NCBI GenBank assembly: GCA_015956445.1
Contig: WIUZ02000002.1
Coordinates: 1,302,001 to 1,366,000 of the forward strand
DNA length: 64,000 bases
Direction: 5' to 3'
Origin: Thelephora terrestris
Taxonomy: Eukaryota > Basidiomycota > Agaricomycetes > Thelephorales > Thelephoraceae
Below, piece after piece: positions 1-64,000 of this stretch (within the stretch, counting starts at the first letter, position 1; every line of letters begins with the position of its first letter). Under the pieces are notes generated by a model. The model was not told where the DNA came from. It worked only from the letters and a program-made list of their open reading frames with translations, and did not search any database. The translations under genes were made by a program, and so were the position numbers.

Positions 1-1702
1 ACTTCTAGATCTTGGAGATTGTCACGGAAGTGGACGCCGAACGTCTCAGGGAGACGATCCCTCACTTGATGGGGTTGACCTGGGACGATGAGCTCTGGGT
101 CCGTACCATGATCGCCGAGAAGGTGATCTTCCGGATGAGGGGTAGGTTTGGAGAGTTGGAGCATCCGATCAAGAAGGAGCTCTGGTACACCCTGCAGAGG
201 GGAATCTACGATCAGGACCTGTTGGAGCACGGGGCGACTGTTCCTCGGGCCGTTCGTCATGCCACCGCCGCCACCTCATTATTGTGGTCGCTCGTTCGAG
301 AGGGGGAGAGCAAAGTAGGTTCTCCATTTGGATATTCGAGTATGACTCTCGACTAACCAAACTGCCTAGGTTGAACGATTGGAGCGTGAGGTAAAGGAGG
401 CGAAGGCAGACGTCCTACGTCTGTCGGCGGAGGGTCTTCAGATGAAGGAGACTCTGGCCGCCTTCCAGCAGGGGACGAACGAGGCGTTGGAGGCGATGGT
501 TGCCAACCATCAAGAGTTGATTGCCGGGTTGAAGGTCAGGGACAACAACATCAAGGGGGCGCTGGCCAGGAGGGATGAAAAGGTAGCTTTTCTCATCTCG
601 AAAGACGAAATGAGGAAAGCTGACACTTCTTCTAGACGGAACAGCTCGAGGACGTGGTGGCTGTGTTGACGGCGCAGGTCGCGTCCTTACAGGACAAGAC
701 CTGTAACTGCAAGGAGGGTCCAAAGTTGGTTGGTCAGGGGACTGCCGACATTCCGTTCGAGCTGGAGTACGCCGACGAGGTCGTACTCCCATCGCCTAAC
801 CCGTCGTCCTATGCGACTCCTCCGGTAGAGAACGCGGTTCCCGTCCCGACTCCGGCTCCGGCTTCTTCGTTGGCCGAGTCCGACAAGGAGAACTGTCAGC
901 GTTGCCCGCCGCAGCCGATCCGTCAGCTGGTCAAGATCGAGGATTCGGTGATGGAGGTTGACCGGGCCGAAGATGCTCCGAGGGCCATCGAGGTACGTCC
1001 GGTGACAACAGGGCAGCGTTGTAAACGCTCTCGACGCCGTGTTGCTCATCGCATGGCTCCATCGGCTAACCCATACCCGCGTCCAGTTGAATCGGATGGT
1101 GACCAGTCTGGTCGAGGTGGAGGACGAGAGTTCCGCTATCGGGTCCACCGTCCCTACCGACAGGTCGAGTCGGAGATCCAGCTTCGCCACGAGCTTCGAC
1201 TCGCAAGAGAGGATCCCACCCAGGGGTGTGACGAGGGAGACGGAGGGTCGCTCTTCGACTACGTCGATAGTGCTGCCGAGCAGTCACCCGGTGATGGAGA
1301 TGTGGGATCAGGTGTTCCAGAGTTCGGTGACATCTGGGAGGCTGATCGGTCCGCTCGAAGGAGTCTCTTCCTATCGGCTTGAACTAGTCGTTCAGCTGAG
1401 TGCCGAAGATGGTGACGCCATGTTCGGGGAGGTCCTTGCGAGGCGGGGCCAGCACTACGATCTCCGGGATGGACGAGTGATGATCACGAGGCCTGCCGTA
1501 GATAGAGTCGACTTTTGAGGACGTTGTATAAGCATTGTATAGCCAGTTGTTCCGTATTGCCGTGAATGTATGCGCGTTGGTGTGTTTTGAATGATGGGTG
1601 TGAAGGATAAGGAGTGTGAAGCATTCAAAACATAAGAAGTGATAAGAAGAGTTCGAAGAAAGAGCGTGTTATAAAAAGTTTAAAAATACCATGTTCCTGA
1701 CA
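1..1702. mobile_element. 3' part of a large LTR (3.3-kb LTR family), cut by the window edge
   Basis: Bases 1-1702 match 5474-7175 at roughly 93-97 percent and stop at the same terminal bases, CTGACA. Position 1702 is therefore the LTR end, and the sequence after it is unrelated to what follows the other copy. The other copy is a 3.3-kb solo LTR bounded by a target duplication, so this is the same family with its left half outside the window. It carries most of the LTR-resident gene described separately. Whether it is a solo LTR or belongs to an element to the left cannot be seen. It is a fossil copy older than the Ty3 element further right. Confidence 0.85.
7..1518 (+). CDS. LTR-resident multi-exon gene, partial copy (coiled coil plus CxC protein)
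   Basis: Open exons with clear splice borders lie at about 7-319, 375-582 and 640-1382. They encode a domain containing a DDELW motif, a Glu/Lys/Leu-rich coiled coil starting ERLEREVKEAK, then the motif CNC, then a Ser/Pro/Arg-rich tail. A second reading frame is open from 1039 to 1518 and overlaps the tail, so the true C-terminus is uncertain. The first exon lies outside the window. Against the copy at 5482 onward, the two core exons differ at 33 bases by hand count, but only two residues change. No known domain is recognised. The gene is probably antisense to the retroelement that owned the LTR, as judged from the promoter layout of the complete copy. Confidence 0.6.
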
Positions 1703-2166
1703 CTCTCGCCGCGCTGCCCGACTCCCGCCTGTTCCACTTCGGCCATCTTTTGACGTCTTGGTTCGATCCTCCATTCTGTAGCTTTCTAGTTTCCCACGAT
1801 GCCTTCATCCCTCCCTCACCCCTTCCCGCCGCCTTGTTCGTTCCTCCTGCGTTCTTGTTCTCTCTATCCGTTTCGCTCTTCGCTTTGTATGACCTCCCTA
1901 CGCCCTTCACGACCTTCACGACTCCCACTTTCTCGCGACGTTCGCTTTGTTCACCTCTCTTTCTCTCTCTTTTCATGTTCTACTTTCGACCTCTCTCTCT
2001 CTCTACCCACTATATAAGTGTCAGTAGATAGTCCTGGTTCGAATAACAAAGTGCAGTTCCCCCTTTTCCTCTGAAATTTGACTCAGCCTCGCGCTGTCTA
2101 AGCCTCAACGCTCCTTGTTCCTCGCGATCAAGTCTCTCCGAGCGCAGTGCTCAACCGCTTCTCTAG

Positions 2167-2202
<36 letters not shown>

Positions 2203-2481
2203 CTCGACTCCTCTCGACGCGAAGCGCAGTGCTTCCCGTTTCTCTACTAGTCTCGTGAGCGCAGTGCTCCTCCTTGGCCTTGAGCGCAGTGCTCAGCCCA
2301 TAATTCCTCACGACTTACGCAGTGTTCATCACCTCCACGAGTTCCTCCTCGTCTCAGGTACCTTCATTCTCTCTTGTCTCTCGCTGATAGTCTTTCTCTT
2401 AGCCATCCCTCTCGTCGCACCCTCCATCGTCGCGACATTCGTCTATTGACTCTATCTCTATCCCTACTACTCTCTCTCCTT
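1703..2481 (+). repeat. CT-rich promoter-like stretch, probable fragment of another LTR
   Basis: This stretch has no gene. It holds a TATATAAG box at 2011-2018 followed by AGTAGA. That matches the context of the promoter in the young Ty3 LTR (26259-26266, also followed by AGTAGA a few bases on). It then has a CT microsatellite (about 2166-2199) and a cluster of short palindromes (2140-2294). The look is that of an R-U5 portion of a Ty3-type LTR, but its borders are not visible. The call rests on the promoter similarity and composition only. Confidence 0.35.
2140..2294. repeat. Four copies of a 13-base palindrome
   Basis: The palindrome GAGCGCAGTGCTC occurs at 2140-2152, 2257-2269 and 2282-2294. 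A lengthened variant, GAAGCGCAGTGCTTC, lies at 2221-2235, with both arms changed so that pairing is kept. A decayed half (ACGCAGTGTT) follows near 2318. The copies lie 25 to 80 bases apart and flank a CT microsatellite. They could be hairpins in an LTR transcript or sites for a dimeric protein. Confidence 0.6.
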
Positions 2482-2492
2482 TGTCGCAAAAA
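2482..2492 (+). repeat. Left terminal inverted repeat
   Basis: TGTCGCAAAAA, the inverse of the right end. An AT-rich subterminal stretch follows to about 2690, with motifs (GATTTTTAT, AATTTTAATC) that recur near the right end. Confidence 0.55.
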
Positions 2493-2720
2493 CCCCGGAG
2501 AGATTATAATTCGATGTGACGTTAATTACATTTTTACCGATTAATGATGCCGCAAAAATCAGATTTTTATCCCACGCAGTAATTTTAATCCTTCGGTGGA
2601 TTCCGATTGCACACGGTCAATAATATTTCGGCGTCAGGATAAAGATCAGATAAATGATCGATAGATAACCTGCCCCGAGTTGACATCCACCGCTTCAGTA
2701 CCAACGACTCCCCTGCAATA

Positions 2721-5700
2721 ATGGAGGCTACGTCTCAGTGCCCCCACTGCCTTGATTTTTTCAAGCCAAGGGGTATCACGGTGCACAAAAAATCATGCCT
2801 ACAAAAAAAACAATCAGCAGAGGATCAAGCAAGATTCATGGCTGATCAACGATTGCGGAGACAAGGTAGGCGAACCGCGCACACAAGTGAATGTGTGAGT
2901 TGCTGATACACTTGTTGGTGCCCACCCAGATTCTGCACGGGTCCCGGACATCCCCGCACCGCATGAAACTGACGCCGATGCTCACATCGGGTCATCGTCG
3001 ATGGGTGTAGCCCCTGAACTCGAGAATTTGGTGGGCGTACCTTGACTAAGTTTGTTATAGGTGCTGATCCTTATCTCAATAGCCCTGTCCGCCACTCTCG
3101 CTCCCCATGATTGAGACACACAGTGATCACTGTGATCTCGATGACAGGAGTGGCTCGGGTGCCGATTCACGCAACACGAACGATGCGGGTGCCAATTTGC
3201 GTAATGCAAACGATGCGGGTGCCAGTTCACATAACATGAATGATGTGGGCGGCTTGGGCGCCAATTCGCGCGATGCAAATGATGCAAGCGGCTCGGACGG
3301 TGCCATTAAGGTTGAGTATCACCCAAACAGCAACCGTGAACCCAAGACATCCACATTTAAGGAATTCAAAAAAAAGGCCGCCAAAGCAGACAGCACACGT
3401 CTGCCAGACCCTGAACCATGGGTGCCGTTCAAGACACAGGAGGATTTTGAGTTTGCAACACTCACACAAGATGCAAGGATGTCAAAGAAGCAAGTCAACA
3501 AATTAATTGACATTTTCCAGAGATGCATTGATAAGGGGAAGGGGACCTTCACATTTTCAAGCCATAAGGAAATGAAGGACACTCTAACACTTGCTGCAGA
3601 ACGACTTCCCAAGGTCTGTTTGTGAACTCTCCTGTATTTTTCATGTTCTCTGATTGTGTTGCCAAAGTTTGAAAAGCAAACTGCCTCTGCAATCTATAAA
3701 GGAAAAACCCATGAATTCGATATTTGGGTGCGGCCAATATGGATGTGGATTGAGGATATGTTGCAGAACCAGGATCTCATTCAACACTTTGAGTGGGATG
3801 CTTGTCACGTGTCAAAGTTTGATGCAAAATCAAACTCTTGGGTTCGGGTTTATGATGAACCATGGACAGGAGACTGTCAGGGCCACTCTACCCCAACAAC
3901 TACCAGTGCACTGAGCCGACTCCGCAGAGTACTCACTAGTTCCACTAGCTTGTGAGAGAACGATCACGTCTCTATTCTTCCGGTAGGTTGTCCGAGGTCA
4001 CTACAAGTCAGGTCGAAATCCTAAAGAGAAACCCAACCTAAACCGTACGTCGTTCGGTTTAACAGACAAGGGTTTATCTCTACAACAGGATTGATGACTC
4101 CACCAGGTGATCGACTGGACGCTCGAGGTGTTCTATAAGTTGAACGCTGGGGTTCTATAGTTACGAGGCGCAGTTGATGCGCAGAGCGGGAGGGAGAGCA
4201 GATGGGGGATGTCTTGGATCAAACAAGAAACTCTGACTTGTCCTTAACTGCAACTGGGCTGAGAAGGGCAGAGGATTTCCTGAGGTAACAAAACTAAGGT
4301 ACTACGATACAGCCACAGTTGCTACTTATACTAAAGGAGTGGCCATGACGTCAATACCCTAATATACCCTTATCAAGTCCAGACAAAGGGAGATAAGGAG
4401 TGTGTGAACGCTAAGTAAGGGAAGCGAGCAAATATGACGCGTGGGAAGATAAAGGACAAAGGGCCTTACTAGCGTGTGAAGGATTGCATAAAAGATAAGG
4501 AATATCCGCATGAAACATAGGGGTAAAGATAACACTAGTCCTAAAAGAAAAAGGGGCATGGGGTCATGAAAGTTCGTACCTGGGGATCACACCCAAGGGC
4601 TAGGTGAGAATCTTCTTGGATGCTTCCTTTGGAGAGGCCAAAGATAGAGACCATGCAGCATCCCTTGTTGTCTGTAGGCGGTAACAGCATCACGGACTAG
4701 TGGCAACCTTATCTTGCGTCCGAACATGAGGAGCGAGGGCCTAGACTCATGGGACATAAGGGATTACAGATTCGCCGGCGTTTCACGCTAACGGTTACTC
4801 CACGTTCGCTTGGCTAACCAGAAAGAGTCTAAGGCACTCCTTCCGAATAACGGCGATTCCTTCCTCCGAGTAGGAGACTGTGATGTGACTGTCCACGTGT
4901 GTGATCAGGGTCCAGGGTTGATCGTAATCGTAAAGTCATGAGGGGTCGTAAAAGGGGTTCGTGATGTCGTAAAGGGGTCATCAGGGTCTTGAGACCTATT
5001 TTTAGTGTGCGCGCGTTCTAGGCGTTCCGGAACGAAGTTCTTCCAAGGCCGTCCCGCGGGCCGAGGTGTCAGCTTGATATAGTAAGCCAACGATGATGGT
5101 ACAGTGGCGGAAGTTGATGTGACCCGGACCAATGAGGTTCGTCGAGGTAGGTCACGTGAAGGATCACCGATCTAGGCTATAAGAAGGACGTCTTCTTGGA
5201 GCCATCCTTGATCAGCAACACCAGCAACTTCCCCATCATCTCACCAAAACATGTCTTTCCCCAACAACCATACCTACAAAGTCGCCAACGGCATCTCCAC
5301 CATCTCCCGTATCGACCGTCGTGCCGCCGCCCGCAAGTCCTACGCCTGTGCAGCGGGAACTCCCTATACCACGGATGATCAGGTATGGGGGAGAGCTAGA
5401 GCTTCTTGTATTAGCGCTAACTCCTTCCTCTAGGTACCGGTCGTACAGCATCGGCTTTAGGCGTTATGCTGACGGTTTGTAGATTTTGGAGGTCGTCACG
5501 GAAGTGGATGCCGAACGTCTCAGGGAGACGATCCCTCACTTGATGGGATTGACCTGGGACGACGAGCTCTGGGTTCGTACGATGATCGCCGAGAAGGTGA
5601 TCTTCCGGATGAGGGGTAGATTCGGGGAGTTGGAGCATCCGATCAAGAAGGAGCTCTGGTACACCCTGCAGAGGGGGATCTACGATCAGGACCTATTGGA

Positions 5701-8700
5701 GCACGGGGCAACCGTTCCTCGGGCCGTCCGTCATGCCACTGCCGCTACCTCGCTGTTGTGGTCGCTCGTTCGGGAGGGGGAGAATAAAGTAGGTTCTCCG
5801 TTTGGATATTCGAGTATGACTCTCGACTAACCAAACTGCCTAGGTTGAACGTTTGGAGCGTGAGGTGAAAGAGGCAAAAGCAGACGTCCTACGTCTGTCG
5901 GCGGAGGGTCTTCAGATGAAGGAGACTCTGGCCGCCTTCCAGCAGGGGACGAACGAGGCATTGGAGGCGATGGTTGCCAACCATCAAGAGTTGATCGCCG
6001 GGCTGAAGGTCAGGGACAACAACATCAAGGGGGCGTTGGCCAGGAGGGATGAAAAGGTAATGCCGCTTTCATCATTTGCTTAGAATGATGGAAGCTGACA
6101 TTTCCTAGACCGAAGAACTCGAGGATGTGGTGGCCGTGTTGACAGCGCAGGTCGCGTCCTTGCAGGATAAGACCTGCAACTGCAAGGAGGGTCCGAAGTT
6201 GGTTGGTCAAGGGACTGCCGACGTTCCGTTCGAGCTGGAGTACGCCGACGAGGTGGTACTCCCATCGCCTAACCCGTCGTCCTATGCGACACCTCCGGTA
6301 GAGAACGCGGTTCCCGTCCCGACTCCGGCTCCGGCTTCTACGTTGGCCGAGTCCGACAAGGAGAACTGTCAGCGTTGTCCTCTGCAGCCGATCAGTCAGC
6401 TGGTGAAGATCGAGGATGAGGTCATGGACGTCGACCGTGCCGAGGATGTTCCGAGGGCCATTGAGGTACGTCCGGTGATCAAGGGGCAGCGTTGTAAACG
6501 CTCTCGACGCCGCCTTGCTCATCGTATGGTCCCTTCGGCTAACCCGTATCCGCGTCCAGTTGAGTCGGATGGTGACCAGTCTGGTCGAGATGGGGGACGA
6601 GAGTTCCGCTATCGGGTCCACCGTCCCTACCGACAGGTCGAGTCGGAGATCCAGCTTCGCCACGAGCTTCGACTCGCAAGAGAGGATCCCACCCAGGGGT
6701 GTGACGAGGGAGACGGAGGGTCGCTCGCCGACTACGTCGATAGTGCTGTCGAACAGTCACCCGGTGATGGAGATGTGGGACCAAGTGTTCCAGAGTTCAG
6801 TGACATCTGGGAGGCTGATCGGTCCGCTCGAAGGCATCTCTTCCTATCGGCTTGAACTAGTCGTTCAGCTGAGTGCCGAAGATGGTGACGCCATGTTCGG
6901 GGAGGTCCTTGCGAGGAGGGGCCAGCACTACGATCTCCGGGATGGACGCTTGATGACCATGAGGCCTGCCGTAGATAGAGTCGACTTTTGAGGACGTTGT
7001 ATAAGCCTTGTATAGCCAGTTGTTCCGTATTGCCGTGAATGTATGCGCGTTTGTGTGTTTTGAATGATGGGTGTGAAGGATAAGGAATGTGAAGCATTCA
7101 AGACATAAGAAGTGGTAAGAAGAGTTCGAAGAAAGAGTGTGTTATAAAAAGTTTAAAAATACCATGTTCCTGACAGAGACCAGTTCTGGAATATTCAGGT
7201 ATGTGATAACCATGTTTTATTATTCGCTGTGTTGTTGACATGTGGGTGAAAAGTCAAACCTTCCCCAGGGAGCAAAGCCACTGGTGCTCAGCTTATATGC
7301 AGACAAATCAAAGCTGTCATCATTTGGCACCAAGAAGGGTTATCCAGTGATTGCACGGTGTGCTAATCTTCCAGTTGAGATACGGAATGGAAAGGGACTT
7401 GGAGGGGGTCGTGTTGTTGGGTGGCTGCCAGTTGTATGTTTCAATCTCTGTTGCTGGTCTCATGTCGTCACTTGTCTGACAATGCATTCAAGGTTGATGA
7501 AGATGCAGCTGAGTCCAGAAAACCCAACTATGTCAACTTCAAACGTGTTATTTGGCATGACTCATTCCGCAAGTTGCTCGCATCAATCCAGGAACTCTCC
7601 AAGATTGGCTATCACATTGAATGTGCAGATAGCATCACCCGTCATGTATATCCAACCATCCTTATACTTTCAGCTGATTATGAAGAACAGTAAGGCTGAT
7701 ATTACACTCCTTGCAACTGAATCTGACACCATTTCAGATGTATTATGGCTCTTATCCAGGGTACAACCTGTGATTTTCCCTGTTCTATATGCCTTGCACC
7801 AAAGAAGGAGATGTGTCAGGGTACAGTCTATGCACTTAGGACTACCCAAAGTATGAAGAAAGTCTATGATGATGCCTTCGGCATGAGGACAGTTGCTGAA
7901 AGGGAGAAGTCCCTCCAGGGTTATGGCCTTCGGGGAACTCCGGTACGTGCAAAGTGACTTGGACAAATGCGCTCACACCAGAAACCTGGCTTGATAGAAT
8001 GTCTTTTGGGAACTTGATAGTTCAGACCCATACCTGGCTCTCTCATTTGACCGATTACACACATCTCACCTCGGTCTGTTCAAAGACCACATCTGGGGAG
8101 TCTTAAAGGAAAATGTTGAAGAAGCTGGCCGACAAGCAATCAGAGATGTTGATAAGAGGTGAGGACAATCTTCCTTTATGATGTCTGTTGTATATGAGAT
8201 TTGATATTAATCCTTTTTAAGGGCTTCCAGATTTCCACGGTGGAGTGGACTTTGTCACTTTTCGAGTGTCATGTCCATTGGATTCAGTGATGGATCAAAG
8301 TTTGAGGATCTCTCAAAGGCACAAGACATCCTCATTCCTGCTGATACACTGACTGATGATGATGTGTACAGATTTCTGTCTTTATTCTTCATGATGTTTT
8401 TGAAGAAAAAACACCAGGCTACCTTCTATTGAAGGTCCTTCGATGCTATATTGAGATAGACATCTATGCAAGCTTTCAAGTTCATACCAATGAAACCATT
8501 GAAAAAGGCCGACTGCAAGTTGAACACTTTTACAAACTCCTGGAAGTAAGTGTTCCTTTCTTTGTTTGATCTTCAGCAAAGCTTATGGTGATAGGCATAC
8601 ATGAAACTTGAAGAATCGAATCATGACAGTGAAGATCCCTCCCTCAAGCAATGGGATTTTCCAAAAGTGCACTTTCTAGCCCACCTTTTTAATGACATCA

Positions 8701-9901
8701 TCGCAAAAGGTGTTACCAGGAACTACAATACTAAGATCAGTGAAAGTTTCCATGGACCCTTCAGGTGGAATTATTTGTTAGTCACTAACTTCAGGAATGT
8801 TGATGAACAGGTAGGCTTATTAAATTGCAAATAGAGATTAGCACTAACTCTAAAGCAGCTTCTTGATCGTGATCACCTCGACTATATCATTACCTTCATC
8901 CAGACAAAAATCGATCTCCTAAATGAGGCAAAAAAATCTAGTGGTACAGCTGAAACCACCGGGTTGCAGTCCCTCACTCCTGGATCAAGTAACCATATAC
9001 AGCTTGGCTCTCCAAAGGAGGTGAAATCAAAGGATGGAACACCAAGGGATGGGCCACCAAAGTATGACACAACTGTGGCAGCATTTGCAGATGAGTTACC
9101 AGGATTAAACGGGCCTAGTGGATTTCGGAACATGTTGGAGGAATTCTTGAATTCATTCTACGAAGAACATCAACTTCATCGCGAATCCTATTTGCATGTG
9201 CGGGGTGATCAACAGGTAATGTCCAGATTATCCTTGTTGAGAATGGGTCACTTATGGGCATTCGGTAGATTACAGAGTTTCAATACTTGCTAGTCAACTA
9301 TGAAAACATGGTTGATTGGAAACTCAGTACCGATCGCCTCCGCTGCAATGAATCATTTCATGGTGCCAAATGATATGACCATGTTCTTGTCAAGTCAAAG
9401 GATTCCCACTTCTTTGCACGTCTTCTTCACCTCTTCAAGTTCACAGTACATGATCAAACACATGCTCTTGCATTTGTTGAGTCATACTGTAGACCTCCTG
9501 GCCGCTTACGACGCAAGGACAAAGATCTTGGTCTCTATCGTCTTCAGTTGAAGGCAAGAAGATATGAGATCATATCCTTAGAATCAGTTGTCCGTGGAGC
9601 ATTACTTGTGCCAGAATCTGAAGATTCTGGAGAATACTTTGTTGTTGATACTATTGATGCTGATATGTTTCTGCAGATGAAGAGCTTACTTTTGTAGTAG
9701 AGAGCTTTCCTCATAGAAAAGGTCATCACGATGTATACCAATTGTTGAGAACACTTTCAAAGATGCTGAACTGATTATCAGGCTTCCTGAAATTGATTGG
9801 GTTGATTCTGTGGGGCAAGATGTGAGTCCAGCTGGGAACAAGAATGTGAAGGGGTTCTTGATGAAGTTGAGAAGTAGAGTGGTGAATAATCAGTGTTGGT
9901 G
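2721..9901 (+). CDS. Plavaka transposase gene, many exons, split by a solo LTR
   Basis: The product starts with a zinc-finger-like motif (CPHCLDFF...HKKSC, residues 7-26), as in Plavaka transposases. Later exons carry the family's conserved blocks: LSLYADKSKLSSFGTKKGYP (about 7290), GGRVVGWLP (7405), FKRVIWHDSF (7538), ILSADYEEQ (7668), ALSFDRLHT (8036), WDFPKVHFLAHLF (8652), ESFHGP (8742) and YFVVDTIDADMF (9639). Introns of 50-70 bases have standard borders, for example after 2865 and 3612. The exon reading EPWTGD is interrupted by the LTR at 3875-7175, and coding resumes directly after the duplicated GAGAC. The function is cut-and-paste transposition. The LTR makes normal expression doubtful. 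Exon borders are approximate, and the last exon ends near 9901. Confidence 0.75.
3875..7175 (-). mobile_element. Solo LTR, 3.3 kb, inserted in the transposase gene
   Basis: The element starts TGTCAG and ends CTGACA. The 5-base target duplication GAGAC lies at 3870-3874 and 7176-7180. No internal retroelement region is present, so it is a solo LTR left by recombination. A TATAAG box on the minus strand (4325-4330) sits about 430 bases from the 3875 end, as the promoter does in the young Ty3 LTR. The parent element therefore probably read on the minus strand. A separate gene with its own TATAAG (5178-5183) faces the other way. The LTR is about 5-7 percent diverged from the copy at 1-1702, so the insertion is not recent. 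Confidence 0.9.
5251..6991 (+). CDS. LTR-resident multi-exon gene, complete copy (coiled coil plus CxC protein)
   Basis: A TATAAG box at 5178-5183 precedes an ATG at 5251. Exons lie at about 5251-5381, 5481-5789, 5846-6055 and 6112-6855, with standard intron borders. Exon 1 encodes a short region ending KSYACAAGTPY. Exon 2 has the DDELW domain and exon 3 a coiled coil. Exon 4 has the CNC motif followed by a Pro/Ser/Arg-rich tail. A second frame is open at 6515-6991 across the tail. The gene is divergent from, and antisense to, the retroelement promoter in this LTR. It is related along its length to the minus-strand gene in the 2.9-kb LTRs. The function is unknown, and the layout suggests a nuclear regulator or a gag-like accessory protein. 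Confidence 0.6.
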
Positions 9902-10100
9902 ACATGTTCTTGGTGGATCTTGGATACTTTCTCTCTTTTCTCAGTTTTTTCTTCTCCCCTCTACTCTCCCACCTCTTCTCTCTATATGATCTATATGATC
10001 CCCAACTCCAAACAGGGAGAGGGTCTATCTGTGATGAAACGCACCCACCTCCCATGTGGACGGTCTTGACTGTTGCACATCATTTTTTTTTTCCGTTCAA
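9902..10100. other. Transposase 3' flank, no gene
   Basis: A pyrimidine-rich stretch after the transposase stop with a T-tract near 10084. No coding sequence is supported. Confidence 0.4.
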
Positions 10101-10594
10101 TATTGTACCCTGATAGTTTTTTTTTGTATTTTAGGAGGGAAACCACATGTTCTGAATTGATTCCCAAATTTTCAGACCTTAGCAATAAGGGGATAAGTCC
10201 ACAAGAGCATGGATCTGCCATGCTCTGAGCCATCAGCCACTGATTGATCATGTCACATGACGTATTTAAATACTGTACCCTGATAGCTTTTTTTTGTATT
10301 TTAGGAGAGAAACCACATATTCTGGGTTGATTCCCAAATTTTTAGGCCTTAGCAATAAGGGGATAAGTCCACAAGAGCATGGGTCTGCCATGCCCTCAGC
10401 CACCAGCCATGTCACATGACTTAATTAAATACTGTAGCCTGATAGCTTTTTTTTGTATTTTAGGAGGGAAACCACATGCCCTGAATTCATTCCCAAATTT
10501 TCAGACCTTAGCAATAAGGGGATAAGTCCACAAGAGCATGGGTCTGCCATGCCTCAGCCACCACCCACTAATCGATCATGTGACATGATCTATC
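10101..10594. repeat. Three tandem copies of a 160-170 base unit
   Basis: Units start at 10101, 10271 and 10430. Each opens TA(C/T)TGTA(C/G)CCTGATAG, then a T-run, then a constant core (AGCAATAAGGGGATAAG, CACAAGAGCATG), and ends around GATCATGT(C/G)ACATGA. They differ by scattered substitutions and short indels. They lie between the two genes of the Plavaka element. They may be internal repeats of that element or satellite-like sequence. Confidence 0.85.
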
Positions 10595-11020
10595 CTTATC
10601 AGATGTTACAGGACAATCTCGTAGGCAAATCAGAATGGTGTTTTCCCTTTTCTTTTCCCTCTCGTCCTTTCTACACTATATATGTCATCAAATAACTGAC
10701 TGTGTGTGTACGCTGACCCCTTTGTACATAACAAATCTGAATCTTCAAGAGGAGATTTTATTAGTAAAGGTCAGAGCACAATCTGACTGATTAAGTGGTT
10801 AAGCGGATGACTGGGAAACAATACAGATTACGAATTATGTGCTCATACCCCCTGTTCTCCATCGAAGATTTTTAAGGATCCTGATGGTGTGAGCTGGAAA
10901 ACAAGCGTGCTGGAAAATCGTCTAAGTAATAGACAAGATAAGAGATCCCAGTGAGTGCGAGTAGGAGCAACACTGAGGGGAAAAGCGGGCGAACTGCGAG
11001 GTATTCACCAAGCAGGAAGC
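10595..11020. other. No gene seen
   Basis: A non-coding stretch of the Plavaka element up to the LTR insertion site. Its last five bases, GAAGC, are the left target duplication. Confidence 0.5.
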
Positions 11021-11040
11021 TGTCAGGGTTGAAGGCCTGC

Positions 11041-11664
11041 TTACTGTTTGTGGGGCGCTAGAGGATTAGCGGACGGGTGAGGGGTGTCGGGTCTGGTTTT
11101 GAAGGGGGTTCCGGGTGTAGAGACGAGAGGGGGAGGGATATCAAGAGAGAGAGGAGACTCTGTCTGATAAGGGTGTACGGGCGAGTGGTAGTCTTGGCAG
11201 AACTGGTGGAGTTGCTGCACGAGGGGTTCGAAGTCTTGGTCGCTAAGGTGTTCGAAGTTGACGAGATATTCTATAACCGAATAAGGTAATTCAGTTGGAA
11301 TCTCCCACCAAAGAACGATGATAGCAGGAGAGTGAGTATGGATGTTAGTGGTGAGATGAACTCGTGGGGAGGGAAAGTAAAAAGCGGGACTGATACTGAA
11401 GTAGACGGTGGCGAGGACGCTTTCGGTAAGATCCGAATTCCAAAGGAATTGATGATCGGCTCCTAGGAGAAAGGGGGGAGTAGTGACTCCGGCGTCGAGA
11501 GCGGCAAAGGGACGATAGTAAGGGAAATGGGTGAGTAAACCGTTGGTTCGGTTTACTTGAAGACTTCTGATGAGCTTATACTCCCAGATAGATCTCCGAG
11601 CGTCAGGGATGACTGGTCGCTGAACGGGGCTTGTAGAGGGGAAGGGGTTAGGGGCGCTGAACAT
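11041..11664 (-). CDS. 207-aa ORF in the R-U5 part of the third LTR
   Basis: The ORF runs from MFSAPNPFPSTSP to a stop 20 bases inside the LTR end. It lies about 145 bases downstream of the minus TATA box at 11807-11814. The product has a Pro/Ser-rich start, a hydrophobic middle with many aromatic residues (for example YFSISPAFYFPSP), and a Pro/Thr-rich end. No domain is recognised. It could be a leader ORF in sense with the parent retroelement, or a chance ORF, though its length and position fit a real coding unit. Confidence 0.4.
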   Translation of the reverse strand: MFSAPNPFPSTSPVQRPVIPDARRSIWEYKLIRSLQVNRTNGLLTHFPYYRPFAALDAGVTTPPFLLGADHQFLWNSDLTESVLATVYFSISPAFYFPSPRVHLTTNIHTHSPAIIVLWWEIPTELPYSVIEYLVNFEHLSDQDFEPLVQQLHQFCQDYHSPVHPYQTESPLSLDIPPPLVSTPGTPFKTRPDTPHPSANPLAPHKQ

Positions 11665-12279
11665 ACACTAGCAGGAGAATTCCTGCTGAAATGAGTTAGA
11701 AAGGTTAAGACGTGAGGAGAATTCCTCAGCTTACTTTTATTCAGGTTATGGGTAGAGGAGTACAGAAGAGATTGAGAATGGGGAAAAGAAGGAGCGAACG
11801 CTCTTCCTTATATACCCAATCTTCTACAGGAGTCATTATTCTACAACGAACCAAACAGGAGTCAACATGGTCTGTGCGTTCTTTAGGGTAGGGTAGGTGA
11901 GTCAGGGAAGTGGAACTTAGAACAACCGGTATCGAGTACGAAATAGGAGAACAATAGCAAGGGGATTTCTCTCGTTTCATGGTAGCAATAGAAGCAAGAT
12001 GGGGATTTCTCTTGATCGATGGGGATTTCCCTCGTTTCATGGTAGTAATAGAAGCACGAGGGGATTTCTCTTGATTTGATGGGATCGCGATTGGGGCTAA
12101 GGGTTCGTTTATCCTAATCGGGGTTTAAATGGATAATGTTTTATTGTTTTCTCCTTTTGGCGTCCTATTGAGTCAGTTGTATATAATCCAGGGGGATTAT
12201 GGGTCTTTTCCTTCCATCGTCTCTTTTCCCTCCCACAACTACTACTACCACTCTCCCCTCTCAAACATCTTTGTTTACT

Positions 12280-13189
12280 ATGTCTGCCTTCGTTGCCAAC
12301 AGCGCCGTGCTCAACGTTGCCGCCACCCCCTTTGATTTTACCCCGTCCTTTGAGACGGACGCTCCTTACAACGTGGAGCAGCACTTATACGACACCCCCG
12401 CCAACATCGCTCATGATAACCAGGTAGCGGTGGACTTCTTGACCGCCCACAATGCTCCTGCCGAATTCTGGGAGCAAGCTGGATTCGAGGATCCCAGAGT
12501 TTCTAGGCCTCAACCGGAAGCTAGGCACCCTGGAGCCGTTCTTCTATTGGATAGGATGGAGAGGGAGAGGGAAGATAGGATCGCGAAGTTGGAGAAGCGA
12601 GTGGACCTCATGTACGTCATCATGAATAGTTTGAACGAGGATTTCTCTCACTTTGCTTTGGAACATTGGGGACCTTTCCAGGCGGCTCTCTTCCGATATT
12701 TCGGACACCAATGTCACGGAGCCTATTGCACCGATCCCCCTGCTAAGTCCCCAGTCATCCCTTCGCCACCGCCAGGATCAGGGCGTTCCTCTCCCTCCAT
12801 CCCCTCCTTGGAGTCCTGCCCCGGTTCGTCAGATGGTGGAGAGGTCCCAGAGGAAGAAGGCCCGCAAGAATCCGATGACTCGTTCTGGTCAACGTTGTCG
12901 TCCCTCCGACAAGTCACGGCAGGTTCGGATGAAGTTGAAGGTGGAAGTGGCGGGTCTCCAAGACCGGTATGGGTTCGCATTAGTGAGCGCGGCCTTATCG
13001 GACGTGAAGCGAGAGATGCATGAGAGTTTATTTCATGATGTCTTGGGGTGTAGGGAGTGTTGGGTAGATCCGGTAACTCGGGCATATTCGTACTGTCCTC
13101 AAAGCGTTCATAACCCTCACCATTTTGCGCATCGTTGCCCGATGGCTCAGGATTGTGCTTGCGACATAGACCCCTTTGTTCTTGTTTAG
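12280..13189 (+). CDS. LTR-resident ORF of the third family (coiled coil, Cys motif)
   Basis: A TATATAAT box at 12180-12187 precedes an ATG at 12280. The frame is open to 13023. Residues near 100-125 are charged and heptad-like (MEREREDRIAKLEKRVD), followed by a Cys/His motif (CHGAYC) and a Pro/Ser/Glu-rich tail. A second overlapping frame, open to 13189, ends with a Cys-rich segment (CRECW, CPMAQDCAC). An intron from about 12967 may connect to this region. The layout (divergent promoter, coiled coil, Cys pair, low-complexity tail, overlapping tail frames) copies that of the other LTR families. I could not see clear residue-level homology to them. Confidence 0.45.
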
Positions 13190-13589
13190 TTTTGTAATAT
13201 GTCTTTGCTGCTTTTGTATTATTACGACGAATAAGACCAATGTCTTGAACTATTTTCGTGATCTTTGTCACTATGTCACGTGTTCGTGACAGAAGCGGGA
13301 TGATTCGAAATCACCCCATTGAATATCCGCAAAGTATCACAACCGCAACAAACTAATCATTTAAAAAATCGGACCAATGCCAGGCGAGCCAAACCCAAAG
13401 TGAGTGGCGCAAGGCTGATCAAGTCGATTCGAAGGCCACGATCACGGACTTGGCTGTGAGTCCGGAAGGTGAGCTCGATTACGTGGCAAACTTACCTTAG
13501 ACCCCAACTTCCACTCGTCAAGCTCCACTTCACCCATTCCTCCCCTTAACTCTGGGTACCACTCTACCTCAAGGCATTACAGCACTGAA

Positions 13590-13735
13590 ACGCGCTGTCC
13601 CGATGTACAACATGCCAGCCAAGACACCTTCAATGCAGCGGCATGTTGTGCTCATTTTCGTAAGTCACCTTTCCCGATGCACAGCATGCCCACCAAGACA
13701 CCTTTGGTGCAGCCGCGTGTTGTGCTAACCACCCT
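13590..13735. repeat. Two tandem imperfect stem-loop units
   Basis: The first unit pairs ACAACATGCC with GGCATGTTGT around a loop containing CCAAGACACCTT. A second, diverged unit follows about 80 bases on, with ACAGCATGCC and GCGTGTTGT and the same loop. They lie upstream of the DUF6698 gene and may be 5' regulatory sequence or a small repeat. Confidence 0.5.
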
Positions 13736-13969
13736 TTTTACTTATGTTCCAAGCCCAACTTCATACATCCGCCACCAAACACACCCCCGCGTGGCGAAAC
13801 GCGCCCCTTTTTCGGTGTTGCGAAACACCCAAGCGGTATTCCTTCAGTGATTGTTCTGGTTCTGTGCCCAAATGCCACCAGAATCTCAACGGATCTTCTC
13901 GCTTCGACGCCTCAAGGCAGGCAATCATTTTATTTAAAGGTCCTGGTCGCACTGCTCCCCAACATACCA

Positions 13970-15643
13970 ATGTCGACGTCCCTTTCAGAACAGTTTTACG
14001 AGTCTGACTCAGAGGAGTCAGAGACCTCCCCCACTGAGGATGGAATGGCCATGGCTCACCTCAAGGCAAGCATGGAGATCTCACGCCGCATACCCTCCAG
14101 CGCTGACATCCCCCCAGAAGCTTCAGGTTGAGGCCGCCAAGCTGAGAGCCGAGAATAGGACCTTGAAGAGCTTGGGTGCTGCAAATCAGAGCCCAGCCTG
14201 TAGTAGGGCCTCGTTCGTTTCTCTCGCAGCGCCCAATGAAGACAAGGCAACCCTTCGTGACTTCCGTGCCGCGGGAAAGCAATTTGCGCTCTTATCCGAC
14301 CTATGGCCTCAACGCTTCCCACCATGCCTCCAAGAGTTGGGCCCATGGGACCTCAGCCGCTGCGCCAGTGCCACTGCATGGGATGAGGGAAACGTCGCTG
14401 AGCTATATCAGCTTCTCCCAGGACGTTTCCACGAGCATATTGAGCACTCGGCTCTCTTCTCTGACTACGTACGTGTGCTCGTTAACTCCACCCAGAACTC
14501 GCTCACCATTTCCCAGTTTCTGCTAGGTGCTAAAGGTATGCGAACTTACCTCATCGACGTTGTGCGAACGAACGCCTTCAAGATTTTCGCCATTGGTTCG
14601 GTAACTGATGTTGAATGGTACTCTACGAACTACGACCGCTCCACGGTACCGGTGTTTGTCCACTTGCTGAAGAGCCACAAGAAACCAAACGACCTGTATG
14701 CCATGTACCCCCGGGTTTTATTCACAAATTACGAAGTCAGCGATGCCGAACTTTTCGGGAGTGCCGCAATCTTGAATGTAAGTCTTTTCTCACCCTCACC
14801 CGCCAGCTCACACTTCTCATCACGTCCCACAGATCTTAAAAGCGATGCTCCTCGGGCCAACGTCTGTTGGCTCCAAGTCAACTCAGAGGAGTGGCCCGAA
14901 GGGGAATGCCCATAGTTGGGGGTTGAGATCCATCACCCCTGGGTCTCTTGCTATGGCAGCCGTCGTCGTAAGTCGGTTGCCCCCTTCCCCAAGACAACAC
15001 TTACCGTTCCTTATTTAGGCTCAATTCATCATCTCCCCGGATCACACATTTTCAGAGAAGGGTGCAATCACCAAAATCGACTATCGCGATCGCTTCAAGC
15101 AATATAAGAAGTTCATCATCAAGACCTTGGAATCGCCACGAATGAAGATGCTGATGGCACAACTCGAGTCGGAGCTCTTCCAAATCCACCTGCCAGTCGA
15201 CCAAGTGACCCCCTCATCTGCAGCAGAGCAGGAACTGCTTGATGAGGAGGAAGACTTCTGTGCCGCCTTCCAGAATGAGGCTGTACTCAGTAAGTCCTCT
15301 CACACACTATGATCTATGCAACGGCTAACCAAACTAAGGTGAGAGCACGAGAGGCGCACACACCATGCCGACTACCGAATCTATCCCACCCCCCTCCACC
15401 TCAGTCTCCATCACCTCAGTCTCCATCAACATTCAACCAGCTGCGCCATCTCCCCCTCCCAACATCCCAATGCCCACCAACCTGGACGAACCACCCGCTG
15501 TCCCCAATTGTGAAGATGACCCCACCAACAGTGTTGCTGTTCCAAAAAAGACCAAGAAGAAAGGTGGATCGGCCAGCACAAGGAAGTCCAACAGGAATGC
15601 TGGGGGCTCGAAAAAGGCGGGAGGGAAGACGGCTGATGCCTAG
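13970..15643 (+). CDS. DUF6698-family protein, five exons, apparently intact
   Basis: Exons 13970-14065, 14118-14777, 14833-14967, 15019-15289 and 15339-15643 keep frame and give about 488 residues. The family match is in the C-terminal half: a region ending LYAMYPRVLFTNYEV, then GPKGNAHSWGLRSITPGSLA, then AQFIISPD...FSEKG and a YRDRFKQYKKFI segment. These match the usual DUF6698 pattern of a Ser/Gly loop, GNA.....ITP.S.A, and a final helix. The N-terminus is acidic, followed by a short coiled coil. The C-terminus is Pro-rich and ends in a Lys/Ser/Gly basic tail. Intron 1 (52 bases) uses a GC donor, GCAAGC. The function of DUF6698 is unknown. Its position inside the inverted repeats suggests it is cargo or a second gene of the Plavaka element. 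Confidence 0.75.
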
Positions 15644-15997
15644 GATGCTTGAAACACGTTACTACTACAATCCTCTACTTAGGCGTTGCAATCCAATTTT
15701 TGTTTGATTTGAATTCTTGCTACATGTGATTAAAATTACCTGTGTCACGCAGATAATCTTATGGCGGTCGAATCCTGGTCACACTATTATTTAATTCTAA
15801 TCTGACCCTACAAGATAATAATTCAAATGCCAACCAACGAGAAGCAACCATCAATTGATTATGAATCAAATAAAAATCGAATTTTAATCACTCAGGCTGA
15901 GATTTTTATCTTTTCTCCTTAATAATTATCGATCATGATCACGACAGATCAGAAACCGCTCAAAGTGGATTTTTATTAATAAGAATTGGGCGCCAAC
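15644..15997. other. AT-rich subterminal region of the Plavaka element
   Basis: No gene. It repeats short motifs (GATTTTTAT, ATTTTAATCAC) seen in inverse or direct form near the left end. Such repeats are typical transposase binding sites in CACTA-related elements. Confidence 0.45.
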
Positions 15998-16008
15998 TTT
16001 TTGCGACA
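15998..16008 (-). repeat. Right terminal inverted repeat
   Basis: TTTTTGCGACA, the exact inverse of 2482-2492. A CCCTAC-rich stretch follows directly. Confidence 0.55.
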
Positions 16009-16084
16009 TTCCCTACTCCTCCCTACTCCTCCCTACCACTCCCTACCTCTACCTGCTCTACCCTACCGACATCTGCACAACCGG

Positions 16085-18373
16085 TCACCCACACCCTTCA
16101 GCTCCCTCTCCTTGCTGCGTGTTCCCATGACTTAGTGAGACTGGGTAGTTCAGCGCGTGTGGGATAGATTGGAGGATCTCAATCCCCTTTTCCTTGAGCA
16201 TTGTCGTGTAGGCTACCAACGTGTATTCACCTCCCCCATCGGTCATCCAGCGCTGTACCCTTTTTTGGTATTTGTTCTCAACCATCACCAGAAATTGCCT
16301 AGTGGCTGGAAGTGCAGCATCTTTTGTGCGCAGATTCATGGTCCAGGCATGGGAGGTATAATCGTCATAGAAGACGATTGAGTACTTATATTTGCGGTAG
16401 GATTCAATGGGGAAGGTCTTTAGATCCAAATGGATCAGCTTGAAAGGGGCACTTGCTCTGGTGTTGGATGGGGGAAAGGTTTTATTTGTCATCTTTCCTT
16501 GCGCACATCCAGGGCAGAGGTGCTCTTTTGGGATTTCAACATGAGGAAAATCCTTGACATGTTTTCCGGCCTTTTGGATCACTTCTTTGGAGGGGTGAGC
16601 CAGTTGGTGGTGCATGATTTCAAAATCAGCACTGTAAATGGTCTCAATTTTAGCAGCAGTGAGTTGCGCTTCGAGGAGAGTCCTGATGACATAAATACTG
16701 TCATCCTCGGTTCGAGGGTGGAAGGTAAGGAATTCCATGTCTTCTTCGTAAAGTGAGATTTCGCGAGCACTCCCCCTCGAGAAGAGTCCGCTTTTCAGGA
16801 ACTGACCAAGTGATAGTAGCCTGTGGGAGATGTCTGGGACGTGATAGACAGGGCTTAGTCTGACGGCATTTTCATTTATGTAGAGGATCACTGTTCCTTT
16901 ACCAACGATCGTTGTGAAGTTGGTCACAGTCCTTAGAGGAATGGACTCAATAGCCTCATACTCCACAAAATCATTTATGTCAAAGGTAAAGTGCCGGGAT
17001 GCTCCAGAATCGAGCATCCACACAGCCTCAGTTTCACTCATGGCAGACAAGGTTAAACAAGTGTATTCGGAAGCTACTACTGAAGAATTATGTTTATCTT
17101 CAGTCACTGTGGAGTCGTTAGCATCGTTACTCAACACTTGAATTCTCGTTTCGTACCTTCCGCCAAGGCCAGACAGACCGGCAACCGATGCGGGGGACGC
17201 AACAACCATCTCATCATCTGACCATCCCAGACTCACCTCATCCTCGCCTGGCGGGGTACGCGCCTTTTTGTGGGGGCGAGGATTGACCGTCTGCTCACAA
17301 GAGCGCTCCAGCCTTTTGAGGGTTTCAATCGTAGGCTTCACGCTTATGCGTGCTGCAAGGTCCCTAGCCTCCTGTACGGAGGGGTAGAAGGAAGGGGTTC
17401 CTGCGCCTTGACGATGGACAGGGGGGTGGCGTATGGGAAAAGCCGCCATGGAGGCAAAGCCATAGTCCGAGACCGACATATTGGAACTGGATGGAACCAG
17501 AGGTTGTGGAGAGGGAGGGGGCATCTGCGACTCATCAGTCTGCTGAGCCTGCTGCTGGAATCTTCCTCAACCTCCCCTTTGTCCTCAACGGTTATGTCCT
17601 CGGCCTTGGCCCTGGGGTTGGTTCCCGTCGTGTTGCTGCTGCTGCTGCTGGAAATTTGGGTTTCCAGGGGCGCACTGTACGTTGGACAACTTTTGGGCTT
17701 GTTGTCCAGGACGACGGGAGCCGGGCTTTTGCTCCCAGGCCAGTTTGACCATTTTCCTTAGGTCGGCAACACTAATGTTGTTGATGCCGTCGGCTTGACA
17801 GAGGATCTGGGCGAGGTAATTGTAGGAGGGGGGCATCCGGGATAGAATCGTCATGGTTTTGATGAACTCCGGGACCTCTGCTTGGGCTTCAGCAAGACGG
17901 CCGAAATGGGCCATGATCTTGTCGATCGCCGGGATAGGGTCTGCGTTGGTGGGGATCTGTATGTCCAGAGCATTTTTGAACTCTGAATAGATCCCCATTA
18001 CTCCGGGTTTCCCATACTCCGTGTCGATTGCCTGGTGTAGGGCACCAGCATCCTCCTTGGCTTTGTGCTTCGCCTGGATGTCAGGGCTTAGCCTCAGGAA
18101 GATATTTCCCAAGGCCTTGACGTTGTTTTCCTCCCACGTCTCGAGTTCTGTTTCATCGACGTCAGCAGTACTGCCCTCCTGCGTTGGTATTTCCTCAGCT
18201 TCATCGGTGGCAGGGACAGCCGCTACGGGTGGTTGCACCTTTTTGGTGGGTTTCCCCTTCTTCATCAGCCTCCACTGTCCTTGGGCCATCAGGAAGCTCC
18301 TCATAGCGGGAGCCCAACGCTGATAGTTTGGGCTGTCAAGGACGGGGACAAGAGAAGTGAGTTGGGACGACAT
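16085..18373 (-). mobile_element. Ty1/copia retroelement relic, Gag to integrase
   Basis: Two open stretches remain on the minus strand. The one from 18373 to 17585 is a copia Gag (residues such as SPNYQRWAPAMRSFLMAQGQ near its start, ending in Gln/Pro-rich sequence). The one from 17524 to 16085 has the protease motif LDSGASRHFTF, a pre-integrase zinc region (HHQLAHPS...CPGCAQGK) and the integrase core start (HLDLKTFP, FYDDYTSHAW, TDGGGEYT). Reverse transcriptase and RNase H are absent, so the element is broken and truncated with few breaks in what is left. It is a fossil of moderate age. Confidence 0.85.
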
Positions 18374-18619
18374 TTTCTTTAGTTTGGGGGGTGGAAGTGC
18401 CTACGCCCAAAATAAAAGTCATCAGTTAATGTACGCTTCTATGCCAAATGCAGTGAAAGAGGGAAGAAGTAGTCTTTTCCCTTTCAAGGATTACTTTAGT
18501 GAGAGGTTTATTGCGTATTGCCTCAGCCCACACCGTCGGCAGATGTTAATCGACTACCCTCCCCTGTGAGGTCTACGAATGTGTGTTGTGCTCAGCTTGG
18601 TCAATCACTGTTTCATCCC
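18374..18619. other. 5' leader of the copia relic, no gene
   Basis: Sequence between the Gag start and the candidate LTR. Nothing else is recognised. Confidence 0.4.
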
Positions 18620-19128
18620 CTGTTGGGGGTTTTTGACTTTTATTCTAAGTCCCCTTCCTGCGCAGTGGATAGCGCAGTGGCAGCCTTTTAAGGCGCACTG
18701 AGGTAAGGCTAGAGCCTGTCCAAGCGCAGCCACTAGGGCACAGAGTGGAACACAGGGCGTAGCCCGGGCTCATAACCTGTTGAGCAGGTAGAGTATATCC
18801 TATACTACTACATGGTGTACTCTAGTCCATACCTGAGAGGGGAGAGTATAAGAGTGCAAGTGGGAGTGAGAGAGAGAGAAGCGATTGATTGATCTATCTA
18901 CACATGAGGGGTATATATATCTATCTACTCTATTGACGTCACAGCTGTATAGCGTGACTGATGCAGGGTCCGTGCGGTGGCTTAAGGCACGCGCGCGTCA
19001 TACCGATCGATTGGATCACTCATGTGATACCGTCCCTTCGGTCGCTTATTCAGCGCTCTCCGGCATCGGCCCTCACACTAAGCGGTGGAGCCGGTTGACC
19101 CGTTGCCGGACACAGACCTTCAGTTCAA
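18620..19128 (-). repeat. Candidate 5' LTR of the copia relic
   Basis: The stretch opens TGTTGGGGG and can be closed at TTCAACA near 19128, the usual TGTTG...CAACA form of copia LTRs. It contains a TATATATA box near 18912. No second LTR is present to prove the borders. A pol III A-box-like string (TAGCGCAGTGG, about 18670) lies inside it. Confidence 0.3.
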
Positions 19129-19168
19129 CACGGAGCCCTCTCAAAACTACCTGACACCAATGGGTCCA

Positions 19169-21014
19169 CTGTAGTGCCTCCAGTTCTGGGGATGTGGGAT
19201 TCTGATGTTTGCTGTCCTCAGTCCTCATTCCTCCTCTTTGCTTTTCCTCTCCTTCGCAACCTTCAAAACTTCTTCCTCTTCAGAACTCCCTCTTCTTCAC
19301 CAGAGCTTCCTCTTCACGATCTCCTCTTCGCCGGAGCTCTCTCTTCTTTGCGATCTCCTTTTTACCGGAGCTTCCTCTTCACAACTTCTTCCTCTTTGGA
19401 ACTTCTTCCTCTTCACTGGAACTTCCTCTTCTCCAGAAGGCTTTCCTCTTTGCTTAGCTCCCCCCTTTATGATGACTTTCCCCTTTATGATGACTTTCCC
19501 CTTTATGATGACTTTCCCATTTTCTCCTCTTCCCCTATGACTTCACCATTGCATCATAGGTCCCTATTTCGCAGTTTTCCTCCTTTCTTCTCTGGATCCT
19601 TCTCAGAGCAGACCTTGGGTATATACATCCTGTATTAGCTACTCTGGAGATCATTGCGCTCCATCCCATTGAAGTCCAGTCAGCCATGTTCCCCTCCTCC
19701 TAGTCTGAAGCTTTGCTCCAGTCCCTTCGTCTTTCCCAGTGTCTTCTTGCTTTCCTCAGTGTCTTCCCCTAGTGTTCTCTGCTTCCCTCGTCGAATCTCC
19801 CCTTCAGAACTCTTGGAACTCTTGGAACTCTTTCGGAACTCTTGTGATCTCTCTGTTCTTCTTGCTTTGTTTCTAGCTCTCTTCTGGTCTCTCCACCTTC
19901 GCGCTTTCTTCGCAACTGTTCTCCAGTCGCTGCTAGGAGTTCCTTGACACTGTACAACCTAGGACCCACCTTCACAGGAACTCTCTGGGCTCTGATCCTC
20001 TGTCCTCACGGAGGTCCCCCAGAAGAACCCCCTGTTCACCGCATGCTTCATCTGGCTCTCCAACCTTTTTCCTTACAACTGTCGGAGAATTGGTCACTCG
20101 CTCAAACATCTCCCTCTCAAGCTCCGATGTATGGAAGGCAGATTCGCAGATCTCCCTGTTCCATCAGAATCTCCTTGGGACCAACAGTCCATTGAGGTTC
20201 CATTCCCGCATCATGGCCAGTGCTACCCTTCCCTCACACTGCTGCCTACCATTGCTCCATGGATCAACGAGAATGGTGAAGGCACCCACCACTCGAGGGC
20301 CACAAGGGTCGATTTGTGAATATGCCCACAAGTGTCGAATGTGTGGACCAAACAAAAGGTCCGGCAAGAACTGTCATCGGGAGGAAGAGCCTTCTACTCT
20401 GTTGGCTAAACGCCAATTGCTTATCACTTTTCCCAACCTGTGCGGTGAACAAGGGGTTCTTCTGGGAGACCTCCGTGAGGACAGAGGATCAGGGCCCAGA
20501 GAGTTCCTGTGAAGGTGGGTCCTAGGTTGTACAGTGTCAAGGAACTCCTAGCAGCGACTGGAGAACAGTTGTGAAGAAAGCGCGAAGGTGGAGAGACCAG
20601 AAGAGAGCTAGAAACAAAGCAAGAAGACACTGGGAAAGACGAAGGGACTAGAGCAAAGCTTCAGACTAGGAGGAGGGGAACATGGCTGACTGGACTTCAA
20701 TGGGATGGAGCGCAATGATCTCCAGAGTAGCTAATACAGGATATATATACCCAAGGTCTGCTCTGAGAAGGATCCAGAGAAGAAAGGAGGAAAACTGCGA
20801 AATAGGGACCTATGATGCAATGGTGAAGTCATAGGGGAAGAGGAGAAAAGGGGAAAGTCGTCATAAAGGGGGGAACTAAGCAAAGAGGAAGGCCTTCTGG
20901 AGAAGAGGAAGAAGTTCCGAAGGTTGCAAAGGAGAGGAAAAGCGAAGAGGAGGAATGAGGACTGAGGACAGCAAACATCAGAATCCCACATCCCCAGAAC
21001 TGGAGGCACTACAG
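19169..21014. repeat. Long inverted repeat with a 400-base centre
   Basis: The left arm (about 19169-20042) begins CTGTAGTGCCTCCAGTTC. The right arm (about 20438-21014) ends with its inverse. Both also share the string beside GGAGTTCCTTGACA and the innermost segment ending at TTCACCGCA. The left arm is longer because CTTCCTCTTC-type and ATGACTTTCCCCTTT tandem repeats have grown there. The centre encodes a short Cys-containing stretch (CRMCGPNKRSGKNC) of unknown origin. No target duplication was found at the outer ends. It may be two opposed copies of one LTR-like repeat, or a foldback or DIRS-like derivative. Confidence 0.7.
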
Positions 21015-22330
21015 CAAATGCTCAACACATTCCGTGTCAGGATCCATCCGACACCAGCAGCAAGCCGGAGACTGTCCCACCCACGACCTGAACAACTCAA
21101 ATGGCACTCTGCGCTTCTTCTGGAAAGAAGGAGGGCAAGCAATGGTATCTCTCATACCAAGCAACCAAGATGAATAGACAGGAAGAAGACGGAAGCTGGG
21201 CCACCTTCAATCACCGCAGTGGGTGGGGATTTGACACCAGCGACGTCAAGACACTCGTTGTCGTGACCGTATTTCAGACACTATCCGGAATCGCGACCTT
21301 CTCTCGACTATCGACAACCGCTGTGCGAGGTCTAGATGACTTCCCTCAGCATTCTCGACTGTCCCGATGAGGATTCGCTGTCCCTTTGCTTCGCTACACT
21401 TCCCTCTCTTCTTATCCCCCTTCGCGACATCGCGACGTCCCGACGTTTTCCCCTTTCGACCTGCGACCTGCGACTTAGACCTGCGACCTGCGACCTGCGA
21501 CCTGCGTTTCTTAGCATTTAGTATCCCTAGGACTTTGTTTCCTTCACATTCCCTCCCGATCACGTCCCGATCAGTCCCGATTGTGTCCCGACTTTTCAGT
21601 ACGTTTTATATCTTTAGTTCTCATCTCCCTATCTCCATTCTCTGCGTCCCGATCACGTCTCGATCGATCGCCCTGCTTGCGACTCCAGACCTCCCTCTGG
21701 TTCGTTTCTCAACCACATTCCTTTCCTTCATCATTCCCTTCGATCCCCCGCCTTCCCCATGTCATAGACTCGTCATAAGGTCTCTTGACATCATTTTGGT
21801 TCGTTCCCTTTGGTTCCCTTCGTTCTCAGAGCCCCCAGTATTGTATATAAAGGCCCCTGTATTCGATAGACCACAGAATCATTCAGCAGCGTTCCCTCTC
21901 TCTCTCTTCCTCTCTCTCTCTCTCTCTTCTGAGGCCTAGCAGCGTTGCTACGGTCCTCCCTTCAGTTCCCTCGTCGTCTCGCCCTCGTTCTCGTTGTCCC
22001 TCTGGTCTCTCGTGTCCCGCTGGTGTCCCGATTTCTGACTCTGTTGTCCCGACGTATCCCGACGTTTCCCTTTGTTTGTTATCGGTAGTTTCGTTCTCTG
22101 GCTTTCCCGTTGTCCTCTGCCTCGTTCTCCCGTTCGTATCCCGACTTTCCCTCTTGCTGTTCATTCGCTTCCCGCAGATTCCCTAGAGGCTCGCGCCTCT
22201 GAACCGAGGACCCGACCTTCTAACTGCCATCTCTGCCCTCTCGGACTCCGAAGGCTTTGTGGCAAGTTCATCGTCTCCCACAATGACCCCTGTGTTGGGC
22301 TCTAGGCCCAATGCCACTGTGTTCAAGCTC
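21015..22330 (+). other. CT-rich promoter-like region, possible LTR remnant, no recognised gene
   Basis: It contains tandem GCGACCTGCGACCT repeats (about 21465-21505), many CCCGA strings, a TATATAAAGG box near 21843 and CT microsatellites (about 21897-21928). The composition is that of an LTR core promoter. A short ORF from 22281 (MTPVLGSRP) looks like the start of a coding region but ends quickly. No borders or duplication are seen. Confidence 0.3.
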
Positions 22331-23678
22331 AACAAACAGGTGCCGCAGTTGGAAAAAGTGACAAAGCAATGTGTTTCAGGGCATTAATTTCACGATTTTC
22401 AATTATGCCCTTGTCGCAATGTACATACACTCCTTTGGTTATTTAAATAAGTGATATAAGTCCTAAAAAGTTAAGGAAAAGGAAAAAGCGCAAATAAGTT
22501 GAGATAAGTAACGCAGTATAAAGAAGCACAAGATAAACGGTAAAAAGCCCCAAGAAAGCAAAAAAGTGATCAGGAGGTTTGCTGATGTAATCCCCTCCAT
22601 GCGCACTTGTACATCTTGGAATACTTCCCCTCTCCTCTTTTGTCACTCTCATTTTCCTTCAAGCCTGAGCACCAACCCTTTGGCTCATTCTTTATGCAGA
22701 GGTGTGGTGTATGCGTGCTCTCATGCATGGCTAATGATCACAGTGAGTTTCCCTCCCTCGTGACATGGGGGGGGGGGGGGACTTGAGAATAACAGTGCAA
22801 TTTTCTTCTTTACTTTGCGTACCAATAGATGGTTTTTTTATTTGGATCCTCTTGAGTTTTCATGCAATCCTGATTGATATTGAGACTGCCTTCAGCCTTG
22901 TTTTCTTTGACTGGCTATTTTTTGGTGAAATGACAAACAAGGGCTGGTGGACATATGGTCATGGGATGGTAGGTGTGGGTGTGCACCATGGAGACTGTTG
23001 GTTTCAACCTACAGGAAGCATATATGATTGATATGAGAGTGTGCATCACAAGATACTCATCCTGGCTGCATTGTGAAATGCTTGAGGGAGAAGAGGTCAT
23101 GCTGGGGATCCTGATTATCAATTCCTGGTCCATGTGCAGGCTATTGCCCCAAAGACAATAAGAACTCAGGATGGGACATTGGCAAGCCTCCATTCAGATC
23201 ATGGAAACCTGGGAGTCACTCAGGCACATTGAGGTTACACATGGGGGCAGGGTGCTGCAGGCGAGCTCAATGTCAGTTAAATACTGGCATTAATATAGAA
23301 GCAGTTTAGTTGGGCAATGTGGTTGTGATCCTGCTTATCTTTTACTCTGGCAAAAACTGGTGGTGTTTAAAAATGACAATGGAAGATGATATTGTTAGTG
23401 TGGCAGTTATGAAACAGCTTCTATCCTCCTCCTCTGTGTGTTTTTTCTGCAGCATATCAAACCTTTCCACCCCTTGTATCCCCCTACCACAACATCTCTA
23501 TCTCGGAAATACCATTAGAATCCAGTTGGTGATAAGGTTTCTGCCTGCTATAATTTTTCTCATGGGAAGCAACCAGGTATCACTCAGCAGACAGGGGTCA
23601 GAATAGATAAGCAACTCTCATTGGAGGAAATTTTGCATGGGTAAGTAAAGTTACAAGAAGTAATATACACTACAGATC
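22331..23678. other. No gene recognised
   Basis: Non-coding sequence downstream of the NACHT-WD40 gene. It has a 12-base G-run near 22770 and several short unsupported ORFs. No family is recognised on either strand. Confidence 0.4.
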
Positions 23679-23804
23679 TCAAGAGGACATGTTATCCAAA
23701 TCCAGTATCAGCACCTCCCCTGACTCATAACCAGCAATCACAAAGCGACCATCCCACTGTACATTGCTGGCATTTTTATATCTACCAGGAAGTGGGAAGG
23801 TTTT
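23679..23804 (-). pseudogene. 3' tip of the NACHT-WD40 gene, cut off by the Ty3 insertion
   Basis: On the minus strand this stretch encodes a WD40-type strand pair with FVIAGYESGEVLILD and a stop at 23679-23681. It continues, in frame, the open reading frame that stops being host sequence at 35502. The two pieces are separated exactly by the Ty3 element and its GTTTT duplication. The ending G(H/Y)ESG.V.ILD is a normal last WD40 blade edge, so the uninterrupted gene ended here. Confidence 0.85.
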
Positions 23805-24057
23805 TGTCAGCGTGCTGAATTTTATTCCCTTTTTGAACCGTTTTTCACACCCAACTTTCGCCCACTTTCCTTACCTATATCCCTTTCTTGTTTTGTCATT
23901 TCCCTTATCACGACTCACACGTCATCAAAAGGAACGCAGACAAGGACACTGATGATATTACACAAGGCGCGCAGCAAAGATACGAGACTACCAAACCGAC
24001 GAAGTTGAATCCGCCCGGACTCTATGGACGAGGACTAAGGCGTACAAACCCTGGTCG

Positions 24058-25807
24058 TCAAGACCTGGTCTGCCAGTACTCCTCAGCACTGGCAACCTCC
24101 TCCTCCGTCCCCTCCGAGGCATTCTCGTCGACTTCCTCGTCGACCATCTCGACGACCCGAGCTTCCTCCAGACGATGAGCGACGGCCAACTGAACCTCGG
24201 CGCGAAGGCGGTTCCTCGCTGAATCGACCATAGTCTGATCCAGAGTCCTCTGGACTGACCAACCCTCCACTCTCTCGGTCAGTTGAGCCACCAGGCGAAC
24301 GGCCTCCGCTGCACGCTGGACCGACAAGAGCGTAAGGTCGGTTAAGCCGTTCACGTCGACGGACTCCACCGGAATCAGCTCGCCGCGATCCACGCGACAC
24401 TGTAGCATCGTCGCATCGGAATAGGACGGTGGATTCAATGTCTCCACCCTGGCGGACAACGTCGGGATTACTGGGACGCATGCGGTGCGCTGGACGAAGT
24501 GCCCCGCGATAAGGAACCCAACGACGAGCACGGATAGAACGTTGCCCACGCACCGGCGAGATCGACGGAGGCGGGATCGGAACAGCCACTTCGTTCTCCC
24601 CCGCGTACTCCAACTCGGGAGAACTGCTAACCGGATTCACGGCCGTCTCCTCGGACGTCTCGCGAACGACCTCCTCCCCGCCATCAGTATGCGCAGGTGT
24701 GCGGTACGATCCATCGGAAGCTAAAAAGGATGTCAGTGGACAAGCCAAATATGTCAACCGACATCCCACCTATGGGAGAAGCCATCCGATCCGGTATCGA
24801 CCCGTCCTCGGACTCGTCGCGGACCGCAGCTACCGAACGAGTACGGCAGTGACACAACCGCTCGCTCATCGATTCGACTCGAGCGCCCAACAAAGGCAAA
24901 GCGTCGTCCAACGTATCGACCTAGGAATGGCGTGAGCTCTCTTGGGCAAAGACCAGGAGAAGTCGCACCAACCTTGGTGTCGAGCTCATTTAGAGCCCTT
25001 CTATGACGATTGAGCCGACGGTCGACCTCGATCAGGTCTCGTTGAATGGTGTCATCCCGTTCCTTCAAGGACTCGACCAACCGATTGTGTTCTTCACGCA
25101 TCGCCAGCATCTCGCTCTCAAACGTGACGCGAAGCGTATCGTTCATCAGGAGCAGCGTCTTCTTCATGTCCAACGCTTCCGAGTACATCCTACGGGCATC
25201 ATCTTTCGCTTCCTTCACCTCACGCTTCAGCCGCTCATTCTACAAGCCTGTCAGTGTTATCCCACAAGCGGGATGCACAGACCGACTCACCGCTTTCTGT
25301 TCGGTCCTCAAAAGGAACCAGAGACGGTGACCAACGGCTGCTGTATAGTGTTGCGAACGAGTCGCCCCCGGCCACCTTCCTTCGCCGTTTCCGAGATCGT
25401 AGATTCCCATCTTCAAAAGACCCCACAAAGATGACGCCACCGGAGTCTCCCATGGCATACGCAACTCGGTGTCAAACGTGACCCCGCGCATAGACTCTTG
25501 CAACTTGTGGTCGATCAAGTTGTGGTACCACAGTTCGTCGTCTATGGTCAAGTAGTTGGGAGGCTTGGCTATCGTTGCTTCCAGTTGTCGAGCATCCACC
25601 TTGTCGGCAACCGCGAAGATCTACGATGCGATGTCAGTTGTTGCCAGTAAACAGCGACACGTGACGTCGCACCTCGCGATAACTGGGGTACGCCACGTTG
25701 GCGTTCGGGAGGAAGTAACTCTTGTTCTGTACGGAACGTGGATCCGCAGACTCGATGGTAGCAGTGCTGTTCTCAGCACGGAAGACACGATCGGAGATCA
25801 TGGGCAT
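24058..25807 (-). CDS. LTR-resident antisense gene, 5' LTR copy
   Basis: On the minus strand an ATG at 25807 opens exon 1 (25673-25807), followed by exons 25291-25620 and 24973-25239. A fourth exon starts near 24926. All have standard intron borders. The product has an N-terminal stretch ending SADPRSVQNKSYF, a DDELW domain, a coiled coil (ERLKREVKEAK) and a CHC motif. Its tail is Arg/Ser-rich in one frame (24083-24769) and Glu-rich in another (24058-24549). It matches the gene in the 3.3-kb LTR in exon order and in residues (VDA..L..TI, DDELW, REVKEAK, CxC). It is antisense to gag-pol and divergent from the LTR promoter. The function is unknown, and the C-terminal frame is undecided. Confidence 0.65.
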
Positions 25808-26258
25808 AATGGATGAGTAAGTTGGTTAGTGGGATTGTTGATTTGGGAAGAAGGGAGTTTGATGGATCCAATGGCCGGTCGCACTACGCTTTATTCGACC
25901 CTCGACAGCGCCCGCGCCCTATCCGCCATTGGCTCGGCCCATCGTTTCACCGGTCCAGACTCCTCATACATTCGCCTTCGACATTCGCGCCCCACTCGGT
26001 CCTTTGTTGTCCCGATCGGACGAGCTGACGTGTCGTCCCCTCATTGGTTCACCCTTGCATGTGATATTATCCTTTGTCATTCCTTTCCCACACGACGTCA
26101 TGACCCCTTTCTTATTCTCTCACGGACCCTGACCCATTAGTCATTCTTTTATCATTTCAATTCTATACTCCGGGCCGCTTACTGTTCGTGCTTACTCTCG
26201 GCCCTTCTTTGTTCCAAGTTATTATTAGATAGGGTTATCTATGTCCCGGCCACTCTCT

Positions 26259-26266
26259 TATATAAG
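26259..26266 (+). promoter_or_regulatory. TATA box of the 5' LTR
   Basis: TATATAAG lies about 30 bases upstream of the string that matches the primer site, which is the expected RNA start. The same box is in the 3' LTR at 35022-35029. Confidence 0.7.
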
Positions 26267-26740
26267 TACCAGTAGAGTAGCTGAGGACTCCCCATCTTTG
26301 ATATCTCGGGAAGTCCTCTTCTCCTTGCAGCATCGGTGTAATTGCTGTAGGCCACTGAAGAGCTTATCGAGTAACTCCTTGAACCGTTCGCTCTCCTCTC
26401 TCACTCAGTCTTGATCCTTAACCGGTGTTTGAAGCGAGCTCGGACACGACATCGAGTTCCGCACTGCTCTTTGGATCAAGTCATCAGTTTGAGGCGCCAT
26501 CCTCGGGCTCCTGTATCTGCCCTCAGAAGACGATAGGGATTTACCTGATAGAGGCTCGGCACTCCTGCTGTGAATTCGGACAACCTACCGGAGAACGCTC
26601 GTCCATCGCGTTTTGGACCACGTAGACTTTGGGTGGATATAGGGAAGTCGTTCCCCCTTTGCCCCATTGTTTCTTGTTGGTTGGAGTTGCGACTCACCAA
26701 CAGCACTGGTACCTGAAGGGCGAAGAGTGGCCCTGACAAT

Positions 26741-26751
26741 ATATCAAAGAT
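26741..26751 (+). promoter_or_regulatory. Self-priming primer binding site
   Basis: ATATCAAAGAT, two bases after the 5' LTR, is the exact reverse complement of ATCTTTGATAT at 26294-26304. That is where the genomic RNA is expected to start. This is the Tf1/sushi-type arrangement, in which the folded 5' end of the RNA itself primes reverse transcription. No tRNA-like primer site was recognised here. Confidence 0.7.
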
Positions 26752-27034
26752 ACCAGCCGGTACCCTGTTCACCAAACTACTGGATCACGCTCACTGCAGA
26801 TAAATCGGTCGACGACTAACGACTGGTAGCAGAAGAAGCAGATCGCTGCTAGGAATAGCTCGAGAGGAATCGAACACGTCAACAAGTCCACTAGAACTGA
26901 TCTAGGACAACAACCTTCTCAGCACCCCCCCCCCTCTTTCCACAACGTTTCTCTTCCTCACCATCGGAGCACTCATCTTTTTCTAATTCGGCTCCCACCT
27001 CCTTTGCAACCCTCTCACCCCCTGTTCTTCCAAC

Positions 27035-28693
27035 GTGTCAGACAGACCGTGGGAAAACCCCTACCAAACCGGGCAACCTCCCACTCCGAGGCGATTACGC
27101 ACCGGACTTCCTTCCTCCCAACAAACGTCAAGAGCTCCTACCCCTCTTACTCGCACCACCTCCTTACCACCTGCCATGGATCGACCAGAACGCCCCGAAC
27201 TACAACCTTACGAGTTCGAAGATAGTCAAGGCCAACGATACGACCTTCGAGACCCCGTACAGTCAGTAACCCTCCTAGGCTTACTCGGGCAGACCCTGGC
27301 AGAAGAAACCAGACACAGGAGGCAACTCGAGGCAGGACTAATAGGCCATGCGGATGTAGCCGAGCAAGCTCGCCAACGTATCGAAGGGCTAGAACAACAA
27401 CTAAACGCAGCTAACCCTCCCGCTCCCGACCAGTGGCAAAACCTCCTTACTGCGCTTCAACAAGGACGTGCGCCACCCGCTCCTGTACCAAATCCTATCA
27501 CTACGGCACGACTGGGCATCCCCACGAACTTCAAGGAATACCCTGGCACCGGCAAAGACATTAAGGCGATTAAACTACCAGACCCCTTCAACGGTAGAGC
27601 CAACCATGCCGATCCCTTCATCCAATCCCTCGAGACCTACTTCGCTCAAAAGCCGGAATCGATGAAGGCAGCCAAAACCAGGATCCTTACGGCCTGTTCC
27701 TTGATCAACGGATGGCCAGAATCTCAATGGGCTCAACAAGTCGCTGGAGCAGTCACCAGTATGAGAGACAACGACTACTACTTCGACGACTGGTCCCTGT
27801 TCGCTGCAGCATTCGACGAACACTTTGGCGTCCCCGAAAAGAAGCAGAATTACTTCGTACAGCTTACCCAGCTTCAACAAGGGAAGATGCCATGGCCCTC
27901 CTTCCAAGCCGAGTTCGATCGACTCACACGCGAATCGGGCACCCAGCAGGCTCAAGCTTTCATGTACCTCAAGGCGGCTACCAACCCCTACTTGAAAGCC
28001 CTCATCTGTCGACAGCTCCCAATTCCGACCACCTATCTCGATTGGTGCACCCGCGCCAATTCACATTACCAAAACATCATGTCGGAGCGGCAGATGAAGA
28101 CGTTCAACCAAGGGACCTCCAGGGATAACCTTACCCGAGGACAAAGCTTCCAGTACACTCCTCGACGTGCGGCTCCTCAGAATGACCAGGTTTACTACGG
28201 TGAACCAATGGACATCAGTGCGGTGCAGTCCACCCACATCAAACCCACGTTCAACAGAAAAGGTCGTCCTGCCCCTCAGAAAGTCGGAGCACCAGGCCCA
28301 AGTTACTCTCGTCCGCAACGTCCTCAGCAGACCTCGAAGCCACGAGAGAAAGGACAGTTCAAACCCTCCCAAGGCAAGGATTCCTCCAAGCCAGGAAAGA
28401 CCGGATACCAGCGTCCAGACTCTGCCAGCAGATCTGTCTGTTATCGCTGCGGTCAACCCGGCCACTTCAAGAACGCCTGCACTACGCCCCTCGCCCAGAT
28501 CTCCGAGCACCATATCGCTCAACTGGTCGAAAGGTTCGAGGCAGCTGAAGTAGGAGATGGCGAAGCCCAGGAGGAGGATCAGGAAGAAGAAGAAGCCCCC
28601 ATCTCACAAGTCGATGAAGAAGAAGATCCTTACAGCACGTACCTCGCTGAAGAAGGACCCTTCGACACCCCCGTCGAAGAACAGGATTTTTAA
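27035..28693 (+). CDS. gag: Ty3 Gag
   Basis: This 552-residue frame has a Pro/Arg-rich start and a short coiled coil (about residues 95-125). A Ty3-type Gag core follows (about 170-350, with PFNGRANHADPFIQSLETYF and TYLDWCTRA). It ends in a basic linker, the zinc knuckle CYRCGQPGHFKNAC (about 469-482) and an acidic end. The first methionine may instead be the one at 27176 (MDRPERPE). It forms the particle shell and binds the RNA. Pol begins in a different frame 26 bases after its stop. Confidence 0.9.
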   Translation: MSDRPWENPYQTGQPPTPRRLRTGLPSSQQTSRAPTPLTRTTSLPPAMDRPERPELQPYEFEDSQGQRYDLRDPVQSVTLLGLLGQTLAEETRHRRQLEAGLIGHADVAEQARQRIEGLEQQLNAANPPAPDQWQNLLTALQQGRAPPAPVPNPITTARLGIPTNFKEYPGTGKDIKAIKLPDPFNGRANHADPFIQSLETYFAQKPESMKAAKTRILTACSLINGWPESQWAQQVAGAVTSMRDNDYYFDDWSLFAAAFDEHFGVPEKKQNYFVQLTQLQQGKMPWPSFQAEFDRLTRESGTQQAQAFMYLKAATNPYLKALICRQLPIPTTYLDWCTRANSHYQNIMSERQMKTFNQGTSRDNLTRGQSFQYTPRRAAPQNDQVYYGEPMDISAVQSTHIKPTFNRKGRPAPQKVGAPGPSYSRPQRPQQTSKPREKGQFKPSQGKDSSKPGKTGYQRPDSASRSVCYRCGQPGHFKNACTTPLAQISEHHIAQLVERFEAAEVGDGEAQEEDQEEEEAPISQVDEEEDPYSTYLAEEGPFDTPVEEQDF

Positions 28694-28719
28694 AAGGACT
28701 TGTCGTCACAGAGGCCCCG

Positions 28720-31700
28720 ATGAGTCCCCCCTCCACTTTATCTATACAATCGCGCGCGTCATATGATTCTTTTCCCACTCCCGATGTACTAGTATCCGCT
28801 ATGGAAAAGAAATTGCAATCATGTTTTCCCCTCTCCACACAACTCGCTGCGATTGCCTCCAAAGCCCTCTACAGAACACCGTCACGACACACCGTGGATT
28901 TTCCTACGTTGAAACTCGAGATCACAGATACTCGTGGTCACAAATTCATCACCGAAGCGCTCCTCGACTCAGGCGCTCAATCCCTCTACATTTCCAAATC
29001 GTTCGTTGAAGACAACTCTATCCCCACTCGCAAGCTGAACTACCCGGTGTATGCTTTTAACGCCGATGATTCGCCTAACGCTTCCGCTATCACTCACGAG
29101 GCCAGACTTACCTCCAAGATCCAAGGACACACCTCACAAGAATGGTACTTCGTCACTGACATCGGTACCAAACCCTTGATCGTTGGAATGACCTGGCTTC
29201 GCTCCCACAATCCTCTGATCGACTGGCGTTCCGGAAAGTTGGAATTCACCCGTTGCCCTTCCAGCTGCAGAAACGGTGTATCCCCACTCCAACGTTTCCA
29301 GGAACAACTAGATCGAGCTTCCATCACGGCAGAACCTGCTATCTCCGAGTACATCCGACACGTCTATCACGACCCTCACTCGAAAGGCCACAACGCTACA
29401 ACCTGGGCTATGGAAGACTTCAAGAAAAAGAAAGTTCTAACTGTTGAAGACATCCGAGCCGGCCCCTTTCAAGAGTTCGAAGATGTATTCGAAGAATCCA
29501 ATTATCAGGCTCTCCCTCCACACCGTGAATACGATCACGAGATCAAGCTCAAAGACGATTGGGAAACCAAGAAGTGGAAACCCCGAATCTACCCCCTCTC
29601 CTACGACGAACAAAAGGAACTCGACGTATTCCTCGACGAGAACCTCAAGAACGGACGTATCAGACCTTCTGACTCGCCCCTTGCCTCTCCGGTCTTCTTC
29701 ATTAACAAGAAAGACGGAAAGAAACGGATGGTCATCGACTATCGCAAGTTGAACGACATCACCGTCAAGAACGTCTACCCCCTGCCGAGAATAGACGAGC
29801 TTATCCAGAAATGGAAAGGCTGCAAATACTTCTCCGCCATGGACGTTCGGTCGGGATACTATAACATCCGTATGAAGAAGGGCGACGAATGGAAAACTGC
29901 GTTCATTACCAACCGAGGACTCTACGAATCATTGGTCATGACCTTTGGTCTTACCAATGCGCCGGCAACCTTCCAAGCGATGATGAACTCAATCTTCATT
30001 GTCTACATTCGTCGAGGCGACACCAGCACGTTCATTGATGACGTCGGAATCGGAACTGGATCTGACCCCACCGGAAAACTCTCGGACGAAGACTTCCACA
30101 TCAAAGTCGTCAAAGAGATCTTAAAGGTATTCCGAGAACACCACTTGTCGCTAAAAGCCGAAAAGTGCGAATTCCTCCAATCGGAAATCCCTTACCTTGG
30201 TCACATAATCTCCGGTGACGGTATCCGTCCCGACCCCGTCAAACTTTCCGGTATTCGCGATTGGCCAATCCCCACCACTGTCTCCGAACTTCGTTCCTAT
30301 CTGGGAATGATGAACTACTATCGACGTTTCATCCGCGATTTTTCTAATGTCGCACGACCCCTTAACGACCTCTTACGAAAAGACGTACCCTGGTCCTGGA
30401 CTCCTACCCAACAACAGAGTTATCAGAAACTCAAGGACACCCTGCTTAACGACGTTTGCCTTGCTCACCCCGACCAAGAAAAGCCGTTCCTCCTAGAGAC
30501 CGACGCTTCGGCGTACGCCTGGGGAGCGATGCTTTCTCAGCTACAAGACGATGGCAAATGGCGTCCAGTGGGTTGCCTATCGAAAGGATTCCATGATGCA
30601 GAAACACGTTATGCCGTTCACGACCGCGAATTACTCGCAATCATTAACGCCCTCAAGGAATTCCGACACTGGCTGTCTGGAACCAAGACCCCCTTCATGA
30701 TTCTCACGGACCACAAGAATCTAACTTATTTTATGGACAAGCAACAACTGGACGACCGACAAACCCGATGGTATCATCTACTATCGGAGTTCGACTACAA
30801 GCTGGTCTATCGTCCCGGAAAACAATCTTCAGTCCCTGACCACCTCTCACGACGAATGGACCACAAACGGGAAGACGTACCCAAACCGGAAATTGTCATG
30901 ATCCCCCCGGAAAAGATCACCACCGACCACCGCATCGCAGCCTTACGAATAGTCAAGTCCACCATACTCACAGAGCTGTACAACGCTCAAGCATTGGACC
31001 CTCTTATCCTTTCCTTTAACACCACTAAGGAAGGAGAGACTGCCAAGATCCCTGATGGTTGGGGAAAAGCACATGATCTATGGACCTATCGAGGAAAGAT
31101 CTACATTCCGGAACACCTTCGACAGACCGTCTTCCGCGCCCTCCATTCCGAACCTGAAGCAGGACATCCAGGACGAGACGCGACACTCCAGGCCGTACGA
31201 CGAGATTATTACTGGCCGCGTCTCTACAACGATGTGGATGAGTGGATACGTAATTGCGATATTTGTCAACGGACCAAAATACACCGCAGGAAGCCTCACG
31301 GAGAATTGAAGCCGATCGATCCTACTCCACGACCCTGGGGAGTTATCACCACCGACTTCATCACCGGCTTGCCCCCCTGCAAAGGCTATGACGCAATTTG
31401 GACCGTTACGGATAAACGTGGCAAGATCGTTCACGTAGTTCCCACCACCACTACCCTGGATTCCGAAGGTCTATACCACCTTTACCTTCAGAACGTTTGG
31501 AGACTCCATGGAATTTCGGACAAGATCATCTCTGATCGAGGACCCCAATACGCATCGCGCTTTGCCAAAGAAGCCAACCGCAACCTTCAGATCGAGACTG
31601 CTCTTTCTACGGCTTACCACCCGCAGACCGATGGACAATCCGAGAGAACCAACCAAGAAGTCGAACAAGCTTTACGCACAGTCATCTCCTTTCATCAGGA

Positions 31701-32556
31701 CGACTGGGTCGACTGGTTACCTGTGATCGAGTTCGCACTGAACAATCGTTATCACAAGTCACTCAAGACTACCCCCTTCTATGCGAATTACGGTTACCAC
31801 CCTCATATTGGTTCTCTACCCCGGATTGACTCTCCCATCGAATCGGTCGAAGACTTTGTGGAACACCTCCACCAAGTACAGAAGGATACCGCCAAAGCTC
31901 TCGAACAAGCCGCAGTCGACATGAAGCGCTTCTATGACAAACACCGAGGTCCTACCCCTCAGTTCGAAATAGGTCAGAAGGTCCTGCTCGACAACGCTGA
32001 TCTTTCAATCAATCGTCCTTCCCGGAAACTCGCCGAGCGAAGATCGGGCCCCTTCAAGATCCTCGCCAAAGTCGGAACACACGCATACCGACTCGAGTTA
32101 CCTCAACAGTGGAAGAACGTTCACCCCGTTTTTCACGTCTCAAAGCTTGACGCCTATCACGAAGACCCAAAGAACCCCAATCATCCCAGTCCACCTCCAG
32201 ACATTATCGAAGGAGAACCAGAATGGGAAGTCGAAAAGGTTCTCGACGCAAAGTTCATTGGGAAGAAACTCAAGTTCTTGGTCAAGTGGTTGGGCTGGCC
32301 AGATTCGGAAAACTCGTGGCAAGACGAAGTCGATCTCGAGAACGCTCAGGACATGGTTTCGGAGTTCTATCAGGAACACCCGAGCGCCCCGCGACGACTA
32401 GCCGACGGTTCCAAATCCGGTCAACAGCTTACCAAGCGACGAAGACGAGGGAAGAAAAAGATCAACGCCATCGATATGGAATTCGTTCCCTTACGTCCCC
32501 TCACAGAAGTCTCAAGTTGGCCTACTGGACCATTGACTCGAGACGCGTCAATCTAG
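28720..32556 (+). CDS. pol: Ty3 Pol with chromodomain
   Basis: This is a long intact frame of 1278 residues. In order it has a protease (LLDSGAQSLYIS, about residues 85-96), reverse transcriptase (YPLPRIDEL, FSAMDVRSGYYNI, catalytic FIDD at about 440), RNase H (LETDASAYAWGA) and the integrase zinc domain (GHPGRDATL...CDICQRTK). The integrase core follows (TTDFITGLP, SDRGPQYAS, HPQTDGQSERTN) and then a C-terminal chromodomain (EWEVEKVLDAKF...KFLVKWLGW). The chromodomain places it in the chromovirus clade, whose integrases favour marked chromatin. How Pol is translated relative to Gag is not evident from the sequence. Confidence 0.95.
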   Translation: MSPPSTLSIQSRASYDSFPTPDVLVSAMEKKLQSCFPLSTQLAAIASKALYRTPSRHTVDFPTLKLEITDTRGHKFITEALLDSGAQSLYISKSFVEDNSIPTRKLNYPVYAFNADDSPNASAITHEARLTSKIQGHTSQEWYFVTDIGTKPLIVGMTWLRSHNPLIDWRSGKLEFTRCPSSCRNGVSPLQRFQEQLDRASITAEPAISEYIRHVYHDPHSKGHNATTWAMEDFKKKKVLTVEDIRAGPFQEFEDVFEESNYQALPPHREYDHEIKLKDDWETKKWKPRIYPLSYDEQKELDVFLDENLKNGRIRPSDSPLASPVFFINKKDGKKRMVIDYRKLNDITVKNVYPLPRIDELIQKWKGCKYFSAMDVRSGYYNIRMKKGDEWKTAFITNRGLYESLVMTFGLTNAPATFQAMMNSIFIVYIRRGDTSTFIDDVGIGTGSDPTGKLSDEDFHIKVVKEILKVFREHHLSLKAEKCEFLQSEIPYLGHIISGDGIRPDPVKLSGIRDWPIPTTVSELRSYLGMMNYYRRFIRDFSNVARPLNDLLRKDVPWSWTPTQQQSYQKLKDTLLNDVCLAHPDQEKPFLLETDASAYAWGAMLSQLQDDGKWRPVGCLSKGFHDAETRYAVHDRELLAIINALKEFRHWLSGTKTPFMILTDHKNLTYFMDKQQLDDRQTRWYHLLSEFDYKLVYRPGKQSSVPDHLSRRMDHKREDVPKPEIVMIPPEKITTDHRIAALRIVKSTILTELYNAQALDPLILSFNTTKEGETAKIPDGWGKAHDLWTYRGKIYIPEHLRQTVFRALHSEPEAGHPGRDATLQAVRRDYYWPRLYNDVDEWIRNCDICQRTKIHRRKPHGELKPIDPTPRPWGVITTDFITGLPPCKGYDAIWTVTDKRGKIVHVVPTTTTLDSEGLYHLYLQNVWRLHGISDKIISDRGPQYASRFAKEANRNLQIETALSTAYHPQTDGQSERTNQEVEQALRTVISFHQDDWVDWLPVIEFALNNRYHKSLKTTPFYANYGYHPHIGSLPRIDSPIESVEDFVEHLHQVQKDTAKALEQAAVDMKRFYDKHRGPTPQFEIGQKVLLDNADLSINRPSRKLAERRSGPFKILAKVGTHAYRLELPQQWKNVHPVFHVSKLDAYHEDPKNPNHPSPPPDIIEGEPEWEVEKVLDAKFIGKKLKFLVKWLGWPDSENSWQDEVDLENAQDMVSEFYQEHPSAPRRLADGSKSGQQLTKRRRRGKKKINAIDMEFVPLRPLTEVSSWPTGPLTRDASI

Positions 32557-32567
32557 AAGGAGGATCC
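32551..32567 (+). promoter_or_regulatory. Polypurine tract before the 3' LTR
   Basis: A purine-rich run (AGAAGGAGGA) ends just before the TGTCAG of the right LTR, the usual site for plus-strand priming. Confidence 0.7.
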
Positions 32568-35501
32568 TGTCAGCGTGCTGAATTTTATTCCCTTTTTGAA
32601 CCGTTTTTCACACCCAACTTTCGCCCACTTTCCTTACCTATACCCCTTTCTTGTTTTGTCATTTCCCTTATCACGACTCACACGTCATCAAAAGGAACGC
32701 AGACAAGGACACTGATGATATTACACAAGGCGCGCAGCAAAGATACGAGACTACCAAACCGACGAAGTTGAATCCGCCCGGACTCTATGGACGAGGACTA
32801 AGGCGTACAAACCCTGGTCGTCAAGACCTGGTCTGCCAGTACTCCTCAGCACTGGCAACCTCCTCCTCCGTCCCCTCCGAGGCATTCTCGTCGACTTCCT
32901 CGTCGACCATCTCGACGACCCGAGCTTCCTCCAGACGATGAGCGACGGCCAACTGAACCTCGGCGCGAAGGCGGTTCCTCGCTGAATCGACCATAGTCTG
33001 ATCCAGAGTCCTCTGGACTGACCAACCCTCCACTCTCTCGGTCAGTTGAGCCACCAGGCGAACGGCCTCCGCTGCACGCTGGACCGACAAGAGCGTAAGG
33101 TCGGTTAAGCCGTTCACGTCGACGGACTCCACCGGAATCAGCTCGCCGCGATCCACGCGACACTGTAGCATCGTCGCATCGGAATAGGACGGTGGATTCA
33201 ATGTCTCCACCCTGGCGGACAACGTCGGGATTACTGGGACGCATGCGGTGCGCTGGACGAAGTGCCCCGCGATAAGGAACCCAACGACGAGCACGGATAG
33301 AACGTTGCCCACGCACCGGCGAGATCGACGGAGGCGGGATCGGAACAGCCACTTCGTTCTCCCCCGCGTACTCCAACTCGGGAGAACTGCTAACCGGATT
33401 CACGGCCGTCTCCTCGGACGTCTCGCGAACGACCTCCTCCCCGCCATCAGTATGCGCAGGTGTGCGGTACGATCCATCGGAAGCTAAAAAGGATGTCAGT
33501 GGACAAGCCAAATATGTCAACCGACATCCCACCTATGGGAGAAGCCATCCGATCCGGTATCGACCCGTCCTCGGACTCGTCGCGGACCGCAGCTACCGAA
33601 CGAGTACGGCAGTGACACAACCGCTCGCTCATCGATTCGACTCGAGCGCCCAACAAAGGCAAAGCGTCGTCCAACGTATCGACCTAGGAATGGCGTGAGC
33701 TCTCTTGGGCAAAGACCAGGAGAAGTCGCACCAACCTTGGTGTCGAGCTCATTTAGAGCCCTTCTATGACGATTGAGCCGACGGTCGACCTCGATCAGGT
33801 CTCGTTGAATGGTGTCATCCCGTTCCTTCAAGGACTCGACCAACCGATTGTGTTCTTCACGCATCGCCAGCATCTCGCTCTCAAACGTGACGCGAAGCGT
33901 ATCGTTCATCAGGAGCAGCGTCTTCTTCATGTCCAACGCTTCCGAGTACATCCTACGGGCATCATCTTTCGCTTCCTTCACCTCACGCTTCAGCCGCTCA
34001 TTCTACAAGCCTGTCAGTGTTATCCCACAAGCGGGATGCACAGACCGACTCACCGCTTTCTGTTCGGTCCTCAAAAGGAACCAGAGACGGTGACCAACGG
34101 CTGCTGTATAGTGTTGCGAACGAGTCGCCCCCGGCCACCTTCCTTCGCCGTTTCCGAGATCGTAGATTCCCATCTTCAAAAGACCCCACAAAGATGACGC
34201 CACCGGAGTCTCCCATGGCATACGCAACTCGGTGTCAAACGTGACCCCGCGCATAGACTCTTGCAACTTGTGGTCGATCAAGTTGTGGTACCACAGTTCG
34301 TCGTCTATGGTCAAGTAGTTGGGAGGCTTGGCTATCGTTGCTTCCAGTTGTCGAGCATCCACCTTGTCGGCAACCGCGAAGATCTACGATGCGATGTCAG
34401 TTGTTGCCAGTAAACAGCGACACGTGACGTCGCACCTCGCGATAACTGGGGTACGCCACGTTGGCGTTCGGGAGGAAGTAACTCTTGTTCTGTACGGAAC
34501 GTGGATCCGCAGACTCGATGGTAGCAGTGCTGTTCTCAGCACGGAAGACACGATCGGAGATCATGGGCATAATGGATGAGTAAGTTGGTTAGTGGGATTG
34601 TTGATTTGGGAAGAAGGGAGTTTGATGGATCCAATGGCCGGTCGCACTACGCTTTATTCGACCCTCGACAGCGCCCGCGCCCTATCCGCCATTGGCTCGG
34701 CCCATCGTTTCACCGGTCCAGACTCCTCATACATTCGCCTTCGACATTCGCGCCCCACTCGGTCCTTTGTTGTCCCGATCGGACGAGCTGACGCGTCGTC
34801 CCCTCATTGGTTCACCCTTGCATGTGATATTATCCTTTGTCATTCCTTTCCCACACGACGTCATGACCCCTTTCTTATTCTCTCACGGACCCTGACCCAT
34901 TAGTCATTCTTTTATCATTTCAATTCTATACTCCGGGCCGCTTACTGTTCGTGCTTACTCTCGGCCCTTCTTTGTTCCAAGTTATTATTAGATAGGGTTA
35001 TCTATGTCCCGGCCACTCTCTTATATAAGTACCAGTAGAGTAGCTGAGGACTCCCCATCTTTGATATCTCGGGAAGTCCTCTTCTCCTTGCAGCATCGGT
35101 GTAATTGCTGTAGGCCACTGAAGAGCTTATCGAGTAACTCCTTGAACCGTTCGCTCTCCTCTCTCACTCAGTCTTGATCCTTAACCGGTGTTTGAAGCGA
35201 GCTCGGACACGACATCGAGTTCCGCACTGCTCTTTGGATCAAGTCATCAGTTTGAGGCGCCATCCTCGGGCTCCTGTATCTGCCCTCAGAAGACGATAGG
35301 GATTTACCTGATAGAGGCTCGGCACTCCTGCTGTGAATTCGGACAACCTACCGGAGAACGCTCGTCCATCGCGTTTTGGACCACGTAGACTTTGGGTGGA
35401 TATAGGGAAGTCGTTCCCCCTTTGCCCCATTGTTTCTTGTTGGTTGGAGTTGCGACTCACCAACAGCACTGGTACCTGAAGGGCGAAGAGTGGCCCTGAC
35501 A
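32568..35501 (+). repeat. 3' LTR
   Basis: Same length as the 5' LTR, offset by 8763 bases throughout. Two substitutions were seen by eye (near 32642 and 34794). Confidence 0.95.
32821..34570 (-). CDS. LTR-resident antisense gene, 3' LTR copy
   Basis: Identical in layout and, as far as seen, in protein to the copy at 24058-25807. Its promoter lies inside the element, between this gene and the LTR TATA box at 35022-35029. It reads toward the 3' end of pol, so its transcript could overlap the chromodomain end of pol in antisense. Confidence 0.6.
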
Positions 35502-38500
35502 GTTTTTGTGGTGCACTTGTCCTCAATTCTAACCCCAAATAGATCCCCATCATACTCAGCAATTAGCTCTGGATGGGGTCTGTCTGAGGCAATCCCAGGT
35601 AATTGGATAGGAATAGGCTCTTGAGGCCCAAAGTCCCAAGCCTGATTGTGTTCACTCAAGACTGCTACCTTTGAACCATCCAAACAGAGGGGGTCAAACT
35701 TCATTGTATCTGGCTCCATTGCCACCTCACTCATGAGCTCTCCTGTCCACAGGGAAAAGGCTTGAACATGAAGAGTGGATAGACAAAAAAACCTTAACCC
35801 ATCCCCTGCTATCCTGACATCATCGATAAAACCATCACTCAACGCCAGGGATCTCCCTCCCCCAGTGTCCCAGATGTATATGTTAGGATAGACTTCCCCA
35901 ACCACAATTAACCTGTCACCAATCAGTTGCATATCTCCAAACTGGATGTCTTTAGCTTGAGTTTGGAATGTTTTTAGACACTGGCCAGTGAAGATGCCCC
36001 AGGCCTTTACTATGCCCTCCTTATCAATTGAAAAGGCAAGACCATTCTTTGATTGCATGCTGACAGCCATAATTGGGGCTTTAGTGGGTGTTGTAGACTC
36101 TGCACCAGATGTAACTGGGTCTGAAAATGAGTGACTGATTTCCCAGAACTTGATTCCATCATTGTCTGTTGAAACGAGGGTGTGAGGGGAGGGAAAGGCA
36201 ATGGAATTGAAGCCTTGCCCAACAAAGGACATGACAACCTGAAGGGAGTCTGAGCTAGTAGTGTCCAAGAGGTAGATTTTGCAGTGAGTGATACAAGCAA
36301 TGAGCTTTCCATCAGGAGAAAAACAGCACTTGGAGAAACTTGCAGTAGGGTCATGGAATCTTGCAACAACCTCTCCACACTTAGTTTCCTGAACCACAAC
36401 ATCTCTTTCATTGCATGAAACAAGCTGAGTTCCATCTGAGGATAATTCAATGTAATCACTGGTGATTGGTGGACCAATACAATAGCCATTGGTTCCCCAC
36501 CACCACACAGTGTTGCTATCCCTGGATGTAGACAGGAGAAGTTGAGGGTCTGTTGGAGAAAAACTGAAAACTGGCGAATTAGGCCAGTGTATGATCTTTA
36601 TGCTATAACCCCCCACTGTTTCTATATTCCAAAGCCAGATTGTGCCATCCTCACATCCTGTGGCAACCTTGGTATTGTCTGCTGAGATGGAAACAGACTT
36701 GACTTCATCACTACAGTCAAAGGTTTTGATAACTCCACCAGTCTGGACATCCCAGAGTTTGGCAGTGTTATCAGCACTCCCAGACACAAGCAATGTCCCA
36801 TCTGTTGAGAAGGCAAGAGATTGAATAGTGTCTGAGTGCCCAGAGAGAGTGGCTGTCTGGCTGCCTGTTGTTGCATCAAGGATAATGATTTTTTCTCTGA
36901 TGCCAACTGCAATGACATTATTCTTGCAGGCAAGGGCATGACATTGACGATCAAAGGAAACCACACGTTTGGATTTTGCCCATTCTGCAGGACCCACTAC
37001 CATCCTGATCTTTTGTGGGAGCATTGGACTATAGTATTGATAGAGCCAGGATGATTGGGGACAAAATTGGAGAGCAGAGTTGTATATGCAATCAGGAAGC
37101 TTGTGGATGTCATCAAATCTCTCCAGGATAAGATTCTTGCTATCTCTTGTCCACTTGCAAGATGCTCCTGTCTAAAAATGAATGAGCACAGGCCTTAGTA
37201 GAGGTTCTACATATTGCTTACCAACGAATACCACTGATCTACATCATTGAGAGCATAAACACCAATGTCAAGGTTTTCGATTAAGGCAAGGACTTCAATC
37301 CAGAACAGGAGATTGGTCATAAAGAACTTGTCAATTGCCTTGTGGACTTCCTCAAGATTATCACCACTGCTAGAAATCTTTGCAAGATGCCTTGCCCAGA
37401 ACTTGCATGCATATTCCAAGGCATCACTGATGTATGTGGCCCTGAGTTCTGGAAGGTTCTCAATCTCACTGAGGTCTCTATAGTTATCCAAGTTGCAGAT
37501 GTTCATCTTCAACCCACTCTCCATTACACTGAGGCAGGAAAGCAGGATCTCCTTGTGATGAATTGAAGGGTTGATGAAGAAGTGGCTGTTGGTGCATCGA
37601 CTTGAGTCTGTGAGAAAGTCTGGAAATGACTTGTGGAAGATTCGAACAGGATGTTCTTGGTTTGGCGGGACAAGGAGGAGGGAATGGAGGGTGTGTAGAG
37701 AGCTGGACACTCTGTCGGGGGTAACATAGTTGCTGAGGAGGGCTGAGAAGGTTTTGATAGACAGGGGTTGGAAGACAAGCACCACTGCCCCCAATACAGA
37801 TTTGAACTGGGAGTAGAGCCTGAGATCACCTGGATCTGCATCAAAAAAAGCTTGACCCAGGACCTGGGTATACAGGAGATCAATGCCTGACCTCCCTTCA
37901 TGGAAGGTGTCTTGGGGAAGTGAAATAATGAGGGCAAGCCTCTCATTAGGTGGGTGGAGATGGGATGCAATGAACTTGACAACTGTTGAAGCATAGATGA
38001 AAAACCCAGATGCCTTCTTGCAGAGAATGTCAATGGTGTCCTGGTCAGGCCAGTCCTCTTCAAGGCTGCAGCTGCTTCGATTTTCAGCAATATCAAGGAA
38101 CTTGGCTTTTAAGAACAGCCTGATATCACTGTCCACCAAAGAGGGTTGAACCTCATGGAGTAGAAGTACTTCTGTGTGAGGTCGGAGTAACCTTAGACGG
38201 AACCCAGAACGAATCCTGGGTTCAGGCCTGCCAGTGATGAAGAACTTGATGAGGGGGATCCTGTCCACATATTGGGAGAGCACAGAGAGGAGGGCAGATG
38301 CAGGTTCCTTGTCCTGACACTCGTCGAGAGCATCAATGATGATGAGGGCGGGCAGTTGTGTTGTACGGAATGGACCAACAATGAGCTTCTCCATCTGGGA
38401 ACAAAGGGATTCTCGTCCAACATCAGGGTTCGCTGTCAAGATTGGGAGTAATGCCTCTCGGAATTGTGGATATCGGTAGGATAGTTGGAATGCAAGGGTA

Positions 38501-39098
38501 GGAAAGATGGATCGAAGGCTGCTCCTGTCCTCAAAGTCACGTGAGCAGAAGAAACTGGCTCCCAGCTTCCCATCTGCAAAGGCTATCTCTGCAAATGTCT
38601 GAGCAATGGTTGACTTTCCAGTCCCAGCCAGACCATTGAGCCAGAAAACCCGTTTGTCTTGTTTGTCATCAAGCCAGGTTTCAAGCTGCAAGAGGACATT
38701 GCTCCTAGTACCCTTCATGCAGCCCTGCCTGTCCCCACAGAGGTACCCAGCATCACTGACATGATACATGCGGTCGAGGAGGGTGAGATCAGCTCGCTCC
38801 TGTTTGCTAGTTATATCATGTGGGAAGATGAAATTGAGGAATGAGACCTACAATGAGCAGACAATTCTTTTGATATATGTCTTGTTGCAACGATGTCTGG
38901 TGTGTGCGTTAGGCAACATCGCAGTGAAAAAACCTGAGTGCCAACCTGATATTCCATCATAGCGTCTCGGATATCCTCAACAATGCCGCTAAGCTTTCCC
39001 ATATCCTCAGTGTTCTTGAGGATGCGCATGACTGTACCTCGCTGTGCCAGCACTTTGAGGTCGTTGAGGACGGTATTGAACTTCCTGATAAATGGCAC
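35502..39098 (-). CDS. NACHT-WD40 protein (fungal NLR-like), 3' end displaced by Ty3 insertion
   Basis: Exons on the minus strand are about 38946-39098 (helical N-terminal part), 37222-38847 and 35502-37171. The NACHT domain has the Walker A motif GLAGTGKST, FFCSRDFEDRS, the Walker B region LIIIDALDECQD and FFITGRPEPRIRS. The C-terminal half has WD40 blades (for example GHSDTIQSLAFSTDG, SGSADNTAKLWD). Such proteins act in fungal self/non-self recognition and cell death. No N-terminal effector domain is seen upstream of 39098, so the 5' end is unresolved or lost. The insertion removes the last 40 or so host codons. The present frame instead reads about 51 codons into the LTR and stops at 35348. 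Introns are about 50-100 bases. Confidence 0.85.
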
Positions 39099-39601
39099 CC
39101 CGGTTAGAGGCTACAGCGGCCCCCGACCTCGGAGGAGTAAGCTTACCCCTCTAGAATACCTCTCCTCTCTGCCTCCTTATCCTCACCCTCGGGTACGGGG
39201 CCTCCTAGCAAGCGCGCTAGCTCCTGGACCCGAGGTGTCAACATTTCAATCTTTTTGTGACATTCCACTGCGTTCTTGGAGGAAGGTCAACTTCTTAAAT
39301 CAGAGGATAGACGAAGGGTGGCTCGAACCTCGTAATTGTCGAGGATGAAACACAAAGCAGCGGCGGTAGACTTGAGTGGAGGAAAAGCGTCTGCGGATTC
39401 CTTTATCCCAAGAAGGATGAGCCTGGCTGTGGAAGACGCGAGGGAGACGGGGTCCAATCTGCTCTTGGACGTTGCTCTTGGATCGACGGTATCGTCTGTG
39501 GAGCCCGTGCGATTTCTTTTTCCTGATTTGAAGATGGACCGGAATCGATCCGATAGGGCGTTGTCGTCTGGGTTGCGCCGGAGAGAACAGTTAGATGAGT
39601 T
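39099..39601. other. No gene recognised
   Basis: A boundary region between the NACHT-WD40 gene and the next plus-strand coding candidate. No promoter or family is recognised. Confidence 0.4.
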
Positions 39602-41532
39602 ATGTGCAAGAGAATCGTTTGCGTACTGTTAGGCTCCTGGTCGCCTGAGGCCGGGAGGCCGGGTGTTGGCAAAATCGAGGGGCCGATTCCAAGATCTGGA
39701 GTTGATTCCGTGGGACGCAGCGCGCCCGATTCAGCCGCCATTGGGCCTGCGATGGAGCCAGCGTCATTCCTGACTTCGCTTTGTGCTCGACGATTGGATT
39801 TCTGTAGAGGGATGAGTTTTCGCATGTTGCAGAGATGGCGAGGCGATAAGAGAATAAGAGGCGCTTGGCCTCATGGCACTCGCTTTCCATTTACAGCGAC
39901 CCCACGCGTGGACAGGCGCAGAGGGCCATCTACGACGGACACGGATCCCTCGTTCTCAACCTACAGTATTCCGTCTAATTCCATCCTTCTTCCCGGCTTG
40001 TCCCCCTACGTCCTCCGCGTGCCGCCTGGTACACTCGATCCCTTCGACACCCATTCATCCCGTTTGGTCAACCTGCGCCACGAATTCTCGAAGTCCATCG
40101 ATCCACATGTCTCCGTGGGGACAGACCCCACCTAGGTGGGATTCGCCTCGACTCCGGATGAAAAGCGACGACTGCTGAGCCGTCCAATCTTGCAAGTTCC
40201 AGCACCTTTTCTGATGCTCTCACCAAGAAAAGTGAACACAACGCGGACTGTTCGCCATCATAGAATCGAAACCCGTGTGTTCGAAGCCCTGGACGGTGCT
40301 TGGGCTAGGGTTTCTTGGGATTTGAACGTTGAGTGCAGACACGGTCGATGTTTGAGAGAGCTCGCGAGAACGTGAGTCGTGTGTCTATCTCCTATGTCTC
40401 GTTATCAAACTCATCTGTTACTTTCTCTCTAGGGCCGCACATCGGCGACCCGCATCCTCACCTCAGCGTCCCAACAGCGCCCGCCTTTTCGACGGCAGTG
40501 GACAATGACTGTCCCCATTTCCCGGACCCAAGGACTGGTTTCCTCAACCATCGTGACATCACTATCCCTGCCGTCCCATCCACATCCATGTATCCAGCAC
40601 CGGCTCCGACGCGACTATCCAACTGCCTTTCTTATCTCTCTCAGCGGTTGAACTCGCATGACTGACGGTCTGACCCAGCCCTGCAAAGTGTGTTTGTATT
40701 GTCACCCTGGCCATCCCAACGACATTCTACCCCACACGACATTCCGCTGCACGTCGATGGATCCGACGCAATCGTTCCCCGCATCAGTACCGTTCTGAGC
40801 GTTGGTCATTGGAATTGGCCATGCTCTGATGCTTCGACCAACGTTCTAGCGAGATGGATGAAGGATGTGTCGCTCCATTCAGCCGTACTGATGCTCCGCG
40901 CGGGACGGACGCTAGATTCCATGACATGGGCAGCAGCTCACATCCAAATAACCCACGCTACCTCTTCACTCAATCCCCCGGAAATTTTCATGAAGGTATT
41001 CCCAGTTTCCTCTATCTTTAACGTGGCGTTACGTTGCTGATGCTTGTGACTTCTATTCGTTCGATTTTCTAATCTCTCTGACTCCCTCGGTTCGGTTCCA
41101 GCAAAATGGCCGTCCTGATCTCAACGTCCTCCCAGTCCTACCCCGACCGTACCCAGTCACCCGATGTGACCTCACGCGATGGACCTCGGCTGATCTAGCC
41201 TTCCAGGCGGGCCAGACCCCACCGCTCGACCGGGTCTTCCCACTCCTGTCGTACATGCACAAAGGCACCGCGGCCAATCGATGTGACAGTTCACATCGAA
41301 ACCACGAGCAGGGCCCCTGGATGGTGAAGTTTTTCGTACTTCTGGAAATATCAATGTCAGGCTTTCCACCGGCGTTAGAAAACGCCACAGCGTCGTACCC
41401 CTCGTGTCAAAAACCTTGAAGGAACTGTTGGAGCTCGCAAAATCGGCGGGCAACCTGGTTCACTGTCCCGAGGAGTGGATGATTGTGGCATTTGTCGATG
41501 GAAATTTCGGTGGGAAGCCCGAAGGTCCGTGA
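39602..41532 (+). CDS. Unrecognised plus-strand gene candidate, several exons
   Basis: A series of coding-like frames joined by plausible introns runs through this stretch. Examples are about 39873-40135 (LSPYVLRVPPGTLDPFD), 40200-40370 (RIETRVFEALDGAWARVSWD), 40690-40995 (ARWMKDVSLHSAVLMLRAGR), 41100-41318 (RCDLTRWTSADLAFQAGQ) and 41365-41532 (KTLKELLELAKSAGNLVHC, ending at a stop). An intron at about 40996-41100 has good borders (GTATTC...TTCCAG). No domain is recognised and no single start is convincing. It could be one gene or two. The protein looks soluble, Pro-rich at the front and helical at the end. Confidence 0.35.
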
Positions 41533-43252
41533 AAACGTCTCAAGTCCGCGTTTATCGTGGGAGTAATGTATGTAACTCGTACAACCACACCGTACCAGGT
41601 CCGCGCCCCATGGATATTAAACATTGATATCAATAAGCGGTATCCACAAGTTCTACAGAGAGTGTGAACGGATTGGCTCCACCAACACGGATAGTAACAC
41701 GACACGCCAGAAAGAAAAAGATATGACAACCGAAAACATGTAGAGGAAGAGTATATGCAGAACAGCGGATGATGTCAGCGCCGGATGAGAGTAGAGAACA
41801 AGAAAACCAGAAGATGGACGGAGGCGATCAGGATCCCCCGCCCCTGCCCATGTTGTTATATCCACCTCCCATACCTACGACGCACACCTCAACCATTTCT
41901 ATCAATGGCGCACACTGACAGACATCTGCTTTCTTCCCTCTACCCCAGTTCCCGTTGTCAGCTGACCCTTCAAATTGGAGCATGGCCAAGCTACACGGCC
42001 GATCGAAATCGATACCAGTTGACGACGTTGATGTCCCAGGCGGGCGGCCGTTGGTGGAGATTGAGTCCCAAATTCCCCGGAACCCGGCTGCCGTACCCCC
42101 CCAGCGGGCTGGGCTTCCCCTTCGATTTGTGGGCGTGAAAGTCAAAGAGGCTTAAGCGACGTCTATGGATGGCCGCCTTGCAGCTGGTCTATGCTAACTT
42201 GGACTCTTTCGACATTGGTTTTTTTTTGGGATTCAGCTTGGGCTCACTCAGTTTCCTTACCCCTCCTAGCCAACAATTGTCATACTACCCGTCCTGCATG
42301 GTTTTTGGGTGCACGTCTCAACGCAGGGAATGACCCCCGCTGTTGGATCGAGAAAGCTCACGATTACTTGCCCATGGCGAATCAAAGATTTTCGATACAT
42401 TTTTTAGCACCCACAAAGATCTCAGGAAGCTTGCTCGATGTCTTCGCTGCAACTGCCCGCTGTGCTCATCTTGACCAAGCCTGAATTTTTCACTGGGCTT
42501 GACAACTCTTGAGCCAGTGCAGCCTAAGCCCGAACCCATATGTTTGTCACCCACCGCGGGTAGCTGCTCACCACAGTAGATGCAGAACTGATGGAGGTAC
42601 AGTTTCCCCACCATACTTTCATGGGAAATTTTGCTGACCTGTGAAAAAATCAGAACCCGGAAAGTGGGGGTATGAATCAGATGGCAATTGTAGGAATGAG
42701 CTTGGAATAAGGCTTCGTCACTGGCTCTGGGTTCAGGGACGGCTGTGAGTGTTGTGGGTACATCTAGGTTGCTTTTTTGGTTCCAGATTGGACGTTGTTA
42801 TATCATCTCTCGTGTTTGTATCTCTCTACGAGTCTCTGTGCTTCTCCTTTGATTATGGGGGCAAATCACCCGGGCGGTGATTGGGGAGAACCAGTCCGGC
42901 ACTGTCGTAGCAATCGCCGCTCGGTGGAGGCTGTTTACGATGCGTTGTTTTGAGCACAACATACCGCGCGCATAGATCTCGGCGATTGACACGTCACAGT
43001 CGCGTTGGCGTGTCCAGTTATAAACCAACTAAGGCTATACGAGGAACTGCCCTTAGAAATTGTGAGAGGAGTTTCATTTTTTTGGGGGGGAAAGCAGGTG
43101 ATGAGGAGATTGCAAGAGAGAAGGCAAAGTATGACGACACTGCCGACTTACGTTCCCGTAACCCAGCGTCTTGGCGCAGAGTTATCGAAAACCCGCTAGT
43201 TGGACTCATCCACTACCACCACCCGCCTTCCTCCTCCACAAGTAGCGAAAAT
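41533..43252. other. Mostly intergenic; one unsupported coding stretch
   Basis: A frame at 41940-42155 (ending GLPLRFVGVKVKEA) follows a possible AG acceptor and looks like a terminal exon, but nothing upstream supports it. The last 300 bases are the upstream region of PFK1, with pyrimidine- and CACC-rich sequence just before its start. Confidence 0.35.
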
Positions 43253-46200
43253 ATGAAGATCGCCGTGCTCACCTCTGGTGGTGACAGCGCGGGCATGAAC
43301 GCAGTCGTTCGCGGGGTGGTCAGAGCCGGAATCGTAAAGTTCGCGACTTCTTTCTCATCTTTTTACCTTCCGATAACCCCCGGGCCCTTATTTGTCCTTC
43401 GGTCTCTTTCTTCGACCGCCTTCACAGAGGATGCGAGACTTGGGTCGTTCGCGAAGGATACGAAGGCCTGGTCCGCGGAAATGACGAAAACGTGCAACTC
43501 CCTCCGTACGATAACACCACGATATTGAAAGATGTCACGATCGCCGATCCCGAGTTCCTCAACACCCTGCGGTTTGGAGATGGTACTCTGTTGAGGGACG
43601 GAACGTTTGGTCATAACTGCGGACGATCCCTCAGAGGGAGGTACATCATCCGAGTCGGTTGGGACGATGTTCGTGGTTATCTGCCGCAGGTCAGCCCTTC
43701 TTTCCACCCCGTCGGAAGAGGGAAAATTTGACGCTTGGCTCGACAGGGTGGAACTTTGATCGGGACCGCAAGGTCTAAAGACTTCCGTGAACATAGCGGA
43801 CGGCTCAAAGCCGCGTTTAATCTGATTAAGGAGGGTATAGATGCCCTCGTAATTTGCGGTGGTGACGGATCCCTCACCGGAGCGGACGTGTTCCGATCGG
43901 AGTGGCCGGGTCTTGTCAAGGAACTAGAAACCTCAGGTTTGGGCTTTCATAAATGCAGCAGCTTTCTTTTGTCACTCTTCTGATATTCCTACAGGTCAAA
44001 TCACGGAAGCTCAGGCCACTAAACATGGGCATCTCAAGATTGTGGGACTCGTCGGGTCCATCGATAACGACATGTCCATGACCGACTTGACGATTGGTGC
44101 CCCAACCGCGTTGCACAGAATATGCGAAGCTATTGATAGCATCAGTTCCACGGCCGCTTCCCACAAGAGAGCGTTCGTGCTTGAAGTCATGGGCAGGCAT
44201 TGTGGTTGGTTGGCTTTAATGGCTGGTGTGGCGTGAGTCAGGGGGTTCTGCAGGGTCTCAATGTTACTGACGGTTTCACTATGCTAGGGGTGGAGCGGAT
44301 TTTATTATGATCCCCGAGCAACCACCCGAAGCTGGAAAATGGCAAGAGGAGATGTGTAAAGCCATCGACAGCGTGAGTTTTGTTACCGTAGATGCGCCTT
44401 GTTTCGGCGGTCTTCTCAAATGGCATCAACAGCATAGGGTTGTTGGAAAACGCAAAACCATCGTGATCGTCGCGGAAGGTGCTCATGACACCTCTCTCAC
44501 CCCCATCAAGGCAGAAGACGTCAAGAACGTTCTGTCCGAGAAACTTAACTTAGATACCAGGGTCACGACCCTTGGACACACCCAACGTGGAGGCCGACCG
44601 TGTTATTACGACCGTCTCCTAGTGAGTGTTTTTTTCCTGACGCGAGAACGTTAGTTGACAATTTTGTGTTTCAGCCCACCCTCCAAGCTGTAGAAGCGGT
44701 CAATACACTTCTAGAAGCCACCCCGGGTACGCCCTCTTATATGATCGGGATCAGCGAAAACAAAATTACACGTGTCCCTCTCATGGACGCTGTCGAAATG
44801 GTACGCTTCTGTCGGCCACAGATTTTCGAGCAGGTCTGAGAGAATAACGCCCTGCGATGTAGACGCGGAACGTTGCCAAAGCCATAGCTGAGAAGGATTT
44901 CGCAAGGGCGACGTCGCTGCGAGATCCAGAATTCGCGGAGGCGTTGGATGGGTTTTACCATACGTCGCAGTTGGCAACGGAGCCAGATTTGCCGATACAC
45001 AAGGTAAGACGGCGCTCTCCACACATACGAGTAGTGGTGGCTAACGTCTCGTAGCGTCTTCGGGTAGCGTTCATGCAGTAGGTGTGCATTATGTGTTAGC
45101 GATGTGATTTCCTGATTCCTCCCAGCGTCGGTGCTCCTGCGGGGGGGATGAATGCCGCAACCCGAGCTGCGGTTCGCTACTGCCTCTACCAGGGTCACAT
45201 ACCGCTAGCCATTTATAATGGCTTCAACGGTCTTCTAGATGATAACGTCACTCCTCTTACTTGGCTCGGTGTCGATAACTGGATGGCCCGTGGCGGATCT
45301 GAACTTGGCACGAACAGGACTCTCCCTTCGATCAACATCGGACAGGTCGCATCCAAGTTTCAGGAGCATGGGATTAACGCTTTGATGTTGATTGGCGGAT
45401 TCGAAGCATTTACTGCCCTCGTGGAGCTAGACGAAGCACGAGAGGCGTACCCGGCGCTCTGTGTTCCGATAGTCCATCTGCCAGCAACTATCAGCAACAA
45501 CGTGCCAGTGACGGAATACAGTCTGGGGAGCGATACATGCTTAAACGCCCTCGTTGACGCCTGTGACGCCATAAAGCAGAGCGCGGTTGCGAGTAGAAGT
45601 CGCGTATTCGTGGTCGAGACCCAAGGAGGCAAGTGCGGTTACATCGCCACTATGGGAGCGCTTGCGGTAAGCTCCGTCACCCTACGTCAGTTTTGTCGTG
45701 ATGCTGATACAGAAAATTTGACAGACTGGGGCTTGCATCGTGTACACCCCAGAAGATGGCATAAACCTCGATATGCTGCGACAAGACGTAAAATACATGA
45801 AGAGACGCTACGGCATCGACAAGAAGGGCAAGGCTACCGGACGGCTTATAATCAGGTGCGATCAATGTGGATTTGAATCGGTCCTTTCGTACGTAAAGGG
45901 AGGCTAATGGTTGACCACTATTGGGCAGGAATGAAGTTGCCTCTTCGGTTTACTCGACTGAAGTGATGACAAAGATGTTCAAGGAGGAAGGCGGTACGCT
46001 GTTTGACTCTCGTATGGTCTCGCTGGGTCATACACTTCAAGGGAACATCCCTTCCCCTATCGATCGTACGCGTGCGGTCCGGTTGTCGCTCAAGTCGATG
46101 CATTTCATCGAGGAGCAGGCGGAGCAGCTTGCGAAGCTCCCTTGGAAGCAGAGGTGGACATACAAGGGTGCAATTGCGGTTATCACGATTCAGGGAACCA

Positions 46201-46334
46201 AGGTGAAGTGGGTCAGGGTCGAGGAGATGGTAGAGCAAGCGGACATGAAGAACAGACGGGGCAAGACGCAATGGTGGACGAAATATAAGCAGATGGTCGA
46301 GATGCTGGTTGCCAGAGAACAACTGGTAAACTGA
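43253..46334 (+). CDS. PFK1: 6-phosphofructokinase, multi-exon
   Basis: The enzyme phosphorylates fructose 6-phosphate to fructose 1,6-bisphosphate with ATP, the committed step of glycolysis, in the cytosol. The start [20 protein letters not shown] is the ATP-loop opening of the catalytic half. It is followed by [22 protein letters not shown], the active-site region [20 protein letters not shown] and [11 protein letters not shown]. The second, regulatory half starts at [17 protein letters not shown] (about 45125) and has [21 protein letters not shown] and [13 protein letters not shown]. It ends with a basic segment and a stop at 46334. The doubled architecture is normal for fungi. About ten introns of 45-90 bases interrupt it. 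The N-terminal regulatory extension of yeast enzymes is absent. Confidence 0.93.
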
Positions 46335-46729
46335 TTGATCACCGCGCCACCGATCTGGGGCTGTTGTTTTTTCGCAAGAGAGGCTTTTTTTTCGCCTACC
46401 GAATGGTTTCTTTTTCTTCCGTCTAGCCTCCAGGGAATTCTCGGAAGACGAAGCTTTTTTTTTCTCGTAAACTGGCAGGATCAAACGTTTGTTCATAGTG
46501 GAAAAAAAAATTGACTAGAAGTAAAAAGATGGCGGTGAGTCTCGGAGAGGAAACCTCGATTGGCTTGAGTTTGTGAGAAATGCGGAGCGAAAACCCGGAT
46601 ATGGAAATGAGACTGATGTCAGGATTGTCTACAAGCGCCTGGAAGATACAAAGCCAAGATAAATAATCGAACAACTACTGGAGCTCCCTCTACCACCCGA
46701 AGGTTTCTCTCCAGTCTCCCACCAACATC
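46335..46729. promoter_or_regulatory. PFK1-TPS1 intergenic region
   Basis: About 395 bases with T-runs and A-runs (poly(A)-type sequence near 46455 and 46500). It must hold the PFK1 3' end and the TPS1 promoter. No TATA box is clear. Confidence 0.4.
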
Positions 46730-48749
46730 ATGACCGCCCCGTCTTCCACCTCCGACTCGAGCGTCCCCCGGGCTCCAGACATTGCCAACTCTCAGCATCT
46801 CATTGTGGTCTCTAACCGGCTCCCAATTACCATCTCCAAGGATGCAAAAGGCGAATACCACTTCAAAATGTCCTCGGGTGGTCTCGTTTCCGCTTTGTCT
46901 GGTTGCAAAAAATCGATGACCTTCACCTGGATCGGATGGCCGGGTTTCTACATCAATCCCAAGGACAGAGCTTATGTTGACAAGAGGCTCATGGAAGAAT
47001 ACTCCTGCCAAGCCGTCTACCTCGACGACGACATCGCGGACCGCCACTACAACGGTTTCTCAAACTCCATCCTGTGGCCCCTATTCCATTACCACCCCGG
47101 CGAAATGAACTTTGACGAAGAGAACTGGTGGGCGTACAGGGAAGCGAACCTCAAGTTTGCCGAGGTCGTTTTGCCCCATGTGAAGACGGGGTCTATGGTT
47201 TGGGTGCAGGATTATCATCTCATGCTTTTGCCTATCATGCTTCGATCTCTATTGGACGGTCCGGACAAGCTCGATCAAGTCACTTTCCGAGAGGTCGAGA
47301 GGGTTATGGAAGGTATCGTCCCGGACGATACCATCAAACCACCGGACGCTACCAACGTCAGGATCGGGTTCTTCCTTCATACGCCTTTCCCTTCCAGCGA
47401 GATCTACAGGTGCGCAGCCGTTTACCCCACATTCCGAGCGTCCGGAAAACCAAAACTAACTGTACGCAACCTACCAGGATTCTTCCGGTCCGTCGGGAGA
47501 TCCTGCTCGGAATTCTCTATTGCGATCTCATCGGTTTCCACACCTACGACTACGCCCGCCACTTCCTCTCTTCATGCACTCGAATCCTAGGTCTCCCAAC
47601 GATGCCAAATGGTGTGGAGTTTGCCGGGCGCTTGGCCAGGGTGGGAACTTTCCCGATCGGAATTGAGCCCACGTCTTTCACCGAGGTCAGTGCGAAAAAA
47701 AATCTTCCTGCTTCCGTGGAACTAAATCTGGAAAACGCTTCTTCCCCTCCCACGTTTGATACGATGACCCCCGACGGACGCCCGGTGGTCACATCCAGAC
47801 CCTCGCCAAGGAGTCGGTCAAGCAGAGGGTTCGGCAACTCGAGCAGAGGTTTGCCGGCGTCAAACTCATCGTTGGCGTCGATCGTTTGGATTACATCAAG
47901 GGCGTTCCCCAAAAGCTCCACGCTTTGGAGCTGTTCTTGACGCAACATCCCGAATGGATCGGAAAGGTCGTTTTGGTGCAACTTGCTGTGCCTTCACGGC
48001 AAGACGTCGAGGAGTACCAGAACCTGCGGGCGACCGTGAACGAACTTGTCGGACGGATCAACGGACGGTTCGGAACCGTAGAGTTTATGCCCATCCATTT
48101 TATGCACAAGAGTTTGGCGTTTGATGAGCTCTGCGCTCTCTATACCGTCAGCGATGTCTGCTTGGTCAGCAGCACTCGAGACGGCATGAACCTGGTAAAT
48201 ATAGTCGTCACAACTTCGTTTAGGCAGGGGATTCACCGCTTATTCCTTAGGTCTCCTACGAGTATATTGCTTGTCAGCAGGAACGACAGGGCGTGATGAT
48301 CTTGTCAGAGTTCGCTGGTGCTGCCCAGAGTTTGAACGGAAGTATCGTGGTCAACCCTTGGGACTCGCAACAAGTCGCGAACGCCATCCACGAGGCCGTC
48401 ACGATGGACCCCGAGACGAGGAGAGAAAACCACAAGAAGCTGTTCAAGGTAATTTTTTCCACACCGCCTTCCTCCCCCCTCCCCTTCACGGGTGTTTACG
48501 GAATTTCTTCGGCAGTACGTGACAAAGTACTCTTCGTCCTTCTGGGGAACATCGTTCGTCAATGAGATGGGAAGGATCAGCGCTGCTGGCGCCACGAGTT
48601 CATCCGAAGTCGTTCCTTCGACCGCGGAGACGACTTCACCGAATTCAGAGTTGAAGGTTTCGAAAGGGCCCGAGGGCGGAAGCGGGATCGTTACTGCTAT
48701 CGGCAGCACCGCTGACCTCCTGCAAGTGCCAAACCGGGCCATGGCTTGA
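46730..48749 (+). CDS. TPS1: alpha,alpha-trehalose-phosphate synthase (UDP-forming)
   Basis: A GT20 glycosyltransferase making trehalose 6-phosphate from UDP-glucose and glucose 6-phosphate in the cytosol. Trehalose is the main stress protectant and reserve sugar in fungi, and trehalose 6-phosphate restrains hexokinase in yeast. Family motifs appear in order: LIVVSNRLPITI (about residue 25), SGGLVSALSG, WIGWPG, VWVQDYHLMLLP, RIGFFLHTPFPSSEIYR, IGFHTYDYARHF, FPIGIEP, VGVDRLDYIKGVPQK, FMPIHFMHKSLAF, SSTRDGMNLV and ILSEFAGAAQSL. Introns lie after the SSEIYR exon, after the FPIGIEPTSFTE exon, after DGMNL and before YVTKYSSSFW. The tail after residue 500 is Ser/Glu-rich and poorly conserved. No phosphatase domain is present, so this is the TPS1 and not the TPS2 type. 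Confidence 0.95.
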
Positions 48750-49275
48750 ACATAGAAGAGCGAGGTCGCGGGACGGACGATGAGGAACGAAAAAATTAGA
48801 TTAACCGGTCCCCCCCTCCCACATCACGCCTCCCCGTGTTTTTTGTTTTTTATTCTTGACCTCTGAAGTTGGCTTATTCCATAAGTATTTGCACAGACGC
48901 GTCTTGGCCACCATCACCACACCTCCTCTTCGTGACCGAAAATTTATGTATTTACATAGACGAGAACGATACACGGTAACACGGGAAGTTAAATTCAAAT
49001 AGTGTATTTCCCTCATTTCATTCCTTCCATCGAGTCGAGCATCAAGACGACTACTTAGTGGTCGATGAAAATTTTGAGATCGTCGAAGATGAGTACATAT
49101 CACTAGGGGTCAGTGTGTATTACGGTGTGCGTGCGTTACTTTTACGTGAGCTGTGAGTGCATTATATGGGATGTCTACGTACGGTGAGTGTAACTGTCTA
49201 ATCCAAGCGGAAGAAACGATCCTTGGGGTAAGGGATCGAAAAAAAAAATGTTGCCGAGAGTCTAAATCCGAAAAC
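48750..49275. other. Convergent 3' region, no gene
   Basis: Sequence between the stops of TPS1 (plus) and the DSS1-type gene (minus). It is AT-richer than its flanks with poly-T and poly-A runs. Nothing coding is supported. Confidence 0.45.
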
Positions 49276-52229
49276 CTACACTGCTTGCAGTTTAATCTTG
49301 GGCCTCGCTCCCATCTGAACACTCGCGATCCTGACTTTTACCCTCGACCCCACCTCCAGAGCGTCGTCCTGGGTGATATCCCCCCACAACCCCAACTGAG
49401 TGACCATCGACCGCATCCGATGATTCCCCCCCTGCTCCCTAACCACCATCGCCCCCGGCCTCGCCTCAAACACCGCCGTCTTCGGATCCAAAGTCTCAGA
49501 TTTGATCTCCCCGTCCAACCACCTCTTGATGAACTTCCCCGTCCAATACTCTCGGCTCACAAGGTTCATCCGCTTCCTCTCCCGATCTCTGAAGGTGAGC
49601 TCTCTGGCGTACTGCGTCAGCCATTCTTCCCCGAAGACGGTCCGTTTGCCTTTGGGGTATCGAGCGGGATCGGACATGGCCAAGAGCGCTTGTTTGATCT
49701 GCCAATGCGCGACTAGGTCTGCGTATCTCCGAAGAGGAGAGGTCACCCTGACGTATCCCTCTCCATCTGGAATGCCCATAGACCAGTGACACTTCGGGGT
49801 CAGCGTGTTCACCGACCGGGGCAACGAGACAGAACACCTCGCGGCCTCATACTCGTCGACTATCCCATAATCGTCCCGAGACGCGATCAGTTTTTTGATC
49901 GCTGCCGCGTCTGGCCCAAAAGGTTCTGCCCCATGTCTCCTCACGAGAGGAGTCCCAGTCTCGACGCCGAACCGGGACGCGACCCTGCATGCTGCCTTCA
50001 TGAACTCGGAAATCATCGCACGGGACCCTCTGGTCGAGGATTCGGGGGAATTTACGAAGTACATCATATCCGGGAATCCGTTATATAGCTTGAGGTCTCG
50101 TAACGTCGAAAGGTCGGCTTGCTGTGAGGGAGACGGGAGATGAGCCGGAATCGGGTTGGCGAATCGAATTTCAGAGGAGGGCAGCGAAAAACTGAATATG
50201 GGAAGTCGGGCGCGGTTTGCGATCATCCGTGAAGAAACCTCCAGGAGGAGCCTCAGTCGTTCCGTATGCCTTGTTTCGATGGGGCGGTGGGAAGGAAGAG
50301 AGAGGTCGGGGAGTTTGAATGGATAGGTTGGAGAGACGGAGGGTAACCCAAGCGCCGCGTCCACGGCATCGTACGTTAGAATATGAATGTTCTTGACGAT
50401 TGCCGCTTGAACTTTGTAGTCGATGAGGTCTCCAGCACGGTCAACCTTGAAACTGTAAGTCATCACTTGTTGGGGCTCCTTGTTAGCAGCGGTATGACCC
50501 AAGCTAAACCTCTCGAATTTCGAGCGAGGGAGCATCTGATTGATCCCATGCGCAGAATATGATGACTCGGACAGTTCTCTCGCCCTGTCAGCAAGTATGT
50601 GTGTAGGAGGGAGTAGAGCAGTCGGATCTGCAACGTGAACGTGAACCCAGTGATTGTCCGGTTGATTCTCGATGGGTTCGATCGAGATCCCGTCATCCAG
50701 CTCCGAAGCTGAAGGATCGTCAATCACGTAGACCGGCAAGTAGCCGAAGTCGTGCCGGAGGGCCTCCAGGGGGTCGCTTTTATAGAAATCTTCCGGCCCA
50801 AGCGGTTGGCGGGGGTATGCTGGAGCGCGGATAGGTTTCACCACCGGTTGGTGAGCAAGACACTCGATATGGGCAGCGATGGAGACGCTGTCGGTCCAAG
50901 GGGTGAAGACACCCAAATCGGTCAGGAGTTGTTGTAACGGACCAAGTATGTTGACCGGCCATTGCGTATCATCTAACACACCGAGGCGTTTGAGAATGTA
51001 GCTTGTGGGGAGTGAATGAGGGTTGAATTGGGTAAGACGTTGGATGTGGTAGGCATCGAGCAGGAAGCGCAGGATTTCGCGGTCGGTGTCGGTGATGGTA
51101 CATTTGTAGTTGGTTTGGATCTCATGTGGCGTGGTCAAGGTGGATTGTTGGCGGAGAGCTTTCACTTGCTCCAAAACCACCTTAACCCTGTCGCAAAACT
51201 CGTCCAGAACACGGCCTCCGTCGACGCGCATCCATTCAGTGACCTCGAAGATGTTTTTGACCTGTGCCGAAGGACGAACCAAGAACGTCTGTGTTGCGCG
51301 ATAGGCAGTAGGGTGTGCGACGAAGTTGCGCGGGTGATCCATGAGGTGTTTGTGTACCGCGATTTTTATTGCCATAGGCGTACACGTGTTGCCAGGACGG
51401 TCGTAGAATTTAGCCGCCATGTTTACGTCGACCTTTCTCCACTGGTGAGGGTTGTCGGACTTGAGATAATGGTAGAATCGAGCGGCGCGATTGTCAACGT
51501 AGCGAACAGCAAGTTCGATTTTTGCATCAGCACTTCGTAGCCGTTCGAGAACGCGAGTCCGAGCAACCAGTTCCGTCTGCGAGGAGTGGAGCCTTAACAA
51601 CCCACACGCATCGGCGAGCTTCTCCGGGAGGAAATCAGGGATACAAAGCATGATGTCAGAGTGGTTGAACGCGAGGGCCTCTCCTGTGGTTGTGAGGGTG
51701 AGAACTTGCTGAGTGCGACCAGAGTAGTGTGGACCCAAGGCTACTGCGTGAAGCACGGCATTGGCCCTACACGGAGTGATGAATAAATGAAAAAAAGGAT
51801 GGGCCCGACGAGCACTGACCTTCGGACTTCCAGGAATGAACCCTTTGGAGAAATCTGGTCCGCAACGTCCGTATCGAAGAGTTCGTCGCCATCGACATCC
51901 ATTGGGTTGTTCAGTATTTTCCCCACGGACTGTTGCGGAATGCCCAGCGGAGGAACGCGACGTCTATCCCTAACCTTATTATGAGCCCAATTCGAAGCTC
52001 TGTCCAGGACGTGCATTCCTCCCTTTCTCACTAGAGCCTCCTTGTCACCATGTTGATCAGTGTCATCTAGGAATCCACGGAGAGTGTCCCTGTGGCGCTC
52101 GTCCCTGTTAACGCGCGGGCTATGGACGCGTGCATAGTTGTGAGAAAGGGCGGAAACGCCACGGGTTTGCAAAGAAAGGGAGGAGGAGGTGTGGCAGATT
52201 TGGCCGAGCTTTGAGGACAATTGCTTCAT
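49276..52229 (-). CDS. Mitochondrial RNase II-family 3'-5' exoribonuclease (DSS1/cyt-4 type)
   Basis: Two exons, 51820-52229 and 49276-51766, with a 53-base intron, give about 966 residues. The start MKQLSSKLGQICHTSSSLSL is rich in Ser, Lys and Arg without acidic residues, like a mitochondrial presequence. The RNB domain begins near DFGYLPVYVIDDPSASELDDG, where the clustered Asp residues bind metal, and contains INQMLPRSKFERFSLG. Later come the SRAMISEFMKAACRVAS region and VTSPLRRYADLVAHWQIK. The C-terminus is a small S1/OB-like fold (SRVKVRIASV). In yeast and Neurospora this enzyme degrades and processes mitochondrial RNA as part of the mtEXO complex. The alternative, a cytosolic DIS3-like enzyme, is less likely because PIN and cold-shock domains are missing. 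Confidence 0.88.
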
Positions 52230-52754
52230 GCGACTCCGTGGTGGTGGACGAGTCCCGGTCCGAGCACGTGATGAAACGGGAGAGATGATCGACCATGTCA
52301 CATGTGACGAAGGGAAGGGGCCCACGTCCTGATAATATTATCACATGGATTAGAGAAAGGCGGGAGTTCATGTCTTTCTATATAAGACACTCGACGTCAA
52401 CGCTCAAGCACAGAACTACGCCAACAACGCCGACGACGACGACGACGAAAGGAATCACAAAGCACACCGCGTCTGGTCACTGTGCTCATCATGCTTCCCG
52501 GCTTTCTTGACTTTGGTGCGTCCCTCGAAACTGCAGCCTTAGCCGCCCGGGCTTAACTTTCTCCCGAAGCATCAGACCGTATATGCGCATATTTCTATCC
52601 GCCAATCGAAGATGAAGAAGAGGAAAAAAGCCACCCTCGATGTTCACCGCTCCCGAAACACGACGACCAGAAGCCTTCAATCCCTCCCAACGCCAAACCA
52701 GCCGCCCGCGGCTGTTCAAACCTCCACTCATCTTCCCGCTGTCCCCTACCTCCG
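52230..52754. promoter_or_regulatory. Divergent promoter region between the DSS1-type gene and the J-protein gene
   Basis: A TATATAAGAC box at about 52379 on the plus strand precedes GAC/CGA microsatellite sequence (about 52429-52450) and an ATG at 52491 that opens a 21-codon frame. The true first exon of the J-protein probably lies here, but its splice to 52755 onward is not clear. Confidence 0.45.
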
Positions 52755-53765
52755 TTGGGGCGAAGTTGTGGTTGTGGCGAAAAACAGTCAGACCCAAACC
52801 GACTACGCATCATCAAAGAGATCCTCTCCGAAACCGATTTGTACAAGATTTTGGGGGTGGAGCGCACTGCCGGACCCACCGACAAAGGGGCCCTCCGGCG
52901 CGCCTATTTGAACAGAAGCAGACAATGCCACCCAGAGTAGGTTCTACACTCACCCTCTCCATCGCTCTCCTTAACGATCACATAGTAAATTTCCGGGTGT
53001 CGCGGATGCTACCAAGGCCTTCCAGAAGGTTTCCATGGCATACAACGCCCTCTCAAAACCATCTCTGAAGGATAAGTATGCACAAACGCCCCATGGGTAT
53101 TGGAGGGATTATGATACCTTCTGCCCAAAAGTAAATCCTGAAAAAACGTTAAAGGGTATACTGCTAGCTGCGCTCGACGAGTTGCTGTATGGGGACATCG
53201 AGCGCGTCCGCAGGTTCTTCAGTGGGCATCATTCATTTCCCTTCAATTGTGTCAAGCCTTTCTGACGGGATATTAAAGAGGAACTAGACAAGCTCGGTGA
53301 ATCAATACATTTTGGCGAAGAAGGCATAGAGTCCGTGCTGGTGGGTGTTCGCTTGCTCCGGAAGTGCGTTCTCAGTAAGTGCCTCGATGTTCCACAAGAT
53401 CAGTCATTCAGCTCTAACGACCCCTTTATGTCGTTCACATAGCTTGCCGTGTCTGCTTTTGGGCGCTGCATGATGAACTCTGCCACCTCCTAGAACTCAA
53501 ACATGCTTTTAGACAACTGGCGTATACCGATGTGCGGACTCGGTCCAGGTTGACCATTCAAATCGCGCGGATCACCGTCAATCTACCCCTCAAGGTCGAG
53601 GAAGCGCTCGCAGCCGATTATAAACAACGCCAAGAAAAGCATGCCCGCGAACAGAGCAAGGGTCAAGAAGCACCTTTGAAAACATCCTTAATCCCACAAA
53701 AGATTTGCTCAGTCATTCGTGGGATCGTGGTGGTACTTGAACGGATGGAAAACCGACTAAAGTGA
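52755..53765 (+). CDS. J-domain (DnaJ-type) co-chaperone, basidiomycete family
   Basis: The J domain starts with ETDLYKILGVERTAG and has RRAYLNRSRQCHP. The next codon is split by a 49-base intron (52937-52985) so that the HPD motif reads HPDKFPG, followed by ATKAFQKVSMAYNALSKPS and DKY. A basidiomycete-specific C-terminal part follows, with LKGILLAALDELLYGDIERV and a helical segment ending LERMENRLK. J proteins stimulate the ATPase of Hsp70 through the HPD loop. At least three introns are visible. The start codon lies upstream in an unresolved first exon. No signal peptide, zinc-finger region or membrane segment is seen. Confidence 0.75.
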
Positions 53766-54616
53766 CATTCTCGTATAATTTATCTCCCTCTGTATGTTGG
53801 CTTCTCAGTCGACAGCGGTTTCACTGTCACACGCCCTTACTGTGATTGAACACTAGCTGCTGATTGAGAAGTCCCACCCCTTTTCTCCCTTGATTTTAAC
53901 ATTCCCGTGGTCAGGTAGCCTACAACTCAAACTGTATTAATGTTATATTGGCATCATTTGGACGGTGTATACTTAGATAACCAATGTGCGATTCCTTTCC
54001 CAGCTTTGCAAGGATAAGGATCTAAGGCGGCCCTTCAGTTGCCCCGAACAGCACTTACATGTACACACACGCGACACGTGCATCTTTTGAATAGGCGAGC
54101 GCCTACACCCCACCGTGACTGAACTCCATCTATCACGACCGTCGTCACCCCAGAAATCTGAGTCCTCATTGGTGACCCATTCACCACCGGATCTTGCATA
54201 CACACGTATCTCAGCTGAACCTCAAGTCTCGGCTAGAGAGGCACTAGGGCCGTTGCGGAGGTCCCCTTGTTTGCGTTCCCATTGCTTCTAGTGCTTCGGC
54301 GATTGGCAAAAGATGGAGGACACCACGAAACGTGGGTCTACCTAAACCCGCGTGGGAGCAAATCCGTGGCTCTACTTCATCACGGAACTTAAGCTTGTCG
54401 GATAACGCAGGCGAGCGTTTCGGATCTTGCAGCGGTGTCCACTGACCAGCCTGAGTTGGGCTCGGGCTCGCTCAGCAATGCCCAGTCAGCTGGCATATAT
54501 ATAATGCCCGGTCGCTTGTCGATATTGGTTTCCTCGTATCCGTTCACATATACCCGAACGCACTTAACAGTCCGTCCCTGCCTTTGGCAAAGCCTCCGTT
54601 CTACTCGTCCGTAGAA
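53766..54616. promoter_or_regulatory. Intergenic region with the IDO promoter
   Basis: Mostly featureless. A TATATATAAT box at about 54494-54503 lies about 115 bases before the IDO start codon. Confidence 0.5.
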
Positions 54617-55921
54617 ATGACCCGCCTCCAGAGCATCTCTTCCCCTTACTTTGAAGACGGCTTTCTGCCAATTCAACCCGCCGTTTCTCGCCTGCCCAGT
54701 CAATGGGACGCTTGGGAGGATATATTGTCCGAAGCCACTTCAAGGCTTGGATTCGACCTGTCCCCGTCCCCCGAGGGAATCCCGGGGTTCGAGGAATGGA
54801 GGGATTTTGTCCACAAGGCACGCACACATCTTCATCAAATTCATTGTGTCTAACTGACGGACATATGCTTATCCTGGCGGCGATTTTTCTTTTGATTCTT
54901 CTAGATGCCTTTGCTACCCACTCAAGAGCTTTTTGACGATCCCCCGGTCCTCCTTCGGGCTCGACAAGTCCTGACGTTCACACTCCACTTCTACATCCAC
55001 TCGTTGCCGAAGCCGTCATCCACCCCCATCCATGTACCCTCGTCCCTGTCAGTTCCCTTACGCGCCGTGTCAGACCACCTCGGCTTACCACCGATCTGCA
55101 CCTACTCCGACACGATCTGTTACAACTACTCCACACCGGGTTTCGCCGAAAGTCTCGAAGATCTTACCATCCATTCCACCTTCTCATCGACTCCCGACGA
55201 AGTGCACTTCTACAGAATTCAAGCAATGATCGAACACCGAGGCACCAGGGCGATGCCGCTGATGAAATCCATAATCTCCGCCGTGGACAGTTTGTATCTG
55301 CAACTCGTCTCGACGTACCTTGACCAACTCGCGAGCGTCGTCAACGAGCTAACGGAGATCCTGCTGAACATTCGGACGGATTGCGATCCTGCTGTGTTCT
55401 TCAATCGGGTCAGGGTCTGGTTTCCGGGCGGGAAACTCGTCTACGGCCTCGAAGGTGGGAGATCGGTCGAGGAGGAATGGATGGGATCCTCCGCCGCTCA
55501 GAGTTCGATCATCCAAGCCCTGGACGCGTTTTTGGGGATCGAACCGTTGACGCACAAGCCGCAAGAGAGATACGACGCCCGACCGTCTGACGGATCAAAG
55601 ATGGCGTTCCTGACGAGGATGAGGCTATATCTCCCAGCGGATCACCGGGCTTTCCTCGAAGACCTCAACCGGTTCGGACAGCAGATGAGGTCGCTCATTT
55701 TGGATCACCCTGATCGGGAACTCGCAGCGGAGACGATGGAAGCGTACAACAGGGTGATCGAGGCCATGCAGAAGTTTAGGAGTGGGCATATCCGGATCGT
55801 AGCGTTGTATGTCACGACGCAGCAGAGGAGGGGCGAAAAGTCGACTGGGACCGGGGGGACCAGCGGCGTGCAGTTTTTGAAGAGCATTCGGGACCAGACG
55901 ATCAAGGGCAAGATGGACTGA
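54617..55921 (+). CDS. Indoleamine 2,3-dioxygenase
   Basis: A haem enzyme that opens the indole ring of tryptophan to N-formylkynurenine, first step of the kynurenine route to NAD. Exons 54617-54817 and 54905-55921 give 405 residues, the usual fungal IDO length. Recognisable parts are RLPSQWDAWEDIL, LTFTLHFYIHS, LGLPPICTYSDTICYNY, FYRIQAMIEHRGTRAMPLM, RVWFPGGKLVYGLEG, LPADHRAFLEDL and FRSGHIRIVALYV, whose His is the expected proximal haem ligand. The single intron (87 bases) uses a GC donor, AAG/GCACGC. This keeps frame and joins FVHK to MPLLPTQEL as in the family. Yeast BNA2 is the orthologous step. Fungi often have several IDO paralogues, so the exact subtype is open. Confidence 0.92.
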
Positions 55922-56565
55922 TGGGTTTTTCTGGAGCGGGCGTGCTGGACTCTCATGCTTGCGACCGTGTATACGGGTAGATATTCTAATCGTTATAATC
56001 TCATTCACGAAGCATATGCACATAGATAATCATGATTTCTGTAATGTTTTTTAGTTGTCCGTGTTTCTCCTCCGCCGCCCACAAAACCTCGAACCCATGA
56101 GCTGTATTATCGTATCCGGCCTCTCGACCTTCATGCTCACACATTGAAGGCCGGCCACTGCAATGACACGGGAGGCGCCCCGTTTGCATTCGTATATACG
56201 GGAGATGAAATTGATTTTGCACAGGGCCCCAACCATGGCAGAGGACTCATGTTATGGAAACAACCAAACCAGTTGATCGATCCAGGTAAGGAAGGTTAGC
56301 GTCAACAATAGTCCGTCAATCAGACAATGAGCTTCATTCCGGCGTTTCACCACCAGGGTCTACTATACCGCGGACCTGCAAGACGCAGTGAACTAGCTTG
56401 GCGTACGCATCGGAAGCAACGGATACCCAGGAGTCTACAGAGAGGGTTGGAAGGGGAGATCTGAATATTGGGTAACCACGCATATCGATGCGCGCTCAGG
56501 CGACGATGAACAAACGAGTGGTGGTATTGATTAAGGAGCATACCAACAATGACAGTTAACGTAGC
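55922..56565. other. Convergent 3' region, no gene
   Basis: Between the stops of IDO and the PGS1-type gene. Short unsupported frames only. Confidence 0.45.
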
Positions 56566-58303
56566 TCATAACATACCCTCTACACCCAACCCTACCAGCA
56601 CCTTTGTGCCCATGCGGACGCACCGACTTTCACCTCGCCACGGAACAGCAAACCGTTTTAGGCTCTGGACCTCGTCCTGAAGCTTCTGCCGCAGGGCGAG
56701 TGCCGATTTATCGGTGTTAATTTCCGGGACCGTCATGATGAACGACAGTTCGGTGTCCAGATTCGACGATCTAGAATTCAAGTTTGTGGAGCCGAACAAG
56801 GTCATCGTCGGTAGTGACGAGGGCGTCGGCCGTATCCATATTCCTTTCGTAGTGTATAAGGCCGTGTTTGCGAGAATGATCCCTCGAAACTAACCTTTAG
56901 CATGATATGTCCACCCGTTCCGGCTCCATTCCTTCAGCAATACGTTTGTCCCGTACGCTGCCCTCATGAATCTCTGTTCTAGGTATGTGTATGCTTCGGG
57001 TATACGGCCGGATATACCGTGTGCATTGTAGAACCCATTTGCCTACGGTGCAATGTGAGAATGACCGGCGTAGAAAGGCCGATGCGTGATTGCGTACCTG
57101 AGGGCTCGCGCACAGGAGTTGTGTATGAACTCCTGATTGGAGCACAAAGCTTTGATACAGCTTGGATAGCCCAAAATAACCGCTCGTCAGGTCCACGGTC
57201 GGAGATGTCGAGGCATCGTTTGTGCGATTCTTCGCGAGTTGGTTGAAGATGAGGCCAACAGCCTGCTCCTCCTCTCGAATCCCAAACTGCCCAGCTTGTA
57301 TGACAGGAAACAGGAGGACCTCGGTCTTTGAAGGGGGCGGTCGTGAACGCGATTTCTCAATCCAGGCTGATTGTAATTCCGAGAGCGCTCGTTTGGCTTT
57401 AGATTCAAGATGATGAGGGTGGGTATGAGGATCAGGCCAATGCAAATCGTAATTTTCGCTGGAGTGTAAAGAGGGCGGCAAAAGTCGATAGGAGAACGTT
57501 GAGGACTTATGCAGGAACTCGCGACAGTATTGGGCGAATTCCGCATGCGATTTAAATTGGAGATAACGATCCTGACGATCAGTGAAGTACGAAGAGTTGA
57601 GGTTCGCCCTAGCTATCATTGAAAACGGTCGTCCAGCAGTGAATTCGCTACGGGGACCCACCCAGATATCATAACGTCGTCATCTACACCGTATATCTTC
57701 GGGTGCCAGGTCCCCCATCCTTCGTTGAATCGTGGAGGAACCAGAGAGGCCAGAAAACCTTTGAGCTTCGGACTCCGGAAGAGGAACACATTTACCCTGT
57801 CCGGATAGGCGGAAACCAAAGGGAGGACTGCCTTCGCTGGGGACGACGGACCAGGACGAGTAGATCTATTGAGGTCAAGGTGGATGTCTACGCGCAGCGA
57901 CTCATTGCTTTTCAGGGCCGAGTGAAGGGTGTTGATCTTTTAGGTGTGTGAGACTAATCATTTTGAGCTACGCACCACCAACTTACTAGTTCAGTGTCCT
58001 CCATGCCGATGTATAAGGAAGATATGAAAACTCTTCGACGTGCATTACGGATTCCATCCTATAAAATCAGATCCATATTAGCATGATGCACACGTGTGCA
58101 GTAATTCTACATACCAAAAGGGCGTTATAGAACTGCTGAGGTGACGAAAGCACGTCGACATCCGCGGGTGACACGGTGAAACAGGGTTGTCTTTGTGCCA
58201 GCACGCTTGTCAAGTCTCCGATGAAGTTCGAACCGGGTGGGCCTGTGTGAATCACACGTTTCTGCTTCGCAAGGCGGGCTGCATTGGTTATGCTCGCGAA
58301 CAT
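56566..58303 (-). CDS. PGS1: CDP-diacylglycerol-glycerol-3-phosphate 3-phosphatidyltransferase (PGP synthase)
   Basis: Makes phosphatidylglycerol phosphate, the precursor of cardiolipin, in mitochondria. The minus-strand exons start with FASITNAARLAKQKRV and continue through LTSVLAQRQP. They carry two phospholipase D-type motifs: HPKIYGVDDDVMISG...ANLNSSYFTDRQDRY (57700-57600) and WTYHAKG (about 56905) followed by LFGSTNLNSRSSNLDTELSF (about 56800-56740). His and Lys of both motifs are present. Introns are short, for example 57612-57661 between VMISG and ANLN. The C-terminus ends KVLVGLGVEGML. The start is set at the ATG at 58303, but an upstream exon could carry the mitochondrial presequence. 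Exon borders in 56810-57060 and 57870-58120 are approximate. Confidence 0.85.
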
Positions 58304-58809
58304 AGCCAAGGCCACTGGCGACTTCCGTCGTGGTCCGGAAGAGACCTCGTCCGATCATTTTTGATCCGTATTTTTTCCCATCCTGCAAGGCTGCAATCGT
58401 CATCGGCTCGTCGTGCAGCCAACTGAACAGGAGTTCCCGCTCTCCGTTATCTTGTTTAATCCTGCTCGTTTCGCCCGGGCATCAGCCCTCCTTGGTTCCA
58501 GATCACAGGAAGCGAAAGGACATTGCAAACGATGGTATGTAGCGAACAATGGGCTTGCTATTGGTGCCGATGGCGCTTAAATTACAGTGGACGCGACAAT
58601 GGGTTGTCCATGGCTGTGGTTGGCCAATTTTAGATGCGGATAGCGTCCCATTGTCCCGTTCTGCGACTCATTCACCACGGTTGTATAAAGCCCCGGTCAC
58701 TGCGTGAGTTCTCCCCTCCATCCTTCACGTTCTCTAACGTTCCCCGTTGACGGCTTCTCCCCCCATATTTCACTTCTTTCACTTCACTCCACTTCGCGTG
58801 TTGACCATT
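58304..58809. promoter_or_regulatory. Divergent region upstream of the PGS1-type and cupin genes
   Basis: A TATAAAG box at 58684-58690 serves the plus-strand cupin gene about 125 bases downstream. A possible upstream exon of the PGS1-type gene lies at about 58330-58420. Confidence 0.5.
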
Positions 58810-59775
58810 ATGAAGTTTTCTACTTTCATCCTTACAATCTCTGCCGCTGCCTGTATCTCGGCTCAGAATACCACCAACACAAACGCTACCAGGACCGCAG
58901 AACTCTTGGAAGGGCTCCAGAAAGCTCCAACCCGACTCGCTCGTCTCAATGTCTTGGGGGAAAACACAGACGTGAGTGATTCCTACCGCTGATAGTGGCT
59001 ATTCATGTCTCATGTCTCGATTCAGTGGTTATTTGACTTCACTTCTGGCCTCGGGACCACAAGAAGTGCGGGTGGTAATGTCACCGCCGCCAACGTCGCC
59101 AATTTCCCCGCCCTATTCGCCAATGGACTAGCCATGACTATCGGTCAAATGGAGTAGGTTCACGTACATCCCCAAACACTCAACGCGGTCTAACTTCTAT
59201 GATTAGGCCATGCGGCATGAACACCCCTCATACCCACCCCCGAGCAACCGAGATTCTATACCTCGTGAACGGAGAGATGGAAGCTGGCTTCATCGAAGAG
59301 AACGGCGCTCGTTTCGTCAAAAACACCTTGACAAAAGGTCAAGGTACCCTTTTTCCTCAGGGGTCGATTCACTACCAAACGAACACCGGGTGCGATCCAG
59401 TCCTCTTCGTTGCCGTTCTCAACAACGAAGACCCCGGTTCTAGCCAGATTGCTCAGCGATGTGAGTATATTACTCATTCGCCGGTTCCCCGCCCGCTAAC
59501 GTTCCATGTTCAGTCTTCGGACTTCCCCCGAACGTCACTCAGGCTACGCTCGGAGACATCGGCCTCCAGGAAGTCAACGATCTTTCCACTGGGGTATGTA
59601 TATACAGACATCCGCTGTTGAAGAAATCTTAACAACTTTCCTGTAGATCCCAGATAGCATGGCCATCGGCCTTGACCAGTGCCTCCAGAAGTGTGGTCTC
59701 ACCAGGGGTAACCAAACTATGGGACAACAACAACCACGAACCTCAGACAACGCATTGTCTCTCAACATGAAATGA
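58810..59775 (+). CDS. Secreted germin-like cupin (spherulin-1 type)
   Basis: The start MKFSTFILTISAAACISAQN is a clear signal peptide. Exons are about 58810-58971, 59026-59153, 59208-59460, 59514-59592 and 59647-59775, with standard introns. The cupin has both metal motifs: HTHPRATEILYLVNGEMEAG (two His and a Glu) and GTLFPQGSIHYQTN (third His). The C-terminal part has FGLPPNVTQATLGDI, typical of spherulin/germin-like proteins in fungi. These are manganese-binding wall or extracellular proteins. Oxalate oxidase or decarboxylase activity is known for some relatives but cannot be assigned here. The protein is about 245 residues with several N-glycosylation sites near the start. Confidence 0.88.
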
Positions 59776-60406
59776 ACGTCGGATTGATTTTCTTCGCTGG
59801 ACGATGACTGTAACATTCTTATTCTCTATTTATCGTCGTTCCTTGTATCGATATAGGATTGTTCGCACCATTCGCTGATACCGACCTTCGTTTTCATATA
59901 AGTACTGGGTACCATAAAACGTGTATAATACTATTCTCAACGGGGTTGGGATGTTGTTCGCTGTGTCTCGGTTCTGCCTGAAAAGGCAGAGAAGAACGAA
60001 AAGAAAACATGAGTGGACCTTCTGCTGGACTCGGAGCAATCTAAGACGATCTATCGTAGAGCAGTGGTATCGAAAACCCGCCCGTGACAGATGCGATCCG
60101 GAAACGAACAGAGAAAGTAACCATGTCTCCGAAGGCAACCGCTGGTTCCTGTATTCGGTCCCTGAGCTTAGAATTGATTGAAGTTTCAAGCGGCTCTCAC
60201 AGCGGATCGCCCTAGATTTGTGGGATAATTCGAATCAAGCAGGATGGGTTTCGGAGGTACAAGAGTTTCAAAGAGTCGTTTTAGTACAGCAGACCACCCG
60301 GCATTGTAAGTCATTCCCCCCACATATTGTAGCTCTATCGAGATCCTTCATTCTAGATCGGTCGGTGCTCCACATTCCGTAACATAACTCGCCCCCGCCC
60401 ACCACC
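59776..60406. other. Intergenic region upstream of the first reductase
   Basis: No gene. The last 80 or so bases (from about 60330, TATCGAGATCC to TTCCGTAACATAACTC) recur in front of the second reductase copy, so the duplication includes promoter sequence. Confidence 0.5.
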
Positions 60407-61864
60407 ATGCCGACCAAGCCAAGGTCCGGTTTAACCATGACATCCTAAACTGATGCTAGCCTCATTACTCACACAGCCGCATCCTCGTCACGGGAGGAAC
60501 AGGCTACCTGGGTGCCCATATCGTCGACCTCCTGCTCGAACGCGGGATCGTAGTTGTGGTGACCGCCAGATCTGAATCTAAGGCCAACGATTTCGCGGAG
60601 AGGCGCTCTAGGTTCAAGGACCTGCTGGAGGTCATCGTCACAGGCGATCTAACCGCCGTTGGGGCTTTTGATGACCTCGCAAAAGACGTTGACGTGATCA
60701 TTCATTGCGCAAGTGTAAGTCATTCGCTATATCATCTCCCCGGTCTACCGAGAGATATCAGGAAGAATCCTTGAGCGATCCTACTCGCTTGGTTTGTGGG
60801 TGCTGCGTTCGGAACCCCCAGAGCATATGGCATCCGCTTCTCCCTTCGGCCACGATCCTGGCGAGATTCAACCTCTAACATCTTCCGCTCTTATAGCCGC
60901 TGCCGAACGAACCATTATCAGGTTCAGCCCTCTCGAAAATAATAATCGAACCCGCCATCGCTGGGACGCTCTCCATCCTCCAAGCCGCCCGAAAGAACCC
61001 TACCCTCAAACGCCTCATCCTCACGTCCTCTGTTGCGGCCGTACTCTCTATCGCGAGCCCAGTCCGCTCTCCAGACGGAGATCACTTCACTGCAGAAGAT
61101 TGGAACCCGATCACGTACGAAGAGGGGATGAAAACTGATAACCCGTTGGTTGCGTACAGGGCCGGGAAAAAGTACGCTGAGTTGGAGGCTTGGGCTGCGG
61201 TGCACCTGAAGTCCGAGCACTTACGTCTGTTGGAACTGTGAGTGAAACGACGATCATTTGCTGGTACGGTAACTCCACCTCCCTGCCTCCAAGCGATCCA
61301 AGTTACCCTAGACACACCAACTACACACAACAAACCACTCCTCCAAACGACCGCACGTTCGACCTGACAGTCTTCTGTCCTCCGCTAATATTCGGACCCT
61401 GGGTCCACCCTCTCGGTCAATCCGGCCTCGCCTCTTCAAACGATTCCATCCGCCAATTCAGAAACATCGTCCGCGGCGACTACCACACTTCCGTCCTTCC
61501 AAACGTTCTCGCCTCCCTCTGGGTAGACGTCAGAGATGTAGCTCTCGCCCACGTAGAAGCCGCTCTCCGGCTGAATAGCTCCGAGCATCCCTCGATCTCC
61601 AATGGGAGGTATGTGATTTGTTCTCCAGAGAAATTTAACTTCCATCTGGTAGGGGATATTATGAGGGAAGAGTTTCCGGAGTGGGCGGAGGAAGTGCTTC
61701 CCCCTAAGGAAGAAACACCACCGTTCAAGAACATTACCTTGGACGGGACTCCTGCCACCAGGGATTTGGGAGTGACGTATAGAAGCTTCAGGGAGTGCGT
61801 TATAGATCTCGTCCGTCAGCTCCGTGCGGAAGTCCTGCGGGAGGCAGAGGCAAACAAGTCTTGA
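60407..61864 (+). CDS. NAD(P)-dependent reductase, extended SDR family (dihydroflavonol-reductase/Gre2-like), copy 1
   Basis: Exons 60407-60423 (only 17 bases), 60477-60714, 60897-61237 and 61312-61864 keep frame and give 382 residues. The N-terminus MPTKPSRILVTGGTGYLGAH has the GxxGxxG nucleotide loop. Next come VDVIIHCAS, LKRLILTSSVAAV with the catalytic Ser, and the active-site YRAGKKYAE (Y-x-x-x-K). The C-terminal half binds substrate (FCPPLIFGPWVHPL, WVDVRDVALAHVEAA). Relatives reduce ketones or aldehydes such as methylglyoxal, or act in secondary metabolism. The substrate is not predictable here. No signal or membrane segment is seen, so it is likely cytosolic. Confidence 0.88.
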
Positions 61865-62298
61865 TCCAGTCCCCGAAACGCAAATGTATATCTTGAAATT
61901 TTTTTGTAATGTGGATGCGGCAACTGGTGAAACTTGCCTACCGGGAGAACAGCGAAGGGTGAGGCAAGGTTCCACGCACGCACAAGAATTTCTAAAGCGA
62001 TTATTCAAAAAAGGATCCCGAGATCCCGAATTCGGAACGAGGTTTCTTTAAAGCAGCCAAAGGGAAATGCACCCGCTTACAAGGAATGGAAGATATAGGC
62101 AATGGGACATTTCCTCTCCGTGAAGATATTCCCAGAAACACCAATATCACATGGGCCTGTCGTGAGGGATGCGGGAACATGCAGTGTGTGCGAAATACTA
62201 TCGAGACCCTCCATTCTCGATCAGCGGTGGCGGTTCTCCTTGACTCGGAGTTGGCGTTCCACATTCCGTAACCCACCCTTACATAACTCGTCCCGCCC
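61865..62298. other. Spacer between the two reductase copies
   Basis: Contains the duplicated promoter-proximal stretch near 62200-62298 (CTATCGAGACCCT, TTCCACATTCCGTAA). No gene. Confidence 0.5.
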
Positions 62299-63598
62299 AT
62301 GCCGACCAAGCCAAGGTCCGGTTCCACCAACACATCCTAAACCGATGCTAGCCTCATAGCCGCATCCTCGTCACGGGAGGAACAGGCTACCTGGGTGCCC
62401 ACATCGTCGACCTCCTGCTCGAACGCGGGATCGTAGTCGTGGTGACCGCGAGATCTGAATCTAAGGCCAGCGATTTCGCGGAGAGGCGGTTCAGATTCAA
62501 AGAACTGCTGGAGGTCGTCATCACAGGCGATCTAACCGCCGTTGGAGCTTTTGATGACCTCGCAAAAGACGTCGACGTGATCATTCATTGCGCAAATGTA
62601 AGTCATTCGATCCCACTCCATTGGCTTGTGGGTACCACGCCCAGAACCCAGAACGCATATCCGCTACTCCTTTCTGTCTCGACCCTGGCAAAATGCAGGC
62701 CCTAACATATTCTATTCCCGTCGGTTTATAGCCGCTGCCGAACGAACCATTATCAGATTCTACCGTCTCAAAAACAATGATCGAACCCGCCATCACCGGG
62801 ACGCTCTCCATCCTCCAAGCCGCCCGAAAGAACCCTACCCTCAAACGCCTCGTCCTCACATCTACCACCGGGGCCGTTTTCGACATCGCGCTTCCAGTCC
62901 GTTCACCTCACGGGGATCACTACATCGCAGCTGATTGGCACCCGATCACATACGAGGAGGGGACGAGGACAAATGACCCGTATGTTGCGTATAGAGCTGG
63001 GAAGAAGTACGCCGAGTTGGAAGCTTGGGCTGCAGTGGATCCGACGTCTGACCATTTGCGGCATTTAGAACTGTAAGTGAAACCATCTGCGTTCGTACGC
63101 TGACCTCATATCCCCTTACACCTGCCCCAGACGCACCGATTCCACAAAATCAACTACCCTCCCAAATGAACCTACGTTCGACCTGACAGTCTTCTGTCCT
63201 CCACTAATTATCGGACCCTGGGTCCACCCTCTCGGCCAATCCGGGCTCGCCTCTCTGAACTACTCCCTACTTCAATTCAGAAACATAGTCTGTGGCGAAT
63301 ACCGCACTTCCCGCCTCCCAGATCCTCTCTCCCCTCTCTGGTTAGACGTCAGAGATGCAGCCTTTGCTCACGTCGAAGCCGCTCTGCGACTAAACAACTC
63401 CGAGCATCCCTCGATCTCCAATGGGAGGTATGCGATTTGTTCTCCAGAGAGATTTAATTACCATCTGGTAGGGGATATTATGAGGGAAGAGTTCCCGGAG
63501 TGGGCGGAGGAAGTGCTCCCCCCTAAGGAAGAAACACCTCCGTTCAAGAATATTCATCAGGAAAAACCTCTTCAGCTAGCCGACGCTATGCGAAGCTA
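62299..63598 (+). pseudogene. NAD(P)-dependent reductase, copy 2, C-terminus lost
   Basis: Exons 62299-62315, 62360-62597, 62732-63072 and 63131 onward mirror copy 1 exon for exon, including the 17-base first exon. The nucleotide loop TGGTGYLGAH, the Ser region LTSTTGAVF and YRAGKKYAE are intact. Match to copy 1 stops at about 63553. Unrelated repeat-like sequence then follows, adding about 25 foreign codons and a stop at 63627-63629. The last 40 or so residues of copy 1 are therefore missing. Exons 1-3 keep frame, so a shortened protein could still be made. The loss lies outside the nucleotide fold, but activity is doubtful. Confidence 0.75.
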
Positions 63599-64000
63599 TG
63601 ACAGGCTAACCGCACTAGCCATCAACTAGCCATCACCACGCAAAGTTAACCAAGGCTATCCGAGAGTATCCGAGCTTATCCGAGGGACGTTAAAGTGTTG
63701 CACGAGAAACCACGTGGTTCACTTCCTTTGACCGAAGCTCCCATGTACGTGGCTTCGACCATTCCTCCCTCTGCCGGGACCATCAAGTGAAACAGTAAGT
63801 CCGTTACCTCATGCCCCTCACCACCTTCCGCGCCACCCTGCTTGGGGTTCTGTTTGGTGAGCATTTTACCCCTCGAATCCCAGCGGTGACTCGGCTCGAT
63901 ACGACGTACCTACCAGAGCTACGACAGGGCCCGTGCCGTTTGTATTGTCAATGTTCAACCCTTGCATTGGCTCTCGCCCCAATCTTGTTCCCGACTCCCG
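63554..64000. repeat. Repeat-like sequence replacing the end of reductase copy 2
   Basis: It starts CATCAGGAAAAACCTC and then has clustered short repeats (AGCTAGCC, CTAGCCATCA, TATCCGAG). This composition fits the start of an LTR or other mobile element. Its other end is outside the window, so no border or duplication can be tested. No coding region is supported. Confidence 0.35.

What the first reader, a model, noticed from the sequence alone, without database searches (positions are those of the whole stretch)
23805..35501. Multi-exon gene inside a retroelement's LTRs, antisense to gag-pol
Most of the U3 part of both 2934-bp LTRs is a spliced gene on the opposite strand (minus, ATG at 25807 and 34570). 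It has its own exon-intron structure and lies divergent from the LTR promoter. The product has a DDELW domain, a coiled coil and a CHC motif. A spliced cellular-type gene inside an LTR is unusual, and because each LTR has one the element carries two copies. HBZ of HTLV-1 and antisense extra ORFs in some plant LTR elements are distant parallels. I do not recall this family being described, but could not search.
Basis: partly seen in the sequence, partly recalled or inferred. Interest (0 to 1): 0.85.

Follow-up and report, generated by a model that had tools for sequence, protein, structure and literature searches.

The report
Spliced antisense gene inside retrotransposon LTRs
In a fungal genome, the repeated ends of one group of retrotransposons contain a gene, predicted to be spliced, that is read in the opposite direction to the element's own genes; selection has preserved its protein, and most of its several hundred copies lie outside complete elements, many as lone repeats.

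Summary
The element at 23805-35501 is a Ty3/gypsy chromovirus with 2934-bp LTRs (2 mismatches) and a 5-bp target duplication. About 70% of U3 is a minus-strand gene with six predicted exons (not four), about 495 aa. Exons 1-3 show position-3-biased substitutions and one frameshift among 24 other copies; introns and flanks carry many indels. dN/dS is about 0.08 for variants shared by 9 or more copies but 0.72 for private ones: selection acts on the propagating element, then single copies decay. A sister family (pol C-terminus about 70% identical) carries a homologous antisense gene in its LTR with three introns in the same places (31% protein identity); a third LTR lineage has it too. At least 300 gene copies stand against 11 gag-pol loci; of 24 other copies with both LTR ends, 19 are solo LTRs with exact target duplications. 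Nothing in Pfam or the PDB matches above threshold. Expression and function are untested. Best reading: an element-encoded accessory protein, probably a nuclear regulator or helper, copied into both LTRs and surviving solo-LTR formation, its introns safe because genomic RNA is the opposite strand.

The parts
23805..35501 (+). Ty3/gypsy chromovirus element inserted in a WD40-repeat gene
23805..26738 (+). 5' LTR, TGTCAG...CTGACA
32568..35501 (+). 3' LTR
23800..23804 (.). target-site duplication GTTTT (left)
35502..35506 (.). target-site duplication GTTTT (right)
25673..25807 (-). antisense gene predicted exon 1 (ATG at 25807), 5' LTR copy
25291..25620 (-). predicted exon 2, DDELW domain
24973..25239 (-). 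predicted exon 3, coiled coil
24770..24920 (-). predicted exon 4, C-x-C motif
24458..24720 (-). predicted exon 5, basic block; 3' end uncertain
24058..24399 (-). predicted exon 6 and stop; 5' boundary uncertain
32821..34570 (-). second copy of the gene in the 3' LTR (same exons, +8763)
26259..26266 (+). TATATAAG, predicted LTR (sense) promoter
26294..26304 (+). ATCTTTGATAT, predicted start of R, complementary to the PBS
26741..26751 (+). predicted self-priming PBS (11 nt)
   Evidence: a different 12-nt pair holds in the sister family
26987..28693 (+). gag open frame (stop to stop) with zinc knuckle
28651..32556 (+). pol open frame (stop to stop): protease, RT, RNase H, integrase, chromodomain
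3875..7175 (.). solo LTR of the sister family, TSD GAGAC; its antisense gene is on + (exon 1 5251-5385, exon 2 from 5483)
1..1702 (.). partial sister-family LTR at the window edge (gene on +)

Best explanation
U3 of this chromovirus group carries an accessory gene on the strand opposite to gag-pol. SHOWN from sequence: an open reading through six exons with canonical intron ends, protein-level purifying selection on variants shared among copies, homologues in the LTRs of a sister family and of a third lineage, near-neutral private variants in single copies, and at least 300 copies, of which 19 of 24 that could be judged are solo LTRs with exact target duplications. INFERRED: a promoter divergent from the LTR's TATA/R promoter makes an antisense mRNA that is spliced and translated. 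The sense genomic RNA does not show these splice signals, so the introns survive reverse transcription, which also copies U3, gene included, into both LTRs. The protein (DDELW domain, coiled coil, C-x-C, basic block) most likely acts in the nucleus as a regulator or helper of the element, such as an activator or anti-silencing factor of the LTR promoter.
For: Frame-specific constraint in exons 1-5. Omega about 0.08 for variants shared by 9 or more copies against 0.72 for private ones; codon-model omega 0.077, 2 x delta lnL about 1286 against omega 1 with kappa held at 6.0. Introns 1-4 keep GT-AG in 27, 28, 28 and 28 of 28 complete copies. Homologous gene, same orientation, introns 1-3 in the same places by eye, in the sister family whose 143-aa pol C-terminus is 69-71% identical. 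Each of the 11 gag-pol loci of the two families has an exon-2 match, antisense to pol, on both sides (coordinates). Third lineage, L072, also starting at TGTCAG. Self-priming pairs differ between the two families but stay complementary.
Against: No transcript, splice or protein evidence was available. No family match gives a function. The one structure model is poor (mean pLDDT 54.9). If solo copies worked freely in trans, selection on the element's own copy should be weak, yet it is strong; so either solo copies are silent or the protein acts in cis. Intron 5 is uncertain: 2 of 28 copies lose its acceptor and 2 its donor at 24457, and variants in 24427-24379 fit a rival boundary about as well. 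Private variants still show mild constraint (0.72), so the contrast is one of degree.
Confidence: 0.7

Rival explanations
1. The protein is a repressor or copy-number (immunity) factor: solo LTRs left by earlier insertions keep making it and restrain new copies.
For: At least 300 gene copies against 11 gag-pol loci; 16 of 28 other complete coding regions are intact.
Against: Constraint is strongest on variants shared among copies and nearly lost in private ones (omega 0.08 against 0.72), the reverse of what host-level selection for immunity predicts.
Confidence: 0.15
2. The solo-LTR genes are domesticated: the host selects them and the element is incidental.
For: 139 of 150 scored exon-2 copies have no stop in the matched stretch, and 150 of 150 in the sister family; private omega is somewhat below 1.
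Against: Private variants are near neutral (N 223, S 119, omega about 0.72); 12 of 28 complete copies count as broken; 19 solo LTRs sit in their own target duplications at separate places.
Confidence: 0.07
3. Only the antisense RNA matters (silencing or promoter interference); the open frames are a by-product.
For: Antisense LTR transcripts without coding capacity are known (passages of PMC7264820).
Against: The constraint follows codon positions and switches frame at introns; protein homology persists at 31% identity in another family.
Confidence: 0.04
4. A chance open frame or passively captured host gene with no role for the element.
For: No known protein family; GC-rich sequence can stay open by chance.
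Against: Omega 0.077; present in LTRs of three lineages.
Confidence: 0.02

Closest known systems
Antisense additional ORFs (aORF-3R) of plant gypsy elements: Grande gene23, RIRE2, Retand TRP28 (PMC7264820 and PMC11963269, passages)
   Same: Element-borne gene antisense to gag-pol, in many or most copies; a regulatory role is suspected and the function is unknown.
   Different: Those lie between pol and the 3' LTR, so they should be lost on solo-LTR formation (inference). Here the gene is inside U3, two copies per element, with five predicted introns, and is found in solo LTRs. No TRP28/PF04195 match.
HBZ of HTLV-1 (recalled; mentioned in passages of PMC11963269)
   Same: Antisense gene of a retroelement, transcribed from an LTR-associated antisense promoter.
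   Different: HBZ is a bZIP protein encoded mainly outside the LTR (recalled); no bZIP match here.
MMTV sag and lentiviral nef, genes in or overlapping U3 (recalled)
   Same: Protein-coding sequence lying in U3 and therefore duplicated in both LTRs.
   Different: Those are in the sense orientation; this one is antisense with several predicted introns.
Tf1-like self-primed Ty3/gypsy elements (recalled; self-priming described in a passage of PMC2864245)
   Same: Chromodomain gypsy pol; 11-12 nt after the 5' LTR match the predicted start of the transcript.
   Different: Tf1 has short LTRs and no LTR gene (recalled).

Membership tests
Ty3/gypsy chromovirus | PR-RT-RNaseH-integrase order with a C-terminal chromodomain | tested here: met
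   Pfam RVP_2, RVT_1, RT_RNaseH, Integrase_H2C2, SH3_Tf2-1 and Chromo in this order, all above cut-off; the rve core is below its cut-off (26.3 against 32.6 bits)
Ty3/gypsy chromovirus | LTR pair, short inverted ends, short TSD | tested here: met
   2934-bp LTRs TGTCAG...CTGACA, 5-bp TSD
Self-primed (Tf1-type) elements | PBS complementary to the start of R | tested here: met
   11-nt match downstream of a TATA box; a different 12-nt pair in the sister family. The RNA start itself was not measured
Plant antisense aORF (Retand type) | located between pol and the 3' LTR | tested here: not met
   gene lies within U3; pol ends at 32556, 11 bases before the 3' LTR
Plant antisense aORF (Retand type) | TRP28 domain (PF04195) | tested here: not met
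   not among Pfam matches at E up to 10
HBZ-like antisense regulator | bZIP domain | tested here: not met
   no bZIP among Pfam matches; a coiled-coil signal is present
HBZ-like antisense regulator | spliced antisense transcript | not testable with these tools
   no RNA data; introns inferred from sequence

The most novel reading that the evidence does not exclude
Solo-LTR formation, normally the death of an element, here leaves a live gene. The family keeps a distributed accessory genome of hundreds of stand-alone, promoter-equipped, often intact antisense genes serving a handful of gag-pol copies in trans, so element 'corpses' still shape the fate of the living copies (help or immunity).
Probability: 0.2. 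Interest if true: 0.88.

Novelty: new variant of a known kind. Interest (0 to 1): 0.75.

Why it matters
Antisense accessory genes of retroelements are known, but a multi-intron gene inside U3 changes the biology: it is copied twice per insertion, survives LTR-LTR recombination, and keeps introns through reverse transcription. It gives a natural test of how an element's accessory gene behaves when gene copies outnumber gag-pol loci by more than 25 to 1. It also warns annotators: such genes could be counted as expanded host gene families, and such LTRs as cellular loci.

Tried and rejected
1) A transmembrane-segment reading within the frame of 24058-24636: rejected for the part upstream of about 24460, because substitutions there follow the other frame. 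2) An 83-nt intron 24553-24471: gives an immediate stop. 3) An intron 5 at 24427-24379: fitted one variant analysis but was dropped in favour of 24457 (or 24460)-24400, because the third-lineage copy keeps the acceptor of the latter and not of the former. and the codon runs used the dropped model; one search repeats them with the kept one (omega 0.075 becomes 0.077). 4) Relatives elsewhere: scans of viral contigs and prokaryote genome contigs found none by tblastn. No collection of fungal genomes was available, so spread beyond this genome is unknown. 5) A first motif pattern for a third family gave 9 matches (3 in the control); four shared one sequence, and two of those fall inside fetched copies of the window family; none was aligned. 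A second pattern found the third lineage. 6) AlphaFold on exon 2 with three window sequences: mean pLDDT 54.9, helical, judged too weak for a fold search, which was not run. 7) Host identity: a paper search on genome size gave a Pleurotus assembly of nearly the same size but 15 scaffolds rather than 60; not shown to be the host. 8) Papers: in the listings I saw no title or abstract start that describes a gene inside the LTRs of a fungal element; passages only were read of PMC7264820, PMC11963269, PMC2864245, PMC7641404, PMC4905642 and PMC12387193.
Full report
THE ELEMENT. The two LTRs, 23805-26738 and 32568-35501, are 2934 bp long with 2 mismatches, end in TGTCAG...CTGACA and are flanked by the duplicated 5-mer GTTTT. 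Between them are a gag frame with a zinc knuckle and a pol frame with protease, RT, RNase H, integrase and chromodomain. Joining the two host flanks gives an open frame of 596 aa of a WD40-repeat protein that runs about 40 codons past the junction, so the insertion split a host gene. Just inside the 5' LTR, 26741-26751 is the exact complement of 26294-26304, about 30 bases downstream of TATATAAG. This is the geometry of self-priming; in the sister family a different 12-nt pair sits at the corresponding places. U3 is therefore taken as 23805-26293.

THE ANTISENSE GENE. On the minus strand the frame starts at ATG 25807 and runs through predicted exons 25807-25673, 25620-25291, 25239-24973, 24920-24770, 24720-24458 and 24399-24058, a 495-aa reading. 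Introns 1-4 are 52, 51, 52 and 49 nt, GT-AG. Introns 1, 2 and 4 hold CTGAC and intron 3 CTCAC as likely branch points (sequences; the motif is recalled). Among 28 other copies that cover the whole coding region, GT-AG is kept in 27, 28, 28, 28 and 24 for introns 1 to 5. Intron 5 is the weakest. Its donor is either of two GT (24457, 24460) that differ by one codon; 26 of 28 copies have at least one of them. Variants switch from one frame to another near 24428, which also fitted a rival intron, 24427-24379. The third-lineage copy decides for the kept model by its acceptor, but it is a single, broken copy.

SELECTION. Copies were found with the exon-2 protein: 568 candidates, the best 150 scored, identity 85-100%, 139 of 150 without a stop in the matched stretch. 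I fetched 60 of these, from the lower-identity part of the list, besides 8 given by the search; two of those 8 are the window's own LTRs and were left out of the counts. In 24 complete or nearly complete LTR copies, differences from the window by codon position 1/2/3 are 25/11/242 in exon 1, 186/107/779 in exon 2, 69/30/545 in exon 3 and 47/45/374 in exon 4; exon 5 follows suit in its own frame (65/38/402 over 24720-24471). Indels number 0, 1, 0 and 3 in exons 1-4, against 32, 8, 7 and 53 in introns 1-4 and 146 and 100 in the upstream and downstream LTR parts. These counts are pairwise, so shared changes are counted more than once. Exon 6 is less clear: most of it follows its own frame, but 24255-24211 varies mainly in another. 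Each variant was then classed once, by how many copies carry it. Omega is about 0.72 for private variants (N 223, S 119), 0.40 for 2-3 copies, 0.31 for 4-8 copies and 0.08 for 9 or more (N 36, S 228). A codon model on 16 intact copies plus the window gives omega 0.077 (lnL -6371.9 against -7015.1 with omega fixed at 1). That set was chosen for being intact, so it leans low; the variant classes use all copies. Sixteen of 28 complete copies are intact by BLAST-projected alignment; by MAFFT, on a partly different set, 17 of 24 others are, and one copy, L031, is judged differently by the two. This gradient is what an element-level gene should show: strong constraint while the lineage transposes, decay once a copy sits in place.

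WHERE THE COPIES LIE. Of 24 other copies with both LTR ends in the fetched stretch, 19 are single LTRs flanked by an exact 5-bp duplication; 5 are not. Of 75 flanks longer than 30 bases (up to 390 bases each), only one, the window element's own, matched the gag-pol interior. The 143-aa integrase-end/chromodomain query found 26 candidates, all scored: 3 loci at 99%, 8 at 69-71% and 12 weak ones at 29-40%. Loci that have lost this part of pol would be missed. So at least 150 gene copies of this family stand against 3 such loci. An exact 25-base pattern across the exon-2 splice site counts 133 copies.

THE SISTER FAMILY. The 3' LTR of the 70% family (3293 bp in L070) carries a gene in the same antisense orientation. 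Proteins align at 31% over W residues 1-380, E 3e-33 (W is the window's family). DDELW, the C-x-C and a block RPAHRM are shared. Introns 1, 2 and 3 fall at the same places, by eye; the sister gene has an open frame through the place of intron 4. Its exon 2 has 601 candidates; 150 scored, 150 of 150 without a stop. Each of the 11 gag-pol loci of the two families has an exon-2 match antisense to pol on both sides (coordinates; two sister elements share an LTR, giving 21 copies). The pol C-terminus keeps about 70% identity where the antisense protein keeps 31%, so the protein seems to evolve fast between families although constrained within one; only that part of pol was compared. Two sister LTRs lie in this window, 3875-7175 (solo, TSD GAGAC) and 1-1702.

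A THIRD LINEAGE. A motif pattern hit three loci outside both families plus one sister variant. Exon 2 is about 64-66% identical to W; five loci are known, four of them without a stop in exon 2. The two copies that I read are broken: L072 has stops in exons 1 and 2, and in L071 the homology breaks off before a tandem repeat array. L072 starts at TGTCAGGGCCACTC and keeps a TATA and ATCTTTGATAT, so it is an LTR too. It lacks intron 4 exactly. Absence in this copy and in the sister suggests intron 4 was gained in the window's family, or lost twice.

FUNCTION. Pfam and PDB sequence searches give nothing above cut-offs (the best sub-threshold Pfam hit, Mim2 at 7e-4, lies where the exon-3 frame is read on past the predicted exon end). 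Residues 151-268 have a heptad hydrophobic signal (1 of 2000 shuffles). A basic block in exon 5 and an acidic C-terminus are visible. The AlphaFold model of exon 2 is helical but poor. A nuclear regulator or helper is therefore inference, by parallel with plant antisense genes, for some of which nuclear location is reported (passages of PMC7264820; see also PMC11963269) and with HBZ.

COMPARISON AND NOVELTY. Plant antisense genes lie between pol and the 3' LTR; U3 genes of MMTV and lentiviruses are in sense (recalled). I saw no description of a spliced antisense gene inside the LTRs of a fungal element in the listings, which cover open-licence papers only. High solo-LTR numbers in mushrooms are known: 609 in one Pleurotus strain (passage of PMC4905642). 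So the solo excess by itself is not new; what seems new is that these LTRs carry a gene.

LIMITS. One genome; no transcripts; no other fungal genomes searched; copy numbers are lower bounds because only the best 150 candidates are scored; most gene copies were not fetched, so their LTR context is known only for those examined.

Noticed in passing
window 35507-37171 and left of 23800, minus strand: The element interrupts a WD40-repeat gene near its 3' end; the joined flanks give a 596-aa open frame.
   Followed up: yes
window 1-1702 and 3875-7175: Two LTRs of the sister family, one a complete solo LTR with TSD GAGAC, each with the antisense gene (or part of it) on the + strand.
   Followed up: partly
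window 24721-24769; L072 about 2130-2200: Intron 4 is present in the window family and exactly absent in the third-lineage copy L072: an intron gain or loss in a retroelement gene.
   Followed up: partly
L071 446-834: A tandem repeat array of about 18-bp period lies beside the broken-off third-lineage gene.
   Followed up: no
window 28651-28693: The gag and pol open frames overlap by 43 bases in different frames, suggesting a ribosomal frameshift for Gag-Pol.
   Followed up: no
G000:C23 1030848-1049773: Two sister elements in tandem share a middle LTR (three gene copies 9.3 kb apart), as unequal LTR recombination would leave.
   Followed up: no
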